A stretch of DNA of 64,000 nt from Phormidium sp. FACHB-1136 (GTDB taxonomy: Bacteria; Cyanobacteriota; Cyanobacteriia; Phormidesmidales; Phormidesmidaceae), in the NCBI RefSeq assembly GCF_014697375.1, contig NZ_JACJRS010000009.1:1-64000 (forward strand), in the 5' to 3' direction. How positions within the stretch are numbered: position 1 is the stretch's first letter; each line of letters begins with the position of its first letter. A program made the translations under genes and the position numbers. Below are positions 1-64,000 of the stretch, in pieces. Under the pieces are notes generated by a model. It was not told the origin of the DNA. It ran no database searches and saw nothing but the letters and a program-made list of their open reading frames with translations.

Positions 1-1
1 C

Positions 2-184
2 CTCCGCTGGCTCAAGGGTGCCGTCAACAAAGGGCGTCCGTTGCTCCAACCCATCCCCCTGCTCACCGTTGACCCTGAACCCTGCTTTGCCTCTAAAAAC
101 GCCGAAGACCAGTACTATGACCGCATCTGGTTCTCTAGGATCCAGTCCATACGATGTCAATTGCCCCCCTGGGAGGCGGCATAA
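2..184 (+). CDS. C-terminal tail of an unrecognised protein (cut by window edge)
   Basis: Frame 2 is open from the first base to a TAA at 182-184, giving 60 residues that begin LRWLKGAVNKG and end LPPWEAA. The composition is GC-rich and protein-like, unlike the AT-rich genes that follow. It converges on the protease gene, whose stop lies 8 nt away. I do not recognise the family. Because the start lies outside the window, it could also be a chance open frame. Confidence 0.4.
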   Translation, partial: LRWLKGAVNKGRPLLQPIPLLTVDPEPCFASKNAEDQYYDRIWFSRIQSIRCQLPPWEAA

Positions 185-191
185 AGATGTG

Positions 192-1016
192 TCAGGCAGT
201 CAGCCCGCAAGCTTTACATGTCACCAAAGTATCACTTTTCACACTCATCTTTAAGTCTTCCGCAAGGTCTGATTTGCTTAAGAAGTCATCTTCCTCACTA
301 GAGTCCTTTGTGAGGGAAGTACCGCAGTTCTCACAGTACTTTTTGTCTATCGATGTGAAGCCACATACTGTACAGTAATGGGTAGAGCCTTTAACTTCTT
401 CTTCAAGCCAAGTAGAATATCGTTTGACTACTTCATTAATTGGGATGGCGAAATTTAGATGTTCTGAATTGACGTAACCCATCGTATTGATACCAGCCAA
501 TTCTCCATAAGCTGTGTAAAGGGCACCGCCGCTATTCCCAGGATTAATAGAAACATCTATTTGAATAAATTTAGCAGCATTGATTGTACGTTCTATAGAG
601 CTAATGATACCCTGAGTCAGAGTATAGTCGAGTCCCATTGGATGGCCAATGGCAAACACAGACTCTCCAACCTTAAGGTTTCGCTGGCAACAGGGATTGA
701 AGTCTTTTCCGGAGAAAATCAGAGAAGAACTGAGAAGTGAAGACTTAGCAAGATCAAATTTGATGAAGGCCAAGTCAATATCTGAATAAGAACGAATAAC
801 CCTACCTATAAACTTATCACCATTTCTCAATCCAACCAAAGCTTTAGAATTGGTTTCAACTACATGCCTATTTGTAACAGCGATGCCGCTCTTGTGAATG
901 ACAACGCCACTACCAGAACCATCCTTAGTTCTTATGCTAATAACGGTATCTGCTACGATTTCAAATAAGTCTTGGGGTTGATATCGCTTAGGCATGATTT
1001 TCATTACTTTGTCCAA
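192..1016 (-). CDS. HtrA/DegP-like trypsin-type serine protease with C-terminal zinc ribbon
   Basis: This is a 274-residue S1C-type protease domain. The triad is visible: His51 in TNRHVV, Asp79 or Asp81 in YSDIDLAF, and Ser162 in NPGNSGGAL. There is no signal peptide and no PDZ domain, so it is probably cytoplasmic. After the protease domain come a zinc ribbon (C215, C218, C228, C231) and a lone CKAC pair (267-270) right at the C-terminus, which looks like half of a second ribbon. Three in-frame Met codons (1, 5, 8) could be the start. The gene is AT-rich, unlike the rest of the window, and follows the GTPase on the same strand 74 nt downstream, so both may be transferred cargo. The substrate is unknown. 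Confidence 0.85.
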   Translation of the reverse strand: MDKVMKIMPKRYQPQDLFEIVADTVISIRTKDGSGSGVVIHKSGIAVTNRHVVETNSKALVGLRNGDKFIGRVIRSYSDIDLAFIKFDLAKSSLLSSSLIFSGKDFNPCCQRNLKVGESVFAIGHPMGLDYTLTQGIISSIERTINAAKFIQIDVSINPGNSGGALYTAYGELAGINTMGYVNSEHLNFAIPINEVVKRYSTWLEEEVKGSTHYCTVCGFTSIDKKYCENCGTSLTKDSSEEDDFLSKSDLAEDLKMSVKSDTLVTCKACGLTA

Positions 1017-1090
1017 AAAAATACTGGTGGAATGATTTACTCAAATCATCAAATCCAGGGGAAGGTCTAATTAACTAAAAATGTCAACTA

Positions 1091-2236
1091 TTAGTGACTA
1101 CCAAGAAACTTATTTACAAGCTTTGTCCAACTAGGCAGATCTCGAACGTCAGTTAATGCTAGCTCTTTCAAAGTATCTTTTGCCTGTTGATGATATGTTC
1201 TAAATTTTGAGCGCAAAAGTTCTTCTTGCTCTAACTCCTCTCCATTAGAAAGTAGATAATTAACTGTTGCAAGCAACGCTAACGTAATAACAACTGCTAC
1301 TCCAGCAGCAGCTACATCGACAACTCCTGTTGGAGGCAAGAAAGATTTTACAAATAGAAAAAGATTAGAGCCTGCCGTCTCAGCGATGAACTTAGGTAAA
1401 ATGCTAAGAGTTGATTCAGCGGATAGAATTTGGCCCGTATAAAGATAAGACAGAGATGCAATTGCGGCTCCTTGCGTAGCTGTAATATAAACAGCACTGC
1501 CAGGTATAAAGGCCTCTCCAGCTACCGCAGTTAAAGCTACCGCAATAATTTTGACAGCATGAGACTGTTTCTGGGCCATGTGTCTAGCTAATAATAAGTC
1601 TTTACCCTTTTTTTCAAGAAAGCTCCCAATGTCATTACGAAGTTGTGAGACACCTCTGATATCCATCGTGGGGAGACGGCTTTTAGGATCGTAACCCTTT
1701 GCACAAGTCGGATATATTCTATCTACTCCCAGATCAGTCTCCCACTGTCGAGTAATGTCTTCTAAGACCGATGGATCTAAGTCATCCCACTCATCAATTT
1801 TATTCAGGACAACAAAAATAGCATCACAATGTTGACGTAAGTCATCTAGATTTTTCTTCTGTGAGGAATCTGAGGAACCAGTTACTACAAAGATGCCAAT
1901 ATCTATGTGCTTCAAAAATTTTCTGGTAAGCTCACTATTCTCAGCACGAACATCATCCAATCCAGGGGAATCGATTAGATGAACTTTTTCATCTAACTTG
2001 AGTATCATTAAGTCAGTAGTTATGCCCGATGTTGCACCTACTTTGGCAATTTCTAACGCTTGCTTCCGACTTAACTTGAGCAAAGCATTGATTAGAGAAC
2101 TTTTTCCAGCACTGACCTTACCAATAACCGCAATATTAAGGGTTTGAGATAAATCAGGAACTTTCTTGATGAACTGAGCTTCAACACGATCAAAAAAACT
2201 CTCTTCGCTAAACCCTTCATAAGCTGAACTACTCAT
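1091..2236 (-). CDS. Era/dynamin-like GTPase with C-terminal membrane segments
   Basis: The protein has 381 residues. The N-terminal half is a P-loop GTPase: G1 at 39-46 (GKVSAGKS), G3 DSPGLD at 89-94 and G4 NKID at 145-148. A likely switch threonine lies near residues 69-74 (TSGITT). The C-terminal part has two hydrophobic stretches (roughly 228-260 and 300-330) and a charged helical tail, as in membrane-associated GTPases of the YcjX/DUF697 or bacterial dynamin-like type; I cannot choose between these. It is AT-rich, lies upstream of the protease on the same strand and diverges from the integron-type integrase. A role in stress or defence is only a guess. Confidence 0.8.
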   Translation of the reverse strand: MSSSAYEGFSEESFFDRVEAQFIKKVPDLSQTLNIAVIGKVSAGKSSLINALLKLSRKQALEIAKVGATSGITTDLMILKLDEKVHLIDSPGLDDVRAENSELTRKFLKHIDIGIFVVTGSSDSSQKKNLDDLRQHCDAIFVVLNKIDEWDDLDPSVLEDITRQWETDLGVDRIYPTCAKGYDPKSRLPTMDIRGVSQLRNDIGSFLEKKGKDLLLARHMAQKQSHAVKIIAVALTAVAGEAFIPGSAVYITATQGAAIASLSYLYTGQILSAESTLSILPKFIAETAGSNLFLFVKSFLPPTGVVDVAAAGVAVVITLALLATVNYLLSNGEELEQEELLRSKFRTYHQQAKDTLKELALTDVRDLPSWTKLVNKFLGSH

Positions 2237-2330
2237 TCTCTAGTTACCCCATTCCAACGATAACTGATTAACACATAAGTCTAAGATGCCCCAAACCGCT
2301 ATGAGTGTCCACAAGTAGATGCTTGCTGTG

Positions 2331-2361
2331 GTCTAACGGTTCGGGGCGGTTGTCGCCCAAC
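2331..2361 (-). other. Possible integron core-site pair (GTTAGAC and GTTGGGC on the minus strand)
   Basis: On the minus strand, GTTGGGC (2361-2355) and GTTAGAC (2337-2331) both fit the integron core-site consensus GTTRRRY. The second lies about 95 nt before the GTPase start, where a cassette junction of an integron led by the divergent integrase would be expected. The consensus is degenerate and no full attC fold was found, so this is weak. Confidence 0.2.
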
Positions 2362-2640
2362 GAATCAGCATCCTGCTACCCCAGCCCTCCGACGTTACAC
2401 TACACCTCTGAGCCCCCCAACTGCCCCAACCTTCGCTGACCCAAGGTAACACTCCGGACAGTTTTTGACGGCCAACGGTAGAATGCGGGTTCAAGACATC
2501 TTTTGCAGTAGTCTGGTCAACGAGAAATCAAGGATTTTAGCGCTTATCCAGAAAGTGTCTGGACTATTGCTAAAGGTTGCCCCTCATCAATAGTCTTTCA
2601 GGAAGGACGGCCTTGAACCAACGACAGACAGCTAACTCTT

Positions 2641-2806
2641 TATTAGAGGGAAATTTTCCGCCTAATACCCTTATACGGGATCTTAGGTGGAAATCTGTCC
2701 GCCTAAATACCCCTAGAGGGATCTTAGGTGGAAAAATTTCAGCCTAAATGCCGAATATGGGATCTTAGGTGGAAAGTTTCAGTATAAACACCCGACGCCC
2801 TGGGAG
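2641..2806. repeat. Four tandem 41-bp stem-loop repeats upstream of the integrase
   Basis: Units begin with TTAG at 2643, 2683, 2724 and 2765, a period of 40-41 bp. Three units share GGATCTTAGGTGGAAA. Within each unit TTAGGTGGA can pair with TCCGCCTAA or a variant 4-6 nt later, so every unit is a small hairpin; the last is degenerate. The array ends about 45 bp before the integrase ATG, the position of the attI or promoter region in integrons. Confidence 0.8.
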
Positions 2807-2849
2807 CCTGGTAACTTAAGATTTCCTTAGAAATAGTACGGGCTTACCT

Positions 2850-3821
2850 ATGGATGCATCGACTCCTCCACCCAAACGCCTGCTTGACCAAGTGCGGGAT
2901 GCCATTCGCCTGAAGCACTACTCTTACCGCACAGAGCAGACCTACGTGCAATGGATTCGGCGGTATATCCTGTTTCACAACAAGCGCCACCCGAATCAAA
3001 TGGGGGTGCCGGAGATAGAGGTGTTTCTGACCCATCTGGCGGTTCAGGAGCATGTCGCGGCCTCTACGCAGAATCAGGCGTTAAGCGCGTTGTTATTTTT
3101 GTATCGAGAAGTTCTGTTTCTGCCCTTGGATGCTCGGATTGATGCGGTGCGGGCCAAGCCATCGCGGAAACTGCCAACGGTTTTGACCAAGGATGAGGTG
3201 CGCTCGGTGATTCTGCATATGACTGGGGTGCATCGGCTGATTGTGCAGACGCTCTATGGTAGTGGGCTGCGCCTGCGAGAGGCGATGCAGCTACGGGTGA
3301 AGGATTTGGATTTTCCCCAGTATCAAATTGTGGTGCGGGACGCTAAGGGACATGACAGCCGTGTAACCATGCTTCCGGTCAGTTTGGTGGAGCCTTTACA
3401 GGAGCACCTTCAGGGGGTGCAGCGACTCCATCAGCAAGATTTGGAGCAGGGCTATGGGGCAACCGTTTTACCCTTTGCCTTGGCCCGAAAGTATCCTAAT
3501 GCGAACCGCCAATGGCACTGGCAGTTTGTGTTTCCGGCTTCGACACGCTGCCAAGATCCGCGCAGTGGAACGGTGGTGCGCTACCACTTGCATGAAAGCG
3601 GATTGCAAAAGGCCGTGAAGCAAGCGGTGCGCTGTGCAGGAATTCAAAAGCGAGTGGGTTGTCACACCTTCCGCCATAGCTTTGCCACCCATCTGCTGCA
3701 AAACGGCTACGACATTCGCACGGTGCAGGAGTTGTTGGGGCACAAGGATGTGAAGACCACGATGATTTACACCCATGTGCTGAATCGGGGTGGGCGGGGG
3801 GTGAAAAGTCCGCTGGATTAA
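2850..3821 (+). CDS. intI: Integron-type integrase (IntI-like tyrosine recombinase)
   Basis: The protein has 323 residues, the usual IntI length. An N-terminal SAM-like core-binding domain (about 10-100) is followed by the catalytic domain with Arg141 (GSGLRLRE), His272/Arg275 ([12 protein letters not shown]), His298 (LLGHKD) and nucleophile Tyr307 (TMIYTHV). Between the second and third motifs sits the insertion specific to integron integrases (about 203-245: [19 protein letters not shown]), and the C-terminus GRGVKSPLD matches IntI families, which separates it from XerC/D. The upstream side carries tandem hairpin repeats and two AT-rich genes that point away, as cassettes do. No clear attC site was found, so it may be a relic platform. 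Confidence 0.9.
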
Positions 3822-3841
3822 ATTGTCTGCGTTTCCCGGCC

Positions 3842-4924
3842 TTAGAAATCAGCGTATTGAGGGGGGCTGGCTCCAACGCGGTTGGTAATGCGTGGGTATT
3901 TGACCTTGGCCTTGGGTTGGGTAATCTCCAACACATCAACTTGGTGCCACCAATCATCGCCGAAATCAAACCAGTAGCCAAAGGACTCCTCTGCAACCAA
4001 GCTCAACGTCCCGATGGGGGTCTTGGCCACATCTCCCGTCAACTCATCGGACATCGCCACCGTCAGCCCATAGCGTTTGGCGTTCGGATCGTTGGGGCCA
4101 GCCCCTTTCAACTGAAACTCATAGAGGTGTTCTTCTTCGCGGTTAAAGGCTTTGAAGATCACTCGATGCAGATCGGCGAGGGTCTGATCGCCCCGAATCT
4201 CAATGGTGCGGATGATGGACGGGTTTTTCCGCGCAAACGCCTCAGTAATGGGGCCGTCTATTATCGCGACCTCTAAGACATACAGCGCTTGTAGGGCATC
4301 AGCATCGGGGGGCGGGGGGGTAGCTTTGGCGGCTTGGGGTGGGCGGTCTGGGTCTAGGTCGGCTGGTGCGGCTCCCCCTCCAAGCAACGCCACAATGGTA
4401 TCGCTATCCTCCTTGTGCCCTGGGATATAGGGGATCAGTCCCTTGGCATAGGCTTCTATCTGCGCCCCCAGCGGTGCCCGTCGGATATCCATGAGCAGCC
4501 CATTTACCGACAACATCCAAATCAGCGGATTATCCTCCATCCGGCTGGGCAAGCACCACGCGGGGTCGAGCTGCCGCATCTTTAGGGCGTCGCGCACCGT
4601 CTTGGACTTCCCTTGCCCAGTGCTTTCCGCCACCCCAAACCAGCCATAGAGGCTTTTGGCGCTGATATGGGGCGTTTGAGAACTGTCGAACAGAAAATTG
4701 ACCATCCCCACCGCGTGAGCGATGCCACAGGCCCAGGATTTCGCCTGTCCTTTGTCGAGGGGAGAAGGCCGCTTTCGACAGAGGGCCGCCGTGGCTTGGC
4801 GCATCAGTTGGGCATACTCGTCATTGAGATGCTGCTGGGCAAATTGGTCGGTCAGTTCCACAATGCTATCGAACTTCGCTGCCATGGCCTTGGGGACGGT
4901 TTCGGAGGGCTGAGATTTTGCCAT
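3842..4924 (-). CDS. pRiA4b ORF-3-like protein with N-terminal DUF6398-type domain
   Basis: From the ATG at 4924 (MAKSQPSETV) the protein has 360 residues; a longer frame to 5059 exists but its first 45 residues look non-coding. The N-terminal 160 residues resemble the DUF6398 helical domain. After a proline/alanine linker the C-terminal half matches the plasmid pRiA4b ORF-3 family (YVLEVAIIDG, IRTIEIRGDQTLADLH, AFNREEEHLYEFQL), which is often found near transposons. The biochemical role of the family is unknown. It converges with the integrase, the two stops lying 20 nt apart. The domain calls are from memory of family motifs. Confidence 0.75.
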   Translation of the reverse strand: MAKSQPSETVPKAMAAKFDSIVELTDQFAQQHLNDEYAQLMRQATAALCRKRPSPLDKGQAKSWACGIAHAVGMVNFLFDSSQTPHISAKSLYGWFGVAESTGQGKSKTVRDALKMRQLDPAWCLPSRMEDNPLIWMLSVNGLLMDIRRAPLGAQIEAYAKGLIPYIPGHKEDSDTIVALLGGGAAPADLDPDRPPQAAKATPPPPDADALQALYVLEVAIIDGPITEAFARKNPSIIRTIEIRGDQTLADLHRVIFKAFNREEEHLYEFQLKGAGPNDPNAKRYGLTVAMSDELTGDVAKTPIGTLSLVAEESFGYWFDFGDDWWHQVDVLEITQPKAKVKYPRITNRVGASPPQYADF

Positions 4925-5093
4925 GGTTGTTAGCGTGGTGGTGGGGCGGATAGCAGACTTTTTGGCCAATGGGTTCGGAGCTAAAGGGCAACGAGTTAGC
5001 GAATGACCAAGGCTTCTGGGGCGACCTCGGTATCGCTCTAAGGGTAGACGATCCGCCACCGCAGGGCACAGTACCGGGGTTGTGATTAGCTTA

Positions 5094-5562
5094 TCAAGCT
5101 CTAGGGCTGCAAGCTAGATGCCACCTAGTTTGCCAGGGTAAGCGCAAGAAAATCATCGAGAAAATGTGCTCCGTTGCCAGACCTGCGGCAAGGACAGTGA
5201 GCATGTAGTCAGGACTCATCGAGGCCCGCTTTGCCTTCTGCTTGAGACTTCGTTTCTTTGAGGTTTCCTGGTTCAGGACACTGATGGCCAACCGTCGTAG
5301 GAGCGCCATATTCTCGCCCCCGTGGCCCCGTCGAATCCGAGACTTGTCCTCCCCCCAGGTGACATCAAGCACCCAGTGGAGTTGATTTTCGATGCCCCCA
5401 ATGGGTGCGAATGGCCCGACCCATGACGGCGGCATCACAGGGTAACGACGTGAGATAAACCATCGTTTCCTGAGTGATCTTGTTCCAGAGGTGTCGCACC
5501 CGCTTCACCATGACGATGGTGTTGAGTCCCGCCCATGGCTCGATGTGGTGCAGGTCTCCCAT
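5094..5562 (-). pseudogene. ISAs1-family transposase, C-terminal remnant with one-base frameshift
   Basis: Two overlapping frames together give the end of an ISAs1/H-repeat transposase. The first (5562 to about 5400) reads DLHHIEPWAGLNTIVMVKR and ends at RTHWG; the second continues GIENQLHWVLD, TWGEDKSRIRRGHG and ENMALLRRLA. The join falls in a run of five G near 5395-5405, where one extra G explains the shift. The N-terminal two thirds are absent. A tldE-derived repeat copy starts 11 nt beyond its truncated 5' end. It is a dead insertion-sequence fragment. Confidence 0.85.
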
Positions 5563-5572
5563 GATCGCGACC

Positions 5573-5828
5573 GGTTACCCCAGCGTTAAGTTACTGTTCT
5601 CCGGTAATGGAGAGAGAATCGACCCAAAGGCGGGGGCAAAGACCACCGGGGGTGATCTCAACCAGGGGTTCGACGTGGATAACCGCCTTCAGCAGGTCGC
5701 GAAAATCTCCGGCCACGGTGGCGGATTCCACGCTGACCCGTTCGCCCAAACCTGACCCACGGTAACGCAACCCCGTCCTAGCAGGTCGAGATCTGACCCT
5801 GGGACTACAATTCCAGATAATCTAACCT
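5573..5828. repeat. Dispersed repeat carrying a 156-bp copy of the tldE 3' end (copy 1)
   Basis: The core at 5592-5747 matches the last codons and stop of tldE (11512-11667) with scattered substitutions and no indel. It is flanked by sequence shared with copy 2 (10253-10496) but absent at tldE: GGTTACCCCAGCGTTAAG on the left and a block ending GATAATCTAACCT on the right. Outer ends GGTTA and TAACC are inverted. On the minus strand the core stays open and ends in the same TAA as tldE. Confidence 0.85.
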
Positions 5829-5833
5829 AATCT

Positions 5834-6031
5834 CTAAAATTGCTTGGGTAAACCAGCCTGCTTCAACACGGCATTCGCAGTATGGTGTGACTTGATGGCG
5901 CTATCCACAACAAATCGTCTTTGGGTGATTGGGCTATACCAAATGTCATGATCACCCTTTCCAGGTCTCTCAAAGTAGCAGCCTGACTCCATCCGAATCT
6001 TTTTCAATTTGGGCGTTAAGGATTTGGCCAT
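5834..6031 (-). CDS. hicA: HicA-family mRNA interferase toxin
   Basis: The 65-residue protein has the dsRBD-like HicA fold signature: GCYFERPGKGDHDIWYS, where the GDHD histidine is the catalytic position, and VDSAIKSHHTANAVLKQAGL. HicA toxins cleave mRNA and are neutralised by HicB. The start lies 3 nt after the stop of the HicB-like gene, so the two are one operon with the antitoxin first. Assignment is firm from motif and context; activity is not shown. Confidence 0.88.
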   Translation of the reverse strand: MAKSLTPKLKKIRMESGCYFERPGKGDHDIWYSPITQRRFVVDSAIKSHHTANAVLKQAGLPKQF

Positions 6032-6034
6032 GCC

Positions 6035-6280
6035 CTAGGCAACCTCAACGGTTTCTTGGGTATGGGTCACTAATTCAAAGGAAATCGGGCCTTTGTAGTC
6101 CCCTGCAATCACCTGATTGAGCACCAACAACTCTGGAATCAGATGACGAAGTTTGTGCTGTAACTCGTCGAAGGATGTGGCTTCAGTCGCCAGTCCAGGG
6201 ACAGTCTCGCTGGTGGCAACCCAGACCGCTGTCTCGCTATCCCAAAACGCATTCACTTGAAAAGCGGCTTCTGGCATCAT
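6035..6280 (-). CDS. hicB: HicB-like / DUF1902 antitoxin
   Basis: The start chosen is ATG 6280 (MMPEAAFQV), with a GAGG ribosome site 8 nt upstream; a longer frame to 6343 exists. The 81-residue product has the partial RNase-H-like HicB core (AFWDSETAVWVATSETVPGL, then TEATSFDELQHKL). It lacks an added DNA-binding domain, so autoregulation may need a partner. It is the first gene of the hicBA pair and is expected to bind and inhibit HicA. Confidence 0.85.
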   Translation of the reverse strand: MMPEAAFQVNAFWDSETAVWVATSETVPGLATEATSFDELQHKLRHLIPELLVLNQVIAGDYKGPISFELVTHTQETVEVA

Positions 6281-6468
6281 GGAAACCTCGCTTGTGCTAA
6301 GGATATGTCTCAGTTTAGTGGATAGGAGATTCTGGACAGCCATCGGCCAACACGGTATCCACCTCTGCTAAGCAGCAATTCGAGATCAAAGAAGCAAGGT
6401 CAAGATCTAGGCTGGGCGATGAGTTGGAGGTGTTGGAAGGCTTGGGCATCATCGACATGAAATGGGTA

Positions 6469-8574
6469 CTAAATCAGCGCAAATAGGCTGAGGATGGTGG
6501 GCAGTAAGGTCTTACAGGCTTCCGCTAGTTTTGAGGCATCTGTGAGGCTTTCGGCCAAACCTTTGAGGGTATCGGTGGCGCGTTTTACGATGCCTTTGGC
6601 TTTGGCATCGGGGTTGGGTTCGGCCCCTGCGGTGGCAATGCGCCCGACCGCTTGCAGGGCTTCGGCTTTTTCCTCGTCGCTGAGTTCACCATCGGTTTCT
6701 ACGGCGGTTTGCAACTGGGTAAGGATGTCTTTTAGGCTGGGTTGATCGGCAACGATAGGGGCTGGAATTTGGTTGATTTGGTTGCTTACTTGGCCGCTGA
6801 TGGTGCCTAAATTTAGGGTGCTGCCCGTGAGGTTTACGTCACCTCCAGCATAGAAACTACCGTCGCCAGTGTTGATAGGGTTGTTCATGTTGTTGATTTG
6901 AAAGCTGGATAAAAATCGACTGAAACCAAGGGAAACTTCTTTAATATCATCCCCTCGACGCTTTTCGGCTTCGAGTTGGGCGGCAGCGGTGGCAGCGGCA
7001 AGGCGAGCTTCATAGACCTCATCCCAGGTGCGTTCAACGTCGGCTTTGTTGGTTCCTTCAGGGACTTTGAGGGTGAGTAGAATATCATCCCCTTGCCGCT
7101 CAAAGCTTTGGATGGAGTCGGTGGTAATTCCGGGATGGGCTTGGATGATACTCTGAAAGGCGGCTTTGAACGAATCGGGATTGATGCCGTTGCGAATTAA
7201 CAATTGCACGGTGTCGATCATTTCTTTGAAGAGTTTTTCAAAGTCGCCCGGTTGAAAGTCTTTGTTGGGGTTGTGGGGTCGCCGTTCTCGGTCGCCCCGT
7301 GCGTCGGGCTTTTCGCGCAGAAAGACGTGTTGGCAATCGATGTTTTGCAAAGTGGTGGTGCTGTCGATGTTCCAGGCTTCTAGGCAAGCGCCTGTGAGGT
7401 GGGCAGCGGTGAAGTCGGCGGCGATGCAGTTGGCCTCCGTGAGGTTGGCTTTATGTAGGTTGGCCTCTTTCAGTAAAGCCCCGTTGAGGTTGACCCCTCG
7501 CAAATTGGCCTGCCCTAACTCGGCCCCGGCCAGGTTGGCTCCGCGCAGGTCGGCATTGGAGAAGTCTTGATCAATGCCATCTAGGGTTGTCAGCAGTTTT
7601 AGTACACGGGGATCTTGCAGGTTGGCCATACCCAAACGGGCGCGATCTAGCTGTTGGGCACCGTGCCAGCGCACACGGGACAAAATAGTAGAGTGCTGCC
7701 TAGAATCGGCAAAATTACTATTTTTTAGGGTGGCCTGGGCAAAGGTGGCCCCAGACAGGTTTGTGCCGCTAAAACTGGTGCCGCCCAGGGCCGCAAAGGC
7801 AAGACCAATGATGCGAAGATTCTCGAAATTCGGGTCTTTTCTATAGATTCTTTTTTTAATATAGATAGAAAGCAATAAGCTTACGACAGCGAAAGCGAAA
7901 GCGCCAGCGCCAGCGCCAGCGAAAGCGAAAGCGCCAGCGCCAGCGAAAGCGAAAGCGAAAGCGAAAGCGACAGCGACAGCGACAGCGAAAGCGAAAGCGA
8001 AAGCGAAAGCGAAAGCGAAAGCGAAAGCGCCAGCGAAAGCGCCAGCGACAGCGAAAGCGAAAGCGCCAGCGACAGCGAAAGCGCCAGCGACAGCGAAAGC
8101 GAAAGCGAAAGCGAAAGCGAAAGCGAAAGCGAAAGCGACGCTCCCTAGTGTTCTAATCGTAAAGCCTTGACGGGCGATGGCAGTAAAGGTAACCGCCACC
8201 AACGCTAAGCCGATAATCCCAGTGACTAAATCAGTGGTATTACCAGTGGTGAAGTAATAGGCTATCCACCAGCCTGTATACCCCTGCAAAAACCCGGCTA
8301 ACCCTGCGATCAAAATAATCAACAGGAACTGTACTAAAACCCACCGCCGCTGCAATCCAGCTTTGGCATGGCTAAAGTTGGTATTTTTCAGGGTGGCATC
8401 TACAAATCGGGCGCTGCAAATATCGGCCCCGCTGAAATCGGCCCCGGAGAGGTTGGCTTTGTGAAAGGTGTTGCCGCGCAAAATAGCGCCCCGAAAGTCT
8501 CGCTCTCCGGCATCGTAGAGGCGGGTGACTTCCGTGGCGCTGAGGGGTTTGCCGTGGTACTTGCCTTGGCTCAA
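6469..8574 (-). CDS. Membrane-spanning pentapeptide-repeat protein with Ala-Phe/Val/Gly tract
   Basis: The reading frame of 701 residues has a TTG start at 8574; no ATG or GTG lies between it and the upstream in-frame stop. Order: short pentapeptide block (about 25-70), two ordinary hydrophobic segments (about 80-140), an 85-residue stretch of alternating Ala with Phe, Val or Gly (about 146-231), a second pentapeptide block (about 265-400), a charged helical region, a Gly/Asn-rich segment (SFYAGGDVNLTG), and a C-terminal region ending in a hydrophobic segment. Pentapeptide repeats form a right-handed beta helix. Function is unknown; the Ala-Phe tract is encoded by hexanucleotide repeats and may vary in length. 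Confidence 0.8.
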   Translation of the reverse strand: MSQGKYHGKPLSATEVTRLYDAGERDFRGAILRGNTFHKANLSGADFSGADICSARFVDATLKNTNFSHAKAGLQRRWVLVQFLLIILIAGLAGFLQGYTGWWIAYYFTTGNTTDLVTGIIGLALVAVTFTAIARQGFTIRTLGSVAFAFAFAFAFAFAFAVAGAFAVAGAFAFAVAGAFAGAFAFAFAFAFAFAFAVAVAVAFAFAFAFAGAGAFAFAGAGAGAFAFAVVSLLLSIYIKKRIYRKDPNFENLRIIGLAFAALGGTSFSGTNLSGATFAQATLKNSNFADSRQHSTILSRVRWHGAQQLDRARLGMANLQDPRVLKLLTTLDGIDQDFSNADLRGANLAGAELGQANLRGVNLNGALLKEANLHKANLTEANCIAADFTAAHLTGACLEAWNIDSTTTLQNIDCQHVFLREKPDARGDRERRPHNPNKDFQPGDFEKLFKEMIDTVQLLIRNGINPDSFKAAFQSIIQAHPGITTDSIQSFERQGDDILLTLKVPEGTNKADVERTWDEVYEARLAAATAAAQLEAEKRRGDDIKEVSLGFSRFLSSFQINNMNNPINTGDGSFYAGGDVNLTGSTLNLGTISGQVSNQINQIPAPIVADQPSLKDILTQLQTAVETDGELSDEEKAEALQAVGRIATAGAEPNPDAKAKGIVKRATDTLKGLAESLTDASKLAEACKTLLPTILSLFALI
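7884..8139 (-). repeat. Imperfect hexanucleotide repeat tract inside the pentapeptide gene
   Basis: About 42 consecutive units of GCGAAA with GCGCCA and GCGACA variants (plus-strand reading). On the coding strand they give Ala-Phe, Ala-Gly and Ala-Val dipeptides. Because units are 6 bp, gain or loss of copies keeps the frame and lengthens or shortens the hydrophobic segment by two residues. Confidence 0.95.
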
Positions 8575-8641
8575 GGGGAGTGTTCTGGCGTGGGTTGTCC
8601 TTAATTTAAGCGCAGCTTACCCGAAAAGGCACTATCAGCAA

Positions 8642-8743
8642 GCGCACTTTCATCATGTTTCTTCTCATTGGGCTAAGATCCCAGGGTTCTTTGGCGTTTT
8701 GGCGATAAATTATCGGTCACAGCAGGGTAGAACCCTGGGATCT
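8642..8743. repeat. Left flank of the HNH module: direct repeat plus palindromic element
   Basis: Positions 8642-8671 match 9631-9661 in direct orientation (30 bp, a few differences). They are followed by a 68-bp element (8676-8743) whose ends AGATCCCAGGGTTCT and AGAACCCTGGGATCT are exact inverted repeats. The reverse complement of this element recurs at 9557-9624, across the gene pair. Confidence 0.85.
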
Positions 8744-8775
8744 AGGCTAAAAAGGAAATCACTAGGAGAATAGCC

Positions 8776-9057
8776 ATGACCATTCTGGTTCCACCATCCT
8801 TACAAAGTCTTCCGGCGTCCCTCTCCATCGAGGGGGCTGTCAGCATTGTGGTTGAAGAGGGAATCCCCATCTTTAGGGCATCCCAAACGATTCAGAATCG
8901 CATTGAAACCTTGCTGCAAAAACAAGCCGAAGAAACCCTCACCCCAGAGGAAATCACCGAGTTTGATCGCTACGAAGAAATTGACGACTATCTCGGATTC
9001 GTCAACCGCACCATTCGCAACCTGTATCTTGCCTCCCCTAGCGCCAAGTCTGAATAA
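8776..9057 (+). CDS. Small protein paired with HNH endonuclease
   Basis: This 93-residue acidic protein starts at an ATG preceded by GGAGAA. It has a short N-terminal segment, then a helical region with two motifs, SQTIQNRIETLLQKQ and LTPEEITEFDRYEEIDDYL. The stop overlaps the HNH gene start (TAATG at 9055-9059), so the two are translationally coupled. I recognise the family only as a conserved cyanobacterial gene that travels with HNH nucleases. It may be a partner or antitoxin, which is inference from context alone. Confidence 0.75.
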   Translation: MTILVPPSLQSLPASLSIEGAVSIVVEEGIPIFRASQTIQNRIETLLQKQAEETLTPEEITEFDRYEEIDDYLGFVNRTIRNLYLASPSAKSE

Positions 9058-9509
9058 TGCCTGGACGCAAGTTCTCCCCCGAATTACAAGATCAAGTTCG
9101 TCAGAGAGCCAACTATCTCTGTGAATATTGCCACACCAGTGAAAAGTGGCAGTACGTTCAGTTCACTATCGATCACGTCATACCGATCAAGCAGGGCGGT
9201 TCAGAGAGTTTAGAAAATCTTGCACTGGCTTGCTTTCACTGCAATCGGTATAAATCCAATCGCCAAGCGGCTATTGATCCAGAAACTCAACAGATGACGG
9301 ATCTTTTTAATCCTAGAAGTCAAGCTTGGGCTGATCATTTCATCTGGTCGGCAGATAAACTCACCATTCTGGGTCAATCTGCTACGGGTAGAGCCACGAT
9401 TGACGTTCTCAAACTCAACCGAGAGCGCATTCAACTCATTCGTGAAGCCGATCTAGCTGTAAACCGTCATCCACCCAAGGACGATCCAGTAATTGACCGC
9501 ATATCCTAA
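9057..9509 (+). CDS. HNH endonuclease
   Basis: The 150-residue protein has a classic HNH finger: Cys22/Cys25 (LCEYCHTS), Asp39-His40 (TIDHVIP), Asn54 (SLENLALAC) and the zinc pair around Cys59-Cys62 (CFHCNRYKSNRQ). The conserved His40, Asn54 and His61 form the ββα-metal active site. It is a stand-alone nuclease of the type common in cyanobacterial accessory regions. It is coupled to the preceding small gene, and the pair is framed by inverted and direct repeats, which points to movement as a unit. Confidence 0.9.
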   Translation: MPGRKFSPELQDQVRQRANYLCEYCHTSEKWQYVQFTIDHVIPIKQGGSESLENLALACFHCNRYKSNRQAAIDPETQQMTDLFNPRSQAWADHFIWSADKLTILGQSATGRATIDVLKLNRERIQLIREADLAVNRHPPKDDPVIDRIS

Positions 9510-9556
9510 GGTAGCCAATCTGTATTGATCATATTGCCCCCATCCGCCACGGGCTA

Positions 9557-9661
9557 AGATCCCAGGGTTCTACCCCGCTGTGACCAATAATTGATCGCCA
9601 AACCGCCAAAGAAACCTGGGATCTGGGGGAGCACACTTTTATCGTGTTTCTCCTCAAAGGG
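9557..9661. repeat. Right flank of the HNH module: palindromic element plus direct repeat
   Basis: Element 9557-9624 is the inverted counterpart of 8676-8743, with ends AGATCCCAGGGTTCT and AGAAACCTGGGATCT (one change). The direct repeat 9631-9661 matches 8642-8671. The order is mirrored for the palindromic element and parallel for the direct repeat. Confidence 0.85.
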
Positions 9662-9666
9662 TTGGC

Positions 9667-10248
9667 TTACTCGGTGAAAAAGTTAATGTTCTCGTATAGG
9701 TCGGCAATCTGGAGTTGTAGATCAAAGGTATCTAGAGACAGGGTGATAGATGGGTCGTCATATTCTGAAAAAAGCCATTGGTGGGCGGCAGTTTTAACGT
9801 GATGTTCCACATGAATTTGAGCTTGGTCAATTAGCAAATATTCTCGAAAGGTAGGAATACTACGATAGGCGACAAACTTCTCGCCGCGATCATAATTTTG
9901 CGTGGATTTTGACAGTACTTCCGCCACAAAACAGGGATTAATCACCGTATCTTTGCGACCTTCCTGGAGGGTTAGGGGTTTCGGTAAAACCATCACATCA
10001 GGGTAGGTGTAGAGGTTTTTATCTGGTATCCAAAGGCGCTGATCGGCATAAAACACTTCGTAGGCTTGCCCCTTCAAGCCCAAGCTGAGGGCAATATACA
10101 GGTTGCCGCTGATGCGGTTGTGCCCCGGCGTTCCCCCAGTCATTGGGATAACCTCTCCATTGCGGTATTCATGGCGTTCCGCTGACGCTAGCTCAAGGGC
10201 GAGGTACTCGTCAGCGGTGCACAGTTTGGCCTGTGGTTGAGCAATCAT
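9667..10248 (-). CDS. Uma2-family (DUF820) putative endonuclease
   Basis: The protein has 193 residues with a PD-(D/E)XK-like layout: TADEYLALE near the N-terminus, YRNGEVIPMTGGTPGHN, the first catalytic Asp in YTYPDVMV, Glu in CFVAEVLSKST and the helix YDRGEKFVAYRSIPTFREYLLIDQ. The family is greatly expanded in cyanobacteria and its role is not settled. The gene lies between the HNH module and repeat copy 2, whose left end starts 4 nt before the ATG, so the native promoter has probably been displaced. Confidence 0.88.
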   Translation of the reverse strand: MIAQPQAKLCTADEYLALELASAERHEYRNGEVIPMTGGTPGHNRISGNLYIALSLGLKGQAYEVFYADQRLWIPDKNLYTYPDVMVLPKPLTLQEGRKDTVINPCFVAEVLSKSTQNYDRGEKFVAYRSIPTFREYLLIDQAQIHVEHHVKTAAHQWLFSEYDDPSITLSLDTFDLQLQIADLYENINFFTE

Positions 10249-10252
10249 GGGA

Positions 10253-10496
10253 GGTTACCCCAGCGTTAAGTTACTGTTCTCCGGTGATGGAGAGAGAATC
10301 GACCCAAATGCGGGGGCAAAGACCGCCGGGAGTGATCTCAACGTGGGGTTCGACGTGGATGATCGCCTTCAGCAGGTCGCGGAAGTCTCCGGCCACGGTG
10401 GCAGATTCCACGCTGACCCGTTCGCCCAAACTTGGCCCACGGTAACGCAACCCCGTCCTAGCAGGTCGAGACCTACTCCTGGGGATAATCTAACCT
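10253..10496. repeat. Dispersed repeat carrying a 156-bp copy of the tldE 3' end (copy 2)
   Basis: The core at 10272-10427 has the same limits as copy 1 and the same 156-bp length as the native segment. Shared flanks are GGTTACCCCAGCGTTAAG on the left and ACGGTAACGCAACCCCG to TAACCT on the right. Copy 2 lacks about 12 bp found near the right end of copy 1. Both copies share several bases that differ from the native gene, so they come from one intermediate rather than from two separate events. Confidence 0.85.
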
Positions 10497-10544
10497 GAGT
10501 TCGGGTTAAACTCAGCCGACCTCATTCTACCTGGATAATTCTTG

Positions 10545-10952
10545 TCATGGCCTCATCTCGATGGGCAGCACAGCAAGAACGAAGTCACATAGGCTCTCGG
10601 CTAGGGCCAATGCTTGTTCAAATTCTTGCTGACTCGGCACTTGAAGCAGCCCAGGGTATCGGTATATCTGGGCATAGGGAGTTAGTTCTGACCCCGTATC
10701 CGTCCATGGGAAGAAATCGGGATTGTAGGCCGTTGCTGCTTGCAGCAATAGCTCAATATCGTGGGTGCGAGGAATGTCGTGGTCACAAAAGGCTAAATAT
10801 CCTTTGACGGCTTTTTCTGCGGCTTGTTGACAGTGGTAAATTGCTGTGTCTAACAGTGGTGGATGGGCTGTAGAAAGTACCCGCGCCGATACCAAATCAT
10901 GCTGTGCCTTGGTTAGCCAACTCTGCACTAGTTGGGTCTTGGCGTCGGTCAT
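10545..10952 (-). CDS. HEPN-domain protein (toxin half of an MNT-HEPN pair)
   Basis: The 135-residue helical protein has the HEPN pattern: SWLTKAQHDLVSARVL, YHCQQAAEKAVKGYLAF and the Rx4-6H-type region RTHDIELLL. HEPN proteins of this type are usually RNases whose activity is blocked by a neighbouring nucleotidyltransferase. The start overlaps the end of the MNT gene by 56 nt. RTHD is tighter than the canonical Rx4-6H, so nuclease activity is uncertain. Confidence 0.85.
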   Translation of the reverse strand: MTDAKTQLVQSWLTKAQHDLVSARVLSTAHPPLLDTAIYHCQQAAEKAVKGYLAFCDHDIPRTHDIELLLQAATAYNPDFFPWTDTGSELTPYAQIYRYPGLLQVPSQQEFEQALALAESLCDFVLAVLPIEMRP

Positions 10953-11256
10953 ACAGCACGTTTCCTTGGTGAGCCACTTTGTACTCTAGGGAGGCTGGGG
11001 CTTCTTTCCAGAAATCAAATTCTGCACGGGTTCTCACGATAATATCCTTGGCAATACCCAGCCCACTCAGGCAACGATGCCCCAAGACAGCACGCTGGTA
11101 GGGAGAAAGGTCGCTGTCGGACACCAGCACCATTAAGTCAATATCGCTATCTGGGGTGGGGGTTCCCCAGGCATGGGAGCCAAACAAAATTACCTGCTCT
11201 GGCTGAAAGGTCGCCACCAGTCGCCGAATGATGTCTTGGATTAGGTCTTCGCTCAT
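10897..11256 (-). CDS. MNT minimal nucleotidyltransferase (antitoxin half)
   Basis: From ATG 11256 (MSEDLIQDII) the protein has 119 residues; a longer frame to 11307 is less likely. The pol-beta fold motif GSHAWGTPTPDSDIDLMVL supplies the GSxxxG and DxD metal site. Known MNT antitoxins neutralise HEPN toxins by AMPylating them. It overlaps and precedes the HEPN gene, consistent with one operon. Confidence 0.86.
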   Translation of the reverse strand: MSEDLIQDIIRRLVATFQPEQVILFGSHAWGTPTPDSDIDLMVLVSDSDLSPYQRAVLGHRCLSGLGIAKDIIVRTRAEFDFWKEAPASLEYKVAHQGNVLYDRRQDPTSAELANQGTA

Positions 11257-11322
11257 GCGTCCTATGGTATCTCGCTGGGGGGAATGCAGCGATACCCATG
11301 CCTCCATCCGTTCCGTAGAGCC

Positions 11323-11487
11323 GTAGGGTGCATAACGTCAAGGCGAGGCTACCGCCAACGCGAAGCAATGCGAAGCAATGCACCAAGGCCATATACCGAG
11401 ACATTCGCGACGGGTAAGCGGTGCATTGCAGCCAAGGGGCTGATCCAACATCAGCCGAGCAGGTTGAAGCCGCGAATGCACCCTACG
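11323..11487. repeat. MITE-like element with GTAGGGTGCA termini
   Basis: Terminal inverted repeats GTAGGGTGCA (11323-11332) and TGCACCCTAC (11477-11486) bound about 165 bp of non-coding sequence with small internal direct repeats (GCGAAGCAAT twice, 11360-11378). Termini of this kind are common in non-autonomous cyanobacterial elements. No transposase is present. Confidence 0.65.
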
Positions 11488-11510
11488 CTACGCACCCCCA
11501 TTAACCCGTC

Positions 11511-12854
11511 CTACTGTTCTCCGGTGATGGAGAGCGAATCCACCCAAATGCGGGGGCAAAGACCGCCGGGGGTGATCTCAACGTGGGGTTCCACATGGAT
11601 GATCGCCTTCAGCAGGTCGCGGAAATCTCCGGCCACGGTGGCGGATTCCACACTGACCCGTTCGCCCTGGTTAATCAGCCAGCCATCGAAGGGTAGAGAG
11701 AAGGAGCCTTGTAGGGAATTGACCCCGGCATGGAGGGCTTGCAGGTCATCGATGAGGATGACGTTGCTGGCGTTGTCTAGGGAAAACTCGCCCTTCGCTT
11801 CTGTCCCCGGTAGGACGTGGTAGTAGCTGGGGCCAACGGAGACCTTCGCGCCAATGCTGGCGTGGCCCGTGGGGGATGCGCCCATGCGTTTGGCGGTGCC
11901 TGCGCTGTGGAGGAAGTGGGTGAGCACGCCCTTTTCGATGATGGGGACGCGACGGGTGGGGGTGCCTTCGCCATCGAAGGTTTCGGCACTGATGTTTTCG
12001 GGGTGGAGGGCATCGTCGTAGACCGAGAGCAGGTCGGAGGCCACCACGCTACCGAGGGAGTCCGGCGTGGACAGGCTGCGGTGATCCAAAATGCTCTGGG
12101 CGTTGTACATGTTGGAGAAAGCCCCCAACAAGCTCAAAAAGGCTTCCCCGGAAAACACCACCCGGTACTTGCCCGTGGCGATTTTGTCGTAGTTCAGGTG
12201 GCTGATGGTCTTATCAGCGGCTTCCTTCAGGCAGCCCTCCAAATCCAGCAGCGGCAGACCTCGGTTTACTCGCACCGCTCCGGCAGAGCGGGGTTTGCGG
12301 CCTTCCTGTTCGGTTTTGCTGTAGAGGTAGACCGAGGCGTAGGAGCGAGCTTCTTGGCGCAAGGCTCCGGCGCTGTTGAGGTAAAAGCGGTCGATGCTGC
12401 GCTGGGCAAGGCCGTTGTAGGGCACGCTGGCAATGGCGGGATGGGCCTCTAAGAGCTGCTTTTCTAGGGCCACCAGTTGTTGGATCAACTCGCCCACGGG
12501 GGCAGGGTCTACGGGGGGTAGATCGACCTCGGCGGTGGGGGCCGTGGCTTCGGGGCTGAAGTCGGGGATGTGGTCGGCGACGCCAAAGGCGCTGGCATCA
12601 CGGGCGCTTTCGAGGGCCAAATCCATGCCCATGGGGTCTACGTCGCTGGTGGAGGTAACGCCCACTTTGCCCTGGTCGTTCCACACCCGCACAATGACGC
12701 TGGAACGGTTGGAGGCTTTCACCTGTTTGGGGTCGCCCTTATCCACTTGGACGCTGGTTTCGTCTACGGAAGACCCGTAAACGTCGTACTTGGTGATGCC
12801 CAGCTTTTGGGCGCTGGCTTCGGCGTAGGCGGCAATGTCTTGGATGGTCGGCAT
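11511..12854 (-). CDS. tldE: TldE/PmbA metalloprotease-complex subunit
   Basis: The 447-residue protein begins MPTIQDIAAYAEASAQKLG and has the PmbA/TldD N-terminal alpha/beta domain with VQVDKGDPKQV and the C-terminal barrel (SVGPSYYHVLPG, LIDDLQALHAG). Unlike TldD it lacks the HExxxGH zinc motif. The TldD-TldE heterodimer processes peptides such as microcin precursors and degrades unfolded short peptides in the cytoplasm. tldD lies 303 nt upstream on the same strand. The last 156 bp of this gene occur twice more in the window. Confidence 0.9.
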   Translation of the reverse strand: MPTIQDIAAYAEASAQKLGITKYDVYGSSVDETSVQVDKGDPKQVKASNRSSVIVRVWNDQGKVGVTSTSDVDPMGMDLALESARDASAFGVADHIPDFSPEATAPTAEVDLPPVDPAPVGELIQQLVALEKQLLEAHPAIASVPYNGLAQRSIDRFYLNSAGALRQEARSYASVYLYSKTEQEGRKPRSAGAVRVNRGLPLLDLEGCLKEAADKTISHLNYDKIATGKYRVVFSGEAFLSLLGAFSNMYNAQSILDHRSLSTPDSLGSVVASDLLSVYDDALHPENISAETFDGEGTPTRRVPIIEKGVLTHFLHSAGTAKRMGASPTGHASIGAKVSVGPSYYHVLPGTEAKGEFSLDNASNVILIDDLQALHAGVNSLQGSFSLPFDGWLINQGERVSVESATVAGDFRDLLKAIIHVEPHVEITPGGLCPRIWVDSLSITGEQ

Positions 12855-12973
12855 AGTTTATGAGTGAAGGTTGAAGGGAGTAGTGTGGGCACTGCCCACC
12901 GTTGATCTGGATTAAGCGTTCAGTAGAAGGAAATTAGGTGCCGTAGGATGCGGTTAGGCGAAGCACTCGTAAG

Positions 12974-13070
12974 ACCTCACCCCCAACCCCTCTCCTACGA
13001 GGAGAGGGGAGCCGGAAGCTTTATTTCCTCAAAGTCCCTCGCCCCAAGGGAGAGGGATTTAGGGTGAGGT
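12974..13070. repeat. 97-bp MITE-like repeat with CCTCACCC ends, between tldD and tldE
   Basis: The sequence starts ACCTCACCCCCAACCCC and ends TTAGGGTGAGGT, with GGAGAGGG blocks inside that pair with CCCTCTCC. It is a foldback element of a type widespread in cyanobacterial spacers. The rest of the 12855-13157 spacer holds nothing I can name. Confidence 0.7.
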
Positions 13071-13157
13071 TTAGATCGCGGCAAAAGAGGCCATTTGTGA
13101 TCTGACATTGGTGATCGACTGATCCTACGAATCACCAATAACCAACAACCAATCGCG

Positions 13158-14642
13158 CTAGCGGCCTCCGACGGTGATGGAGTCTACTTTGAGGTGGGGT
13201 TGGCCGACGGTGACGTAGACGCTGCCGCTGATGGAGCCGCAGAAGCCTGCCGCGAGGCCGAGGTCGTTGGAGCACATGGAGATTTTGTTCATGATCTCGG
13301 TGGCTTCGCCGATCAGGGTGGCTCCTTTGAGGGGTTTGGTGATTTTGCCGTTTTCGATCAGGTAGGCTTCATCCACGCCGAAGTTGAATTGGCCCGTGGC
13401 CCCAACGCTGCCGCCGCCCATCTTTTTGCAGTAGATGCCTTTGTCCACGGAGGCGAATAGCTCATCCAAGGAGTAGTCCCCAGGGGCGATGTAGGTGTTC
13501 CGCATCCGGGAGGCGGCGGCGTAGGTGTAGCCCTGGCGGCGACCGCTGCCCGTGCGGGGGTGGCCCGTCCGCATGGAGCCAGCTCGGTCGGAGAGGAAGT
13601 TCCGCAGAATGCCGTTTTCGATCAGCAGGGTGCGCTGGGCGGGCATCCCTTCGTCGTCCATGTCGATGGTGCCAAAGGCGTCGGGGGAAAGTCCCTCATC
13701 CCAGGCCGTGAGGTTTTCGTGGGCGATTTTCTCGCCTTTTTTGTCGATGAAGGGGGTGGTGCCCCGCTCGATCTGGGTGGTTTCGAGCAGGTGGCCGCAG
13801 GCTTCGTGGAAGATCACGCCCCCGAACTGGTTGGCCATAATCACCGGATAGCTGCCGGACTCGACATAGTCGGCGTAGAGCATCTTTCCAGCGGATTCGC
13901 CCACGGATTGGGCCACGGTTTCGTAGTCCCACTCGCGCAAAAAGGCGGGGTTGCTGGTGTCGCCCGCCCGCTGGCCAATGGAGGAACGGTGTTCGCCATC
14001 GGCACAGAGCAGGTTGTAACCGACGGACTGGGTGAGGCGAATGTCGCGGGCAAAGGTGCCATCGCTGGCGGCCACCAGGACTTCCTGCCAGTCGCGGAAG
14101 TAGACGGCGCGGCGCGACTGCACATGGCTGGCGTTTTTGGCCAGGGCGTCATTGGCGGCCAGCAGCACGTCACCCATTTCCTGCATAGAGCTACAGTTGC
14201 TCAGCCACTCATCCTTGGAGCGGGCGCTGGCGTAGTCGCGCAGCAGTTCGAGGTTAATTTCGGAAATATTCGCCGCTGGCCCCGGCAGGATTAGGCCCAT
14301 GATGCCCAGGGCCTTATCTAGGGCGGACTTCAACCCCTGAAAACTCAGGTCATTGGTGCTGACGTAGCAATCGGCCTTACCCAAAAACACCCGCACCCCA
14401 GCCCCGGTGATGATGCGCGGCGAAATACTGGTAATCGCGTCGTCTTCGGCCTGACAGCTAATGTAGTTGCTGCGCTCTAGGAAAAACTCCACAAAATCGG
14501 CCCCCGCCGACCGTCCCAGGCCCAGCAGTGCCGCTAGGGTGGGTTCCCAGGAGAGGTCGAAGCGGTTTCGGGTGGCCCCGTATTCCCTAGAAAGCAGGTC
14601 GTTGGTCTTCAGCAGCGGGGTGAGTGAGGGTGCAACCGTCAT
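13158..14642 (-). CDS. tldD: TldD zinc metalloprotease
   Basis: The protein has 494 residues. The zinc-binding helix is [10 protein letters not shown] (about residue 280), the HExxxGH form typical of TldD, with a conserved [13 protein letters not shown] segment after it and [10 protein letters not shown] further on. It is the catalytic subunit of the TldD-TldE heterodimer. The gene is first in order of transcription, with tldE downstream and a repeat element in the spacer. There are no signs of damage. Confidence 0.93.
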
Positions 14643-14828
14643 GCCAATTTATCCTTACAGGCTAAGAAAAACGCCGGATGAGCAGCGATTTACTTAGTGT
14701 AACAAACCGTTTCAGTTCAGGTTTTGACCTCTCAGATTTTGACCCGCCAAGGTTTTGCCTCGTCAGGTTTTAACCCGCCAAGGTTTGATCAGGGGTGCCC
14801 CACCGCAGGGGATCACCCTATCTCCACC

Positions 14829-16118
14829 CTAGGAGGCCGTTTGGGCCTGGGCGAGGGGAGTGATGGCGGAATCTGGCCCCAGGAGAACCAGGGTAGGATC
14901 GCGGAAAAAGGCTTGGGCGACGGCTTCAATGTCGAGGGCGGTGACGGCATTCACGAGGTCGGGGAACTGGTGATCGAACTCCAGACCAAGGCCGAGGATT
15001 TCGTACCAGCCCAACAGTTGAGCCAGTTGGGCGTTGGTTTGCTTGCCCAGGGCGTATTGGCCGAGGAGTTTATTCTTCGCGGCTTGCAGTTCGTCGTCGG
15101 TGAGTAGGGTATCGCGCAGGCGTTCCACCTCAAACCGCAGCCCCTCTAGGGCGATGGCGGCATTGTCGGGGGCGGTGCCGATATAGGCCACAAACTGCGA
15201 CTGGCCCAGGCGGGTGGGGTAGAAGGCCGAAACATCGTAGGCGAGACCTCGCTTTTCCCGCAGTTCCACAAACAGGCGGCTAGAGAGACCGTTGCCCAGG
15301 TAAGTATTAATCAGTTTCAGGGCGGCATAGGCGGGATGCTGCACGGGGGCACCGCCATAACCCACCATCACAATGGCCTGATTGGTGTCTTGGCAGATGG
15401 GGAAACAGTCGCTGACTGGGTTGACAGTGGGAAACTGTAGGGAGGGAGGCGAACTGGGGGGCTGGGGCCAATCGCCTAGGGTGCGCTCCACCTGGGCCAC
15501 GGCGGCTTCGGGGCTGATGCGGCCTACCACTGTGACCACCACATTGTCGGGCCGAGCGTGCTGGTGATGGAAGTCGAGCAGTTGCGCCTGGGTGAAGGCG
15601 GTGACGCTGGTCTCGGTGCCAATGCTGGAGAGGGCGTAGGGATGATCGCCATACATCGCCTGCCGCAGTTCGTTGAAGGCGACGGTGAAGGGCTGCTCCT
15701 GCATGGATCGAATCTGCTGGAGGGTGAGCCGTTGCTCTAGGTCAATTTCCGCCGGGGGAAAGCTGGGGCGGCGCAGCAGATCGGTGGCCAGGGTAAAGAT
15801 GTCCTCAAAGTCGGCGGCGACGGTTTTGAGGCTAATGACGCTGTAGTCGGCGGCGGAATCGGTGCTGAGGCTGGCCCCCACGGATTCCACCGCCTCCGCA
15901 ATGGCCATGGAAGACAAGCGGTCGGTACCTTTGGTGATCAGCCCCATCAAAAAACTGACCAGGCCAGCGGTGGCTGGGGTTTCCAAGGCACTCCCAGCCC
16001 GAAGGAAGATTCGGGCTGAGATGATGTCCGCGACGGGGTTTTCTAGGGCTAACACCGTCAGCCCATTGGCCAAAACAGTGCGGTGGAGACGGGGCGCGTG
16101 TAAAAGAGAAGCTGTCAC
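14829..16118 (-). CDS. M16-family peptidase homologue lacking the zinc motif
   Basis: The 429-residue protein has an M16 (pitrilysin/MPP-like) two-domain layout, but the place of the HxxEH motif reads GLVSFLMGLITKGT, so both histidines and the glutamate are gone. The C-terminal half keeps the RGLAYDVSAFYP region that contributes substrate-binding residues. Such paralogues form heterodimers with an active M16 subunit, which is encoded 52 nt upstream. The role is probably the non-catalytic partner. Confidence 0.88.
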   Translation of the reverse strand: MTASLLHAPRLHRTVLANGLTVLALENPVADIISARIFLRAGSALETPATAGLVSFLMGLITKGTDRLSSMAIAEAVESVGASLSTDSAADYSVISLKTVAADFEDIFTLATDLLRRPSFPPAEIDLEQRLTLQQIRSMQEQPFTVAFNELRQAMYGDHPYALSSIGTETSVTAFTQAQLLDFHHQHARPDNVVVTVVGRISPEAAVAQVERTLGDWPQPPSSPPSLQFPTVNPVSDCFPICQDTNQAIVMVGYGGAPVQHPAYAALKLINTYLGNGLSSRLFVELREKRGLAYDVSAFYPTRLGQSQFVAYIGTAPDNAAIALEGLRFEVERLRDTLLTDDELQAAKNKLLGQYALGKQTNAQLAQLLGWYEILGLGLEFDHQFPDLVNAVTALDIEAVAQAFFRDPTLVLLGPDSAITPLAQAQTAS

Positions 16119-16170
16119 AGGCAGAGTTGGGGGGTAGGGGTCGGGTTAATAAAAGGGTGCCCTCAGGGGG

Positions 16171-17505
16171 CTAGGCGGGGCACAGAATGGTGGACACATA
16201 GCGCAGGGGGGTGAGGTACTGGCCCACAATCTGGCGTAGGTTGGCTTCGGTGTAGTGTTGCACCGTGGGCACATAGGTGAGGCAGCGGTCGGCAGCAGCA
16301 ATGGTGCTGTAGTAGCCGTAGAGGCCAGCAATTTGGCCGGGAGCTTCGGTGGAAAAGGCGTAATCGTTGCAAAGGAGGCGTTTGGCCCTAGCCAGTTCGG
16401 TCTCTGGGATGGGTTTAGCGGCCAGTTCACTGAGGCGATCACAAATGGTCGCCTCCACCCGATCCACCTGATCCGCCTCTAGCCAAGCCTGGATGGTAAA
16501 CAGGCTGCAATCCCGCTGGAGGGAAAAGCTAGCCGCCACATCCTGCACCAGTTGGCGCTCCTCTCGCAACTCTCGCACCAGTCGCGAACTCCGCCCCTGG
16601 GCCAACAGGGCCGAGATCAAGTCAAGCCCAAAGGCGGTGGTCAGGTCTTCAATGCCGGGGCCAATCCAGGCCATCGACAAACGGGCTTGCTCTAGGCGGG
16701 GCAGGGTGAGCCTGTCGCGGTGGACGCCCTGCAACTGGGGCAGCGGGGCCGTGGTGGCCGCCGGACAAGGGGGCGGACTAGGGAAGGCCCGAAAGGCGTG
16801 ACGCACCATGTCCACCGTGGACTCTAGGGGTAACCCGCCCGTAATCACCACGGCCATGTTGTGGGGTTGGTAGTGGGCCTGGTGGAAACAGCGCATTTCC
16901 TCTGGGGATCGCCGCTGTAAAATATCTGCCGTGCCCAGCACCGGACGACCGTAGGGATGGCCCTGGTAAACCTGCTCTGCCATAGCCTGATACCCCAGCC
17001 AGTCGGGATCATCCTGGGCTTGGCGAATTTCCTCCAACACCACCTGCCGCTCCCGCACAAACTCATCGGCGGGGATGGCCGCATGGAGCAGCAGTTCCGC
17101 CAGGTAGGGCAGCGTGGTGGGCAGCATCTCGGCGGCGATGGTGATGAAAAAATGGGCGTAGTCGTGGCTGGTGGCGGCGTTGGTCATGCCGCCCTGGGTT
17201 TCGATGGTGTAGTCAAAAACTCCGGGGGGCAGATGGTCGGTGCCCTTAAAAATCATGTGTTCGAGGAAGTGCGCCATGCCCGCCCATTCCGCTGGTTCTG
17301 CCAAGGCTCCGGCCTTCACCCACACATCCGCTACCACCACTGGCGTTGCCGCAATCTCTTGGTGAATGAGCGTTAGCCCGTTCTCTAAATGAACGATGCT
17401 GGCGGGAAAATCAACCAATTTCAACGGGCCAACCCTTTCCAAACCAATGCCTTCCGAACAGGTATCTGCAAACCAGAGGCCAACCGAGCCTTCAACGCCG
17501 CCCAA
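16171..17505 (-). CDS. M16-family zinc peptidase, active subunit
   Basis: The zinc motif HxxEH is intact in MAHFLEHMIFKGT, with the downstream glutamate expected about 75 residues later. Family members degrade peptides in the cytoplasm or periplasm. The frame gives 444 residues, but the first 25-30 (MGGVEGSVGLW) look atypical and the true start may be a TTG near 17418 (LVDFPASIVHLENGL). It precedes the inactive M16 paralogue, so the two likely form a heterodimer. Confidence 0.88.
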   Translation of the reverse strand: MGGVEGSVGLWFADTCSEGIGLERVGPLKLVDFPASIVHLENGLTLIHQEIAATPVVVADVWVKAGALAEPAEWAGMAHFLEHMIFKGTDHLPPGVFDYTIETQGGMTNAATSHDYAHFFITIAAEMLPTTLPYLAELLLHAAIPADEFVRERQVVLEEIRQAQDDPDWLGYQAMAEQVYQGHPYGRPVLGTADILQRRSPEEMRCFHQAHYQPHNMAVVITGGLPLESTVDMVRHAFRAFPSPPPCPAATTAPLPQLQGVHRDRLTLPRLEQARLSMAWIGPGIEDLTTAFGLDLISALLAQGRSSRLVRELREERQLVQDVAASFSLQRDCSLFTIQAWLEADQVDRVEATICDRLSELAAKPIPETELARAKRLLCNDYAFSTEAPGQIAGLYGYYSTIAAADRCLTYVPTVQHYTEANLRQIVGQYLTPLRYVSTILCPA

Positions 17506-17835
17506 GCACCCGATTTCCCCGCTATGGATGGCGGTGTCGGTTGAACCGATCCTTGGTGGCGTGTATCTAGTCTGTGTCGCCTATTTTAGCGCCTATGTCC
17601 CGCAATCCACGGCTGAAGTCCGCTCCACCACGATGCTCCGACGCAATCTCCATAAAATCTTCACCATTGCCCATGGCAGGGCACGGTTGCCCAGGACGCC
17701 AGGGCCACTCTAGGGACGAGGAATCATTGGATAGATGGGGGCACGGGGCGCGGGTTTGCGCCTTTCCCGTAACAGTCCTTTACGTTAGGATTCAGGCATC
17801 ACTTCGTTATCAATGGCATAGGTGAAATTAAAGCT
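17506..17835. other. Spacer between divergent M16 and msrB genes
   Basis: This 330-nt spacer must hold the promoters of both neighbours. An open frame of 105 codons (17396-17713) crosses it, but it runs antisense over the M16 start and has no protein-like features. No repeat or RNA motif was recognised. Confidence 0.4.
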
Positions 17836-18237
17836 ATGGTGCAGAAAATTCAAAAAACCGACGCAGAATGGCAGCAGCAGCTTACCCCTGAGCAGTATCA
17901 AGTAACCCGCAAGCATGGCACCGAACGCGCCTTTACTGGGGCTTACCACGACAATAAAGCCCCCGGCACCTACACCTGTGTCTGTTGTGGTACCGAGCTG
18001 TTTTCCTCGGAAACCAAGTACGACTCTGGCACGGGTTGGCCCAGCTTTTGGGCTCCGGTGAAGGAGGACAATGTGGCGACCAAACGGGATGTCAGCCTGT
18101 TTATGGTGCGTACCGAAGTCCTCTGTGCCGCCTGCGATGCCCATCTAGGCCACGTCTTCAACGATGGGCCAGCCCCCACCGGGCAGCGCTACTGCATGAA
18201 CTCCGCCGCCCTCCAGTTCCACCCCAAGGAAGGCTAG
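17836..18237 (+). CDS. msrB: Peptide methionine (R)-S-oxide reductase MsrB
   Basis: The 133-residue protein is a standard MsrB. Structural zinc cysteines are C48/C51 (CVCC) and C97/C100 (CAAC), the substrate region is SGTGWPSFW, and the catalytic Cys120 lies in RYCMNSAAL. It reduces methionine-R-sulfoxide in proteins, with thioredoxin as reductant. There is no signal peptide, so it is cytoplasmic. It is a single gene after a 330-nt spacer. Confidence 0.97.
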
Positions 18238-18295
18238 GCCAAGGGGCTCATACCAAATCCGAGTGGGGAAAACCCGATTCCTAACCCAACATACC

Positions 18296-18320
18296 GTAGG
18301 GGCGAGGTCTCCTCGCCCGC
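18296..18320. repeat. Dispersed palindrome GTAGGGGCGAGG..., copy 1
   Basis: GTAGGGGCGAGGTCTCCTCGCCC is a near-perfect palindrome (GGGCGAGG / CCTCGCCC). Further copies are at 25545-25569 (opposite orientation), 61750-61772 (degenerate) and 63847-63870, all in spacers. Confidence 0.85.
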
Positions 18321-18368
18321 TTATCTAGGGGGAAACAAGCCGGATCCCGTATCACTCAAAGGAAATCT

Positions 18369-19199
18369 GTGGATCTCTACTGCAATATCCGGGGTAACGG
18401 CGAGCCGATTCTGTGCCTCCATGGCCATCCGGGATCGGCTCGTACCATGGCCGTCTTTTCTGAACGGCTGTCGCGCCAGTACCAAACCCTGGCCCCGGAT
18501 CTGCGCGGCTATGGGGCTAGTCGGGTGCGTCAACCATTCCATCTAGAGGAAAGTCTGGGGGATTTAGTGGCTCTGCTGGATCGTCAGGGGATCAACCAAT
18601 GCTGGGTATTGGGCTGGTCATTGGGAGGCATTTTATCCCTGGAACTCGCTCTACGCCATCCTAAGCGAGTGCGGGGGCTGATCCTGATTGCCACCGCCGC
18701 CCGCCCAGTGGGCAACCATCCCCGTCCTTCCTGGCAAGAGGTGACGAATACGGGGCTGGCTTCGTTGATTAACCTCGTGATCCCCGGTCATCCTTGGGTG
18801 ATCCGCCACCTCGGCCAGAATTCCCTCTATCGCTACTTGCTGCAACAGCACACCCCAGCGGCCTACCATCGGCTGGCCAAGGAAGGCTTTTGGGCCTTTG
18901 TCAACACCTCCCGCCATGCCCACCAAGCGCTGAATCAGTCCATGGCTAAGGGCTACAACCGTTTGCCAGCGGTCAACCAAATCACCGTGCCCTGTCTAGT
19001 CCTATGCGGCGAACAGGATCGCCATATTACGGCCCAGGCCAGCCTGGAAACGGCCCGACACCTTCCCCTGTCCGAAAGCCGCTGCTACGCTAACACTGCC
19101 CACCTGCTGCCCTGGGAAATTCCTGATCTGCTCTTAAACGACATCGAGGCATGGCTATCAAACCACGCCTCGGCGATGACGGTAACCCCAGATCAATGA
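18369..19199 (+). CDS. Alpha/beta-fold hydrolase
   Basis: This 276-residue hydrolase has the oxyanion motif CLHGHPGS, nucleophile Ser84 in GWSLGG, an acid in CGEQDRHI (near 222) and a C-terminal His in NTAHLLPWE. It is of the epoxide-hydrolase/haloperoxidase-like single-domain type. There is no signal peptide. The substrate cannot be told from sequence. It stands alone between msrB and the DUF1816 gene. Confidence 0.88.
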   Translation: MDLYCNIRGNGEPILCLHGHPGSARTMAVFSERLSRQYQTLAPDLRGYGASRVRQPFHLEESLGDLVALLDRQGINQCWVLGWSLGGILSLELALRHPKRVRGLILIATAARPVGNHPRPSWQEVTNTGLASLINLVIPGHPWVIRHLGQNSLYRYLLQQHTPAAYHRLAKEGFWAFVNTSRHAHQALNQSMAKGYNRLPAVNQITVPCLVLCGEQDRHITAQASLETARHLPLSESRCYANTAHLLPWEIPDLLLNDIEAWLSNHASAMTVTPDQ

Positions 19200-19228
19200 G
19201 AGCCACCCGCACAACTTGTCCCTACTCT

Positions 19229-19522
19229 CTAGGGTTGGCCGCTAAACGCGGGCGAAGTAAAGCCCCCAAAGGGACTGTCCCACTCCTCGGTGATGGTGAG
19301 TTGAGCCGGATCGCTGCATCGCTGGATAGAGGTGCGGATGTTGGTAGCCCCCTCCTGCTCTAGGTCTTCGATGTATCCGCCCTTCAGGGACTCGGCCTCG
19401 TCTTCGCTGTCGAAGGGGCCAAAGTAGTAGGTACAGGTGGGCTGGTTGGTTTTAATTTCCAGCCACCAAGCCTTTCTAAACCCCAAAAAACCTTCTAAAA
19501 AACGCCCGAAAGAAGTTTTCAT
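19229..19522 (-). CDS. DUF1816-domain protein
   Basis: This 97-residue cyanobacterial protein has the DUF1816 core WWLEIKTNQPTCTYYFGPF followed by DSEDEAESLKGGYIEDL. The fold is thought to resemble the small phycobilisome-linker-type CpcD domains, but the role is unknown. It converges with the hydrolase gene. Confidence 0.85.
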   Translation of the reverse strand: MKTSFGRFLEGFLGFRKAWWLEIKTNQPTCTYYFGPFDSEDEAESLKGGYIEDLEQEGATNIRTSIQRCSDPAQLTITEEWDSPFGGFTSPAFSGQP

Positions 19523-19591
19523 AGTTTCTGCCTATCTAGTCTGCCTATCTAGCCTGCCGACCACGTTGCCGACTAAGCGACCGCCGATTCA

Positions 19592-21064
19592 TCATGCTTC
19601 AGAAGTCTCAGGGGATAGTGCTATCCCTTGTTTGTTTATACTGGGTTGCTTTTGATTTTGCAAAGAGGAAATTTGAATTTGCGCCGCCCATCGATGACGA
19701 TAGACCTCATAGAGCGCCATGCCTGTAGCCACGGATGCATTTAGGCTAGGAACCGCCCCCTGGAGGGGAATAGAAATTAGCACATCGCAGCTCTGCTGTA
19801 CGCTGAGGCTGAGGCCGTCGCCCTCAGATCCCACCACAATCACCGTGGGTCGATCAAAGGTGGTGCGGTGAACGGGCTGGCTGGCCTCGGAGGAGAGACC
19901 GTAGATCCAGAAGCCCCGTTCCTTGAGGGTATCGAGGGCGCGTTTGAGGTTCACTTCTCGCGCCACGGGCAGGTGCTCTAGGGCTCCAGCGGCTACCTTA
20001 GCCACGGTGGAGGTGACCCCCACGGCCCGACGCTGGGGGATCACCATACCCTGAGCACCCAACGCTTCGGCGGTACGAATAATGGCTCCAAGGTTATGGG
20101 GATCCGTGATCCCATCGGCAGCAACGATAACGGGCAGTTTGGTCTTGGCCAGGGCTGTTTCGATCAACTCATCCAAATCTTTGTAGTCGTAGGGGGCGGC
20201 TTGGGCCACGATCCCCTGGTGGTTAGCCCCTTCGGTAATTTGATTCAGGCGGCGGGTGTCTACTTCGTCGATCACCGCACCGCTGGCCTTGGCCTCGTCA
20301 ATCAGGGACAAAAAGCGGGGATCGTAGCGCAGTCGGCTATTCACCCACACCCGATTGAGGGGGCGCTGATTTTCTAGGGCGGCGGCGACGGCATGGCGTC
20401 CGTAGATCAAATCAGCGGGGCCATCGTCCTGGGCTGAATCCGCTTCCGGGGTGCTGGCGGCAGCGTAGCGATCCGTCTGGGGTGGGCGATCCCTGTCCCT
20501 GGGAAAACGCCCCTCACTTTTGCCACGATAGCCACCGTCAGATTTGCCACGATAGCCATCTTCACTTTTACCGCGATAACCACCGTCAGGCTTGCCCCGG
20601 TAACCGCCCTCCCGATCCCCGTTTTTGCCCCGATATCCACCGCCATCAGACTTGCCCCGATAGCCACTATCCCGATCCCCATCCTTACCGTGATAGCCAC
20701 CGCTGTCAGACTTGCCCCGGTAGCCACCGCTGTCAGACTTGCCCCGATAGCCACCGCTGTCAGATTTGCCCCGGTAGCCGCTATCCCGATCCCCATCCTT
20801 ACCACGATAGCCACCGCCGTCAGATTTGCCCCGGTAGCCACCGCCATCAGACTTGCCGCGATAGCCGCCGTCGCGGGGCTGGTCGCTATAGCCACCAGAT
20901 CGGCCCCCTCCGTTGGGGGTTCCCCCTGCTGATTTGAGGACGGGCTTTTGACTTCCTCCTGTGCCATCTCGGCGGGCGGGCTTGTCTCGGTGGGAGCTAC
21001 CGTCGTAGTGGGAGGAGGAACCCTTGGAGGGACGAGACTCGTGGGAAAAGTTGTCAGACGGCAT
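19592..21064 (-). CDS. rlmB: SpoU/TrmH-family RNA 2'-O-methyltransferase (RlmB-like) with repetitive N-terminal tail
   Basis: Start ATG 21064 ([11 protein letters not shown]) gives 490 residues. The C-terminal 250 residues are a SPOUT enzyme: substrate-binding domain ([14 protein letters not shown]), motif 1 [19 protein letters not shown], motif 2 [10 protein letters not shown] and motif 3 [15 protein letters not shown]. RlmB methylates the ribose of G2251 in 23S rRNA. The N-terminal 200 residues are low complexity and basic, with about 14 copies of YRGKSD-type repeats mixed with GGG and R/D blocks, resembling RGG-type RNA-binding tails. The repeat is also visible at DNA level (20510-20880). 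Confidence 0.93.
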
Positions 21065-21277
21065 GATAACACCGAGGTAAAAGACCAGCACCGGGGTCAA
21101 ACGGGCGGATGACTAGGCTAGCACGTCCCGCCAGGTGATGGGGGCTAGGACAAAGGACGGGTGCCGCTAGTCTTAGGGATGGATTTTGCCATTATGGTGG
21201 CAGCGACCAGTCCTCGGTGGATTATTCACAAAGACTATAGAAAACCTGACCAGTGGGTAGCCCAATTCGTGATGCAT

Positions 21278-21883
21278 CTAGTGGCCAATGTTGAGGTAAC
21301 CCAGGAGTTGGGCAAGGCGGTCAGGATCGGTGAGGTAAAGGTATCCGATCAGGGTTTCTAGGCCCGTGGCCTGTTGATAAATCGCTCCGTCTAGCCGCTT
21401 TGGCCCCCGCGAGGAGGCATTGCGCCCCCAGCGTAAGACATCCTGTTCGATGACTGTGAGGTGGGGGGCCAGTTGTTCGGCCCAGTGGGCTTGCTGCTCG
21501 GCCTTGACCTGATCCACCACGGCATTGTGGTAATCCTGGATGCGTTTTGGGGGCAGCAAAAACTGACTACGGACGTACAGTTCGTAGACGGCATCGCCCA
21601 TGTAGGCCAAGGCCACGGGTGACAACCCCCTCGCCTGGGCCGCAGGCAGTCGATTATCTGAATTCCCTGGCTTGGCCATGGAGTTGAGCACCATTGATTG
21701 CAGGGCGATGGGATCGGCCAGCAGGTCATCCGCCATGGCCAGAGTAGCTGTGGGGAGGCTGCTCGCTAGCACAACATTGCGAAAGCGAAAGAGCCAGTCT
21801 ACGCCGTTAGTGCCCCACAGACAGGTTTCTAGCCACTGCCCTAGGGATGAGGTATCGGGCGGTTCGACACTAGCCAAGGCCAA
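21278..21883 (-). CDS. mrnC: Mini-ribonuclease III
   Basis: The catalytic domain starts at LSPVALAYMGDAVYELYVR, where the Asp and Glu bind metal, and continues with RWGRNASSRGPKR and YQQATGLETLIGYLYL. It has an RNase III fold without the dsRBD and matures 23S rRNA ends. The frame gives 201 residues; usual family size is near 135, so Met69 (MAKPG, at 21679) is a plausible start and the first 68 residues may not be translated. Confidence 0.85.
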   Translation of the reverse strand: MALASVEPPDTSSLGQWLETCLWGTNGVDWLFRFRNVVLASSLPTATLAMADDLLADPIALQSMVLNSMAKPGNSDNRLPAAQARGLSPVALAYMGDAVYELYVRSQFLLPPKRIQDYHNAVVDQVKAEQQAHWAEQLAPHLTVIEQDVLRWGRNASSRGPKRLDGAIYQQATGLETLIGYLYLTDPDRLAQLLGYLNIGH

Positions 21884-21900
21884 GGCTCCAGAGGGTTGAT

Positions 21901-22278
21901 CTATTCACCAGCGGCGGCATCGAGGTTGGCAATGGCTTCTTCCACCGAGGGCTGAAGCGACAGAAACTTCTCTAGGCGCACCAGCTTCACGGTTTGGGTA
22001 ACGCGAGGGTTGGTCACCAACTGCACCGTCCCTCCTTCGCCCGTGGCTTTTTTCACCAGTTGCACGAGGGCTCCTAATCCAGAACTATCCACAAAGTCAA
22101 TAGCTCCGAGGTCGAGGATGATGTTGGCAGGGCCAGCTTCGACATATTTGGTCAACACCTTCCGAAACGCTGGTTCCGAGAAGGCGTCTAGCTGTCCAAT
22201 GAGGCGAAATAGTTGATAGGTTCCCCTGACATCGCGGGTGCCTCGTAAACTGACGGTCAGGGTTAGCGATTCAGCGAT
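21901..22278 (-). CDS. STAS-domain anti-sigma-factor antagonist with probable ATC start
   Basis: The STAS fold is clear: LTVSLRGTRDVRG, YQLFRLIGQLDAFSEPAF, then LDLGAIDFVDSSGLGALVQ with the phosphorylatable serine. The coding similarity runs well upstream of the first usable codon (GTG 22158). The reading frame back to ATC 22276-22278 has no ATG, GTG or TTG before that GTG, and a perfect AGGAGG lies 6 nt before the ATC. This gives 125 residues, the normal length, against 85 from the GTG. The protein would take part in a partner-switch that frees a sigma factor or PP2C-type partner. Confidence 0.78.
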   Translation of the reverse strand: MAESLTLTVSLRGTRDVRGTYQLFRLIGQLDAFSEPAFRKVLTKYVEAGPANIILDLGAIDFVDSSGLGALVQLVKKATGEGGTVQLVTNPRVTQTVKLVRLEKFLSLQPSVEEAIANLDAAAGE

Positions 22279-22438
22279 GGCAGACCTCCTAGGGTGCTCC
22301 GATTCGACAGTTAAATATAGGCCAGGATAGCTCGCTCTGCAAGGGGCGGATTCCCTCCCTCCAGGACAAATAGGGATAATGGGGATCCAACGAGCCTAGG
22401 CTGGGGGGCGGCGACGGAGCCATCATCCCCAGAGAGCC

Positions 22439-23599
22439 CTAGGCGGGTTGGCGCTGTTGGCGGTAGTCGCGCATGGTTTGCACAAACTTGGCAAAGAGGT
22501 AGTCGGCATCGTGGGGGCCAGGGCTGGCTTCGGGGTGGTATTGCACCGAGAAAATCGGCAGGGTTTTGTGGGCCAAACCCGCCACGGTTTGGTCGTTGAG
22601 GTTGAGGTGGGTAACGGCGATCTGATCCTCGGCAATGGAGGCAGCATCGATGGCAAAGCCATGGTTTTGGCTGGTGATCTCCACCTGACGATCTAACCCA
22701 CAGGGTTGATTCAGCCCCCGGTGGCCAAACTTGAGCTTGAAGGTGGAGGCTCCGAGGGACAGGCCCAGAATTTGGTGCCCCATGCAAATGCCGAAGGTGG
22801 GGAGTTGGTAGTTTAACAACGCCTGCACCAGTTCCGGGGCGTAGGTGACTGCCGCCGGATCGCCAGGGCCATTAGAGAGGAAAATGCCGTCGGGCTGGTA
22901 GCCCATGATCTGTTCGGGAGTGCTGGTGGCTGGGACGACCACCACGCGGCACCCATAGCTGGCCAGCCGTCGCAGAATGTTGCGCTTCACGCCAAAGTCT
23001 ACCGCCACCACGGTTAACGGGTCTTGGTCAGCGATGGATTCCCCTTTGCTATATTCCCAGGCGGTGGGGGTGCCCTCCGTCCATTCGTAGACTTCGTGGG
23101 TGGTCACCTGATCCACCAGGTTCAACCCCGCCATGGAGGGGGCATCCTGCAACTGCCGCAGCAGTTCCTCCGGGTCTAGGATTTCTGTGGAAATCGCTCC
23201 GTTCATCGCTCCGGTGGTGCGTAGGCGGCGGGTGAGGGCTCGGGTATCGATGCCGAAAATGCCGGGGATGTGGTGCCCCTTGAGGTAGTCCGGTAGCGAT
23301 TGGGTGGATCGCCAGTTGCTCGGAATCTCGCAGATATTGCGGGCGATGGCTCCTTTAATGTAAGGACGGGCGGATTCTTCGTCCTCCGGGTTCACCCCGG
23401 TATTGCCCAGTTCGGGGTAGGTGAAGGTGACGATCTGGCCGCAATAGCTCGGATCGGTCATCACTTCCTGATACCCTGTCATCCCCGTGTTGAAAACCAC
23501 CTCCCCCATCACCGTGCCGCTGGCCCCAAAAGACCAACCCCGAAACACGGAGCCATCGGCTAAAACTAAAAGAGCAGGGGGAGCGTCGAGGAGAACCAT
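22439..23599 (-). CDS. carA: Carbamoyl-phosphate synthase small subunit
   Basis: The 386-residue protein has the CarA N-terminal domain ([18 protein letters not shown]) and a class I glutamine amidotransferase domain with Cys272 (FGICMGHQ), His355 and Glu357 ([12 protein letters not shown]). It hydrolyses glutamine and feeds ammonia to CarB for pyrimidine and arginine synthesis. carB is not nearby. Full length, no anomalies. Confidence 0.97.
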
Positions 23600-23749
23600 G
23601 GCCGTCGGGTGAAGGATCGCAAAGCGCTACTATCCTAAGGCCAAACCATCGGTTTTAGATCATGGGCGATTGAGGGAGTCTTGACAGAAGGGGTAAACCC
23701 CAAACCTATCCAGGCCATGACCGGGGTAAAGATTGTTTGAGGTAATGCC

Positions 23750-24562
23750 ATGAAACGGCAGACAATAGTGAGTCTAGCCCTACTGGGAGGGCTATCTGGA
23801 TTGATGGGCTGTAGTGAAGCATTCAAAGGGTTGGCCGATCCACCCCGCAGCGCTCCATCCCCTGAGCCTACACCCAGCCCTGGTTTAGTTGAGATTGCCC
23901 CCCCAGAAGCAACTGCTGCGCCCCAAACCGATTACTTCCGTGAAGCGACCAACCGGGCTACCAGTGCGGTGGTGATTGGTCAGTCGGCCCAATCCCAGGC
24001 GGATTGGCAGTTGGCGGTGGGGCGCTGGCAGCAGGCGATAGCGTTGATGCAGCGGGTGCCTGCCGATAGCCCTAACTATGCCCAGGCCCAAACCAAGGTG
24101 AAGGAATATCAGCAAAGCCTTGTCGCCGCCCAGCAACGGGCCGAAGGTCAACCCGCGATGGCCGCTACCGACCCTACCCCGGCGGCCCCTAACGGATTAG
24201 TGGCCCAAATTCCCATTCAAGAGCGCCGGGGGGGAATTCCCGTGGTTGAAGTCACCTTTCAGGGGCCGCGAGGCCGTCACCGCTTTCCCATGATGTTTGA
24301 TACCGGGGCATCGGGGACATTGATTACCGCCGAAATGGCTGAACAGATTGGCGTAGTGGTGGTGGGCCGCACCCAGGCCAAAGTTGCCGACGGCAGCACG
24401 GTGGAACTCCCCATCGGCTATGTGGATGAGCTTGAGGTGGGGGGGCTACGCAAAACTGCCATGCTCGTGGCCATTGGCGGCAGTGTTGGCCTCCTCGGCC
24501 AAGATGTCTACGGCAAATTTGGTATCGCTGTGGGTTCTACGATGATCAACCTACACCAGTAA
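23750..24562 (+). CDS. Lipoprotein with retroviral-type aspartic protease domain
   Basis: The 270-residue product has a lipoprotein signal (SGLMGC, Cys21). A Pro-rich linker and a helical region of TPR-like character (about 65-125) precede the clan AA aspartic protease domain: MFDTGASGTLITAEMAEQIG, then VADGSTVELPIGYV and GLLGQDVYGKFGI. A single DTG motif means it must act as a dimer. The substrate is unknown; the location is the membrane face of the periplasm or thylakoid lumen. Confidence 0.85.
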   Translation: MKRQTIVSLALLGGLSGLMGCSEAFKGLADPPRSAPSPEPTPSPGLVEIAPPEATAAPQTDYFREATNRATSAVVIGQSAQSQADWQLAVGRWQQAIALMQRVPADSPNYAQAQTKVKEYQQSLVAAQQRAEGQPAMAATDPTPAAPNGLVAQIPIQERRGGIPVVEVTFQGPRGRHRFPMMFDTGASGTLITAEMAEQIGVVVVGRTQAKVADGSTVELPIGYVDELEVGGLRKTAMLVAIGGSVGLLGQDVYGKFGIAVGSTMINLHQ

Positions 24563-24608
24563 AGCGGGCTAGAATCAGGCTAAGCATTCTCCCAGGAGCA
24601 ACCGTCCC

Positions 24609-25412
24609 ATGTCTCCTCGGCCCCTCTCTCCCTCGCCTATCCCAATTCCCCACAATCCCTACATTGCCCCGGCCAACCTCTCGCTGCCGAAGGAACGCTG
24701 GCCGACAATGTATGATTTGCCCAGTGAAGACCCGGAGGAGCCTGGGTTGCCAGACGTTCGCGATAGCGCGTCGAAAGACGTATTTCACGATTTTCAGCCC
24801 CAGTTGCTCAGCGCCACCTTTCGGCTAGCGGACGTGGCGGCGGATCGTATTTTCACCGCCGCTGACCTGAATCTCTACTACGACATCACCCACCCAAATT
24901 GGTACAAACGCCCCGATTGGTTTGCCGTCGTTGGCGTATCCCGCTTCTATAACGACCGAGAACTACGGCTGAGCTACGTCACCTGGCAAGAGCAGGTCAA
25001 TCCCTACATTGTGGTGGAATTGCTCTCTCCCGGCACCGCTGACGAAGATCTGGGTCTAACCCAACCCACCTCTCCCAATGCCCCGCCGCCCAAATGGCAG
25101 GTTTACGAGCAGATCCTTCGTATTCCCTACTATGGGGTGTTCGACCGTTACACAGGAAACCTGCAAGCCTTTCGCCTCACGGATGACGGGTATCGGCCCA
25201 TTGAAATTGCCAATGATCGCTTTATGATTCCAGAATTAGGCATCGGCCTAGGGCTTTGGCGGGGTGAGTTCCAAGGGTTTGAGCGAGACTGGCTACGTTT
25301 TTTGGATGGGGCTGGACGGTGGATTTTGACCCCGATGGAAATGGCGCAACAACGGGCCGAACGGTTAGCGGAACTCCTGAGAAGCCAGGGAATTGATCCC
25401 GACCAGGTTTAG
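24609..25412 (+). CDS. Uma2-family (DUF820) protein with an in-frame 24-bp repeat insertion
   Basis: The 267-residue Uma2 variant has the PD-(D/E)XK core residues in YKRPDWFAVVGV and YIVVELLSPGT and the helix WQVYEQILRIPYYGVFDRYTG. The N-terminal motif that in relatives reads LPDEFHD is split here by eight residues (VRDSASKD), encoded by a 24-bp repeat-like insertion flanked by AGACGT. The C-terminal helix (MEMAQQRAERLAELLRSQG) is usual for the group. Function unsettled. Confidence 0.87.
   Translation: MSPRPLSPSPIPIPHNPYIAPANLSLPKERWPTMYDLPSEDPEEPGLPDVRDSASKDVFHDFQPQLLSATFRLADVAADRIFTAADLNLYYDITHPNWYKRPDWFAVVGVSRFYNDRELRLSYVTWQEQVNPYIVVELLSPGTADEDLGLTQPTSPNAPPPKWQVYEQILRIPYYGVFDRYTGNLQAFRLTDDGYRPIEIANDRFMIPELGIGLGLWRGEFQGFERDWLRFLDGAGRWILTPMEMAQQRAERLAELLRSQGIDPDQV
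24758..24781. repeat. 24-bp short dispersed repeat inserted in the Uma2-type gene
   Basis: The hexamer AGACGT occurs at 24752-24757 and 24776-24781, framing TCGCGATAGCGCGTCGAA. A 24-bp unit equals eight codons, so the frame is kept. Size and composition resemble the small dispersed repeats described in Nostoc and relatives. Confidence 0.55.
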
Positions 25413-25544
25413 GTTTAAGAGAGATTAGGAACTCAAAAGAACTCAAAAGCTTAGGAACTCAAAAGCTGCCGCTAAACCTCTGATTCGCCTTCACCAACTG
25501 ATACCCAATCCGGCTGGCTTGCCCCTGGTACCAGCGGGCGAGGA

Positions 25545-25569
25545 GCGGGCGAGGAGACCTCGCCCCTAC
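25545..25569. repeat. Dispersed palindrome GTAGGGGCGAGG..., copy 2 (inverted)
   Basis: GCGGGCGAGGAGACCTCGCCCCTAC is the reverse complement of the copy at 18296-18320. A partial second copy of its left half (GCGGGCGAGGA) sits just before it. It lies in the 260-nt spacer between two convergent genes; the rest of that spacer holds nothing I recognise. Confidence 0.85.
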
Positions 25570-25672
25570 AGGTTGTTTGGCATTACCCCGCCATCCTGGG
25601 TCACCGCAGGAACCTCACGATGCGCTGTTTCGTGCAGACCCAGCGCACCGGAGGCATCCTTGGGAAACCAGC

Positions 25673-26341
25673 CTACAGGTCTTCGGCTACGGAGTTGAGG
25701 CCGACAATGTCCTCATAGGCGGCGGCTAAAACACAGGTGGACAGGGGAATGGTGACCAGTGCACCAATGCCAATCAGCAAAAAGCCCGACAGCACCAAAA
25801 GACTCATCAAAATCCCCAGCCCCAGGAAAGAGAACCAGCGTTTGGAGATGAGTTTACGGCTAGTTTCCATGGCTGACCAAAAGTTCATGTTCTTGTCGAT
25901 GACAAGAAGCTGGGCAAACATGTATGAAACGGCTAAATAGATTCCAGGGATGATCAACACAACGAGTCCTATGGCAATCAGAATCGTTGAGACGAGGGAA
26001 GTCAGGAAGAGAGGCAAAAACTTCTTAAATCCGTTGAAGAAGTCGCTGAAGTTTTTAGGGCGACTCCGCGCAATTTGAAAGGAAACGAAGTAGAAACCAG
26101 CCCCCAGTGCCGGAGAAAGAATATTGAAAATCAAGTTGCCGCCGCCTGAGCCTTCGCCGATGGCTTTCATTCCTAGAGGGGATGGCAGTTGCGATAAAGC
26201 CCCCGCGATGATGCCTAGGACTAACGTAAAGAGAATGTAACCCCAGGCGAATTCCTTGAAGATGGCCCAGCCCCGACTGAAATAGGCACCAATATTCACC
26301 TCGTAGTCTCGATCCAGCAAATCTGAACTAAAACTGCTCAT
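25673..26341 (-). CDS. Multi-pass membrane protein of unknown function
   Basis: The 222-residue protein has about five hydrophobic helices, a soluble N-terminus and a glycine-rich loop (GEGSGGG). The pattern LVVLIIPGIYLAVSYMFAQL plus a following amphipathic helix resembles DUF975/GPDP-membrane-type domains, but I cannot name a family with confidence. It diverges from the glycosyltransferase gene. Confidence 0.7.
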   Translation of the reverse strand: MSSFSSDLLDRDYEVNIGAYFSRGWAIFKEFAWGYILFTLVLGIIAGALSQLPSPLGMKAIGEGSGGGNLIFNILSPALGAGFYFVSFQIARSRPKNFSDFFNGFKKFLPLFLTSLVSTILIAIGLVVLIIPGIYLAVSYMFAQLLVIDKNMNFWSAMETSRKLISKRWFSFLGLGILMSLLVLSGFLLIGIGALVTIPLSTCVLAAAYEDIVGLNSVAEDL

Positions 26342-26487
26342 GGCAATTCTCCCAATTTTGTGAAGAAAGTGACCTTAAGCCTATCGGGTCTTTCTTAAGG
26401 GATGTCAAAGTATTGGGAAAAGTTTATCTTGTGGCCTGGTAGCCTGTCCTAATCTCCGGGTACGCTAGGCGCAGGTCTCTTCCCTCC

Positions 26488-27435
26488 ATGGTTCTGGCGA
26501 TGACTCAACCCATGATTTCCGCTATCATCTGCACCCACAACCGCGCAGACTACCTGGGAGCGGCCATTGATAGTCTGTTGAGGCAAACCTACGGATCCTA
26601 TGAGGTCATTGTGGTAGACAATGCCTCCACCGATGGCACTAAGGGCGTGATCGATGAACGACTGCCTCACCCCAAACTCACCTACGTGTATGAAGGCACC
26701 CTGGGCCTTTCATCGGCTCGCAACCGGGGGGCGGCGGTGTCCCAGGGGGAAATTCTGGCCTACCTCGATGACGACGCTGAAGCTTCGCCCCAGTGGCTAG
26801 CGGCCTTAGCCAAGGTGTTTGTGGCCCATCCCCAGGTGGCCATTGCGGGGGGCTACGTCAGTCTGATTTGGCCTCCCGGTGAAACCGCTCCCCGCTGGTT
26901 GTCTCCGGCCCTAGCGGAATGTTTGGGTGCCTACGACCTCAGTGCCACGGTGCAGGCCATTACCCAAGCGGGACAAACCCCTAGAGGGCTAAACTATGCG
27001 GTCAGAAAAGATTTTCTGCAATCCGTGGGTGGCTTTGACCCCCAGCTCGGTCGGGTGGGTAAAAACCTGCTCTCCAACGAAGAACTGCATCTGACCCAGC
27101 AAGCCCTCCAGGCCGGGTTGGAGGTGCTCTACGTCCCCGATGCTAAGGTGGCTCACAATGTGTCTCCAGAACGCCTCCACCACCGTTGGTTTTTGCGTCG
27201 TAGTTGGTGGCAGGGCATCAGCGAATGCTACCGCGAACACCTCACAGACCAACTCAACGGGCAACGCCTACGGAATCGGTGCCTGAGTTTACTGCGGGGG
27301 CTAGGCAAATCCATTAAGTATTGGCGCGACCCCGCCCTCCGGTTTGATAATCTGGTCTACGCCTATGGCCAATTGGGCTATATTCTCAGCGGCCTGCGCT
27401 ATCTCCTAGCTTCACCCCCAAACAGCGCCCCCTAG
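26488..27435 (+). CDS. GT2-family glycosyltransferase
   Basis: The 315-residue GT-A fold enzyme starts ISAIICTHNRADYLGAAI. It has DNASTDGT for nucleotide binding, the metal site LDDDAEASPQW and an acceptor region LLSNEELHLTQQ with the general-base ED-like motif. It is a likely cell-surface or exopolysaccharide transferase. Start: ATG 26488 or the in-frame ATG at 26500. The next gene, 46 nt downstream, is another GT2 enzyme, so they may work on one polymer. Confidence 0.88.
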   Translation: MVLAMTQPMISAIICTHNRADYLGAAIDSLLRQTYGSYEVIVVDNASTDGTKGVIDERLPHPKLTYVYEGTLGLSSARNRGAAVSQGEILAYLDDDAEASPQWLAALAKVFVAHPQVAIAGGYVSLIWPPGETAPRWLSPALAECLGAYDLSATVQAITQAGQTPRGLNYAVRKDFLQSVGGFDPQLGRVGKNLLSNEELHLTQQALQAGLEVLYVPDAKVAHNVSPERLHHRWFLRRSWWQGISECYREHLTDQLNGQRLRNRCLSLLRGLGKSIKYWRDPALRFDNLVYAYGQLGYILSGLRYLLASPPNSAP

Positions 27436-27481
27436 GTTCCCATCCGCTAGCTCCGAATCTCTAGTTCCGAATCTCTAATCC

Positions 27482-28402
27482 ATGATCTCCTCCAAAATTC
27501 CCATCTCCGTCCTCATTCCTGCCAAGAATGAAGAGCAAAATCTTCCGGCCTGCCTCGCTAGCTTGGAACGCGCTGCCGAAATTTTTGTGGTCGATTCCCA
27601 CAGCACCGACCAGAGCGAAGTCATTGCTACGGCTGCTGGGGCCAAGGTGGTGCAGTTTGAGTTTAATGGTCACTGGCCGAAAAAGAAAAACTGGGCCTTG
27701 GATAATCTGCCCTTTAGCCATGAATGGGTGCTGATTGTCGATTGCGATGAACGCATTCCTCCGGAACTGTGGGACGAAATTGAAACGGCGATTCAGAACC
27801 CTAACTTCGATGGCTATTACTTAAATCGACGGGTATTTTTTCTGGGCACCTGGATTCGCCATGGCGGCAAATATCCCGACTGGAACCTGCGCCTATTTCG
27901 CCATGCCAAGGGCCGCTACGAAAACCTACAAACCTCCGATATTCCCAATACCGGAGATAACGAAGTCCACGAACACGTCATGATTGACGGATCCGTGGGC
28001 TACCTCAAACAGGATATGCTCCATGAGGATTTTCGGGATTTGTATCACTGGCTGGCCCGCCACAACCGCTACTCTAACTGGGAGGCCAGGGTCTACTACA
28101 ACCTGCTCACGGGCATGGGCGACAGCGGCACCATTGGCGCAAACCTGTTTGGGGATGCGGTGCAGCGTAAGCGCTTTTTGAAAAAAATTTGGGTGCGGTT
28201 GCCCTTCAAGCCAGCACTGCGTTTTTTGCTGTTTTACGTCATTCAACTGGGCTTCTTAGATGGGCGAGCAGGCTATATCTATGGCCGACTGCTGAGCCAG
28301 TATGAATACCAAATTGGGGTCAAGCTGTTTGAGCTGCGGCAATTTGGTGGTCAGCTTAACGTCTCACCCAAAACCGATGGCCAGCCCATCAGTCCCCCAT
28401 AA
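27482..28402 (+). CDS. GT2-family glycosyltransferase, WaaE/KdtX-like
   Basis: The 306-residue enzyme has the N-terminal motif ISVLIPAKNEEQNLPACL, VVDSHSTDQS, the DCDERIPPELWDEI metal-binding motif and the acceptor-side HEHVMIDGSVGYLKQDMLH. The pattern matches the WaaE/KdtX-like branch that adds sugars to lipopolysaccharide or related glycans. A hydrophobic C-terminal segment (LRFLLFYVIQLGFL) suggests membrane contact. It is co-transcribed with the preceding GT2 gene by spacing. Confidence 0.88.
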   Translation: MISSKIPISVLIPAKNEEQNLPACLASLERAAEIFVVDSHSTDQSEVIATAAGAKVVQFEFNGHWPKKKNWALDNLPFSHEWVLIVDCDERIPPELWDEIETAIQNPNFDGYYLNRRVFFLGTWIRHGGKYPDWNLRLFRHAKGRYENLQTSDIPNTGDNEVHEHVMIDGSVGYLKQDMLHEDFRDLYHWLARHNRYSNWEARVYYNLLTGMGDSGTIGANLFGDAVQRKRFLKKIWVRLPFKPALRFLLFYVIQLGFLDGRAGYIYGRLLSQYEYQIGVKLFELRQFGGQLNVSPKTDGQPISPP

Positions 28403-28442
28403 AAGCCACCTCCCAACCATCCTAGACCCCACAGCCGCCCCA

Positions 28443-29381
28443 TCAATCCCGATGGAGTCCGCCCAGACGCTCGGTTAGAAGTTGGTAGAACGCAGGGGCA
28501 TTAACCGTTTCGAGGATCATGGCATTGGCGGATTTGTCCCCGTTGGGATCGGCAACGGTGCGGCCCAGGCAGAGGGGGCTGTCGGTTTCAATGGCCAGGT
28601 GCATGGGGCGACCAGAGAACAAATCGGGCTGAAGCAGGTAGGCGATCACGCAGGGATCATGGAGGGGCGCACCTGCGAGGCCGTAGCATTCCCCTTCCCG
28701 TTGGCCGTAGTAGCGCAATAACCCAGCGGCGGCTTGGCCCACGGAGTTACCCAAGTTTTCCAGGGCTGCAAGGCGTTCAGGGGTGGTGATCACCTGGTGG
28801 GTCACGTCTAGGGGAATTAGGGTCAGCTTCAGGCCCGCTTCCACCACGATCTGGGCCGCGTGGGGATCGGCATAGATATTGAACTCGGCGTTGGGGGTAA
28901 CGTTGCCCCGGCCCAGGGCACCGCCCATAGTAACGACCTGGTCAATGGTATTGACGATCTCTGGAGCCTGGATCAGCGCCACCGCCAGATTGGTGAGGGG
29001 GCCAAGGGTGGCGAGGGTGATGGGAGTTTGGGCCGCTTTGCATTGGTCAATCAAAAAGGCAACGGCGTGGTGGGGTTGCAGGGGTTGGGTGGGTTGAGGC
29101 AGATCAGCCCCATCTAACCCCGTTTGGCCATGGACATGCTCGGCGGTAACGGGGGCACGCAGGACGGGCCGAGGGCATCCGGCATAGACCGGGATATCCA
29201 ACCGTTGGGCGAGGTGGGTGATGCGACGAGCATTGTATTGGGTCAAATTCAGGGGCACGTTTCCGGCCACGGTGGTGATGCCCAGCAGGTTAAAGTCTTC
29301 AGGGCTGGCCAGGGCAAGGAGGAGGGCGATGGCATCATCTACCCCAGGGTCGCAGTCAATGATTAGGGGTCGCCGTACCAT
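28443..29381 (-). CDS. Inosine-uridine-type nucleoside hydrolase
   Basis: The 312-residue protein has the calcium-binding fingerprint IIDCDPGVDDAIALL at the N-terminus, TVAGNVPL, VTMGGALG and NAEFNIYADPHAA. It hydrolyses the N-glycosidic bond of ribonucleosides for salvage. No signal peptide. It converges with the GT2 gene. The substrate class (purine or pyrimidine) is not clear from sequence. Confidence 0.92.
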   Translation of the reverse strand: MVRRPLIIDCDPGVDDAIALLLALASPEDFNLLGITTVAGNVPLNLTQYNARRITHLAQRLDIPVYAGCPRPVLRAPVTAEHVHGQTGLDGADLPQPTQPLQPHHAVAFLIDQCKAAQTPITLATLGPLTNLAVALIQAPEIVNTIDQVVTMGGALGRGNVTPNAEFNIYADPHAAQIVVEAGLKLTLIPLDVTHQVITTPERLAALENLGNSVGQAAAGLLRYYGQREGECYGLAGAPLHDPCVIAYLLQPDLFSGRPMHLAIETDSPLCLGRTVADPNGDKSANAMILETVNAPAFYQLLTERLGGLHRD

Positions 29382-29497
29382 GGCCTCACTCCAGAGATCA
29401 ATCGTTGCCCAGGCTGGATAGTCGGTCTTCCGCCCTCCGCAACCTTGCCGGACGGCTGCTACCGTAAGATTATCCTACGTTGTGTTGGGGTGTTGCC

Positions 29498-30586
29498 TTG
29501 GCCCGGTTTGCGTCTTCCCGTTCCGTCTGTCTTGGGTTGGCCAGTGCGCTGTTGGCCACGGGTTGCGCGGGCGGATCCTTGGGGGATTCTCTGCAAAGAT
29601 CCCTAGAAGCTGACCCTCAACTGCAAGCGCAATTTCCCGCCAAAAACGAGGCGGCCCAGGCCGAATCGGATCCAACCTCGGACGATTCTCGCTCCCCCTT
29701 GGCCACCGAACCCGACGGGGCTGCGGATGGTGCCGGGGAAGATCGGTCAGCGACCCGCGAATCCGCGTCCGATGAGGATTCAGCCCAAGTTGGGGCAAAA
29801 CCCGGTGATGCTACCTTCATCGGCCCCCTACCACCCACCCGTTGGCAGGATGCTGGCGGGAACGGATCCGGGGAGGGGGAGGAAGCGCAACCGCCCCAGA
29901 CCACCGATGCCAGCACCCTCCTGGACGAGGTGCCCACCGATCTAAAGCCCTACGTGCAGGACTGGATTACCCTGGGGATCACCGCTGGGGGAGACTTTGT
30001 TAACATTCCCTTCCAGCCCAGCCGCCCCATCACCCGTGGAGACTATGCCCACTGGCTGTTTGCGGCGAATAACCAGTTCTTTAGCGACCAACCCGCCAAG
30101 CGCATTCGGCCCGGTTCGCCCAACAGCACCCCTGCGTTTCAGGATGTGCCCCCCAGCCATCCCGATTTCGCCGCTATCCAAGGGTTAGCCGAAGCTGGGA
30201 TCATCCCCAGCGCCCTCAGTGGCAATGCCGTCGCGGTGACCTTTCGCCCCGACGACACCCTCACCCGCGAGAACCTGCTGCTGTGGAAAGTGCCCCTCGA
30301 TACCCGCGCTGTCTTGCCCATGGCCACGGTGGAGGCGGTGCAGTCGGCCTGGGGGTTTCAGGATGCCGCCGAGATTGAACCCCTGGCCCTGCGGGCGGTG
30401 CTGGCGGATCGCCAAACCGGAGACTTTGCCAATATCCTGCGGGTTTTTGGCTTCACGACCCTGTTCCAACCCAAACGATCCGTTTCCCAAGCCGAAGCGG
30501 CGGCTGTACTCTGGCGCTTTGGCCACCAAACCGAAGGGGTATCCGTCCAGGATGTGATTCGCCGTGGGACGGCGGCAGGGAACTAA
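29498..30586 (+). CDS. SLH-domain lipoprotein
   Basis: The chosen start is TTG 29498 (ARFASSRSVC), which gives a compact lipoprotein signal ending SALLATGC; an earlier TTG at 29480 also opens the frame. A long acidic, low-complexity region (about 30-120) is followed by S-layer-homology-like segments (WITLGITAGG, RPITRGDYAHWLF, FQDVPPSHPDFAAIQGLAEAG, FRPDDTLTRENLLLW, KRSVSQAEAAAVLWRFG). SLH domains bind peptidoglycan-linked polymers and anchor cell-envelope proteins. Confidence 0.82.
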   Translation: MARFASSRSVCLGLASALLATGCAGGSLGDSLQRSLEADPQLQAQFPAKNEAAQAESDPTSDDSRSPLATEPDGAADGAGEDRSATRESASDEDSAQVGAKPGDATFIGPLPPTRWQDAGGNGSGEGEEAQPPQTTDASTLLDEVPTDLKPYVQDWITLGITAGGDFVNIPFQPSRPITRGDYAHWLFAANNQFFSDQPAKRIRPGSPNSTPAFQDVPPSHPDFAAIQGLAEAGIIPSALSGNAVAVTFRPDDTLTRENLLLWKVPLDTRAVLPMATVEAVQSAWGFQDAAEIEPLALRAVLADRQTGDFANILRVFGFTTLFQPKRSVSQAEAAAVLWRFGHQTEGVSVQDVIRRGTAAGN

Positions 30587-30770
30587 ACCGGGCGGCTGTC
30601 GTCCGTAGGATAAGTGGCTTTAGTGGGTAGGCGGCGTCTCCCGCTACCGCCTGATCCCCCGTTGACTGACTGATGTCCTCTATATCTAGGGGAGAAAAGT
30701 GAGGTCTCAACGTGGGAACATTTGCGGCGATCTTCTCAATTCAATTCACCATTTAGGCTCCAAAAAAACA

Positions 30771-30814
30771 AACTTCTCTGACCTTAGGGAATACCTGATA
30801 GCGTCAGAAAAGTT
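30771..30814 (-). terminator. Rho-independent terminator of psaK
   Basis: On the minus strand AACTTTTCTGAC (30814-30803) pairs with GTCAGAGAAGTT (30782-30771), one mismatch and a 20-nt loop, followed by TGTTTTTTT. It lies about 70 nt beyond the psaK stop. The rest of the 30587-30881 spacer shows nothing else. Confidence 0.65.
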
Positions 30815-30881
30815 CGTTTTAGTCGCCGTTTTTGGCGGCAAATCTGATGAATAGAAGGTCGCCCGTGGGGCACCTTAACGC

Positions 30882-31142
30882 CTACAGCGCACCGAGATTC
30901 GCCAAGCCCAAAATCACCCCAGCCCCCAGCAGATGACCAAAGCTGGTGGTGCCTAGCACAGCGCCCACACCAAAACCGCCAAACAGGTTGGAGGAGGGCA
31001 TGGCTGGCCCAACGCTGGGATATTTAATCGTGAACTTACCGATGGCGATGGCCAGAATGTTGCAGATAATCATCACCGCTGCCACCTTAGGGCTCCAGGT
31101 GAGGGTAGCAGGAACAGCCGCGAGAATAGGGAGAAATGCCAC
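30882..31142 (-). CDS. psaK: Photosystem I subunit PsaK
   Basis: The start is GTG 31142, with GGAGG 8 nt upstream; this gives 86 residues, the normal PsaK size. A longer open frame exists, but its first 76 residues are not PsaK-like. Two transmembrane helices are visible (VAAVMIICNILAIAIGKF and the C-terminal FGHLLGAGVILGLANLGAL) joined by a loop with GPAMPSSNLFGGFG. PsaK sits at the PSI periphery and binds chlorophyll. A terminator follows. Confidence 0.93.
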   Translation of the reverse strand: MAFLPILAAVPATLTWSPKVAAVMIICNILAIAIGKFTIKYPSVGPAMPSSNLFGGFGVGAVLGTTSFGHLLGAGVILGLANLGAL

Positions 31143-31361
31143 AGGAATAACCTCCAAAACACAACCAAGTTGAGGGTGTGCCCCATCCCCTAGGGGGAGA
31201 AGGCCCATCGATCCAGGCCACCGTGCCCCAGCGTCTGAGACCGCTGGGGGGCGTCTGCTAGGCTTACTTTTCCATGGGGTTGTGGATTTCGGTGAAGGAC
31301 TGTTGCAAGAATTTACAATCCGAGAACCTTTACAATCTGGAAACCTATCGACGGTAGACCT

Positions 31362-31790
31362 ATGGAACATGCTTTAACCTGGTTTCCCTTGCTGGGGACG
31401 TTTATCTGGTTGGCCTGGGCGGGCTGGAATGAATATCAAAAGGTGCAAGCCTACGAAGTGTGGGCCACCGGGGCCGACCGCTGTAAGTACGACATTCGCG
31501 CCGTTCTCGTCCAGCGGGGTGCCACGCTGATGTGGGGCAAACCCACCCGCCAAGGCCCCATCGACCTAGACCGAGTGTCCCTGGAAGACGTCACCAACGT
31601 TGCCCTCCACGTCAATGGTGGGCCTGTGGCGGCGGGCAGCTATGTTAAACGAGGGCAGCGGATTGAATTGGTGTTGACCACGGCGGAGAATGGCGTCCAC
31701 CGCATTCCGTTTATTGAGTTTCCCATGGCCCAACAGTGGAAAAAAGCCTTGCAGGAATCGCTACAGGCGCTAAAATCGGCATCATCTTAA
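31362..31790 (+). CDS. Conserved hypothetical protein with N-terminal membrane anchor
   Basis: The 142-residue protein has one transmembrane segment (LLGTFIWLAWAGW) and a soluble beta-rich domain (DIRAVLVQRGATLMWGKP, RIELVLTTAENGVHRIPFI). I do not recognise the family. It ends 27 nt before ftsQ on the same strand, so it may be in the division operon. Confidence 0.75.
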   Translation: MEHALTWFPLLGTFIWLAWAGWNEYQKVQAYEVWATGADRCKYDIRAVLVQRGATLMWGKPTRQGPIDLDRVSLEDVTNVALHVNGGPVAAGSYVKRGQRIELVLTTAENGVHRIPFIEFPMAQQWKKALQESLQALKSASS

Positions 31791-31817
31791 AGGCTCTGAG
31801 GCGCTGCCGACGCTGCT

Positions 31818-32678
31818 ATGTCCGACGTTTCTCCCATTTCCCACGACCAACTTCAGGCCCGCCGTAAAACCCTACGCCGCCGCCGCCGCCTATCCCTAGG
31901 GCAATCCCTCTGGCGCTGGGTGGCCATGGCAGGGCTCACCGGGGCTGTGTTTTGGGGGGTCACTCGGCCCGTATGGTTAATCCACAGCCCCCGCCAAATT
32001 CAGGTTAGCGGCAACGAACGGCTCAGCGATGAGGCGCTGCAAGCCCTCGTGCCCATCGACTATCCCCAATCCCTGCTAGAGGTAGAGCCAGAGACCCTCG
32101 CCTACCAGTTGCGGCAACGCGCCCCCCTAGTGGAGGCCAAGGTAAGTCGGCAAATCCTGCCGCCCCGCCTAAAGGTGCAGGTGCGCGAGCGCGTCCCGGT
32201 GGCCGTGGTGTTGCCCACTCGGAGCCGCGACGGGGACGCCGCCAAAACCTACCTACAAGCGGGCCTCATTGACGCCCAGGGATCCTGGATGCCCACGTCC
32301 AGTTTTGGGTTGCAGTCCGCCCAGGATGCCAATTTGCCAACCCTACGCCTGCGCGGCATTCAGCCTCAATATCAGCGCTACTGGCCGCAGATCTATGCCA
32401 CCATCCGCACCAGCCCCGTTGCCATCCAAGAACTCGACTGGCAAGACCCCAGTAACCTCGTCCTCCATACCGACCTGGGCATTGTCTATCTAGGAGCCTA
32501 TACCCCCGACCTAGAACGCCAGTTGGCCACCCTCGACCAAATGCGCAACCTGTCGGAACAGGTGGGAGACGACGACGTTGCCCATATTGATCTCAGCAAT
32601 CCCGACCGCCCCGCCCTCGCCCTGACACCGCCTCAGCCCTCCGATGCCGAGGCCGCCCCCTCGACCGCCCAACCCTAG
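31818..32678 (+). CDS. ftsQ: Cell division protein FtsQ
   Basis: The 286-residue bitopic protein has a basic N-terminus (RRKTLRRRRRLS), one transmembrane helix (about 34-52), then the POTRA domain (IQVSGNERLSDEALQAL, LPPRLKVQVRERVPVAVV) and the FtsQ beta domain. It recruits late divisome proteins in the periplasm. Gene order ftsQ-ftsZ is the cyanobacterial arrangement. The C-terminal tail is acidic and Ala/Pro-rich. Confidence 0.93.
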   Translation: MSDVSPISHDQLQARRKTLRRRRRLSLGQSLWRWVAMAGLTGAVFWGVTRPVWLIHSPRQIQVSGNERLSDEALQALVPIDYPQSLLEVEPETLAYQLRQRAPLVEAKVSRQILPPRLKVQVRERVPVAVVLPTRSRDGDAAKTYLQAGLIDAQGSWMPTSSFGLQSAQDANLPTLRLRGIQPQYQRYWPQIYATIRTSPVAIQELDWQDPSNLVLHTDLGIVYLGAYTPDLERQLATLDQMRNLSEQVGDDDVAHIDLSNPDRPALALTPPQPSDAEAAPSTAQP

Positions 32679-33022
32679 GGCAGCCGTTTTTTACACCGTC
32701 CTAGCAGCGTCCCCTAGGCCATCCCACCGCGTGGTCTAGGATGAGCCATCGTCAGTCCCGCTTCCAGGTGGCCAACGATCCATTCCCCTAGGGAAAAGCA
32801 CCGCAAGGCTAAGGGGTATAAAAGTCAGATCTACCTGGAATTGCGAAAATCAAGGGTTCTATTTTAGATTTTCTTGAGAAACGAAGTAAGGCGCTTGTTT
32901 TTTAGATTTCGTTTGTTTTTTTTTACTGAAGTAATCTATAGTTGTCTAGAATCAGCCAGGGTTAGCCAACCTAGAACTCAGGGCGATTGTTCATACCCTG
33001 TATTCAGACCTCAAAATTGCCT
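32679..33022 (+). promoter_or_regulatory. ftsZ leader and promoter region
   Basis: This 344-nt spacer turns sharply AT-rich from about 32860 (TTTTAGATTTTCTTGAG, then TTTTTTAGATTTCG, then a run of nine T), unlike the GC-rich surroundings. The two TTTAGATTT copies are 38 nt apart and may be promoter or regulator sites. No defined hexamers can be fixed by eye. Confidence 0.4.
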
Positions 33023-34333
33023 ATGATTTTTGAGCCCCCAAGTTCTGGCGATGTCCGCAGGCGTGAACCTCGTCCCCATGCCAATAACCACGTTGTCCCT
33101 AGCCCCGCCAACGATGGTGCATCGGTCGAGTCCTCCCCTGATGCTCATTTGCCGACCTTCCACCCCATTGGAAGCCAGCCTAGTCAACCCAATGATGCTA
33201 CCGCTATGCCCGGAGATACGCTAAACCACAACACCGCATTGCCCAGTAGCGTTGCCCGCATCAAGGTGATTGGGGTGGGCGGCGGCGGCTGTAATGCCGT
33301 CAACCGCATGGTTCATAGCGGGCTCACCGGGATTGAATTCTGGTCGGTCAATACCGATGCCCAAGCCCTAGAGAACGCCGCCGTTACCAACACCCTACAC
33401 ATTGGCCAAAAGCTGACCCGTGGGCTTGGTGCAGGGGGGAACCCAGCCATTGGCCAAAAAGCCGCCGAGGAATCGCGGGAAGAAATTGCGGCGGCCCTCG
33501 AAGAATCCGACCTTGTCTTTATTACGGCGGGCATGGGGGGAGGAACCGGAACCGGGGCGGCTCCCATTGTGGCGGAAATTGCCAAGGAAGCGGGCGCACT
33601 CACCATTGGCGTGGTTACTCGGCCCTTTACCTTTGAAGGTCGCCGACGCATGTCCCAAGCCGATGAAGGGATTACCGCCCTGCAAAGCCGGGTGGATACC
33701 CTCATTGTGATCCCCAACGACAAACTGCTGTCGGTGATCTCCGAGCAAACCCCTGTCCAAGAAGCTTTTCGCACCGCCGACGACATCCTGCGCCAGGGGG
33801 TACAGGGCATTTCCGACATCATTACCATTCCCGGTCTTGTCAACGTAGACTTTGCCGACGTGCGGGCGGTAATGGCGGATGCGGGCACGGCGCTGATGGG
33901 CATTGGTGTGGGATCGGGCAAGTCACGGGCGCGGGAAGCCGCCATTGCGGCCATCTCCTCGCCCCTGCTGGAGGCCTCCATTGATGGGGCGTCCGGGGCT
34001 GTCTTCAACGTCACGGGCGGCACCGATCTCACCCTCCATGAGGTGAACGCGGCGGCGGAAATCATCTACGAAGGGGTGGATCCCAACGCCAACATTATCT
34101 TTGGGGCAGTCATCGACGAACGCCTGCAAGGGGAAGTGAGAATTACCGTCATCGCCACGGGCTTCAACACCCGACCGGGGGTGCAACCCGCCGCCGTGGA
34201 AGCCGAGCGGGTCACGCCCTTCAAGCGCAACCTCACGCCGCCGCCAACCCCGCCCAGTGGCGGTGGGGGTGGCTTGGGTACGGGCCTGGATATTCCAGAG
34301 TTTCTCCAGCGACGACGCCCCAACAATCGCTAG
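33023..34333 (+). CDS. ftsZ: Cell division GTPase FtsZ
   Basis: Start ATG 33023 ([10 protein letters not shown]) gives 436 residues; an upstream TTG at 32987 also opens the frame. A disordered N-terminal extension of about 75 residues, usual in cyanobacteria, precedes the tubulin-like core: [12 protein letters not shown], the GTP-binding [10 protein letters not shown] and the T7-loop [11 protein letters not shown]. The C-terminal linker is Pro/Gly-rich and ends in the conserved peptide [14 protein letters not shown], which binds SepF/ZipN-type partners. Confidence 0.97.
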
Positions 34334-34385
34334 ACCATCCGGTTAGCGTAGTCCTTCAACCTAGCGAATCCTCGACCGAAACACC

Positions 34386-35210
34386 ATGAGCTTGCCCTCC
34401 GCTTGGCCGGTGGCCCTGACCATTGCTGGTTCCGACAGCGGCGGCGGGGCCGGGATTCAGGCCGATCTACGCACCTTTGCCTTCCATCGCGTTCACGGTA
34501 CCAGTGTCCTTACCTGCGTTACCGCCCAAAACACCGTGGGCGTGACGCGGGTGGACGCGTTGCCCCCTGAGGCGGTGGTAGCCCAGATGCAGGCGGTGAC
34601 GAGTGACATCACAGTGCAGGCCGTTAAGACCGGAATGCTGCTGAATCAGGCCATCATTGAGGCGGTTAGTGGCCTAGTCGCCCAACTCCCCCCGACGATA
34701 TCGGTCGTGGTCGATCCTGTGATGGTGTCTCGCGCTGGGGCACAACTCATTGACGATGCTGCCGTGGCTATCCTAACGGATCGTCTGATCCCCCAAGCCA
34801 CCATCGTGACCCCCAACCGCTACGAGGCCGAACTGCTGACCGGGATCACCCTGACCACCCTAGCCGATATGGAAGCCGCTGCCCGCCAAATCTATCACCT
34901 TGGCCCCAAAGCCGTGTTGGTGAAGGGAGGTGGCATGGCCGACGACCTCAAGGGCACCGATGTGTGGTTCGACGGGCAAACCCTAGAAGTCCTCACCACC
35001 GAAACCGTCTGCACTCCAAACACCCACGGCACCGGGTGCACCCTCTCCGCCGCTATCGCCGCCAACCTTGCCCTGGGGCAGGCTCCCCTTGCCGCGACAC
35101 AATCCGCCAAACAATACGTCACCAACGCCCTGCACCACGCCCTCTCCATTGGCCAAGGTCAAGGTCCGGTGGGGCACTTCTATCCCCTGTTAGCCCTCGA
35201 CCCAACCTGA
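34386..35210 (+). CDS. thiD: Hydroxymethylpyrimidine/phosphomethylpyrimidine kinase
   Basis: The 274-residue ribokinase-fold enzyme has TIAGSDSGGGAGIQADL, QAVKTGMLLN, VVDPVMVSRAG, VTPNRYEAELLTG and the anion-hole NTHGTGCTLSAAIA with the catalytic base Asp/Cys region. It phosphorylates HMP twice for thiamine synthesis. It follows ftsZ by 52 nt and may be co-transcribed. No TPP riboswitch is seen in the gap. Confidence 0.95.
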   Translation: MSLPSAWPVALTIAGSDSGGGAGIQADLRTFAFHRVHGTSVLTCVTAQNTVGVTRVDALPPEAVVAQMQAVTSDITVQAVKTGMLLNQAIIEAVSGLVAQLPPTISVVVDPVMVSRAGAQLIDDAAVAILTDRLIPQATIVTPNRYEAELLTGITLTTLADMEAAARQIYHLGPKAVLVKGGGMADDLKGTDVWFDGQTLEVLTTETVCTPNTHGTGCTLSAAIAANLALGQAPLAATQSAKQYVTNALHHALSIGQGQGPVGHFYPLLALDPT

Positions 35211-35253
35211 TCCCAACGGCGGTAAGTCACCCAAGCATGATCCCCGACTTCCG

Positions 35254-35364
35254 CTAGGACTCTACCCCCAAAAGTCGTGCCACGACGGTTTCAATGGCAG
35301 GGGCTAGGGCTTGCAGCATCGGGGACAGGATGACACCCGTACCCGCCGTAAGGAGTGGGTAGCG
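35254..35364 (-). pseudogene. Possible 36-codon gene remnant
   Basis: The minus strand is open for 36 codons, ending in a TAG at 35256-35254, and reads RYPLLTAGTGVILSP then MLQALAPAIETVVARLLG. This looks like the C-terminus of an enzyme, but a TAG stop bounds it immediately upstream. No start or family is evident, and it may be a chance frame. Confidence 0.25.
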
Positions 35365-35454
35365 CTATCAAAGGCCCCGAAGTGTTCAACTAGCGGAGCC
35401 TTTGTGACCTGGGGAATATCCTTCAAAAGGGAAAGCTTTCGAACTCGTTTTTAT

Positions 35455-36105
35455 CTAGGCTGTTTCGAGCAGGGCAATGTTGGAGAACATGAAATCCTGA
35501 ACCTGGGGGCCATCCTGGGTTTCCGTTTCAATGTGGCGGTGGGAGAGGAGGTAGTAGCCACCGATGGCCTCGTAGTTGTCCTCAAAGGTGCTAAGTCCAC
35601 CCTTTTGTTCCCCAGTCTGGGGATCGTGGTAGACGGAATCGTAGCGGTGGGAGAGGTAGCCTGCCCCGGTGTCGTGGCTGCTAAAGGTGTGGATAGTGAC
35701 CACTACGCCATGGATGTGACGATGCACCATCGATACTTCATTGTTGCGAACATGGTACTTGTCGCCCTCGGCCTTGCCGCCCATGAGGATTTCCACGCCA
35801 CCATCGGCCAGGGTTTCGCCATAGCGGAAGGTGTTGGCCCCGTGGCTGTCTTCAAAGCGGCGGCGGATGCGGTGAATAGCCACCTCAAACAACTGGCCAT
35901 GGATGGCTTTCTGGGCGGCGTCATCCTCTACCCCGGTCACCTCCGGCTTCAGGTCAGCGCTGACCTTGGCCTTGCCCGTGTAGATTTTGCCGTTGTCGGT
36001 GTAGGTGACATCGGCGGTGTAGCCTGGGAAGCCTTGATCCCAGGTGTAGCGGTTTTCGTAGGCGGCGCGAAACAAATCCTGGGCCGCAATCTGGGTTCCA
36101 ACCAT
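35455..36105 (-). CDS. DUF3386-family protein
   Basis: From ATG 36105 (MVGTQIAAQDLFRAAY), with GGAGAG 6 nt upstream, the protein has 216 residues. It contains AYENRYTWDQGFPGYTADV, which is typical of this cyanobacterial family, and NTFRYGETLADGGVEI. There is no signal peptide or membrane helix. The role is unknown. A perfect 15-bp inverted repeat lies 27 nt upstream of the start. Confidence 0.82.
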   Translation of the reverse strand: MVGTQIAAQDLFRAAYENRYTWDQGFPGYTADVTYTDNGKIYTGKAKVSADLKPEVTGVEDDAAQKAIHGQLFEVAIHRIRRRFEDSHGANTFRYGETLADGGVEILMGGKAEGDKYHVRNNEVSMVHRHIHGVVVTIHTFSSHDTGAGYLSHRYDSVYHDPQTGEQKGGLSTFEDNYEAIGGYYLLSHRHIETETQDGPQVQDFMFSNIALLETA

Positions 36106-36131
36106 GAATTCTCTCCGGTTAAGTTGTGGGG

Positions 36132-36164
36132 CCATCTAAATAGGAAAAATTCCTATTTAGATGG
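36132..36164. promoter_or_regulatory. Perfect 15-bp inverted repeat upstream of the DUF3386 gene
   Basis: CCATCTAAATAGGAA (36132-36146) and TTCCTATTTAGATGG (36150-36164) are exact inverted repeats separated by AAA. It sits 27-59 nt before the start codon and is AT-rich, which suits a repressor operator in the promoter region. A terminator is less likely since no T-run follows directly. Confidence 0.55.
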
Positions 36165-36343
36165 ATCTATTTTCTTAGCATAGCGAGATTTGGCCTATCC
36201 TGCTGCCTTTGGAGAGGTTCAACATCTCCGTTCCCAACTTGCTGGGGCAAGGGCAGAAGGGGCACCAACGAGTCTACCGATGCTCAGCAGATCACAAAAC
36301 CTCTGTCGTTTGCTGCGATCTACCAAGGCTCGCTGAACGGAGC

Positions 36344-37084
36344 TTAGCGGGAGGAGTAGGTGAGCGAGCGCCAAGCAAACTGCGGCAGAGCCAGCATTCG
36401 CCGCCAGCGCCAGGGCTCTTGGTAAAGGCGGTACAGCCATTCCAAATGGTGCTTACACATCCATTCTGGGGCGCGGTTTTTGACGCCCGCCCAAATATCG
36501 AAGCTACCACCGACGCCAATCCAGACGCTATGGGGGCAGAGATGGCGATGGTCGCGAATCCACATTTCCTGACGAGGCACGCCCAGCCCCACAAAGATCA
36601 CGCTGGGTTGCAGAGTCGCTAGTCGTTGCAGGAAGGCGGACTGATCCTCTGGGCTGAGGAAGCCGTGCTGGGTGCCCACAATTTGAATACCCGGAACTTG
36701 CCGCCGCCAGTAGAGGGCGGCATGGTCGGTGATGCCCGGTGCCCCACCGTAGAAAAAGGCGGTTTCCTGGGGCGCGAGTCGTTGCAATACCTGGGCCGAT
36801 AGTTCAATGCCGGGGGTGCGATCCACCCGCTGGCCCTTGGCCCGAAAATACAGCACGACCCCCGCCCCATCGGGAATCACCAAATCAGCCCCTGCAATAA
36901 TCTGGCGCAGAAACGGGTTGTGATCCGCCTGCATGGCCATTTCGGCATTTAGGGTCACCACATGGGATCCGACCCCGGCCCGATACTGGGCCAGCAGCCA
37001 ATCGGCGTAGTTCACCCCCACATGAACCGGAAGCCCCATGACCCGCAGGGTTTTGATCGCCTCTGATCGATTTGCCAACACCAT
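36344..37084 (-). CDS. WecG/TagA/CpsF-family glycosyltransferase
   Basis: Start ATG 37084 (MVLANRSEAIK), with GAGGAG 7 nt upstream, gives 246 residues. Family motifs are HVVTLNAEMAMQADHNP, GADLVIPDGAGVVL, VGLGVPRQEMWI and GVGGSFDIWAGVKNRAP. Members transfer N-acetylmannosamine-type sugars to lipid-linked carriers in envelope glycan synthesis. The C-terminal RAPEWMCKHHLEWLYRLYQEPWRWRR-type helix region is membrane-binding in relatives. Confidence 0.92.
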   Translation of the reverse strand: MVLANRSEAIKTLRVMGLPVHVGVNYADWLLAQYRAGVGSHVVTLNAEMAMQADHNPFLRQIIAGADLVIPDGAGVVLYFRAKGQRVDRTPGIELSAQVLQRLAPQETAFFYGGAPGITDHAALYWRRQVPGIQIVGTQHGFLSPEDQSAFLQRLATLQPSVIFVGLGVPRQEMWIRDHRHLCPHSVWIGVGGSFDIWAGVKNRAPEWMCKHHLEWLYRLYQEPWRWRRMLALPQFAWRSLTYSSR

Positions 37085-37311
37085 GGCCGTTCTCCTCAAG
37101 CTGCCAATGTGATCGCCGCAGACGTTCCCCTAGAAGCGCCGGGGGCACCCTGGGCACAATGTCGCTTAACCATAGAGACCATACCCCGGAATCAACCCAA
37201 TTTGTTGCATTTCTCAACCATTTTCTGAGAATTTCATTCTAGTGGTAGGACAGGGCGGGTTAGGATGAACTCAACTGGACTCAACGCATTACCAGGAGAG
37301 GTTTTTAGGCC

Positions 37312-37668
37312 ATGACAGCCCCCCTTGATCCCATTACCCTACCCCTACCCGACGACGCCCAGCAGGAGGGTGAGTGGTTACGATCTGTGCTGCTGCGGTG
37401 GCTGAATGCGGAATATCTGCCAGAACCCGCTAACGAAGCCATTGCTGAACGGGTGGCCCAGGTGTTTACCCGTCAACGCATGGAAGGGGAAGAGGACTTG
37501 GGATCCCTAGTGATGGCTATTTTAACGGAACTGCAAGCCTTCGACTTTTCCCAGAGTTTCTATGGCGAGTTTACGGTCGCCAATGCGGTGGGAGACTTGA
37601 TTTGTGATCGGCTTGGCATTGATCGCTGTTGCGGTCGTTCCAGCACCCTAAACGCAAAGGAGGTGTGA
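37312..37668 (+). CDS. Conserved cyanobacterial hypothetical protein
   Basis: The 118-residue acidic helical protein has AGGAGAGG 8 nt before its ATG. It contains LRSVLLRWLNAEYLPEPANEAI and VAQVFTRQRMEGEEDLGSL. I recognise it only as a small conserved cyanobacterial protein without a named domain. It stands alone between wecG-like and rpsN. Confidence 0.75.
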   Translation: MTAPLDPITLPLPDDAQQEGEWLRSVLLRWLNAEYLPEPANEAIAERVAQVFTRQRMEGEEDLGSLVMAILTELQAFDFSQSFYGEFTVANAVGDLICDRLGIDRCCGRSSTLNAKEV

Positions 37669-37832
37669 GCAAATCCCACACCCCCTGAGCTTGGATATTG
37701 ATGTGCCTAGGCTCTACGCTACCTGAGGGGCTTGTCCCAGTCTTTTTCCCTAGGGCAAGGCCCAAGATCGCTGTTCTAAGGGATCGATATTCTAGGGAAA
37801 CGCTGCCCGAAGCAACGCTGCACTGAAACCAT

Positions 37833-38135
37833 CTACCAGCTAGACTTCACCACACCAGGAAGCAAGCCTTGGTGGGCCATCTCCCGGAGCTTGTTGCGAC
37901 AAAGCCCAAAGTCGCGATAGTAACCACGGGGCCGACCCGTCATCCAGCAGCGGTTGTGGAGGCGGGTGGGGGCGCTGTTGCGAGGCAGTTGTTGAATTTT
38001 GCGGTGAATTTCAACCCGCTCTTGCTGAGACTGAGCGGTGTTAAATTCTTCAAGCAGGGCTTCCCGCTTTTTGGCGTACTTGGCCACCAGTTTCTCCCGC
38101 TTTTGCTCGCGGGCAATCATGCTTTTTTTCGCCAT
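37833..38135 (-). CDS. rpsN: 30S ribosomal protein S14
   Basis: The 100-residue protein is the long, zinc-free S14 type ([52 protein letters not shown]). The Cys residues present do not form the CxxC pairs of the zinc form. As usual in cyanobacteria, it is separate from the main ribosomal operon. Confidence 0.97.
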
Positions 38136-38332
38136 GGAGTTTCTTCGCCGTAGAACCTTACAGACACAGTCTTTTATCTTACTGGATGGGGGAGCCTTGT
38201 GTAAACTCTTCGCTCGCGAGATTTGGCGAAGCCTGATCCAATCTAGACGGCAGAACGTCGCCCCAGGATATCGCCCTGGGGTGTCACCAGGCCCTTAGCC
38301 CCGTTCCCCTAGGGCGAACGAAAACCAGGAGA

Positions 38333-39823
38333 CTAGGGTGAGGAGGCACCATTGGCCTCACTGTTTTCACTGGGATCTGTGGGGGCTAGGGCAGCGGCTG
38401 CGTTGTCGATGCGGGGCGATTTGGTGCCGAGGGCGGGCAGGGTGATCACCAACCGATACCCAGCCTCAGCACTGCCCTGGAGACGCATGTGGCCCCCGTG
38501 GTGCTGGGCGAGATGGTGGCAGAGGATCATTCCCAGCCATTGCTTGGAGAGATCGGCTGGGGTGAGGCTATTGCCCCGCAACCCTTGGGCATGGAGGTCG
38601 GCCTCTAGGCGGTGGCAACCATCGCCCTGTTCTAGGGATTGGCACAGATGAACCATGCTGCTGGGTAGCCCTTCCCCCAGCCAGGGGTTGGACACCCACA
38701 GGGCCAGGGCAAGGGATTGCCCCTTGCGGGAACTGTGGATACGCAGAATGCTGTTTTCGCTGGCCATATGCATGAGGCTGAACACCCCGTGGTAGAAAAC
38801 CTGTTTGACCGTGTGCTGGTCTAGAATCCACAGCCCTTGGGTGGGTTCCACGGTAAAGTCGAGGGTTTGGGAGAGGGTTTCGGCCAAGGGGGCCAGGGTC
38901 TCTAGCACCTGATGGCCAAGGCGGTGGATATCCACCGGAGCCGCGACCAGGTCGTTAGACTCTGGACTAATCAGACCCAAATCGAGAATTTCATCCACCT
39001 GGTTCATCAGGGTTTGGCTGCTGTTGCGCACGATATCCACATACTCCCGCTGTTTTTCGGTGAGGGGGCCGTAGATTTCTCGGCTAAGCATACTAGTCAT
39101 CCCCAAAACGGCGGTGAGGGGGTTGCGCATATCCTGAATCAGGTGACCCATCAGGTGCAGCCGGATGGCATCCACTGCAAATGGATGGGTCTGCGTGGGC
39201 TGAGTTTGGCCGACAGCGGTCACCATCGCCCGTTGGCGCTCATATTCGCCCATGCCCCAGCGAGCCGCCATCGCTAAAAAGCTGATGTCCTGCGGGCTAA
39301 ACTCACGGGGCTGGCGATCCATGATGGCGAGTACCCCAATGCACTGGTGCTGGCTGGTGGTGAGGGGCACTGCACCGTAGGCCATGAGGCCATAGGTGGC
39401 CATCATTGAGGTGGCGCTCAGGTTGTCCAGATGAGTGACATCATCGATGGCCCAGGGCTGCTGACGGTCTAGGACGTAGCCACTAAGGCTAGCGGCGAGG
39501 GGCAGTTTTCGTTCCTCTGCCAGGGGGTTGCCCAGGCCCAGGCTAGAGAGGCCATAGGTTGCCCTCAGATACTCAGTGCCCTCCAAGGCTACACTGATCC
39601 AACCCACGGGCATCCCAAAATGCTCCCGCACGAGTTGGATGGCTTCTTCAAAGGCGGGAATGCTGCGGTGTTCGTCGAGACCGAGGGTCATAATAGCGTC
39701 TAATCGGGCCTGGGCTTGGTCGGCATAGGAACTGGCGAGGATCCTATGGGGAGGCCAGCTTTGGGGCGCAACGTCAGAACGGGAAGCCCCATGGGCGGAG
39801 GAAGTCAGAGAACTCATGGCCAA
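38333..39823 (-). CDS. GAF-domain sensor protein with degenerate histidine-kinase module
   Basis: The 496-residue protein has a GAF domain (about 55-205; IQLVREHFGMPVGWISVAL, YGAVPLTTSQHQCIGVLAIM). A HisKA-like helix pair follows, but its H-box reads LIQDMRNPLTAVLG, with Gln where the phosphorylated His should be. The ATPase part is also eroded: the N-box region VKQVFYHGVFSLMHMAS lacks the Asn, while a G-like region remains (LGMILCHHLAQHHGGHM). It is probably a non-catalytic sensor or scaffold. Confidence 0.85.
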   Translation of the reverse strand: MAMSSLTSSAHGASRSDVAPQSWPPHRILASSYADQAQARLDAIMTLGLDEHRSIPAFEEAIQLVREHFGMPVGWISVALEGTEYLRATYGLSSLGLGNPLAEERKLPLAASLSGYVLDRQQPWAIDDVTHLDNLSATSMMATYGLMAYGAVPLTTSQHQCIGVLAIMDRQPREFSPQDISFLAMAARWGMGEYERQRAMVTAVGQTQPTQTHPFAVDAIRLHLMGHLIQDMRNPLTAVLGMTSMLSREIYGPLTEKQREYVDIVRNSSQTLMNQVDEILDLGLISPESNDLVAAPVDIHRLGHQVLETLAPLAETLSQTLDFTVEPTQGLWILDQHTVKQVFYHGVFSLMHMASENSILRIHSSRKGQSLALALWVSNPWLGEGLPSSMVHLCQSLEQGDGCHRLEADLHAQGLRGNSLTPADLSKQWLGMILCHHLAQHHGGHMRLQGSAEAGYRLVITLPALGTKSPRIDNAAAALAPTDPSENSEANGASSP

Positions 39824-40114
39824 AGATGGAGGAGGCTAGGGAATACCCCCTTATCATTCCCGGATTCAAACGAAGATGAGCATGGGATTCCTCTAAAACG
39901 TAAACTTTTATACGCTTACGGCGGGTTAGCCCCCATAGACCCCGGCCCCTACTCCGTCCGGTGGGAGGTGCTATCAGGATTTGGGGTGGCTGGTTATGGA
40001 TCGGGCCGCATCCAAAGTAATTGCTTTGTACTATTTTTGATTCTGAGATATAGTTTATGTGTACTAATTTACAGGGATTCAGCCTATCCCCTCGCAGTGA
40101 AGGAGCGGTTCGGT

Positions 40115-40729
40115 ATGGTGATGGGGGTTCGTAAAACGCGGGTTTGGCCTTGGATTGTCGTTTTCAGTGTGGGAGTTGGTTGGATGAGTGATCTACTTCC
40201 CCTGTCCTGGGAGCCGTTTAAGCCAGAGGCTTGGCTGGCGGCGGATGTTCCAGAGGCACCCCAAAATCCTTGGCAGAACGGGGCTTCCTTCCCAGTAGAG
40301 CAGTTTACGGCCTACACCTCGCCCTTTGGCTATCGTCAGCATCCCATGGGGGGGTATCGGTTCCACTATGGGTTGGATTTGGCGGCTCCCCTGGGCAGTT
40401 ACATTCGCAACTGGTGGGATGGAACTGTCCTTCGGGTGGGCAGCGACAACGCCTGCGGCACCTATGTCACCGTGCAATCTGGGGATTGGACCCACGTCTA
40501 CTGCCATATGCACGGGCATATTGTGGTGGAAAAAGAGGGCGGGCGGGTGATGGTGGATCGCCCTGGGGGGCTGGAAATTCGCCAGGGGCAGACCGTGAAG
40601 TCGGGGCAGCGCATTGGCCGGGTGGGTATGACGGGCCGCACCACAGGGCCACATTTACACTGGGGCATGAAATACCAGGGGCTCTGGGTGGATCCGGCGA
40701 TTGTCTTAAAGGCGATGCAAGCTCAATAG
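40115..40729 (+). CDS. M23-family (LytM-like) peptidase
   Basis: Start ATG 40115 (MVMGVRKTRVW), with AAGGAG upstream, gives 204 residues; a longer open frame is not protein-like. It has an N-terminal signal or anchor (WPWIVVFSVGVGWM), then the peptidase domain with zinc ligands in RFHYGLDLAAP (HxxxD) and GPHLHWG (HxH). It cleaves peptidoglycan cross-bridges or acts as an envelope factor. An insertion after CHMHGHIVVEKE is longer than in most relatives. Confidence 0.88.
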   Translation: MVMGVRKTRVWPWIVVFSVGVGWMSDLLPLSWEPFKPEAWLAADVPEAPQNPWQNGASFPVEQFTAYTSPFGYRQHPMGGYRFHYGLDLAAPLGSYIRNWWDGTVLRVGSDNACGTYVTVQSGDWTHVYCHMHGHIVVEKEGGRVMVDRPGGLEIRQGQTVKSGQRIGRVGMTGRTTGPHLHWGMKYQGLWVDPAIVLKAMQAQ

Positions 40730-40793
40730 ACCCCATCAAGGCTATTTTCAGGATCGACAGAGGTTAAGATACGTAACAGCCTCGGTGTCGATC

Positions 40794-41918
40794 ATGGCGC
40801 GGAGGTCGTTACTTTTTACGGTTAAACTCGGTACTTTCGTGCAAGTAGAGTCTCTTCATCTCCGACCAGAAGGGTTGTCTCAGGGAAATAGCGCCGCCGA
40901 TTCGGGCCTCCCCTTCACCCTTCAAGACTTAAAAAATGCCATTCCAGACCAGTGTTTTCAACCCTCCCCTTGGCGATCCATCGCTTACTTCCTGCGGGAT
41001 GTGGGCTTGGTGGTGGCCCTCTACGTCGCGGCCTATACCCTGGATGCCTGGTGGTTTTACCCGATCTTTTGGCTTTTGCAGGGCACCTTGTTTTGGGCTT
41101 TGTTTGTGGTCGGCCACGACTGCGGCCACGGGTCTTTCTCTAAACTCGGCTGGCTGAATAACCTCGTGGGTCATCTTTCCCACACCCCCATCCTGGTGCC
41201 CTACCACGGCTGGCGCATTAGCCACCGCACCCACCACGCCAACACGGGCAACATCGACACCGACGAAAGCTGGTATCCCCTCTCAGAAACCCAGTATCGC
41301 ACCCTGCCCGCCGCCCAAAAATTTGTGCGGTTCTATGCCGCCCTGTTGGCCTATCCGCTGTACCTGTTCCTGCGATCCCCCGGTCGTAAGGGGTCTCACT
41401 TTTTGCCCAACAGCCCCCTATTTCGGCCCTCCGAACGGCGCGGCGTGGTGATTAGCACCCTCTGCTGTGCGGCCATGGTGGCACTACTGCTGGGGCTCAC
41501 GGTGCAGTTTGGGGTGGGCTTTATCGTCAAGTTCTATGTGATGCCCTACCTGGTGTTTGTGGTCTGGCTGGATTTGGTCACCCTGTTGCACCACACCACC
41601 CCTGAACTACCCTGGTATCGAGGCGAAGACTGGAACTTCCTGAAAGGGGCCATCTCCACCATCGACCACGACTATGGTGTGTTCAACGACATCCACCACA
41701 ACATTGGTACCCACGTTGCCCACCACATCTTTTTAGGCATTCCCCACTACCACCTGAAAACCGCCACCGAGGCCATCAAACCCGTCCTGGGAAGCTACTA
41801 CCGCAAGTCTAGCGACTCCATTTGGACGAGCTTCTGGCGGGCCTTTTGGGAATGCCGCTATGTGCCCGATCAGGGTTCCCAGGTGTATTACCAACCCGAT
41901 CCTCAAAACCGGGCCTAG
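40794..41918 (+). CDS. desB: Acyl-lipid fatty acid desaturase, DesB-like (omega-3)
   Basis: The integral membrane desaturase has three histidine boxes: HDCGHGSFS, HRTHHANTG and HVAHH. Other marks are LVPYHGWRISH, NIDTDESWYP and SHFLPNSPLF, which match the omega-3 DesB group rather than DesA. It adds a double bond at omega-3 of membrane lipid acyl chains, often on cooling. Start is ATG 40794; a GTG at 40839 (QVESLHLRP) fits relatives equally well. A hairpin follows the stop. Confidence 0.88.
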   Translation: MARRSLLFTVKLGTFVQVESLHLRPEGLSQGNSAADSGLPFTLQDLKNAIPDQCFQPSPWRSIAYFLRDVGLVVALYVAAYTLDAWWFYPIFWLLQGTLFWALFVVGHDCGHGSFSKLGWLNNLVGHLSHTPILVPYHGWRISHRTHHANTGNIDTDESWYPLSETQYRTLPAAQKFVRFYAALLAYPLYLFLRSPGRKGSHFLPNSPLFRPSERRGVVISTLCCAAMVALLLGLTVQFGVGFIVKFYVMPYLVFVVWLDLVTLLHHTTPELPWYRGEDWNFLKGAISTIDHDYGVFNDIHHNIGTHVAHHIFLGIPHYHLKTATEAIKPVLGSYYRKSSDSIWTSFWRAFWECRYVPDQGSQVYYQPDPQNRA

Positions 41919-41958
41919 GGTCTAGGCGCTAAATCTAAATCACCCATCGACCACAGAA

Positions 41959-41993
41959 CGATACTCAGCCTTAACCCCTAGGGCTGAGTATCG
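41959..41993. terminator. Bidirectional hairpin terminator after desB
   Basis: CGATACTCAGCC (41959-41970) and GGCTGAGTATCG (41982-41993) form a perfect 12-bp stem with an 11-nt loop, followed by CTGTTTA. It lies between two convergent genes. Confidence 0.7.
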
Positions 41994-42028
41994 CTGTTTA
42001 GGGGAGTTGATAGATTGATAGGGACGGG

Positions 42029-42634
42029 CTAGCTCCGACCACTCAAAGCCAACTGGGCTTGATGAAGGCTCGCGAAACTGGGCCAGGGCATGGGATCGCC
42101 TAGGGGAGAAACTGGCAGGGTTGGCGGATCCGTCGCCAGGGAAAGGGTGAGATCCAGCGCCGAGAACGCCAGCCATTGGTCAGAGGGGAGCACCCGCACT
42201 CGCCCTTGGGTAACCCCTTGGCAAACGTGGGGAATGGCTAGGGTGGCGGTGAGGCTATAGTCGCCGGGGGGGAGGTCAAAAAAGCAATAGTGGCCATCGC
42301 CCCCGGTCAGGGTTTGGTCGGGTCGGGGCGCGACTAACCTCTGGTTGTGCTCAAAGGTGTTAAAGAGGGACTGGGCTAGGCTAAGGGTTTCGACGGTGGG
42401 GGGGCGTCCATCCAGCCGCCGTTGGTAGTGGATCATCAGTTGGGGATGGTCGGCCAAGGCGTTTTCAAGGATGGTCAAAAAGCGCTGAATACAGTCAACG
42501 GGGGCCTGGGTGATCCGCACCACCACCTGGGGGAGTCCCTCCTGGGTGGCGGCGTTAATCACCGTGCCTGCAATGGCAACCCGCTGCGGTGCGGCGGCTT
42601 GATAGGCGGACGGGTGTACAGCAGTAGTCAGCAT
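42029..42634 (-). CDS. Protein with carboxypeptidase-regulatory-like beta domain
   Basis: The 201-residue protein has a split beta-sandwich pattern: IAGTVINAATQEGLPQVVVRI near the N-terminus and TGGDGHYCFFDLPPGDYSLTATL in the middle, joined by a helical insertion. This is the carboxypeptidase D regulatory-like fold. No signal peptide. It might be a structural module of an unidentified system; the function is unknown. Confidence 0.7.
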   Translation of the reverse strand: MLTTAVHPSAYQAAAPQRVAIAGTVINAATQEGLPQVVVRITQAPVDCIQRFLTILENALADHPQLMIHYQRRLDGRPPTVETLSLAQSLFNTFEHNQRLVAPRPDQTLTGGDGHYCFFDLPPGDYSLTATLAIPHVCQGVTQGRVRVLPSDQWLAFSALDLTLSLATDPPTLPVSPLGDPMPWPSFASLHQAQLALSGRS

Positions 42635-43167
42635 GTCCGGTTCTCCCTTATGGTATGGATACGGAACCCAGGCACCGTTTTAGGCCTGCACCGGGGTTCT
42701 CCACCTACCACGGTTCAAGGTTGCTAACGGCCCTGCTGCCCACGGAACGGTAGACCTCAAGATGGGGCAAATCGAGGGGCCAATGGAACGTAAGGGTGCT
42801 ACGTCACTAACACGGGTTAAGCGCAAATCGGGCTTGTCTGTCCCCCGATATCAACGAACGGGGAGCCCCCGATCCTGCGGTTGACCCGATGGGGAATCGG
42901 GGTTCTCTCATTTGGATTTGGGATGGGCGATGGTCATCAATGATTTGAACGCGAGGCTGGGGAAAACGAGGCTTAAACCAGTGGGCACACTGGAGAGATA
43001 GGAAAACCTTGGCCGAATGGCTGACAACGGCCTCTAAAACCATCGTAAAGATAGCCTTAACCTAGGTTTATCCTACTGTGAATGGCCGGGTCATGGGCGG
43101 AACGTTACGCGAAGTTCGCATCCAGGCAAGTGTCACTGCAACAAATGTTGCCAACGGGTAAGCCGCC
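42635..43167. other. 533-nt spacer without a recognised gene
   Basis: No convincing open frame, tRNA or known RNA motif was seen. A short tRNA-Ser-like string near 42993-43025 (GGAGAGATAGG, GGCCGAATGGCTGA) does not fold as a tRNA. Two minus-strand frames (42807-43043, 43068-43340) have no protein-like features. Confidence 0.5.
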
Positions 43168-43962
43168 TTACTCTGGGGTATTGGCAAACCGGGGAAACAG
43201 GTGTAGACGATAGCGGTAGAGCGCGACAGGTTGCCCCAACGCGGCGAGGAAATTAGGATCCTGGGGGGCAAGATAAACGGCGGTAACCTGATCCGCTTCG
43301 ATGTGATCGCCCAGGTTCCAGTAGTCTGTGGTGGTTTCAACTTCGTTGAGGTAGGGCACAGCGGTGCCGCGAAACACCTGTTGAAAGCGTTCCGCCGTAA
43401 TGAAGCGATCCACCTGGGGAGACTCCGTAGCCCGTGCCGTGACGGTGGATTCTAGTTGTCGCCCTTGTGCTAGCAGGGTCAACTGCCGATTGGGATGATT
43501 GGGGTCTACCTTCACAGTTTTGACCGCCGCCGCCCCCAGATAAGCCTGGGCCATGTTCAACCCATTGAAGCTACGGTCAGCGATGATGTCGCGCTGAGGC
43601 ATCACCCTGGGCCAAAATCCGCTGAGCAGATGGGGGGCTTCTACAAACCTCACCACACAGCTAATGGGCTGATCCACCATGGCTTGGTTGCTCTCAAAAC
43701 CAGGGGTGACGATGTCTGGAGCTAGGGGGGCGGCTAAGTCCACTAGGGTACTGGTGAGTTCCCAGGTGCCCTCCAGCCAGTTGGGATAAATCAGATCGCC
43801 CTTGGCGGTGGGGAGGGGCAGCTTTTCCCAGCGGGGGAACTCCTGAAAACGCCCTGCCAGCGGTAACGCCAGGGCATCGCCGCTGCACAACAGCCACACC
43901 GTTAACAGCAACACCAGCCAGGACAAGCGGCGGCGAATCAAAATACGCAGGGTTCGAGGCAT
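43168..43962 (-). CDS. Secreted DUF6816-like protein
   Basis: Start ATG 43962 (MPRTLRILIRRRLSW) gives 264 residues with a signal peptide (LVLLLTVWLLCSGDALALP). The mature part has YPNWLEGTWELTSTLVDL, typical of a cyanobacterial/plastid family now called DUF6816, and ALYRYRLHLFPR at the end. The location is probably lumen or periplasm. The role is unknown. A palindromic repeat separates it from ilvD. Confidence 0.75.
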   Translation of the reverse strand: MPRTLRILIRRRLSWLVLLLTVWLLCSGDALALPLAGRFQEFPRWEKLPLPTAKGDLIYPNWLEGTWELTSTLVDLAAPLAPDIVTPGFESNQAMVDQPISCVVRFVEAPHLLSGFWPRVMPQRDIIADRSFNGLNMAQAYLGAAAVKTVKVDPNHPNRQLTLLAQGRQLESTVTARATESPQVDRFITAERFQQVFRGTAVPYLNEVETTTDYWNLGDHIEADQVTAVYLAPQDPNFLAALGQPVALYRYRLHLFPRFANTPE

Positions 43963-44045
43963 AGTAAGGGCCAAGGACAAGAGAGGGCAGGGCAGGCTCG
44001 GAAGCCATTCTACCCCGCCCCTTTTGTCCCTCGCCGGGATTTTCG

Positions 44046-44070
44046 TAGGGTAGGCACTGCCCACCCTACA
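44046..44070. repeat. 25-bp palindrome GTAGGGT...ACCCTAC
   Basis: GTAGGGTAGGCACTGCCCACCCTAC reads as an inverted repeat with one mismatch. The half GGGCACTGCCCACC also occurs near 12886. It is a small dispersed repeat in the ilvD 3' spacer and might serve as a terminator. Confidence 0.6.
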
Positions 44071-44076
44071 CAACGT

Positions 44077-45762
<1,686 letters not shown>

Positions 45763-45862
45763 GATCAATCCTCTAGGTGCAATGCGTTAGAATTTCTATT
45801 CCACAGGGTTAGATTTTCCCTCAAAATTAAGACCATGGGAAAATCGCACTAGATTTATTTAT

Positions 45863-46792
45863 TTGGCTTCTTCCCCGTTCCGCCCATCGTCGCTATTTGA
45901 GAGACCTTTGGATACTTCCTCTGCTGCCCTGCCGGTGCCTCCACCGCCGACGGAAATTACTGCTGAAGCTCTCCTAGAGCGCTACGCCCTCGGAGAAAGA
46001 GACTTCCGTAGTGTTCAACTGATTGGAGCTAACCTGTCTCGCCAAGATTTGGGAGGAGCCAATTTTCGGCAGGCCGTTCTGCGAGACTGCAATTTCTCTG
46101 GGGCCAAGCTGGTCGGGGTCAACTTCCGGGAAGCCAAGCTAGCAGAAACCAATTTTTACCAAGCTAACCTCACCCTCAGCAATTTTATTGGAGCCGATCT
46201 CACCGAAGCCTCCCTAGTGGAGGCCGACCTCACCGAGGCGGGGATGCGCAGTGTCAACCTGATTCGCACCAACCTCAGCCGCGCCATCCTGCGGGAGACC
46301 AACCTCAACGAGGCCACCTTTGACCACGCGGTTCTCCCCTATGCCGACCTAACGGAGGCCAGCCTGAGTCGCGCCAAAATGCTGGGCGTGGCCATGCCCC
46401 ACGCTAACCTCACAAACGCCAACCTCACCAGCGCCCTGATGAACGGCATTGGCCTCGAAGAAGCCAGCCTAGTGGGTGCCCTGCTGAGTGGAGCCACCCT
46501 GGAAGGGGCCAATCTGCAAGGGGCCGACCTCAGCCGTGCCAAGATGACAGGGTCCCATTTGGTGAACGTCAACCTGGCCAAGGCCAATCTGCGGGGCACC
46601 AACCTAAGCTGGAGCACCCTGCGCGGATCCAACCTACGGGGGGCCACCCTCTACCGCACCAAGCTCTGCTGGACAAACCTGAGCGGGGCCGATCTCACCG
46701 ATGCCGTCATGATCAACGCCAAGCTTGACTACGCCAACCTGCGCCACACCGATGTGCAGGGCACCGTCCTCCCAGATGGGTTCACGCGCTAG
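45863..46792 (+). CDS. Pentapeptide-repeat protein
   Basis: The product has 309 residues, most of which are A(D/N)LxX pentapeptides (about 55-300), predicting a right-handed quadrilateral beta helix of over 40 coils. The N-terminal 45 residues are Pro-rich, then LLERYALGERDFRSV, a common lead-in. No membrane segment. The initiation codon is a TTG at 45863 or one further in (45909), since no ATG lies near. Function unknown. Confidence 0.82.
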   Translation: MASSPFRPSSLFERPLDTSSAALPVPPPPTEITAEALLERYALGERDFRSVQLIGANLSRQDLGGANFRQAVLRDCNFSGAKLVGVNFREAKLAETNFYQANLTLSNFIGADLTEASLVEADLTEAGMRSVNLIRTNLSRAILRETNLNEATFDHAVLPYADLTEASLSRAKMLGVAMPHANLTNANLTSALMNGIGLEEASLVGALLSGATLEGANLQGADLSRAKMTGSHLVNVNLAKANLRGTNLSWSTLRGSNLRGATLYRTKLCWTNLSGADLTDAVMINAKLDYANLRHTDVQGTVLPDGFTR

Positions 46793-46856
46793 GGTGTTTT
46801 TTCCCCTTGCCCCTTCACCCCTTGGCCCTGGATGGGGGTCATTCTGAGCATGGAAG

Positions 46857-48776
46857 TTAAGGCACGGCTGGCTTGCCATCGGAGGTCTGGGCTTGCATGG
46901 GCCAGCGCTGGGGTGTGGTGGGCCAGGGGAGGGCCACCACGGTGGGCGGGGTGGTGCGCAGATAGGCGAGCATCTGACGCTGGAGCGTGTGGAACTGATT
47001 CTGCCACAACATCGACTGGAGCCGTAGTAGGGAGGATGGGTAGCTCAGGCGGCTGGCCCGCTGGTAATCGGTTTGGTGTTGCAACCTAGGCCAAGTGAGC
47101 AACTGATGCGGTAGGGTTTGGGTCAGGCCCAGGGCCAACTCTGGGGTAGAAAAGGCCTCGGCATAGCTGGGGGAAAGAAAGCCAACGTAGTCCTCGGCCT
47201 GATTGGTTTGCTGCAAAATAAAACTGAGGCTGAGGCCCTGCAAAAACACCCGGAGATTACTGGTTTTGGCATTGGGTAGGGCAGGCATGAAAGGGATGGC
47301 TTGCAGGTTGGGGTTCAGGTTTTCCGGGTCACCCACACTGAGGTGGGATCCTCCCAGGGCCGTAATTAGATACTTTGGCCCCGCCAATTGGGTGAAGGGG
47401 CCAAGCTGCTGTGCCGCCATCGGGGTCACACTGTCCTGGGTGCCTGCCAACATGAGGGTGGGGACGGTCACTTGGCTGAGGCCCCTTTCCCCAAACAATA
47501 GCCCGGTGAGGGGGTTAGTCAAAATCAACTGCTGAACCCGATCATCGCGCAGGTTGGCATACTTCACAGGCAGATCTAGGGCGGCACACTGAAACCAATC
47601 CGAGGGCGACAGACGCACGGGATCCACCTGTGCGCAGGCTTGATCCAGCAGCCGCAGATCCAGCGGTGCTCCCGCCAAGGCCAGCCCCGTATACCCTCCG
47701 AGGGAATGGCCGATCACGGTGACTTGGCTGGTGTTGAGGCGGCCCCGCAGGCTGTAGGAATAGCGATTTAGGCGCTCCAGCCGATCTAAAACGTAGCTAA
47801 TGTCTCGCGGACGATCCAAAAATTCCGTGGCGGGCAACACACGGCTGCCCGGACTCTTAGCCGATTGGTCTGCCTTAGGCAACGACAACAGCGCCGCTAC
47901 ATTGCTGCCCGGATGCTCCACCGACACCACCGTGAGCCCATGGGAAGCCAAATGTTCGGCTAGGTAGGCCATAAAGCGGCGGTCGGCCCCAAACCCGTGG
48001 GACAAGACCACCAGCGGGCCGTGGGTGTCTCGACTCCAGTAAATATCCACCGGAATGCGGCGATTGCGCTCTCGATCCCGCAGTAGCATTTCCCAATGCT
48101 CCACTGCCGAAGACCCGGTCGAGAAGGGATTCACCGTGCTAGGTGGCCCAACCTCGTTGACGGGGGGGGACATTTCCCGCCGCAAAATGTGCCCCAGTAG
48201 GGTGCTTTCCCGCTGGGAGAGATAAAACTGGGATGCCCAGGCCACCCAAGCCCCCACATCCACCTCCAGGCTGTCTTGGGGCAACTGCCGCAGCACCGCC
48301 ATCACCGTAGGAGGCATCTCTAGGGTCGAGACCTGCTCTAGCGCCTGCTGGAGATCCGTCGGATTCAGGTTCGGCACGAGGGCTTGCAGGGTGGCTAGCA
48401 GGGGAGTGCCGCCGGGAGTATGCAAAATCTCATCGACAATCACCTGGCCCACCGCCGGGTCTACGGCCAGTTCGCTGTTAAGGGTGGCCTGCATCTGGGC
48501 ATTGAGGAGGGGCCGATAAAGGCTGAGTTCTTTGGGGATCTGCCCCGTTGCCGCAAAGGTTTCCAGATCCGCCACGCGCAGGGTCTTAGATAGCGGCCCC
48601 CAGCGTAGGGTAAGGAACTCCGTCGCCGCTGCCCCTTGCCCCCAACTCACCCCCGCCACCACTAGGGCCACCCCAAGGGCCGCCCGCCACCAACCTTTGC
48701 CCAGTTGGCGGTGGAAACGTAGGCAGGGGGATTGAATCACAGTCACCACACCAGCAGAACTATCGTTTAGGGGCAA
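46857..48776 (-). CDS. DUF1400 alpha/beta hydrolase (cyanobacterial lipase-like)
   Basis: The 639-residue secreted protein has a signal segment (about 28-50), a DUF1400 domain (LTLRWGPLSKTLRVADLETFA) and an alpha/beta hydrolase domain like PAF-acetylhydrolase: VVLSHGFGADRRF, nucleophile Ser in VIGHSLGGYTG, acid in AGTQDSVTP and His in GGSHLSVG. The family is confined to cyanobacteria and is presumed to act on lipids or esters outside the cytoplasm. The C-terminal 150 residues hold no named domain. Confidence 0.88.
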   Translation of the reverse strand: MPLNDSSAGVVTVIQSPCLRFHRQLGKGWWRAALGVALVVAGVSWGQGAAATEFLTLRWGPLSKTLRVADLETFAATGQIPKELSLYRPLLNAQMQATLNSELAVDPAVGQVIVDEILHTPGGTPLLATLQALVPNLNPTDLQQALEQVSTLEMPPTVMAVLRQLPQDSLEVDVGAWVAWASQFYLSQRESTLLGHILRREMSPPVNEVGPPSTVNPFSTGSSAVEHWEMLLRDRERNRRIPVDIYWSRDTHGPLVVLSHGFGADRRFMAYLAEHLASHGLTVVSVEHPGSNVAALLSLPKADQSAKSPGSRVLPATEFLDRPRDISYVLDRLERLNRYSYSLRGRLNTSQVTVIGHSLGGYTGLALAGAPLDLRLLDQACAQVDPVRLSPSDWFQCAALDLPVKYANLRDDRVQQLILTNPLTGLLFGERGLSQVTVPTLMLAGTQDSVTPMAAQQLGPFTQLAGPKYLITALGGSHLSVGDPENLNPNLQAIPFMPALPNAKTSNLRVFLQGLSLSFILQQTNQAEDYVGFLSPSYAEAFSTPELALGLTQTLPHQLLTWPRLQHQTDYQRASRLSYPSSLLRLQSMLWQNQFHTLQRQMLAYLRTTPPTVVALPWPTTPQRWPMQAQTSDGKPAVP

Positions 48777-48837
48777 GTATCGTTTAGGGGACGGTAACCA
48801 GGGCCAGAAGGTTGCACCGCCAATTTTCTCTAACGAT

Positions 48838-48923
48838 TAGCTTAATCCTTCCGTTCGTGCAGCACTGCGATCATTAACCCCACTTAATGATCGCAGTGCT
48901 GCACGAACGGAAGGATTAAGCTA
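48838..48923. repeat. 40-bp perfect inverted repeat with 6-nt loop
   Basis: The arms 48838-48877 and 48884-48923 are exact reverse complements across 40 bp, with loop CCCCAC. A perfect arm this long between two co-directional genes is far more than a normal terminator. It lies directly beyond the IS110 terminator and may be the insertion target or an element end. Confidence 0.92.
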
Positions 48924-48932
48924 GCGCGGCGC

Positions 48933-48958
48933 AAAAAAGCCCCCGACGGTGCGGGGGC
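48933..48958 (-). terminator. Rho-independent terminator of the IS110 recombinase gene
   Basis: On the minus strand GCCCCCG pairs with CGGGGGC across a 6-nt loop, followed by TTTTTT. It lies 28 nt beyond the recombinase stop and ends 10 nt from the long palindrome. Confidence 0.85.
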
Positions 48959-48986
48959 ATACCTGATATTTTTTGAGCGATCCGGA

Positions 48987-50180
48987 CTACAGGGTAGCCA
49001 GCAAGTCTCGATAGAGGTCTTTAACGATTCGGGATGCCACCTTCATCACGGCCTGATTGTGGGGCATCTCTCCAAGCTGGTGATAGTAGTCGTAATGCTG
49101 TCGGAGTCTGGGCGGCTGGGCCAGTCGCCCCCCAATGATCACGATCTTGGTTTTGACGTGCAGATATAGTGCCGTGCGCCCCAGCTTCGAGCCAGCGGCC
49201 CGCTGTTCGCTAATTTGGCCGGACTGATAGAGTCGAGTCCCATTCCCTAGGGCCAGCCGGAAAGCCCCTAGGCTCTTGTCTCGGCGGTGGTAGCGCCCTT
49301 CGACTTTGGCACTGGGGAGGCGAATTTTGATGGGCTTGCCATCCTCAAGGAACTGGCTAAACGGGTGGATGCGGCTCAGCAGAACGGCCCGCGTCATGGG
49401 GCCAAAGCCAAACTTATCAAACACGGCTTGATAGGCGGCAAACTCTGGGGCGGAGACCAGGGCGTCGATCCTCTCCTCCATGGGGAACTGCTGGCGCTCG
49501 AGGTCGCAGACCTGGGTAGCGAGGGCAACGCTAAGACCTGACAGGCCAGACCCGATAGTTTCGTCTAGACTGGCCTGTCGCTGGGTGGCTCCTCGGACTT
49601 TCTCCCCTGCTAGGAAGCGCCACAGCGCCGGGGGTGACGCCTGGAGCCATTCCCTATTCTGTTGGGGCTTCGTGCCGGATTTGGTGCGGCAAGCCTCCGG
49701 CCATTCGTAGCTCAGTAGTTGCCATAGGCGATTTTGTTGGGCATTGATCGCCCTAGAAAGGGTCTGATGCTGCAAGGTGAGGTTCCTAAGTTCCTCGGCG
49801 TACTCACTCAGAAATGCCGAAGGATCGCCCTGGTTCATGGCCCCGTAGATGGCGAGAAAGGCCGCGTCGTAGCGGTCGCTCTTGGAGGCGATACCAGCGT
49901 ACTCCTTCAGGGCGCGAACTCGCTTGGGATTGACTCTCAACACGGTTTTACCGTTGGCCTTGAGGGTGTCTACCCAGATTCGAGAATAGTCCCCGGTTGG
50001 TTCGATGATGTAGCAGTCTCCTAGGTCTAGGAGCTTGCGGACGCCGTCGCTATTGGACAGCAGTGGAACGGGGGTATAGCTTCTAGCGAATGCTCCCAGG
50101 TCGGAGGGAACACTATCGCCGTCAAGCTTGCAGCAGAGAATAGAAGCCTTAGCGACTTCAACACCGATGATGGTTGGCAT
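48987..50180 (-). CDS. IS110-family DEDD recombinase (transposase)
   Basis: The 397-residue protein has the RuvC-like DEDD domain: IGVEVAKASI, where the usual first Asp is Glu, then IEPTGDYSRI (Glu) and KSDRYDAAFLAIYG (Asp, Asp). The C-terminal Tnp domain shows GFGPMTRAVLLSRI and the probable catalytic Ser in LYQSGQISE, with a long coiled-coil between. IS110 enzymes use a structured bridge RNA encoded beside the gene; a structured 280-nt region lies directly upstream. It might have inserted next to the cryptic element or might be part of it. Confidence 0.87.
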   Translation of the reverse strand: MPTIIGVEVAKASILCCKLDGDSVPSDLGAFARSYTPVPLLSNSDGVRKLLDLGDCYIIEPTGDYSRIWVDTLKANGKTVLRVNPKRVRALKEYAGIASKSDRYDAAFLAIYGAMNQGDPSAFLSEYAEELRNLTLQHQTLSRAINAQQNRLWQLLSYEWPEACRTKSGTKPQQNREWLQASPPALWRFLAGEKVRGATQRQASLDETIGSGLSGLSVALATQVCDLERQQFPMEERIDALVSAPEFAAYQAVFDKFGFGPMTRAVLLSRIHPFSQFLEDGKPIKIRLPSAKVEGRYHRRDKSLGAFRLALGNGTRLYQSGQISEQRAAGSKLGRTALYLHVKTKIVIIGGRLAQPPRLRQHYDYYHQLGEMPHNQAVMKVASRIVKDLYRDLLATL

Positions 50181-50461
50181 AAATCAAACTACCTGTATCG
50201 CAATCCGTTTTAGCTCCGGGGCTGTGAGCCACCGTTTAGCACGTCGTTCTCAGATCGGTGAGTCGATTACCGCCTAGTGGGTGGCTCCGGGCTGTTTGGC
50301 AACATCTAAAGAGCGTGAAGACGCGGATTAAGCTCAGCCCCAGCCCGGAGGCAAAGAGACTTAGGGCTCCGGGGTTGGAATCCGGGGCCGTGCAAGCCTC
50401 CCGCGACACTCCCCACGGTGGGGAATGTTTCGGCCCTTGGCAGGGGCCATCATCAGGCGGG
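50181..50461 (-). ncRNA. Structured non-coding region upstream of the IS110 gene (bridge RNA candidate)
   Basis: No gene fits here, yet the sequence holds several perfect stems: CTCCGGGCTG/CAGCCCGGAG (50285-50294 with 50341-50350), GAGCCACC/GGTGGCTC (50226-50233 with 50281-50288, overlapping and so alternative in part), CCCCAC/GTGGGG near 50411-50423 and GGCTCCGG/CCGGGGCC near 50365-50388. IS110-group elements encode their bridge RNA in just this place, before the recombinase start. Boundaries are not defined. Confidence 0.5.
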
Positions 50462-51004
50462 TTAATAGGGGAGATCGGGTTCTTCCTGGGGGCGAACCTC
50501 GATAGGGATTCCGTCTTCTGGCACAAAGAAGACTCGGCGATCATCGCCCTGGAGGTCTAGGGGCTCACGCTCAATCACTAGGGACTGAATGAGCTGGGTT
50601 AAGCGGTCAATGATGGTGATTCGGGGGTCGTCTTCGTGAGAGATGAACTGCTCGTCGTTGAGCAGGGCGGCGATGTCTACCAGTTCTCTCAGGGCGTTCA
50701 TGGCCCAGGGTTCGATGGTGGGGTTATTGGTCATCGGGGTTTCCTCTAGGAGTTCACAATCGAAGATTGAGAGCCAGCGGCGTAGGTTGGCTAGATACTC
50801 GCTGCGGGGCATCTCTAGCAGGTGACATTCGGCAACGTGGTTCAGGGAGCGCATCAGACTGTCTGGGTCTCGCCCCTGGTGCTCAGTGCTGCCACTGGCA
50901 AGTTCATCGGCCAGATAGGATGCCGTGAATCCCGCCTTGGCCAGGGCGAGGGCGATCCGTTCAGGAACTTGGTTATTCGGCGTGGGATTCGGGGGTGTTG
51001 TCAT
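50462..51004 (-). CDS. Hypothetical protein of the cryptic element
   Basis: Start ATG 51004 (MTTPPNPTPNNQVPE) gives 180 residues, acidic, with helical stretches (ERIALALAKAGFTASYLADEL, AMNALRELVDIAALLNDE). It overlaps the preceding gene end by 32 nt and closes the minus-strand operon that starts at 51902. The N-terminal pattern AKAGFTASYLADEL suggests a small helix-turn-helix-like unit, but this is not secure. Confidence 0.65.
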   Translation of the reverse strand: MTTPPNPTPNNQVPERIALALAKAGFTASYLADELASGSTEHQGRDPDSLMRSLNHVAECHLLEMPRSEYLANLRRWLSIFDCELLEETPMTNNPTIEPWAMNALRELVDIAALLNDEQFISHEDDPRITIIDRLTQLIQSLVIEREPLDLQGDDRRVFFVPEDGIPIEVRPQEEPDLPY

Positions 51005-51185
51005 AGGTGTAGAGGGGATAGCGGGCATGAAGGGCGGCTTGTTGCTCTAGGCGGGCCTTGTTGAGTAGTTGGGCCTGATCTCGCAGGTAGGCGAGGTCTG
51101 GCAAGGACATGGAGCGCATCTCCTTGAGAATTTCACTCATAGCGCGGTCTTTGGGGGTGATGTATTCGGCGTGTCCGGTGTTCAT
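50973..51185 (-). CDS. Small hypothetical protein of the cryptic element
   Basis: Start ATG 51185 (MNTGHAEYITPKD), with GGAGG 9 nt upstream, gives 70 residues. It has one long helix (MSLPDLAYLRDQAQLLNKARLEQQAALHAR) of coiled-coil character. It overlaps the stop of the upstream gene by 4 nt, as do the other genes of this operon. No family recognised. Confidence 0.65.
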   Translation of the reverse strand: MNTGHAEYITPKDRAMSEILKEMRSMSLPDLAYLRDQAQLLNKARLEQQAALHARYPLYTYDNTPESHAE

Positions 51186-51511
51186 TGCCAGGTTTCCTCC
51201 ATGCGAAATTTCATTTTGATGGCCTCTGCCGATCCGTTGGCTTGGCACATTGCCCGCCAAAACAGGCCCGCGTAGACGATGGACGAAAACCGCCCAATCT
51301 CTTTTCTAGTGGCACAGTCCACCACTCGATAAACTTTCTGAGGCAGGGGCGGGGGCATCTTGGTTTCTAGGCGCTGAGCTAGCTTTTCCGCCAGTTCACG
51401 TTTGCGCAGGTGCTTGCCAACCCCATGAACGTTTGCCCATTTGATGCCGTGACGGTCGGCGATCTCTTGTAGGCGGGGTAGGCGTAGGGTCATCAATTCT
51501 TCTTGGGTCAT
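51182..51511 (-). CDS. Small hypothetical protein with SAP/Rho-N-like motif
   Basis: The 109-residue protein begins MTQEELMTLRLPRLQEIADRHG, a helix-extended-helix reminiscent of SAP or Rho-N nucleic-acid-binding domains (HLRKRELAEKLAQRL continues it). The C-terminal part (VYRVVDCATRKEIGRFSSIVYA) is beta-rich. The start overlaps the upstream stop as ATGA. Confidence 0.65.
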   Translation of the reverse strand: MTQEELMTLRLPRLQEIADRHGIKWANVHGVGKHLRKRELAEKLAQRLETKMPPPLPQKVYRVVDCATRKEIGRFSSIVYAGLFWRAMCQANGSAEAIKMKFRMEETWQ

Positions 51512-51702
51512 AGGGTCTCCTTCTGCTGTAGTTCGCCTATCTCGCTCTCCAGGTCTGCCACACGCCGCCGAAGCTGACTGATATTGACGGCTCGACGGCG
51601 GTTGACTTCAGCCAGGTCGTTTATGCGGTCTTGTTGACCGAGAACCATTAGCTCAATTTTGGTGATTCGCCGAGCCATGGCCTCTAGGGCGTCTTCGGTC
51701 AT
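51508..51702 (-). CDS. Small coiled-coil protein of the cryptic element
   Basis: The 64-residue protein is helical almost throughout (AMARRITKIELMVLGQQDRI, VADLESEIGELQQKE). It overlaps both neighbours by 4 nt (ATGA), so its translation is coupled. It resembles its upstream neighbour in length and coiled-coil type. No family is recognised. Confidence 0.65.
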   Translation of the reverse strand: MTEDALEAMARRITKIELMVLGQQDRINDLAEVNRRRAVNISQLRRRVADLESEIGELQQKETL

Positions 51703-51902
51703 AGGTGCGCCTCCTCCAGGTCGTCAATCCGGCCTTTGGCGGCTTCTAATTCGATGTTGTGCTGTACCAGGGTCATGCGGTAGCACTCAAGCTTCTGCTC
51801 TAGGGCGGCGATGTCTAGCAGGGCTTTGACTAGCAGATCCTCTACCGCGCCTAGTCGGGCTTCATCTTCGGTCATGGGCCAGGTGCCTGTTTTTTCAGTC
51901 AT
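51699..51902 (-). CDS. Small coiled-coil protein, first gene of the element's regulatory operon
   Basis: Start ATG 51902 (MTEKTGTWPMTEDEARLG) or 51875 gives 67 or 58 residues, with one long helix (AVEDLLVKALLDIAALEQKLE). It is the promoter-proximal gene of the minus-strand operon and diverges from the ribbon-helix-helix gene; the ATACGCAT array lies about 180-250 nt upstream, so the leader is long. Confidence 0.6.
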   Translation of the reverse strand: MTEKTGTWPMTEDEARLGAVEDLLVKALLDIAALEQKLECYRMTLVQHNIELEAAKGRIDDLEEAHL

Positions 51903-52084
51903 CGGCCTGATCCTCTTCCGTTGTCCATGGTTGCTCCTTAGAAAATCCGGGGGGCGTCCCCCGGTCGCTACGCTTGACGCTCTCTTTGGCCTGGAGGGAA
52001 TTACACCCCCTGTGCGAACGCCCACACACCCCTAGGGCCAGCCAGGAAAGCCGGGAGTGATGTCCGGCTGTGGAGTTGGTTATC

Positions 52085-52153
52085 CATGCGCACATTATAC
52101 GCATAAATTGAGCTACAATACGCATAGAATACGCATCAATAAGTTATGCGTAT
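52085..52153. promoter_or_regulatory. Operator array: ATACGCAT boxes between divergent genes
   Basis: ATACGCAT occurs at 52097-52104, 52118-52125 and 52129-52136, its inverse ATGCGTAT at 52146-52153, and a part match (ATGCGCA) at 52085. The boxes lie 45-115 nt before the ribbon-helix-helix gene. Such regulators bind short repeated boxes, so autoregulation and control of the divergent operon is likely. Confidence 0.75.
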
Positions 52154-52197
52154 AAGAGGCGTACAATCATGGAGAAGATCTATGGAGAAGGTTGGGT

Positions 52198-52389
52198 ATG
52201 GCGCAGAAACCGCGACTGAACTTAACAGTGAGCAACGAGGCCAGGGACTTCATGGAGAAGGTGAAGCAGGAGGTAGGGGCCAAGTCCTTTTCGGAGCTCC
52301 TGGAGACTATGAAGGACTGGTACAAGCCATCATCAGCAGGGTCTCCCAAGACTCAGCCAGACGTCTTGGGAAAATCGTTGACCAGCTAA
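52198..52389 (+). CDS. Ribbon-helix-helix regulator; possible -1 frameshift product extends to 52517
   Basis: Start ATG 52198, after GGAGAAGG, gives 63 residues. The RHH pattern is PRLNLTVSNEARDFMEKVKQEVG then KSFSELLETMKDW. Near its end, at 52368-52374, G GGA AAA stands in the right register for -1 slippage; the -1 frame then runs through a helical segment (KIVDQLIKQEQEKLAEAEEC) to a stop at 52517, making a 106-residue RHH plus coiled-coil protein. The -1 frame has no good start of its own. A plain one-base mutation would look the same. Confidence 0.75.
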   Translation: MAQKPRLNLTVSNEARDFMEKVKQEVGAKSFSELLETMKDWYKPSSAGSPKTQPDVLGKSLTS

Positions 52390-52518
52390 TCAAGCAAGAG
52401 CAAGAGAAGCTGGCAGAAGCGGAGGAATGTGTGCGCTGGTATGAACGCGAGGTCGAAAAGCACACGACCTCATTAAAGGAACTGGAGGATCTGAAGTCTC
52501 AGTTAGGCAACGAATAGT

Positions 52519-52572
52519 CCACACAACAAAGCCCCAGAGGTGCGAGCGCATCTCTGGGGCTTTGTTGTGTGG
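52519..52572. terminator. Strong bidirectional terminator
   Basis: A perfect 21-bp stem: arm 52519-52539 and arm 52552-52572 with GCCCCAGAG/CTCTGGGGC cores and flanking AAA/TTT tracts, loop of 12 nt. It starts 2 nt after the -1 frame stop (52517) and serves the convergent genes on both sides. Its position supports 52517 as the true gene end. Confidence 0.9.
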
Positions 52573-52578
52573 TGGTGG

Positions 52579-52950
52579 TTAGTAGTGAACCTGCCTGTCT
52601 AGCTGAATCATGCCCTGATAGGCCTGGGTGCAATTATTCGGGGGCTTGATGTAGCCGACCCAGATCACGACATTACTCATTGTGACCAGGGCATCCAGGT
52701 ATTTAGCCTCTGGGTCTGATTTCATCCAGTGCTCAGCAATCTCAATGTTCATGTTCAGGATGGCTTCTTTGTCCTCAGTACAAGCCTGATCCAGTCGCTC
52801 TAGGGTTTCGGTGTAGCGATCAACGTGCTCGATATTGCCGTCCTTTACGGCCAGTCGCTGCACTGGGTCAACGGAATAGAGCAATCGAGGCCCAACAGAA
52901 ACGGCAACTACCACTCCCACCAGCCACCAGATCGGATGAACACGCCGCAT
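52579..52950 (-). CDS. Small membrane-anchored hypothetical protein
   Basis: The 123-residue product has an N-terminal signal anchor (IWWLVGVVVAVSVGPRLL) and a mostly helical soluble part with two cysteines (DQACTEDKEA, PPNNCTQAY). It converges on the RHH gene across the strong terminator. The cysteines may form a disulfide outside the cytoplasm. No family recognised. Confidence 0.65.
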   Translation of the reverse strand: MRRVHPIWWLVGVVVAVSVGPRLLYSVDPVQRLAVKDGNIEHVDRYTETLERLDQACTEDKEAILNMNIEIAEHWMKSDPEAKYLDALVTMSNVVIWVGYIKPPNNCTQAYQGMIQLDRQVHY

Positions 52951-52989
52951 AACCAGTAACCAAACTCAGCACTTTTAGGATTCCCAATC

Positions 52990-53226
52990 ATGCAGAAATC
53001 TAACCTTCACCTAGTCCCCGTGTCGTGCGCCCAGAGACAAGCAGTCCTCTGGATCAATCCGGCGTTCATCGCGTCGATGACCTTGCAGCCCCACGACTAC
53101 CAGGGAGAGAAGCTCTATCACGCCATCGTTCGCACGGTGGATCAGTGTGCCTTCTATGTTTCCGAGGATGATTACCTGCTGCTGTTGTCGGTGGCCACCC
53201 TGACCGCCAAGCAGGGGCGGGGATAG
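52990..53226 (+). CDS. Small hypothetical protein of the cryptic element
   Basis: The 78-residue protein shows a beta-rich pattern (QAVLWINPAFIASMTLQ, YHAIVRTVDQCAFYVSEDDYLLLLS). It is the first of three tightly packed plus-strand genes: 3 nt separate it from the next. The family is unknown. Confidence 0.65.
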   Translation: MQKSNLHLVPVSCAQRQAVLWINPAFIASMTLQPHDYQGEKLYHAIVRTVDQCAFYVSEDDYLLLLSVATLTAKQGRG

Positions 53227-53229
53227 GTC

Positions 53230-53454
53230 ATGCAACTCAACCTCTTAGACCTGATCGCCGAGGCAGAAGCCCAGGCGCGAGACGCGGCGGACGACGCCGT
53301 TCTCGCAGAGATCGAAGCCCGTGGGCTGAGCGTGGGCCAGGGGCTGGTTGCGAGGGCACACGCACGGAATGCATTAGCCAAGGCCCGGTGTATGCCACGG
53401 GGCGCACAAGAGTATTTTTTGTCCTTAATTGTGGAAGGTTTAACCAATGATTGA
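53230..53454 (+). CDS. Small helical hypothetical protein
   Basis: The 74-residue protein is Ala- and acid-rich (LIAEAEAQARDAADDAVLAEIEA) with a basic second half. It overlaps the start of the next small gene (ATGATTGA at 53447-53454), so the genes form one operon. No domain recognised. Confidence 0.6.
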   Translation: MQLNLLDLIAEAEAQARDAADDAVLAEIEARGLSVGQGLVARAHARNALAKARCMPRGAQEYFLSLIVEGLTND

Positions 53455-53599
53455 CCTACTCAACCTCAGTAGCAGCTACGTTATGACCGCTGACGAGCGG
53501 TGGTTCTGGGAGATTCGCGACTACTGCTGCTCCGTGACGCGGTTTCCATCCCTCCAGCAGTGTCAGGAAGACTTCAGGGAGTGGATAGGGGATTTTTAG
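53447..53599 (+). CDS. 50-residue hypothetical protein
   Basis: ATG 53447 to TAG 53597-53599 gives 50 residues (MIDLLNLSSSYVM, RWFWEIRDYCCSVTRFP, QQCQEDFREWIGDF). The start overlaps the previous stop by 8 nt and the product is Trp- and Cys-rich. The tight coupling supports it being real despite its size; nothing is known of its role. Confidence 0.5.
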   Translation: MIDLLNLSSSYVMTADERWFWEIRDYCCSVTRFPSLQQCQEDFREWIGDF

Positions 53600-53805
53600 C
53601 GGATTCCTAGAGGGTAGCCCAGTGGGGGCAGGGGCACATAGGTGTCGCAGCCCGTGCCATAACAGCAAACCTCAACCTCAGGGAATGGGGCATCCGTCAC
53701 CACCGCCCAGCCCACCGCCACAAACACCAGTAGCAGGAAGATGCAGGCCACGCAGCCCACAGTCCAGGCCAGCGCCACCACTACAGAATCCATCAGGTCA
53801 ATCAT
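53596..53805 (-). CDS. Small single-pass membrane protein
   Basis: The 69-residue protein has one strong transmembrane helix (VVVALAWTVGCVACIFLLLV) and a short Cys-containing tail. Its ATG at 53805 overlaps, on the opposite strand, the ATG of the next gene in a CATG. Its 3' end overlaps the preceding plus-strand gene by 4 nt. A holin-like role is possible but unsupported. Confidence 0.5.
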   Translation of the reverse strand: MIDLMDSVVVALAWTVGCVACIFLLLVFVAVGWAVVTDAPFPEVEVCCYGTGCDTYVPLPPLGYPLGIR

Positions 53806-54370
53806 GTCTACATGTCCACATCTTTTCCCCAGCCTAGACCACCCCAGTGGTTACTATTGCCGCCTGAGTTGCGGGGGCGAGTGCTTCAACGCAAAACCAC
53901 TGTCACAACCCCTAAAAGGTGAACTCACTGGCGCGAATTTCAAGGGCGACGACAAAAACGTGTCCGACAGCTTGGAACGTCGCGGTTCTAGCTCTGTCAT
54001 CGATGGGGCGGAAACCCAAGATTTTCCTTTGGGAAACGTGTCCGACAGCTTGAAACCTCGTGCCATCGATGACGCTGATCCAGGAGAGGAGGACGACCAG
54101 CTTTACGGGATGTTTTGCCGCACTGGCCAGTTCTGGCATGAGGCGGGGCCATACCCCAGTAAGGGGCGGCTCTACTATCGCTACCGCTGGGGCCATGGCC
54201 ATGCGATAGAGGGGGTTCGCCACATTCCAGGCGGCTCCATGGTGCGGGGGCTGGTGCGAGAACGGGCGGCGATTGTGGAGCGGGCCGTGTATGTGGATTT
54301 TCGGCCCCACCACGAGATTGTGGCCCTGATTGATGGATGGCGACGGCTACGGCCTAAGATCAATCTGTGA
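53804..54370 (+). CDS. Hypothetical protein with Cys-rich N-terminus and AP2/Arm-like C-terminal domain
   Basis: Start ATG 53804 (MSTCPHLFPSLDH) gives 188 residues; the frame is open further upstream. A Cys/His-rich N-terminus (CPHLF, CRLSCGGEC) is followed by a linker with an 18-bp direct repeat (53957-53974, 54035-54052; NVSDSL twice) and a C-terminal domain GRLYYRYRWGHGHAIEGVRHIPGG. That YRYR...RHIPGG pattern resembles DNA-binding arms found in cyanobacterial mobile elements. A good terminator follows. Confidence 0.65.
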   Translation: MSTCPHLFPSLDHPSGYYCRLSCGGECFNAKPLSQPLKGELTGANFKGDDKNVSDSLERRGSSSVIDGAETQDFPLGNVSDSLKPRAIDDADPGEEDDQLYGMFCRTGQFWHEAGPYPSKGRLYYRYRWGHGHAIEGVRHIPGGSMVRGLVRERAAIVERAVYVDFRPHHEIVALIDGWRRLRPKINL

Positions 54371-54383
54371 CTGTTACCCAGCA

Positions 54384-54417
54384 AAAACCCCGGAGGGGGT
54401 AGCCTCTCCGGGGTTTT
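54384..54417 (+). terminator. Rho-independent terminator
   Basis: AAAACCCCGGAG (54384-54395) pairs with CTCCGGGGTTTT (54406-54417), with a 10-nt loop. It lies 14 nt after the stop at 54370 and can work in both directions, ending the minus-strand module too. Confidence 0.88.
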
Positions 54418-54462
54418 CGTTTGCGCCCCAACCTGGCTTAGCCTGACTTAGCCTGACTTAGC

Positions 54463-54756
54463 CTAATCGCGATGGGCAGCGCGTGGGGTAAAGGGATGGG
54501 GGTATTGTCCGGCACTGGCCAGTTGGAGGTATCGTTCCAGGTCGTCTAGCCGTCGGGCGAGGGCATCCAGGCGGCTGTTGGTGTCGGTGTCGATGATTCT
54601 CAGGCTTTCGAGTCCCACCAAGGCAACTTTGACGTTTTCGTCCAGGCGGGTGAGCAGGGCGATCTGCTTGCTGTAGCTGCCCAACAGATTGCGGGTGGCC
54701 ACGGCCAGGGCGGTGATCACCGACAGGGTGAGGGGAATGTAGATCTCAAGTCCCAT
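54463..54756 (-). CDS. Membrane-anchored coiled-coil protein (last gene of the late-like module)
   Basis: The 97-residue protein has an N-terminal transmembrane helix (IYIPLTLSVITALAVAT) and a coiled coil (DTNSRLDALARRLDDLERYLQLA). The plan, a short N-terminal anchor plus soluble helix, is like phage holins or spanin i-components, but also like many small proteins. It overlaps the 3' end of the 52-residue gene by 11 nt. Confidence 0.65.
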   Translation of the reverse strand: MGLEIYIPLTLSVITALAVATRNLLGSYSKQIALLTRLDENVKVALVGLESLRIIDTDTNSRLDALARRLDDLERYLQLASAGQYPHPFTPRAAHRD

Positions 54757-54904
54757 GGTTCATACCTGCGGGAAATTCACCACGGGAGCCACCGCCCTGG
54801 CGACGGCCTGGAAATTCATCACGGGAGCCAGCGGCGAGGACGGCCAACCCCAGGGCGACGGCGGCGAGGGCGGCGAGGATTTGTTTGCGGGGGTTGCGTT
54901 GCAT
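54746..54904 (-). CDS. 52-residue secreted or anchored peptide
   Basis: ATG 54904 to TGA 54746 gives 52 residues: basic start (MQRNPRKQ), a hydrophobic signal (ILAALAAVALGLAVLAAGS), then two GSR(D/G)EFP copies from a 30-nt internal duplication. Overlap with the next gene suggests coupled translation. This might pair with it as an outer component, which is only a guess. Confidence 0.45.
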   Translation of the reverse strand: MQRNPRKQILAALAAVALGLAVLAAGSRDEFPGRRQGGGSRGEFPAGMNHGT

Positions 54905-54915
54905 GGCCTTGGGCC

Positions 54916-55269
54916 TCAAGGGGTGGGGGCGGGGGGTACCCAGGCATCTAGGCTCACCCGCCAGTTGTCTTGGGTGTAGATGCGGCTGCGCCAGGTCGCC
55001 TTGATGGCAATGTCGCGGGCGACGGGGGCCAAGCCTACGGGCACGGGATATTCAAGGAGTTGCACCCGTGGATCTGGGTAAACCTTGCGGATGCCAAAGA
55101 AGGCGTCGTAGGCGGGATGGTGGGAGGCGATCAGAAGGGTTGCCGATACCCCGCCCAGGTCATAGCTATGGGTGACGCGAAACAGGCGGGTTTCGAGGTC
55201 GTCTAGGATTTCAAAGAAGCGCCATTCGGTCTGGCTGGGCTCAATCTGCCCTAAAGAATACCAGGGCAT
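54916..55269 (-). CDS. Hypothetical protein of the late-like module
   Basis: The 117-residue, beta-rich protein (YSLGQIEPSQTEWRFFEIL, RVTHSYDLGGVSATLLIASH) has no signal. It overlaps the preceding gene by 19 nt. It might be a structural component of a particle, but there is no recognised motif. The end PPAPTP is proline-rich. Confidence 0.6.
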   Translation of the reverse strand: MPWYSLGQIEPSQTEWRFFEILDDLETRLFRVTHSYDLGGVSATLLIASHHPAYDAFFGIRKVYPDPRVQLLEYPVPVGLAPVARDIAIKATWRSRIYTQDNWRVSLDAWVPPAPTP

Positions 55270-55478
55270 ATCTCACCCCTTTCCCAGCCGTCGGCTAGGC
55301 GGTAGGGGTCTGCGATGCCGTAGGTAGCGAGGGCGTCTCCAAAGTCATCAGGACTCATCAGTCCCAGGCGATACCGCTGCGTTGCTTCTGCGCGGGCCAA
55401 CATCTGTTTAAGCTGCGCTTGCCATTCTGAGGGCGTCATCTCGTCAGTGCGTATCGCGGGGGTTTGAAACAAGTCCAT
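55251..55478 (-). CDS. Small hypothetical protein of the late-like module
   Basis: The 75-residue helical protein (TPSEWQAQLKQMLARAEATQ, SPDDFGDALATYGIADPYRLADGW) overlaps the next gene by 19 nt. AGAAATC-type upstream bases contain GGAG 8 nt before the ATG. No family recognised. Confidence 0.6.
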   Translation of the reverse strand: MDLFQTPAIRTDEMTPSEWQAQLKQMLARAEATQRYRLGLMSPDDFGDALATYGIADPYRLADGWERGEICPGIL

Positions 55479-55524
55479 GATGATTTCTCCGGGGGTTGTG
55501 GTGCCGCTAGAACCTAGCCAGGGC

Positions 55525-56097
55525 TTAGGTCATGAAGGACATGGGAGCCCGTTCAAGTTCGAGCCATGCCCGACCGTTTTTGGTGCCCAGTAACGCGGCT
55601 CGTTTACTGCCCTCTACAGTGCCAAAGATCGCCTCGAAGTCGTCGAAGAGATCCGCCGCCGTAAAGGCTCCCGATGCCTGAGAGAAAGGCGCACTGTAAT
55701 GGCTCTGGCCACCGGAGTTTTCGTAGTACCGACTCACCGAGGAACCCCAAGGGGTACTGGTGCGGACGGGGGTCGTTTCTCCTTTGTACCAGTGGACGCG
55801 GGAGGGCTTGATACCAGTACCCCGGAGCCGTAGCGCGGCTTCTCCCGCGCCGAGAGTCGTTTTAAGGCCCAGCTCAGCCGCCGTCACCAGGGCTAGCGTG
55901 GATTCGCTCACGTTGACGCTAAAGATCATCGGCTCAGCGCCGACACGCAAGGCCAGGGAACGGTAGTACAGGGTTGTGCTTGCACCGCGCTGCTCGATGG
56001 GGCCGGGGGTGCTTGGGCCTTTGTTGGCAAAATAGGCCTGTCGAGCTTGGGCGATAGTGGCTTGGCGGGTGTAATACCACGGTTGCTTAAGGGCCAT
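55525..56097 (-). CDS. Hypothetical structural-like protein
   Basis: The 190-residue protein is rich in Thr, Ser, Ala and aromatic residues with few Lys/Cys, typical of beta-rich structural proteins (STTLYYRSLALRVG, MIFSVNVSESTLALVTAAELG, WGSSVSRYYENSGG). A ribosome site AGGT is 9 nt upstream. It is a candidate capsid- or tail-type component on composition only. Confidence 0.6.
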   Translation of the reverse strand: MALKQPWYYTRQATIAQARQAYFANKGPSTPGPIEQRGASTTLYYRSLALRVGAEPMIFSVNVSESTLALVTAAELGLKTTLGAGEAALRLRGTGIKPSRVHWYKGETTPVRTSTPWGSSVSRYYENSGGQSHYSAPFSQASGAFTAADLFDDFEAIFGTVEGSKRAALLGTKNGRAWLELERAPMSFMT

Positions 56098-56175
56098 GGG
56101 GGATACCTCTAGGAAGGGATAGGAAGGGGAAGACTGATCCCAATCTAGCCCTCGAACTCATCACTTTTTTTCACC

Positions 56176-56194
56176 GGAACCCCTAAAGGGTTCC
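56176..56194. other. Small hairpin in the late-like module
   Basis: GGAACCC (56176-56182) and GGGTTCC (56188-56194) pair perfectly with a 5-nt loop, in the 115-nt gap between two minus-strand genes. It has A-rich, not T-rich, sequence downstream on that strand, so it is more likely a processing or stability element than a terminator. Confidence 0.4.
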
Positions 56195-56212
56195 AATAAC
56201 TTTTTAAATTCC

Positions 56213-57049
56213 CTAACCCGTCTCTAGGGCGGTGGGGTGGACGCCGGAACGGTCATAGAGCACTACAGGGTTCGGGAGTCCGTGAACATGGAGTAAGGCT
56301 GTCTGAAATCGCACGGAGGCGATGGGGCGTTTGCGGGGGCGGCGGCGAGTCTGGCCAAAAATGAAATCGTTCCCCGGAATCGTGGGAAATGCCTCCATAG
56401 GGGCTTCATTCTGGCTGTAGTTCATTTTCGACCAGTCTGGGGTGTCGTTCTGAACGTCTAACACCTTGGAAATCACTTCCCTGGCTTCGGATTCGGAGCG
56501 GGTGAGAATTTGGAGGGCGTAACCCTTCCCCCAGTCGTTGTACGTCGCCATGTCCTTACCCTTGCGCCACACATAACCAGGCCCACCCACACCAAAGGCG
56601 GTACGGATACGGTTTGCGAAGGTGCCCGCAATGGTGGGGGTGATTGTCTCGGTGGTGTGATCCATCAGCCGGAAGGAGATTTCCCCCGTCACTGGGGGGT
56701 ATCCCGGCTCAACATCCGCCAGATCTTCTTGAAAGAACAGGGCGACCTGGGGCCGAAACTTGCGGCTTTCCTGGAATGAGGAGACCGGGATGCCGTAGTA
56801 CGGAACTCGGTAGGCTTGGCTGCGGATGTGCTCCAGAAACCAGCACTTCAGCAGCGTCACCATATAGGGGTCTTCGTCCTCATGAAGTAGAGCTTTGGCC
56901 AGTATCCCGCGATGGGTGGTGAGGTCGGGTGACCAATTTTCGTCCACACCGAAATCTGAGAAGTACTCACGGGTTTCTCGGTTCTGCCATCGGCGAATGA
57001 TGGCCTGCAGGGTCTCTTCTTGGACGGGCTGAATATTTTGCGCTTCCAT
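56213..57049 (-). CDS. Hypothetical protein of the late-like module (278 aa)
   Basis: The 278-residue soluble protein has a helical N-terminus (LQAIIRRWQNRETREYFSD) and a mixed alpha/beta body (VALFFQEDLADVEPGYPPVTG, FANRIRTAFGVGGPGYVWRKG, YALQILTRSESEAREVISKVL). No Walker motif, nuclease signature or signal was found. It starts 3 nt after the 855-residue gene stops, so they are coupled. I cannot assign a family. Confidence 0.65.
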   Translation of the reverse strand: MEAQNIQPVQEETLQAIIRRWQNRETREYFSDFGVDENWSPDLTTHRGILAKALLHEDEDPYMVTLLKCWFLEHIRSQAYRVPYYGIPVSSFQESRKFRPQVALFFQEDLADVEPGYPPVTGEISFRLMDHTTETITPTIAGTFANRIRTAFGVGGPGYVWRKGKDMATYNDWGKGYALQILTRSESEAREVISKVLDVQNDTPDWSKMNYSQNEAPMEAFPTIPGNDFIFGQTRRRPRKRPIASVRFQTALLHVHGLPNPVVLYDRSGVHPTALETG

Positions 57050-57051
57050 GG

Positions 57052-59619
57052 CTATCCTTTCTGGGCCTCAGAGGGAAGAACATCGGGAACATTGTTGATG
57101 TACTCTTTTAGGGTTGCGTTGGCCTCCTGCACGGGGCTGTTGTCAAGCCATGGATCGGGAATGCCGTCTCGAACGGAATCCTTAAAACGCATCCAGTTCT
57201 CTTTGGACTCCTCTACCTCGTCTTGGATCTCAATCACAAGGCTAGTGGCCTGCATCCCTACAGAAATCCTGTCCTCTGCGTTTTCGAGGGCGTCATTCAC
57301 TTTCGAGAATCGGCTGCGGAAGCGACTCTGAGCGCGGGCTGATTCGCTCATCCAGGGATAGGAGCGCTCACTAACCACGCCCCAACGCTTCAGGGCGTTA
57401 CCGATTCGGCCCGTGTTCTCGCCGATCCACTCCATCAGGTCTAGGGAGCTGTCGGCAATGCTTCGGACTGTCCAGAGAATCGCATTAGCGCTTTGAATGA
57501 TGCGGTTGGCTTTGTTCCAGGCTTCATTGATGCCGTGGTAGCGTTCCTCTCCAAGGACACCCTTCAGGAAGTTTTCAACGGTGTCGCCCACCACTTCGCC
57601 AACATCGATCACCTGGTCTTCCTCATTCCGAATCCCTGCGGCCTGGAGTGCCTGAGAAATTAACTGAAAGAAGGTGTCGCCCACGTCGCGAGACAACATA
57701 CTGACGTTGTGCATGACGCCGATAAAGGTCAGCACGTTCAAAACCTTGTCCATGCGGGTCGCTCTCCAGGCCGTTCGCATGAAGTTGTTCACCGTCTGCA
57801 ACAGGGTGAAGGTTTCGCCCAGCTTGACGCGGCTCTCGATGCCGATTCCGTAGAGGCCAGGGAAGCCAGAAACGGGATTATTGGCCTTGGTGTTGGTGTC
57901 GGTGGCCTTGGCCTGAATATCCGCCACCCGTTGAAATTCGTAAAAGCAGCTCCCCTTTGGCCCCTCGGTGGGGGTTTGGCGCACGGGCTGTTCTACCCGC
58001 CGCACGTTGGGGTTATCGGCGGGGTTGTTGACCAGGTTGGGGCTACTGGGAGTGTTCACGGGCCACCGCGCACCCACCGGAATCGGCACAGGCAACACGG
58101 GCGGCGAAAAGAGTTGTCGGGTCACGTCCTCCCGACCATAGGGCCAGCGAATCTGGCGATCACCGTTCTCCTGCTCGATAATCTCCGTCCCGTCGCGCAG
58201 CTTTGTAATGCGGGGCCACGTTTGTGGGCCTTCGGTGGGCGATTCGGTGAAGGCGTCGCCGGGGCTTCCGGCTGGGCGGGTGGGGGTGTCGGGGTCGTCT
58301 GCCAGGTTGGGCGCGTCCCGTGGGGGGGCATTGGGGTCAAGGTCGGGCGGGCCGGGGGGTGCAAAGGGGTTGGTGGGGGTGCTCGGTGCCTCGGTGGGGG
58401 GGGGGCTAAAGTTTGGGGCATCCTGGGGCGGCGCTAGGGGTTGGGTGTCGGGTGGCGCTTGGGGCTGGGTCTGGGGCCAGGGCAGATCGCCTCCAGGCTG
58501 ATAGGCGGGGCTTGGGACAGGAGGGGCGGGGAGTAGATTGGGGGCGGCTCCCGGCGTGGTGGGTTGGCGGCTGCTCCGGGCTGGGTTGGGCGCGTAGGTG
58601 GGGGGCTGGGCAGGTTGGTAGGGGGGGTCGGTGCCGCCGTCCACTCTCGCCCAGGAATATGCAGGCCCCATGGAATTCCGCCCAAGGAAGACCGCGTACG
58701 TAGACGGGGGGGGGAGGTTCGGCACGTCCCAGACCTGATAGTAATCAATGTAGCCAGTCCACAGGGGGCGGGGCTCGATTCGCTCGTTTAGAATAGGGCC
58801 GAGCATCTGTGGGCTCCCGTTAACGGTTCCCGATGCCCCAGAACCGAAAAGCCCGTAAATAGCACCCGCAACGGAGCCCACCCCGCCAGATTCGGGGGTA
58901 GCATCCTCCAGCATTAGCCCTTGGGTGAGGGCGTCGGGATCTAGTTGGTTGGGGTATTCTTCACCCAGCATCCAGCCGGGAACATTGTCTAGGTTGCCGA
59001 GCTGCTGCTGTTCGGCGACATAGTCGGCGTAGGTGGGCCAATCCCGCCGATCCATCTCAGCTTGAATGGCCATCATCCCCACAGACAGCAGCATCCCGCC
59101 GCCCCCAGGCATTCCCCGCCCACCAATGCGGAACCCTGCGCCCTTCGCGCTGACGGGGCGACCTGGATTGACGCCGCTAGGGGCTGCTGCGGGGGAATTG
59201 GCAGCGTTAACGGGAGTGGCAGGGGTGCGACCATACCCCGGCTGATATTGCACAAAGGGATCCGCACGATACCCACCAGCAGCCGCATTATTCACAACAC
59301 CCGTAGACCCCCCACGAAACGATCCAGGGGCGGGGCTTGATGGGGAAGATATTCCACCACTGTAGGTGCGAGTAGCAGGGGAGCCTATGTAATCGGGATT
59401 TACGGGGTTGGCGGGGTTCGAGTTGTACCGGAATTGCAGACCACCACTAGGCAGAGGACGCCCGCGATTAACGGGGGCGGGGCCAGGGTTAGACCGCACA
59501 TGATAGACCCCACCCCCACCAGCGGGGGACGACGTAGGGGCGGATGAATTGACGCCTTGAAAGATGGACTCCAGCCGCGCCCGATCCTGCATGACGCCAA
59601 GGGAATTAATGGGCATCAC
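57052..59619 (-). CDS. Large proline-rich protein with helical C-terminal domain (855 aa)
   Basis: Residues 1-130 are Gly/Ser/Pro-rich and disordered. A Gly-rich hydrophobic segment follows (RGMPGGGGMLLSVGMMAIQAE, about 165-190). Residues about 330-560 are strongly Pro-rich with TP and PP runs. Then comes a helical domain (about 620-855) with weakly hydrophobic helices (FLKGVLGEERYHGINEAWNK) and coiled-coil-like stretches. The plan could suit a structural, injected or tape-measure-like protein, but length and composition are the only hints. Confidence 0.7.
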   Translation of the reverse strand: MMPINSLGVMQDRARLESIFQGVNSSAPTSSPAGGGGVYHVRSNPGPAPVNRGRPLPSGGLQFRYNSNPANPVNPDYIGSPATRTYSGGISSPSSPAPGSFRGGSTGVVNNAAAGGYRADPFVQYQPGYGRTPATPVNAANSPAAAPSGVNPGRPVSAKGAGFRIGGRGMPGGGGMLLSVGMMAIQAEMDRRDWPTYADYVAEQQQLGNLDNVPGWMLGEEYPNQLDPDALTQGLMLEDATPESGGVGSVAGAIYGLFGSGASGTVNGSPQMLGPILNERIEPRPLWTGYIDYYQVWDVPNLPPPSTYAVFLGRNSMGPAYSWARVDGGTDPPYQPAQPPTYAPNPARSSRQPTTPGAAPNLLPAPPVPSPAYQPGGDLPWPQTQPQAPPDTQPLAPPQDAPNFSPPPTEAPSTPTNPFAPPGPPDLDPNAPPRDAPNLADDPDTPTRPAGSPGDAFTESPTEGPQTWPRITKLRDGTEIIEQENGDRQIRWPYGREDVTRQLFSPPVLPVPIPVGARWPVNTPSSPNLVNNPADNPNVRRVEQPVRQTPTEGPKGSCFYEFQRVADIQAKATDTNTKANNPVSGFPGLYGIGIESRVKLGETFTLLQTVNNFMRTAWRATRMDKVLNVLTFIGVMHNVSMLSRDVGDTFFQLISQALQAAGIRNEEDQVIDVGEVVGDTVENFLKGVLGEERYHGINEAWNKANRIIQSANAILWTVRSIADSSLDLMEWIGENTGRIGNALKRWGVVSERSYPWMSESARAQSRFRSRFSKVNDALENAEDRISVGMQATSLVIEIQDEVEESKENWMRFKDSVRDGIPDPWLDNSPVQEANATLKEYINNVPDVLPSEAQKG

Positions 59620-59626
59620 TCACCCC

Positions 59627-59926
59627 CTAGGGCAAAAAGGCGGGGGGGATGGCGGCGTTAGAAATCTCCAAGGCTTCTTGGAAAATCTTTGTGGTGCTTT
59701 CCCGCCACGTCTGAGACAGCGGGATAGAAACCCGGAAGATAATACACTCCTCCCCATTGGCCGCTAGACCATCCTGGGCCGTAATGCGGGGAATCAACGG
59801 CGCGGAGTCGCTCTCTTGGTAGCGGGTGTTCTTGTGGAGCTGGTACAGGGCGCACAAGGCCCAGACGATCAGTTTCTCTAGCGTGTTCACGGTGGCCGGA
59901 AGATTGGCGGTTGCAAATGCAGACAT
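59627..59926 (-). CDS. Small hypothetical protein, first gene of the late-like module
   Basis: Start ATG 59926 (MSAFATANLPATVN) gives 99 residues; a longer frame reaches 59986. It has a helix LEKLIVWALCALYQLHKNT and a beta-rich end (ECIIFRVSIPLSQTW). It is the promoter-proximal gene of the minus-strand module and diverges from the recombinase. The stop is 8 nt from the next start. Confidence 0.6.
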   Translation of the reverse strand: MSAFATANLPATVNTLEKLIVWALCALYQLHKNTRYQESDSAPLIPRITAQDGLAANGEECIIFRVSIPLSQTWRESTTKIFQEALEISNAAIPPAFLP

Positions 59927-59978
59927 AGGAAAATCAGGAACTCTAGCCCCGTTGTAATCCTCACGATTCTTATTAGAA

Positions 59979-60008
59979 AACCCCATAAAATAGATATTTC
60001 ATGGGGTT
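59979..60008. promoter_or_regulatory. Inverted repeat between divergent module and recombinase genes
   Basis: AACCCCAT (59979-59986) and ATGGGGTT (60001-60008) are exact inverted repeats; the AT-rich centre also has partial symmetry. It lies 53 nt before the first module gene and 107 nt before the recombinase, so it may be an operator for both. Confidence 0.5.
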
Positions 60009-60114
60009 AGAATTTAAGCTTAGAACCCTTGCCCTGCAAGACTTTTGGGCAATTCAATAGATAGAAAAGAATTTGATACCCCATCTTTTTGATGTTTTTA
60101 GGGGAATTCATTCA

Positions 60115-60675
60115 ATGAAAATCAACGGAAACGGACGGGCGGAGCCGCTCACAAAAGAAGAGTTCGGGAAAGTGTTAAGAGAGTTAACAGGAAAGTATCG
60201 AGCGATCTTTGCCCTGTGCTGGTACACCGCCGAACGACCGGGAGCCATCCTCCAGTTAACCGTGAGTGATGTCTACGACGATCCAGTCAGCAGGAAGGCG
60301 CGGCGAACCCTGGTCATCCCAGCCCGCAAACGAAAGGACAAGCGGACTAGAGAGGTTCCATGCTCCAAGCATCTCGCCTCAGAACTGCGACTCTATGACG
60401 CCCCACGGGAAGGGTGGTTATTCCCCACCAACAGCCACTCAGGCCACCTCACCTATGGCACATACTATTGGCTTCTGATGAAAACCTTTGAGCGGCTGGG
60501 GATGATCGGCTACAGCCCCTACTCAACACGCCGGGGGGCGCTAACCCACCTACTCAGGGAAGGGCAATCAACTAGACGGATCCAAGAAATCAGTGGTCAT
60601 GTCTCTCTAGCCAGCCTTCAGCCCTACTTAGAGAGCAGCGAAGAGGAACGGCGGAAGACAGCGGAACTCCTCTAG
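60115..60675 (+). CDS. Compact tyrosine recombinase (catalytic domain only)
   Basis: Start ATG 60115 (MKINGNGRAEPLTKEEF) gives 186 residues. Catalytic Arg is in TAERPGAILQL, the second motif is YSTRRGALTHLL (Ser where His is usual, Arg kept), the GH of EISGHVSLAS and the nucleophile Tyr in LQPYLES follow. There is no N-terminal core-binding domain, so it is about 100 residues shorter than phage integrases. It likely integrates or excises the element, with an attachment site just after it. Confidence 0.87.
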   Translation: MKINGNGRAEPLTKEEFGKVLRELTGKYRAIFALCWYTAERPGAILQLTVSDVYDDPVSRKARRTLVIPARKRKDKRTREVPCSKHLASELRLYDAPREGWLFPTNSHSGHLTYGTYYWLLMKTFERLGMIGYSPYSTRRGALTHLLREGQSTRRIQEISGHVSLASLQPYLESSEEERRKTAELL

Positions 60676-60994
60676 GCGTGGGGCGGGGGTTTAATTCATT
60701 AGAACAACATCTAAACGACTGGGGAACCACAGGCCGTAAGCATCAAGTTTCGTTGCGGGGGGCGTGCGGTGGAGGATTGAGGAGACACCCCTAGAGCGAT
60801 GGCTAATTGGGATCTGACCGTCCCAGCAATTGTCGCTATGATTTAGGCAAGTTCACCATACCAATCCTCAGCGTCGATGCCAGCCCTCGCTAACCATGAG
60901 TCCAGTGTGCTTTGGGCACCATCGCGGCATCCCTAGCTGGAAGGGCCGTCATCCATCGGCCACCCCTGCCTCCGTTCAGCGCCCTGCCCCCTAA
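60676..60994. other. 319-nt spacer at the right end of the cryptic element
   Basis: It contains the 11-mer CAACATCTAAA (60705-60715), shared with 50300-50310, and no open frame, tRNA or repeat I recognise. The true element boundary probably lies here. Confidence 0.4.
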
Positions 60995-61291
60995 ATGGCT
61001 TCTCCCATGACCGATCAGCAACCCCCATCAAGAGACGATTTTCTGTTTCCGCGCAGCAAATACTGGGGGGAATTTAGTCCCCAACACTTGGCCTTCAACG
61101 CCAACCTCCAGGAGTTTGCCCAGCGAGTTTCGTTTATCTGCAACCTGGAAACCGGGGGGAAAATCCCGCCCAAGCAAGCCTACGACGAAATTAAGCGCCT
61201 GTGGAAAGACCTCAAGCGCTCTAAGTCTCACCTGATTGATGTACCGCCCACGGATGAGGGGCCATCGGCACCGCCCCCCGCAACCGACTAG
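60995..61291 (+). CDS. DUF7219-like small cyanobacterial protein
   Basis: The 98-residue protein has the conserved pattern DDFLFPRSKYWGEFSPQHLAF, then LQEFAQRVSFICNLETGGK and YDEIKRLWKDLKRSK. It is found across cyanobacteria (family name from memory, DUF7219) and is sometimes mislabelled as an isopropylmalate-type enzyme. The function is unknown. It is the first core gene after the element. Confidence 0.8.
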   Translation: MASPMTDQQPPSRDDFLFPRSKYWGEFSPQHLAFNANLQEFAQRVSFICNLETGGKIPPKQAYDEIKRLWKDLKRSKSHLIDVPPTDEGPSAPPPATD

Positions 61292-61359
61292 GGGATCCTG
61301 GTTGGTGGATTCATCCGGTGCGGGCACGCAGCCGTTCGCTCCGGATGGGCGTTAGCGGC

Positions 61360-61602
61360 CTAGACCGCCGGAGCCTCTAGCCAGCCTGCACTGAGGATGA
61401 CGGTCAAGCCCATGAACAGAGCCGTCAGCACCCAGGTAACGCGGTTGAGGGTGGTTTCAGCGCTCTTGGTACTGGTAAAAAGTTGGGCCTGTCCCCCTAG
61501 TCCACCGAGGCCATCGCCCTTAGGACTGTGGAGCATGACCAGGGCCGTCAGCCCTAGGGCCGAAACCAGCCACAGCACTTGCACAATTGTTTTGACGATC
61601 AT
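61360..61602 (-). CDS. secG: Preprotein translocase subunit SecG
   Basis: The 80-residue protein has two transmembrane helices (IVQVLWLVSALGLTALVML and VTWVLTALFMGLTVILSAG) with the conserved GLGGLGG loop between. SecG joins SecY and SecE in the translocon and speeds export. It lies downstream of gpmI on the same strand, as in many cyanobacteria. Confidence 0.93.
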   Translation of the reverse strand: MIVKTIVQVLWLVSALGLTALVMLHSPKGDGLGGLGGQAQLFTSTKSAETTLNRVTWVLTALFMGLTVILSAGWLEAPAV

Positions 61603-61749
61603 GGGCGCGTTCCGTTTTCAAGATTCAGGGTCAAAAAACTTGGCTGGGGTTGGGTAACGGTGAACGATCCATCCCAGCACAGCTTTCCTATTCTAAGCTG
61701 ATTTGCAGCCGACACGGACGCTCCCAACCCCTATGCCCCTTACCCACTC

Positions 61750-61772
61750 GGAGGGGCGAGGTTTCCTCGTCC
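61750..61772. repeat. Dispersed palindrome, degenerate copy 3
   Basis: GGAGGGGCGAGGTTTCCTCGTCC differs from the copy at 18296 in several bases but keeps the inverted GGCGAGG / CCTCG. It sits in the secG-gpmI spacer. Confidence 0.6.
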
Positions 61773-61803
61773 ATGCCCCCGCCCTACCCATGATGGGATC
61801 GAC

Positions 61804-63402
61804 CTAGATCGACAGCCGTACCGGGGTGCGGTTGGCGCGAATGTCCACATCGGCGGAGAGGATCATGGATCGTCCGGTCATTTCGACGGGCTGGGGCAGA
61901 TTGAGGATTTGCAGAATGGTGGGAGCCACGTCGGAGAGACGACCATCTTCCCGCAGTTGCACATCGCCACCGTGGGCGGGCACCTTCAGCTTTTCTCCCT
62001 CAATCAAAATGAAGGGCACCGGGTTGGTGGTGTGGGCCGTCCAGGGTTTGTGGTTTTCGTCCCACATCAGTTCGGCGTTGCCGTGGTCGGCGATAATGAT
62101 GGCGGTGCCCCCGGCCTTACCGATGGCGTCGATCAGTCGGCCCAGGGTGCGATCCACGGTTTCGATAGCGGAGACAGCGGCCTCCATTTTGCCCGTGTGG
62201 CCCACCATGTCGGGGTTGGCGTAGTTGATCACCACCAGGGAGTAGATGCCCTTTTCGATGGCGGCGATGGCGGTATCGGTGACGGGTTCGGCAGACATGG
62301 CCGGGGCTTTGTCGTAGGTGGCCACCATGGGGCTGGACACCAGTTCCCGATCTTCACCCTCCAAAGGATCCTCTAGGCCACCGTTGAAAAAGTAGGTGAC
62401 GTGGGCGTACTTTTCGGTTTCGGCGGTGCGGAACTGCTTCAGACCGTGGGCCGCTACCACTTCCCCCAGAATGTTGTTGAGGTTTTGGGGATGGAAGGCC
62501 ACGTCCACGGGGAGTTCCGGGTCGTACTGGGTCATGGTGACAAAGGAGAGGGGGGTGATGAGATCCCGCTCAAAGGCGCTGAAGTTAGGATCTACCAAAG
62601 CCTGGGTCATCTGGCGAGCGCGGTCGGGCCGGAAGTTGAAGAAGATCACCCCGTCCCCTGGCTCGATGGCACCGGGGGCTAGGCGGGTGGGTTCTACAAA
62701 TTCGTCGTTGATGTCTTGGCTGTAGGACTCGATCAGGGTCTCCACGGCGGTTTTGCCCGTGCCCTCACCCGGATCCGTCAGCACCTTGTAGGCTTTTTCT
62801 ACCCGATCCCAGCGGTTGTCGCGATCCATGGCATAGTAGCGCCCGCTGATGGTGACGAGGCGACCCAGTCCGGCCTGGTCCACGTAGTCCTGAATCTTTT
62901 GGACGACGATCTTGCCCTCCGTGGGCTTAGTGTCGCGGCCATCGGTAATGATGTGGAGACACACTTCATCGATGTCCTGGGCCTTGGCCATGTCAATCAG
63001 GCCAAAGAGATGGTTGGTATGGGAGTGAACGCCGCCCTCGGAACAGAGGCCGATCAGGTGTAGCTTGCTTTTTTGGTAGCGCACGGTCTGACAAATCTTC
63101 AGCAGCGCTTCGTTTTCTTGCAGCGATCCGTCTTCCACGGCGTCGGAAATTCTGACCAATTCCTGGGGCACAATGCGTCCGGCCCCAATGTTGAGATGGC
63201 CCACCTCCGAGTTGCCCATTTGCCCATCGGGCAGACCGACATCCTTGCCGGAGGTGCGAATCAGGGTGTGGGGGTAGGCCGCCCAAAGGCTGTCCATCAC
63301 AGGCGTCTTGGCGGTGGCAATGGCGTTACCGTCTGTGGTGTCACGATATCCCCAACCATCGAGAATAATAAGTACCATCGGCGGCACAGACGTCTGATTC
63401 AT
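61804..63402 (-). CDS. gpmI: 2,3-bisphosphoglycerate-independent phosphoglycerate mutase
   Basis: The 532-residue enzyme of the alkaline phosphatase superfamily starts VPPMVLIILDGWGYRD, has the catalytic Ser in GQMGNSEVGHLNIGAGR and metal ligands in ITDGRDTKP, INYANPDMVGHTG, IIADHGNAELM and HTTNPVPFI. It interconverts 3- and 2-phosphoglycerate with two manganese ions. Full length, followed by secG. Confidence 0.97.
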   Translation of the reverse strand: MNQTSVPPMVLIILDGWGYRDTTDGNAIATAKTPVMDSLWAAYPHTLIRTSGKDVGLPDGQMGNSEVGHLNIGAGRIVPQELVRISDAVEDGSLQENEALLKICQTVRYQKSKLHLIGLCSEGGVHSHTNHLFGLIDMAKAQDIDEVCLHIITDGRDTKPTEGKIVVQKIQDYVDQAGLGRLVTISGRYYAMDRDNRWDRVEKAYKVLTDPGEGTGKTAVETLIESYSQDINDEFVEPTRLAPGAIEPGDGVIFFNFRPDRARQMTQALVDPNFSAFERDLITPLSFVTMTQYDPELPVDVAFHPQNLNNILGEVVAAHGLKQFRTAETEKYAHVTYFFNGGLEDPLEGEDRELVSSPMVATYDKAPAMSAEPVTDTAIAAIEKGIYSLVVINYANPDMVGHTGKMEAAVSAIETVDRTLGRLIDAIGKAGGTAIIIADHGNAELMWDENHKPWTAHTTNPVPFILIEGEKLKVPAHGGDVQLREDGRLSDVAPTILQILNLPQPVEMTGRSMILSADVDIRANRTPVRLSI

Positions 63403-63883
63403 GGGTGAGAATCCTTGTGATTGTGACTAGCGTCTCAGCGATCATAGCATTGGCATTTTAGGGGATATCGCCTGAAAAAAGCGTTGTCCTAAACGGCTAA
63501 GGCCGCACGCCCCGGCGAATCCTCTGCGTTGAAACAGACCCGAAAGCCCTTGACCTAGCCAGGGAAAAGATACTGGCCTTTAGGGGGCGATACCCAGGGA
63601 GCATGGCCATGGGCGCAGGGTTGGAAAGATAGGAAAATCAGTTAAAACGGGCTTTATAAAAGTTTTATAAAAGGGATTTTACTCTACAACCGTCAATTTT
63701 TATAATTCGCCCAGCATTTACCGCTGTGCCATGGGGTACCCCTAGGACGGGGATCACCGCCTAGGCTACGGATGCAGAGGTTTAGCCCTTGGGCTGGACT
63801 GGGCCAATTTCGACAAAAGACAACCCCGTTTCCACCCCGCCACCCCGTAGGGGCGAGGTCTCCTCGCCCGTTTAGACGTTGGG
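63403..63883. other. Spacer upstream of gpmI
   Basis: 481 nt without a convincing gene. An AT-rich segment (63640-63710) has a TTTATAAAAG duplication (GGCTTTATAAAAGTTTTATAA-type) that could be a promoter or regulator site for gpmI. A copy of the GTAGGGGCGAGG palindrome lies at 63847-63870. Confidence 0.45.
63847..63870. repeat. Dispersed palindrome GTAGGGGCGAGG..., copy 4
   Basis: GTAGGGGCGAGGTCTCCTCGCCCG is identical to the copy at 18296 over 24 bp and is also followed by T-rich bases. It sits 13 nt beyond the stop of the partial gene at the window end and could act as its terminator. Confidence 0.85.
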
Positions 63884-64000
63884 TCAGCCAGCCGAACAGA
63901 AGAAGCCCAGGACTATAAGTCCAAGGCCCAGAGCGGGGAGGATGGCCAACGGGGATCGCCTAGGAATGGGACTTTCCAGCCTTGGCGGTTTGCTTCTCCT
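63884..64000 (-). CDS. C-terminal tail of a membrane protein (cut by window edge)
   Basis: The minus strand is open from the last base to TGA at 63886-63884, giving 38 residues: a basic stretch (RRSKPPRLESPIPRRSP) and a transmembrane helix (LAILPALGLGLIVLGFFCSAG). Basic-before-helix layout is a typical C-terminal anchor. The start lies outside the window and the family is unknown. Confidence 0.5.
   Translation of the reverse strand, partial: RRSKPPRLESPIPRRSPLAILPALGLGLIVLGFFCSAG

What the first reader, a model, noticed from the sequence alone, without database searches (positions are those of the whole stretch)
50181..50461. Structured upstream RNA and IS110 recombinase: a bridge-RNA candidate
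The sequence shows several perfect stems (10-bp 50285-50294/50341-50350, 8-bp 50226-50233/50281-50288, a CCCCAC hairpin near 50411) in the only non-coding stretch before a DEDD IS110-family gene. IS110-group elements are known to encode a bridge RNA there, with loops that pair with donor and target DNA. Some stems overlap, so alternative folds exist. The recombinase is a diverged one (first Asp is Glu), so it could use a different RNA architecture.
Basis: partly seen in the sequence, partly recalled or inferred. Interest (0 to 1): 0.75.

Follow-up and report, generated by a model that had tools for sequence, protein, structure and literature searches.

The report
Self-cutting guide RNA directs element insertion
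The non-coding stretch encodes a guide ("bridge") RNA that begins with a self-cutting hammerhead ribozyme and whose two loops match both the insertion site and the end of a 12-kb mobile DNA element, so this cyanobacterial element appears to choose its place in the chromosome by RNA; bridge RNAs were so far described in small insertion sequences, and no paper found here links them to a natural ribozyme.

Summary
Window 50181-50461 (minus strand) is the leader of an IS110-family recombinase (48987-50180). It holds, in order: (1) a hammerhead ribozyme (50400-50461) that would cut at 50405/50404; (2) a target-binding loop closed by the reported 10-bp stem; (3) a donor-binding loop closed by the reported 8-bp stem (register off by one). 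The recombinase is not a small insertion sequence: it lies in an 11.9-kb integrated element (cores 48845-46 and 60709-10) that is absent at the same locus in a congener. The RNA's target guides match the chromosome on both sides of the whole element, and its donor guide matches the element's far end. In relatives, guides and sites change together: 7/7 left guides (only 2 trivial permutations of 5,040 reach the score), 5/5 right guides, 21/21 donor guides in distant relatives (0 of 20,000 shuffles). A hammerhead core is present in 105 of 118 testable cyanobacterial leaders; 32 of 32 strict hits lie upstream of these genes. Nothing was tested at the bench. The tyrosine recombinase, the cargo and the right donor guide are unexplained. 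New variant of a known kind.

The parts
48987..50180 (-). IS110-family recombinase, 397 aa (RuvC-like E8/E60/D102/D105; serine of SG motif S320)
   Evidence: Pfam PF01548 E 1.8e-12; alignment with relatives
50400..50461 (-). Type I hammerhead ribozyme: stem I CCCGC (50457-50461) / GCGGG (50400-50404), CUGAUGA (50450-50456), U bulge (50449), stem II (50432-50448), GAA, stem III (50406-50428), cleavage triplet GUC (50405-50407). Predicted cut between 50405 and 50404. Starts directly after the stop codon of the upstream ORF
   Evidence: sequence; Rfam Hammerhead_1 in 5 relatives at the same place; covariation; 32/32 specificity. The window copy itself gives no Rfam hit
50181..50404 (-). Predicted mature bridge RNA region, 5' end at 50404; 3' end not known (runs into the recombinase mRNA)
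   Evidence: conserved leader; fold z -2.32
50285..50350 (-). Target-binding loop, closed by the 10-bp stem 50341-50350/50285-50294, with an inner hairpin 50313-50324
   Evidence: compensatory changes in the stem across 7 relatives
50325..50334 (-). Left target guide AGCUUAAUCC; AGCTTAATC equals the chromosomal flank at 48839-48847
   Evidence: 7/7 close relatives match their own flank
50300..50311 (-). Right target guide CUUUAGAUGUUG; complementary to the right junction CAACATCTAAA at 60705-60715
   Evidence: 5/5 right ends match
50226..50287 (-). Donor-binding loop, closed by the 8-bp stem 50280-50287/50226-50233
   Evidence: sequence; minimum-energy fold. This stem is less well conserved in relatives
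50241..50250 (-). Left donor guide AGAACGACGU; matches the element's right end AGAACAAC (60701-60708) at 7 of 8 nt
   Evidence: covaries in the clade and in distant relatives 21/21
48845..60710 (.). Integrated element, 11.86 kb, between two AT cores (48845-48846 and 60709-60710)
   Evidence: absent in congener G424, whose empty site reads GATTAGCTTAATC|TAAACCACTGG
48838..48923 (.). 86-bp perfect palindrome at the left end (40-bp arms, 6-nt loop); its outer 10 bp are the chromosomal target, its inner arm copies that target inside the element
   Evidence: similar palindromes in G414 and G434
60073..60675 (+). Small tyrosine recombinase, 200 aa, ending close to the right end of the element
   Evidence: Pfam Phage_integrase E 3.1e-14; found with the IS110 gene in all ten IS110-bearing elements compared and in none of eleven lacking it
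56213..57049 (-). Conserved cargo protein (278 aa) of the element family, function unknown
   Evidence: 27 of 386 cyanobacterial genomes; no Pfam, PHROG or fold match
57052..59619 (-). Conserved cargo protein (855 aa), function unknown
   Evidence: no match in 50,697 phage records

Best explanation
The leader encodes a bridge RNA for the IS110-family recombinase, and the pair integrates the whole 11.9-kb element at a site chosen by the RNA. Proposed steps: (1) a transcript, possibly reading in from the upstream minus-strand genes, carries the hammerhead, which cuts itself and leaves a bridge RNA beginning GCGGG at 50404; (2) the recombinase binds it; (3) the first loop pairs with the chromosome, its left guide reading AGCTTAATC and its right guide CTAAA, across an AT core; (4) the second loop pairs with the element's end AGAACAAC; (5) the recombinase exchanges strands at the cores of the circular element and the target, inserting the element. 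Shown by sequence: hammerhead anatomy and covariation, element boundaries, and the guide-target and guide-donor matches with their covariation. Inferred: transcription, self-cleavage, binding and strand exchange.
For: Boundaries: empty sites for the window element, for G439 and for the G414 group. Left target guide: own-pair score 74 versus permutation mean 50.6; only the identity and the swap of two identical guides reach it among 5,040 permutations. One guide and its site changed together: G414 UUUAAAAAUG with site TTTAAAAATG, G434 and G438b UUUAUAAAUG with TTTATAAATG. Right target guide: 25 of 25 non-core bases in five elements, 2 of 120 permutations. Donor guide: 7 of 8 bases, three types; distant family 21/21 identical, four types, 0 of 20,000 shuffles. 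Two copies of a ~19-kb relative in one genome both end exactly after CTAGAGTGAAC, matched by RNA AGAGUGAA. Hammerhead: Rfam hits, covariation, and loop pseudoknot 0 of 2,000, 105/118 leaders, 32/32 specificity and 0 in a Markov control. Loop order and pairing polarity are those of IS621 (PMC11208160; PMC11208158).
Against: No transcript, cleavage or recombination was observed. The window's hammerhead carries a U bulge between CUGAUGA and stem II and gives no Rfam hit, though the bulge recurs in six other distinct sequences. The right donor guide was not identified. Every element of this type also carries a tyrosine recombinase, which could do part of the job. G414, G434 and G438b use the same homologous site, so the seven left guides represent five independent sites. 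The right-end match of G438a uses the end of a sister element in the same genome. The core bases of the donor guide (GU) differ from the AT at the window's right junction.
Confidence: 0.9

Rival explanations
1. The tyrosine recombinase at the other end integrates the element; the IS110 gene and its RNA do something else, such as inversion or regulation.
For: A tyrosine recombinase lies next to the right end and accompanies the IS110 gene in all ten IS110-bearing elements compared.
Against: The two junctions share only 3 bp (ATC) in the window and a single base in G414, whereas tyrosine integrases usually leave a longer shared core (own knowledge). The RNA guides match both junctions of the whole element and change with them, which this explanation does not account for.
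Confidence: 0.06
2. The structured leader is an ordinary regulatory 5' leader (attenuator or self-cleaving regulatory mRNA element) of the recombinase gene, without a guide function.
For: It lies directly upstream of the ORF and folds moderately well; hammerheads near phage integrases have been seen with unknown function (PMC3088659).
Against: Guide-target and guide-donor covariation.
Confidence: 0.02
3. The IS110 gene with its RNA is a separate small insertion sequence that happened to land in a prophage-like element.
For: IS110 elements are normally small, with the RNA in the leader (PMC11208160).
Against: The guides match the chromosome outside the 11.9-kb element, and the donor guide matches the element's far end. 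IS110, tyrosine recombinase and cargo genes are co-conserved across cyanobacteria. Two copies of a ~19-kb relative end at the same place.
Confidence: 0.02

Closest known systems
IS110-family bridge RNA systems (IS621; PMC11208160; structure PMC11208158)
   Same: RuvC-like DEDD domain plus conserved serine; RNA in the 5' leader; target loop then donor loop; left guide identical to the left strand, right guide complementary to the right strand; guides include a dinucleotide core
   Different: Hammerhead ribozyme at the 5' end; the moved unit is ~12 kb (about 19 kb in a relative) with cargo genes; in the window's clade the module is inverted relative to the element ends; core AT or GT instead of CT; first Asp replaced by Glu; duplicated target-loop part in some members
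IS1111/IS110 seekRNA systems (PMC11187229)
   Same: Non-coding RNA with complementarity to the flanks that directs the recombinase
   Different: In that work ribozymes appear only as added laboratory parts (HDV) and processing of the long RNA was suggested to be by the transposase; here a natural hammerhead would set the 5' end
Bacterial type I hammerhead ribozymes (PMC3088659; Rfam RF00163)
   Same: Core CUGANGA/GAAA, GUC cleavage triplet, three stems, pairing of loop II with the stem I side
   Different: A defined gene partner and a proposed role (5' processing of a guide RNA); U-bulged stem II in a subset
IS110-like Piv recombinases in filamentous phages (own knowledge; PMC11209303 mentions IS110 and Piv)
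   Same: IS110-family enzyme carried by a larger mobile element
   Different: The cargo here has no match to phage records or PHROGs apart from the two recombinases; I know of no guide RNA described there

Membership tests
IS110-family recombinase | RuvC-like DEDD domain (PF01548) | tested here: met
   E 1.8e-12; E60, D102, D105 invariant, first D is E8 in this clade
IS110-family recombinase | Tnp domain with catalytic serine (PF02371) | tested here: inconclusive
   No Pfam PF02371 hit, but the SG serine is conserved in all 21 aligned sequences
Bridge RNA | Structured RNA next to the recombinase gene, conserved in relatives | tested here: met
Bridge RNA | Target loop whose guides match left and right target and covary with them | tested here: met
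Bridge RNA | Donor loop whose left donor guide matches the element end and covaries with it | tested here: met
Bridge RNA | Right donor guide pairs with the right donor | tested here: inconclusive
   No convincing pairing found; a partial match exists in the duplicated loop of G434 and G438b
Bridge RNA | RNA is expressed and required for recombination | not testable with these tools
   needs RNA sequencing and recombination assays
Type I hammerhead ribozyme | Core nucleotides, three stems, GUC cleavage site | tested here: met
Type I hammerhead ribozyme | Match to Rfam RF00163 | tested here: inconclusive
   5 relatives hit with E 9.7e-5 to 0.12, all below the gathering score of 34 bits, the best at 33.8; the window copy does not hit
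Type I hammerhead ribozyme | Self-cleavage | not testable with these tools
   needs in vitro transcription
Tailed or filamentous phage | Recognisable virion or packaging genes | tested here: not met
   No Pfam or PHROG virion match, no phage record match for the 855-aa protein, no fold match for the 278-aa protein, no relative of the recombinase in IMG/VR

The most novel reading that the evidence does not exclude
A widespread family of cyanobacterial mobile elements (about 12-19 kb, perhaps a new kind of provirus) uses bridge-RNA-guided integration of the entire element, with a hammerhead ribozyme as the dedicated processing step of the guide RNA. The element retargets by co-evolving its guide loop and its site, and the palindrome that copies the target inside the element could be part of how it does so.
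Probability: 0.6. Interest if true: 0.92.

Novelty: new variant of a known kind. Interest (0 to 1): 0.87.

Why it matters
Bridge RNAs were described in small insertion sequences. If this holds, nature already uses one to place a multi-gene element of 12 kb or more at a chosen site, which bears on how large a cargo these recombinases handle. It gives a likely role to hammerhead ribozymes whose purpose near bacterial integrases was open (PMC3088659): making the 5' end of a guide RNA. It offers about a hundred natural guide-target-donor sets for reading the pairing code, and a testable case that ribozyme processing, module orientation and core dinucleotide can vary in this family.

Tried and rejected
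Single-sequence searches of GTDB contigs and IMG/VR found nothing; whole-genome search and an alignment query worked. Rfam on the window gave only microRNA matches caused by the palindrome and by chance. Rfam at E<=1 found no hammerhead in distant relatives although the motif is clear by covariation. A longest-common-word test between the RNA and 400 nt downstream over all relatives was too blunt and was replaced by position-specific tests. Fold and structure search of the 278-aa cargo protein gave no significant match. The idea that the extra U in the window hammerhead means decay was dropped because other members share it. A right donor guide was sought by eye and not settled. The intact target was not found elsewhere in the window's genome.

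Full report
Observation. The stretch lies between the stop of an upstream minus-strand ORF (50462-51028) and the start of the recombinase ORF 48987-50180. The recombinase hits Pfam DEDD_Tnp_IS110 (E 1.8e-12). By folding energy alone the leader is only moderately unusual (z -2.32), so the case had to be made by comparison.

Relatives. The protein has one full-length copy in its own genome. Close relatives (61-69% identity) exist in the same genus, and distant ones (about 30-37%) in many cyanobacteria. Named records place close relatives in Nodosilinea and Leptolyngbyaceae, and all 80 loci kept by the alignment-based GTDB scan are cyanobacterial. None was found in IMG/VR. E60, D102 and D105, which bear the same numbers as in IS621 (PMC11208158), and the SG serine are conserved throughout. 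The first Asp is Glu in all seven members of the window's clade and Asp in the others.

The mobile unit. In a congener (G424) the sequences flanking the element are joined without the intervening DNA. The empty site reads GATTAGCTTAATC|TAAACCACTGG; the window reads GATTAGCTTAATC|CTTCCG at the left and GAACAACATC|TAAACG at the right. The inserted unit is therefore 11.86 kb, with the IS110 gene near its left end and a small tyrosine recombinase (60073-60675) next to its right end. Related elements across cyanobacteria share the IS110 gene, the tyrosine recombinase and cargo proteins of unknown function. Both recombinases occur together in all ten IS110-bearing elements compared and in none of eleven related elements that lack IS110. 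In one genome two copies of a relative, homologous over about 19 kb, both end exactly after CTAGAGTGAAC, about 50 bases past the recombinase gene.

Hammerhead ribozyme. The upstream end of the leader is CCCGC-CUGAUGA-(U)-stem II-GAA-stem III-GUC|GCGGG. Rfam reports Hammerhead_1 at the same place in five close relatives (E 9.7e-5 to 0.12). The window copy has an extra U before stem II and no Rfam hit, but the same bulge occurs in other members. In 29 distinct sequences stem II positions 2-5 and stem III positions 3-6 show two to five pair types with 27-29 of 29 paired, and loop II pairs with nucleotides 3' of stem I better than in any of 2,000 shuffles. A strict three-stem search of all fetched DNA (3.6 Mb counting both strands and overlaps) gave 32 distinct hits, all within 700 nt upstream of an IS110-like gene on the same strand, and none in a Markov control. 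Of 118 testable leaders 105 have the core and 80 the full fold. The cut would lie between 50405 and 50404, so the RNA would begin GCGGG.

Target guides. In the close relatives a variable segment inside the loop closed by the 10-bp stem equals the chromosomal flank at the gene-proximal end of each element. In the window it is AGCUUAAUC versus AGCTTAATC. Scoring every guide against every junction, the true pairing scores 74 against a mean of 50.6; of 5,040 permutations only the identity and the swap of two identical guides reach it. G414 differs from G434 and G438b by one base in the guide and by the same base in its site. On the other side of the same loop a second variable segment is complementary to the chromosome at the far end, 12 kb away: W UUUAGAU, G414 and G438b AUUUAAC, G439 UAAGA, G438 CCAAUAAU; 25 of 25 non-core bases match in five elements, and 2 of 120 permutations reach this. 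This is the arrangement of IS621, left guide identical and right guide complementary to the top strand (PMC11208160).

Donor guide. In the second loop the RNA reads AGAACGAC (W), AGAAUGAC (G414, G439, G438b) or AGAGCGAC (G438a), and the element ends read AGAACAAC, AGAATAAC and AGAGCAAC. In distant relatives the donor end lies just past the recombinase gene and reads CTA[AG]A[GC]NGAA; the RNA motif equals the DNA motif in 21 of 21 loci over four types (shuffled mean 7.5, 0 of 20,000 shuffles). In the window's clade the donor end lies at the opposite side of the element, so the recombinase-RNA module is inverted relative to the ends.

Interpretation. The order hammerhead, target loop, donor loop, recombinase, together with guides that follow the two junctions of the whole element, is best read as a bridge RNA that programs integration of the entire element. 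That the hammerhead frees the 5' end of the RNA from a longer transcript is inference, supported by its position directly after the upstream stop codon. What the tyrosine recombinase does is open. Remaining puzzles are the perfect palindrome whose inner arm copies the target inside the element (similar in relatives), the tandem duplication of part of the target loop in G414, G434, G438b and G436, the unassigned right donor guide, and whether the cargo forms a virion; the 278-aa protein has no detectable fold relative.

Known or new. No paper in the held library links natural hammerhead ribozymes with IS110 or bridge RNA; absence from that library is not proof of novelty. Bacterial hammerheads near phage integrases were noted in 2011 without a known function (PMC3088659). 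I rate this a new variant of a known kind.

Noticed in passing
window 48838-48923: 86-bp perfect palindrome (40-bp arms, 6-nt loop) at the element's left end; the outer 10 bp are chromosome and the inner arm repeats them inside the element. Related elements have similar palindromes carrying their own target.
   Followed up: partly
window 48987-60710 and L087-L106: A widespread cyanobacterial mobile element family with conserved 278-aa and 855-aa proteins of unknown function and no match to phage families; one subtype carries IS110 plus a small tyrosine recombinase, others a larger tyrosine recombinase and a protein with AAA and weak Toprim matches.
   Followed up: partly
leaders of L109, L110, L119 and L134: Tandem duplication of the right-hand part of the target loop (AACGUUGCUACACGGCCC twice); in G434 and G438b the first copy (UACGGAAC) resembles the left donor end, the second matches the target.
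   Followed up: partly
L128 (G438:C4, about 1666757-1684961): Adjacent or nested elements: one IS110 element with its own right end lies beside the truncated IS110 gene and tyrosine recombinase remnant of another.
   Followed up: partly
window 52519-52572: 26-bp nearly perfect inverted repeat with a 2-nt loop just after a plus-strand ORF of the element, possibly a transcription terminator.
   Followed up: no
L017 1168-1394: HEARO RNA (Rfam RF02033, E 1.7e-29) close to an IS110-like gene in an Anabaena genome.
   Followed up: no
window 6469-8574: 701-aa protein with pentapeptide-like repeats and a long run of Ala-Phe (Ala/Val/Gly) repeats.
   Followed up: no
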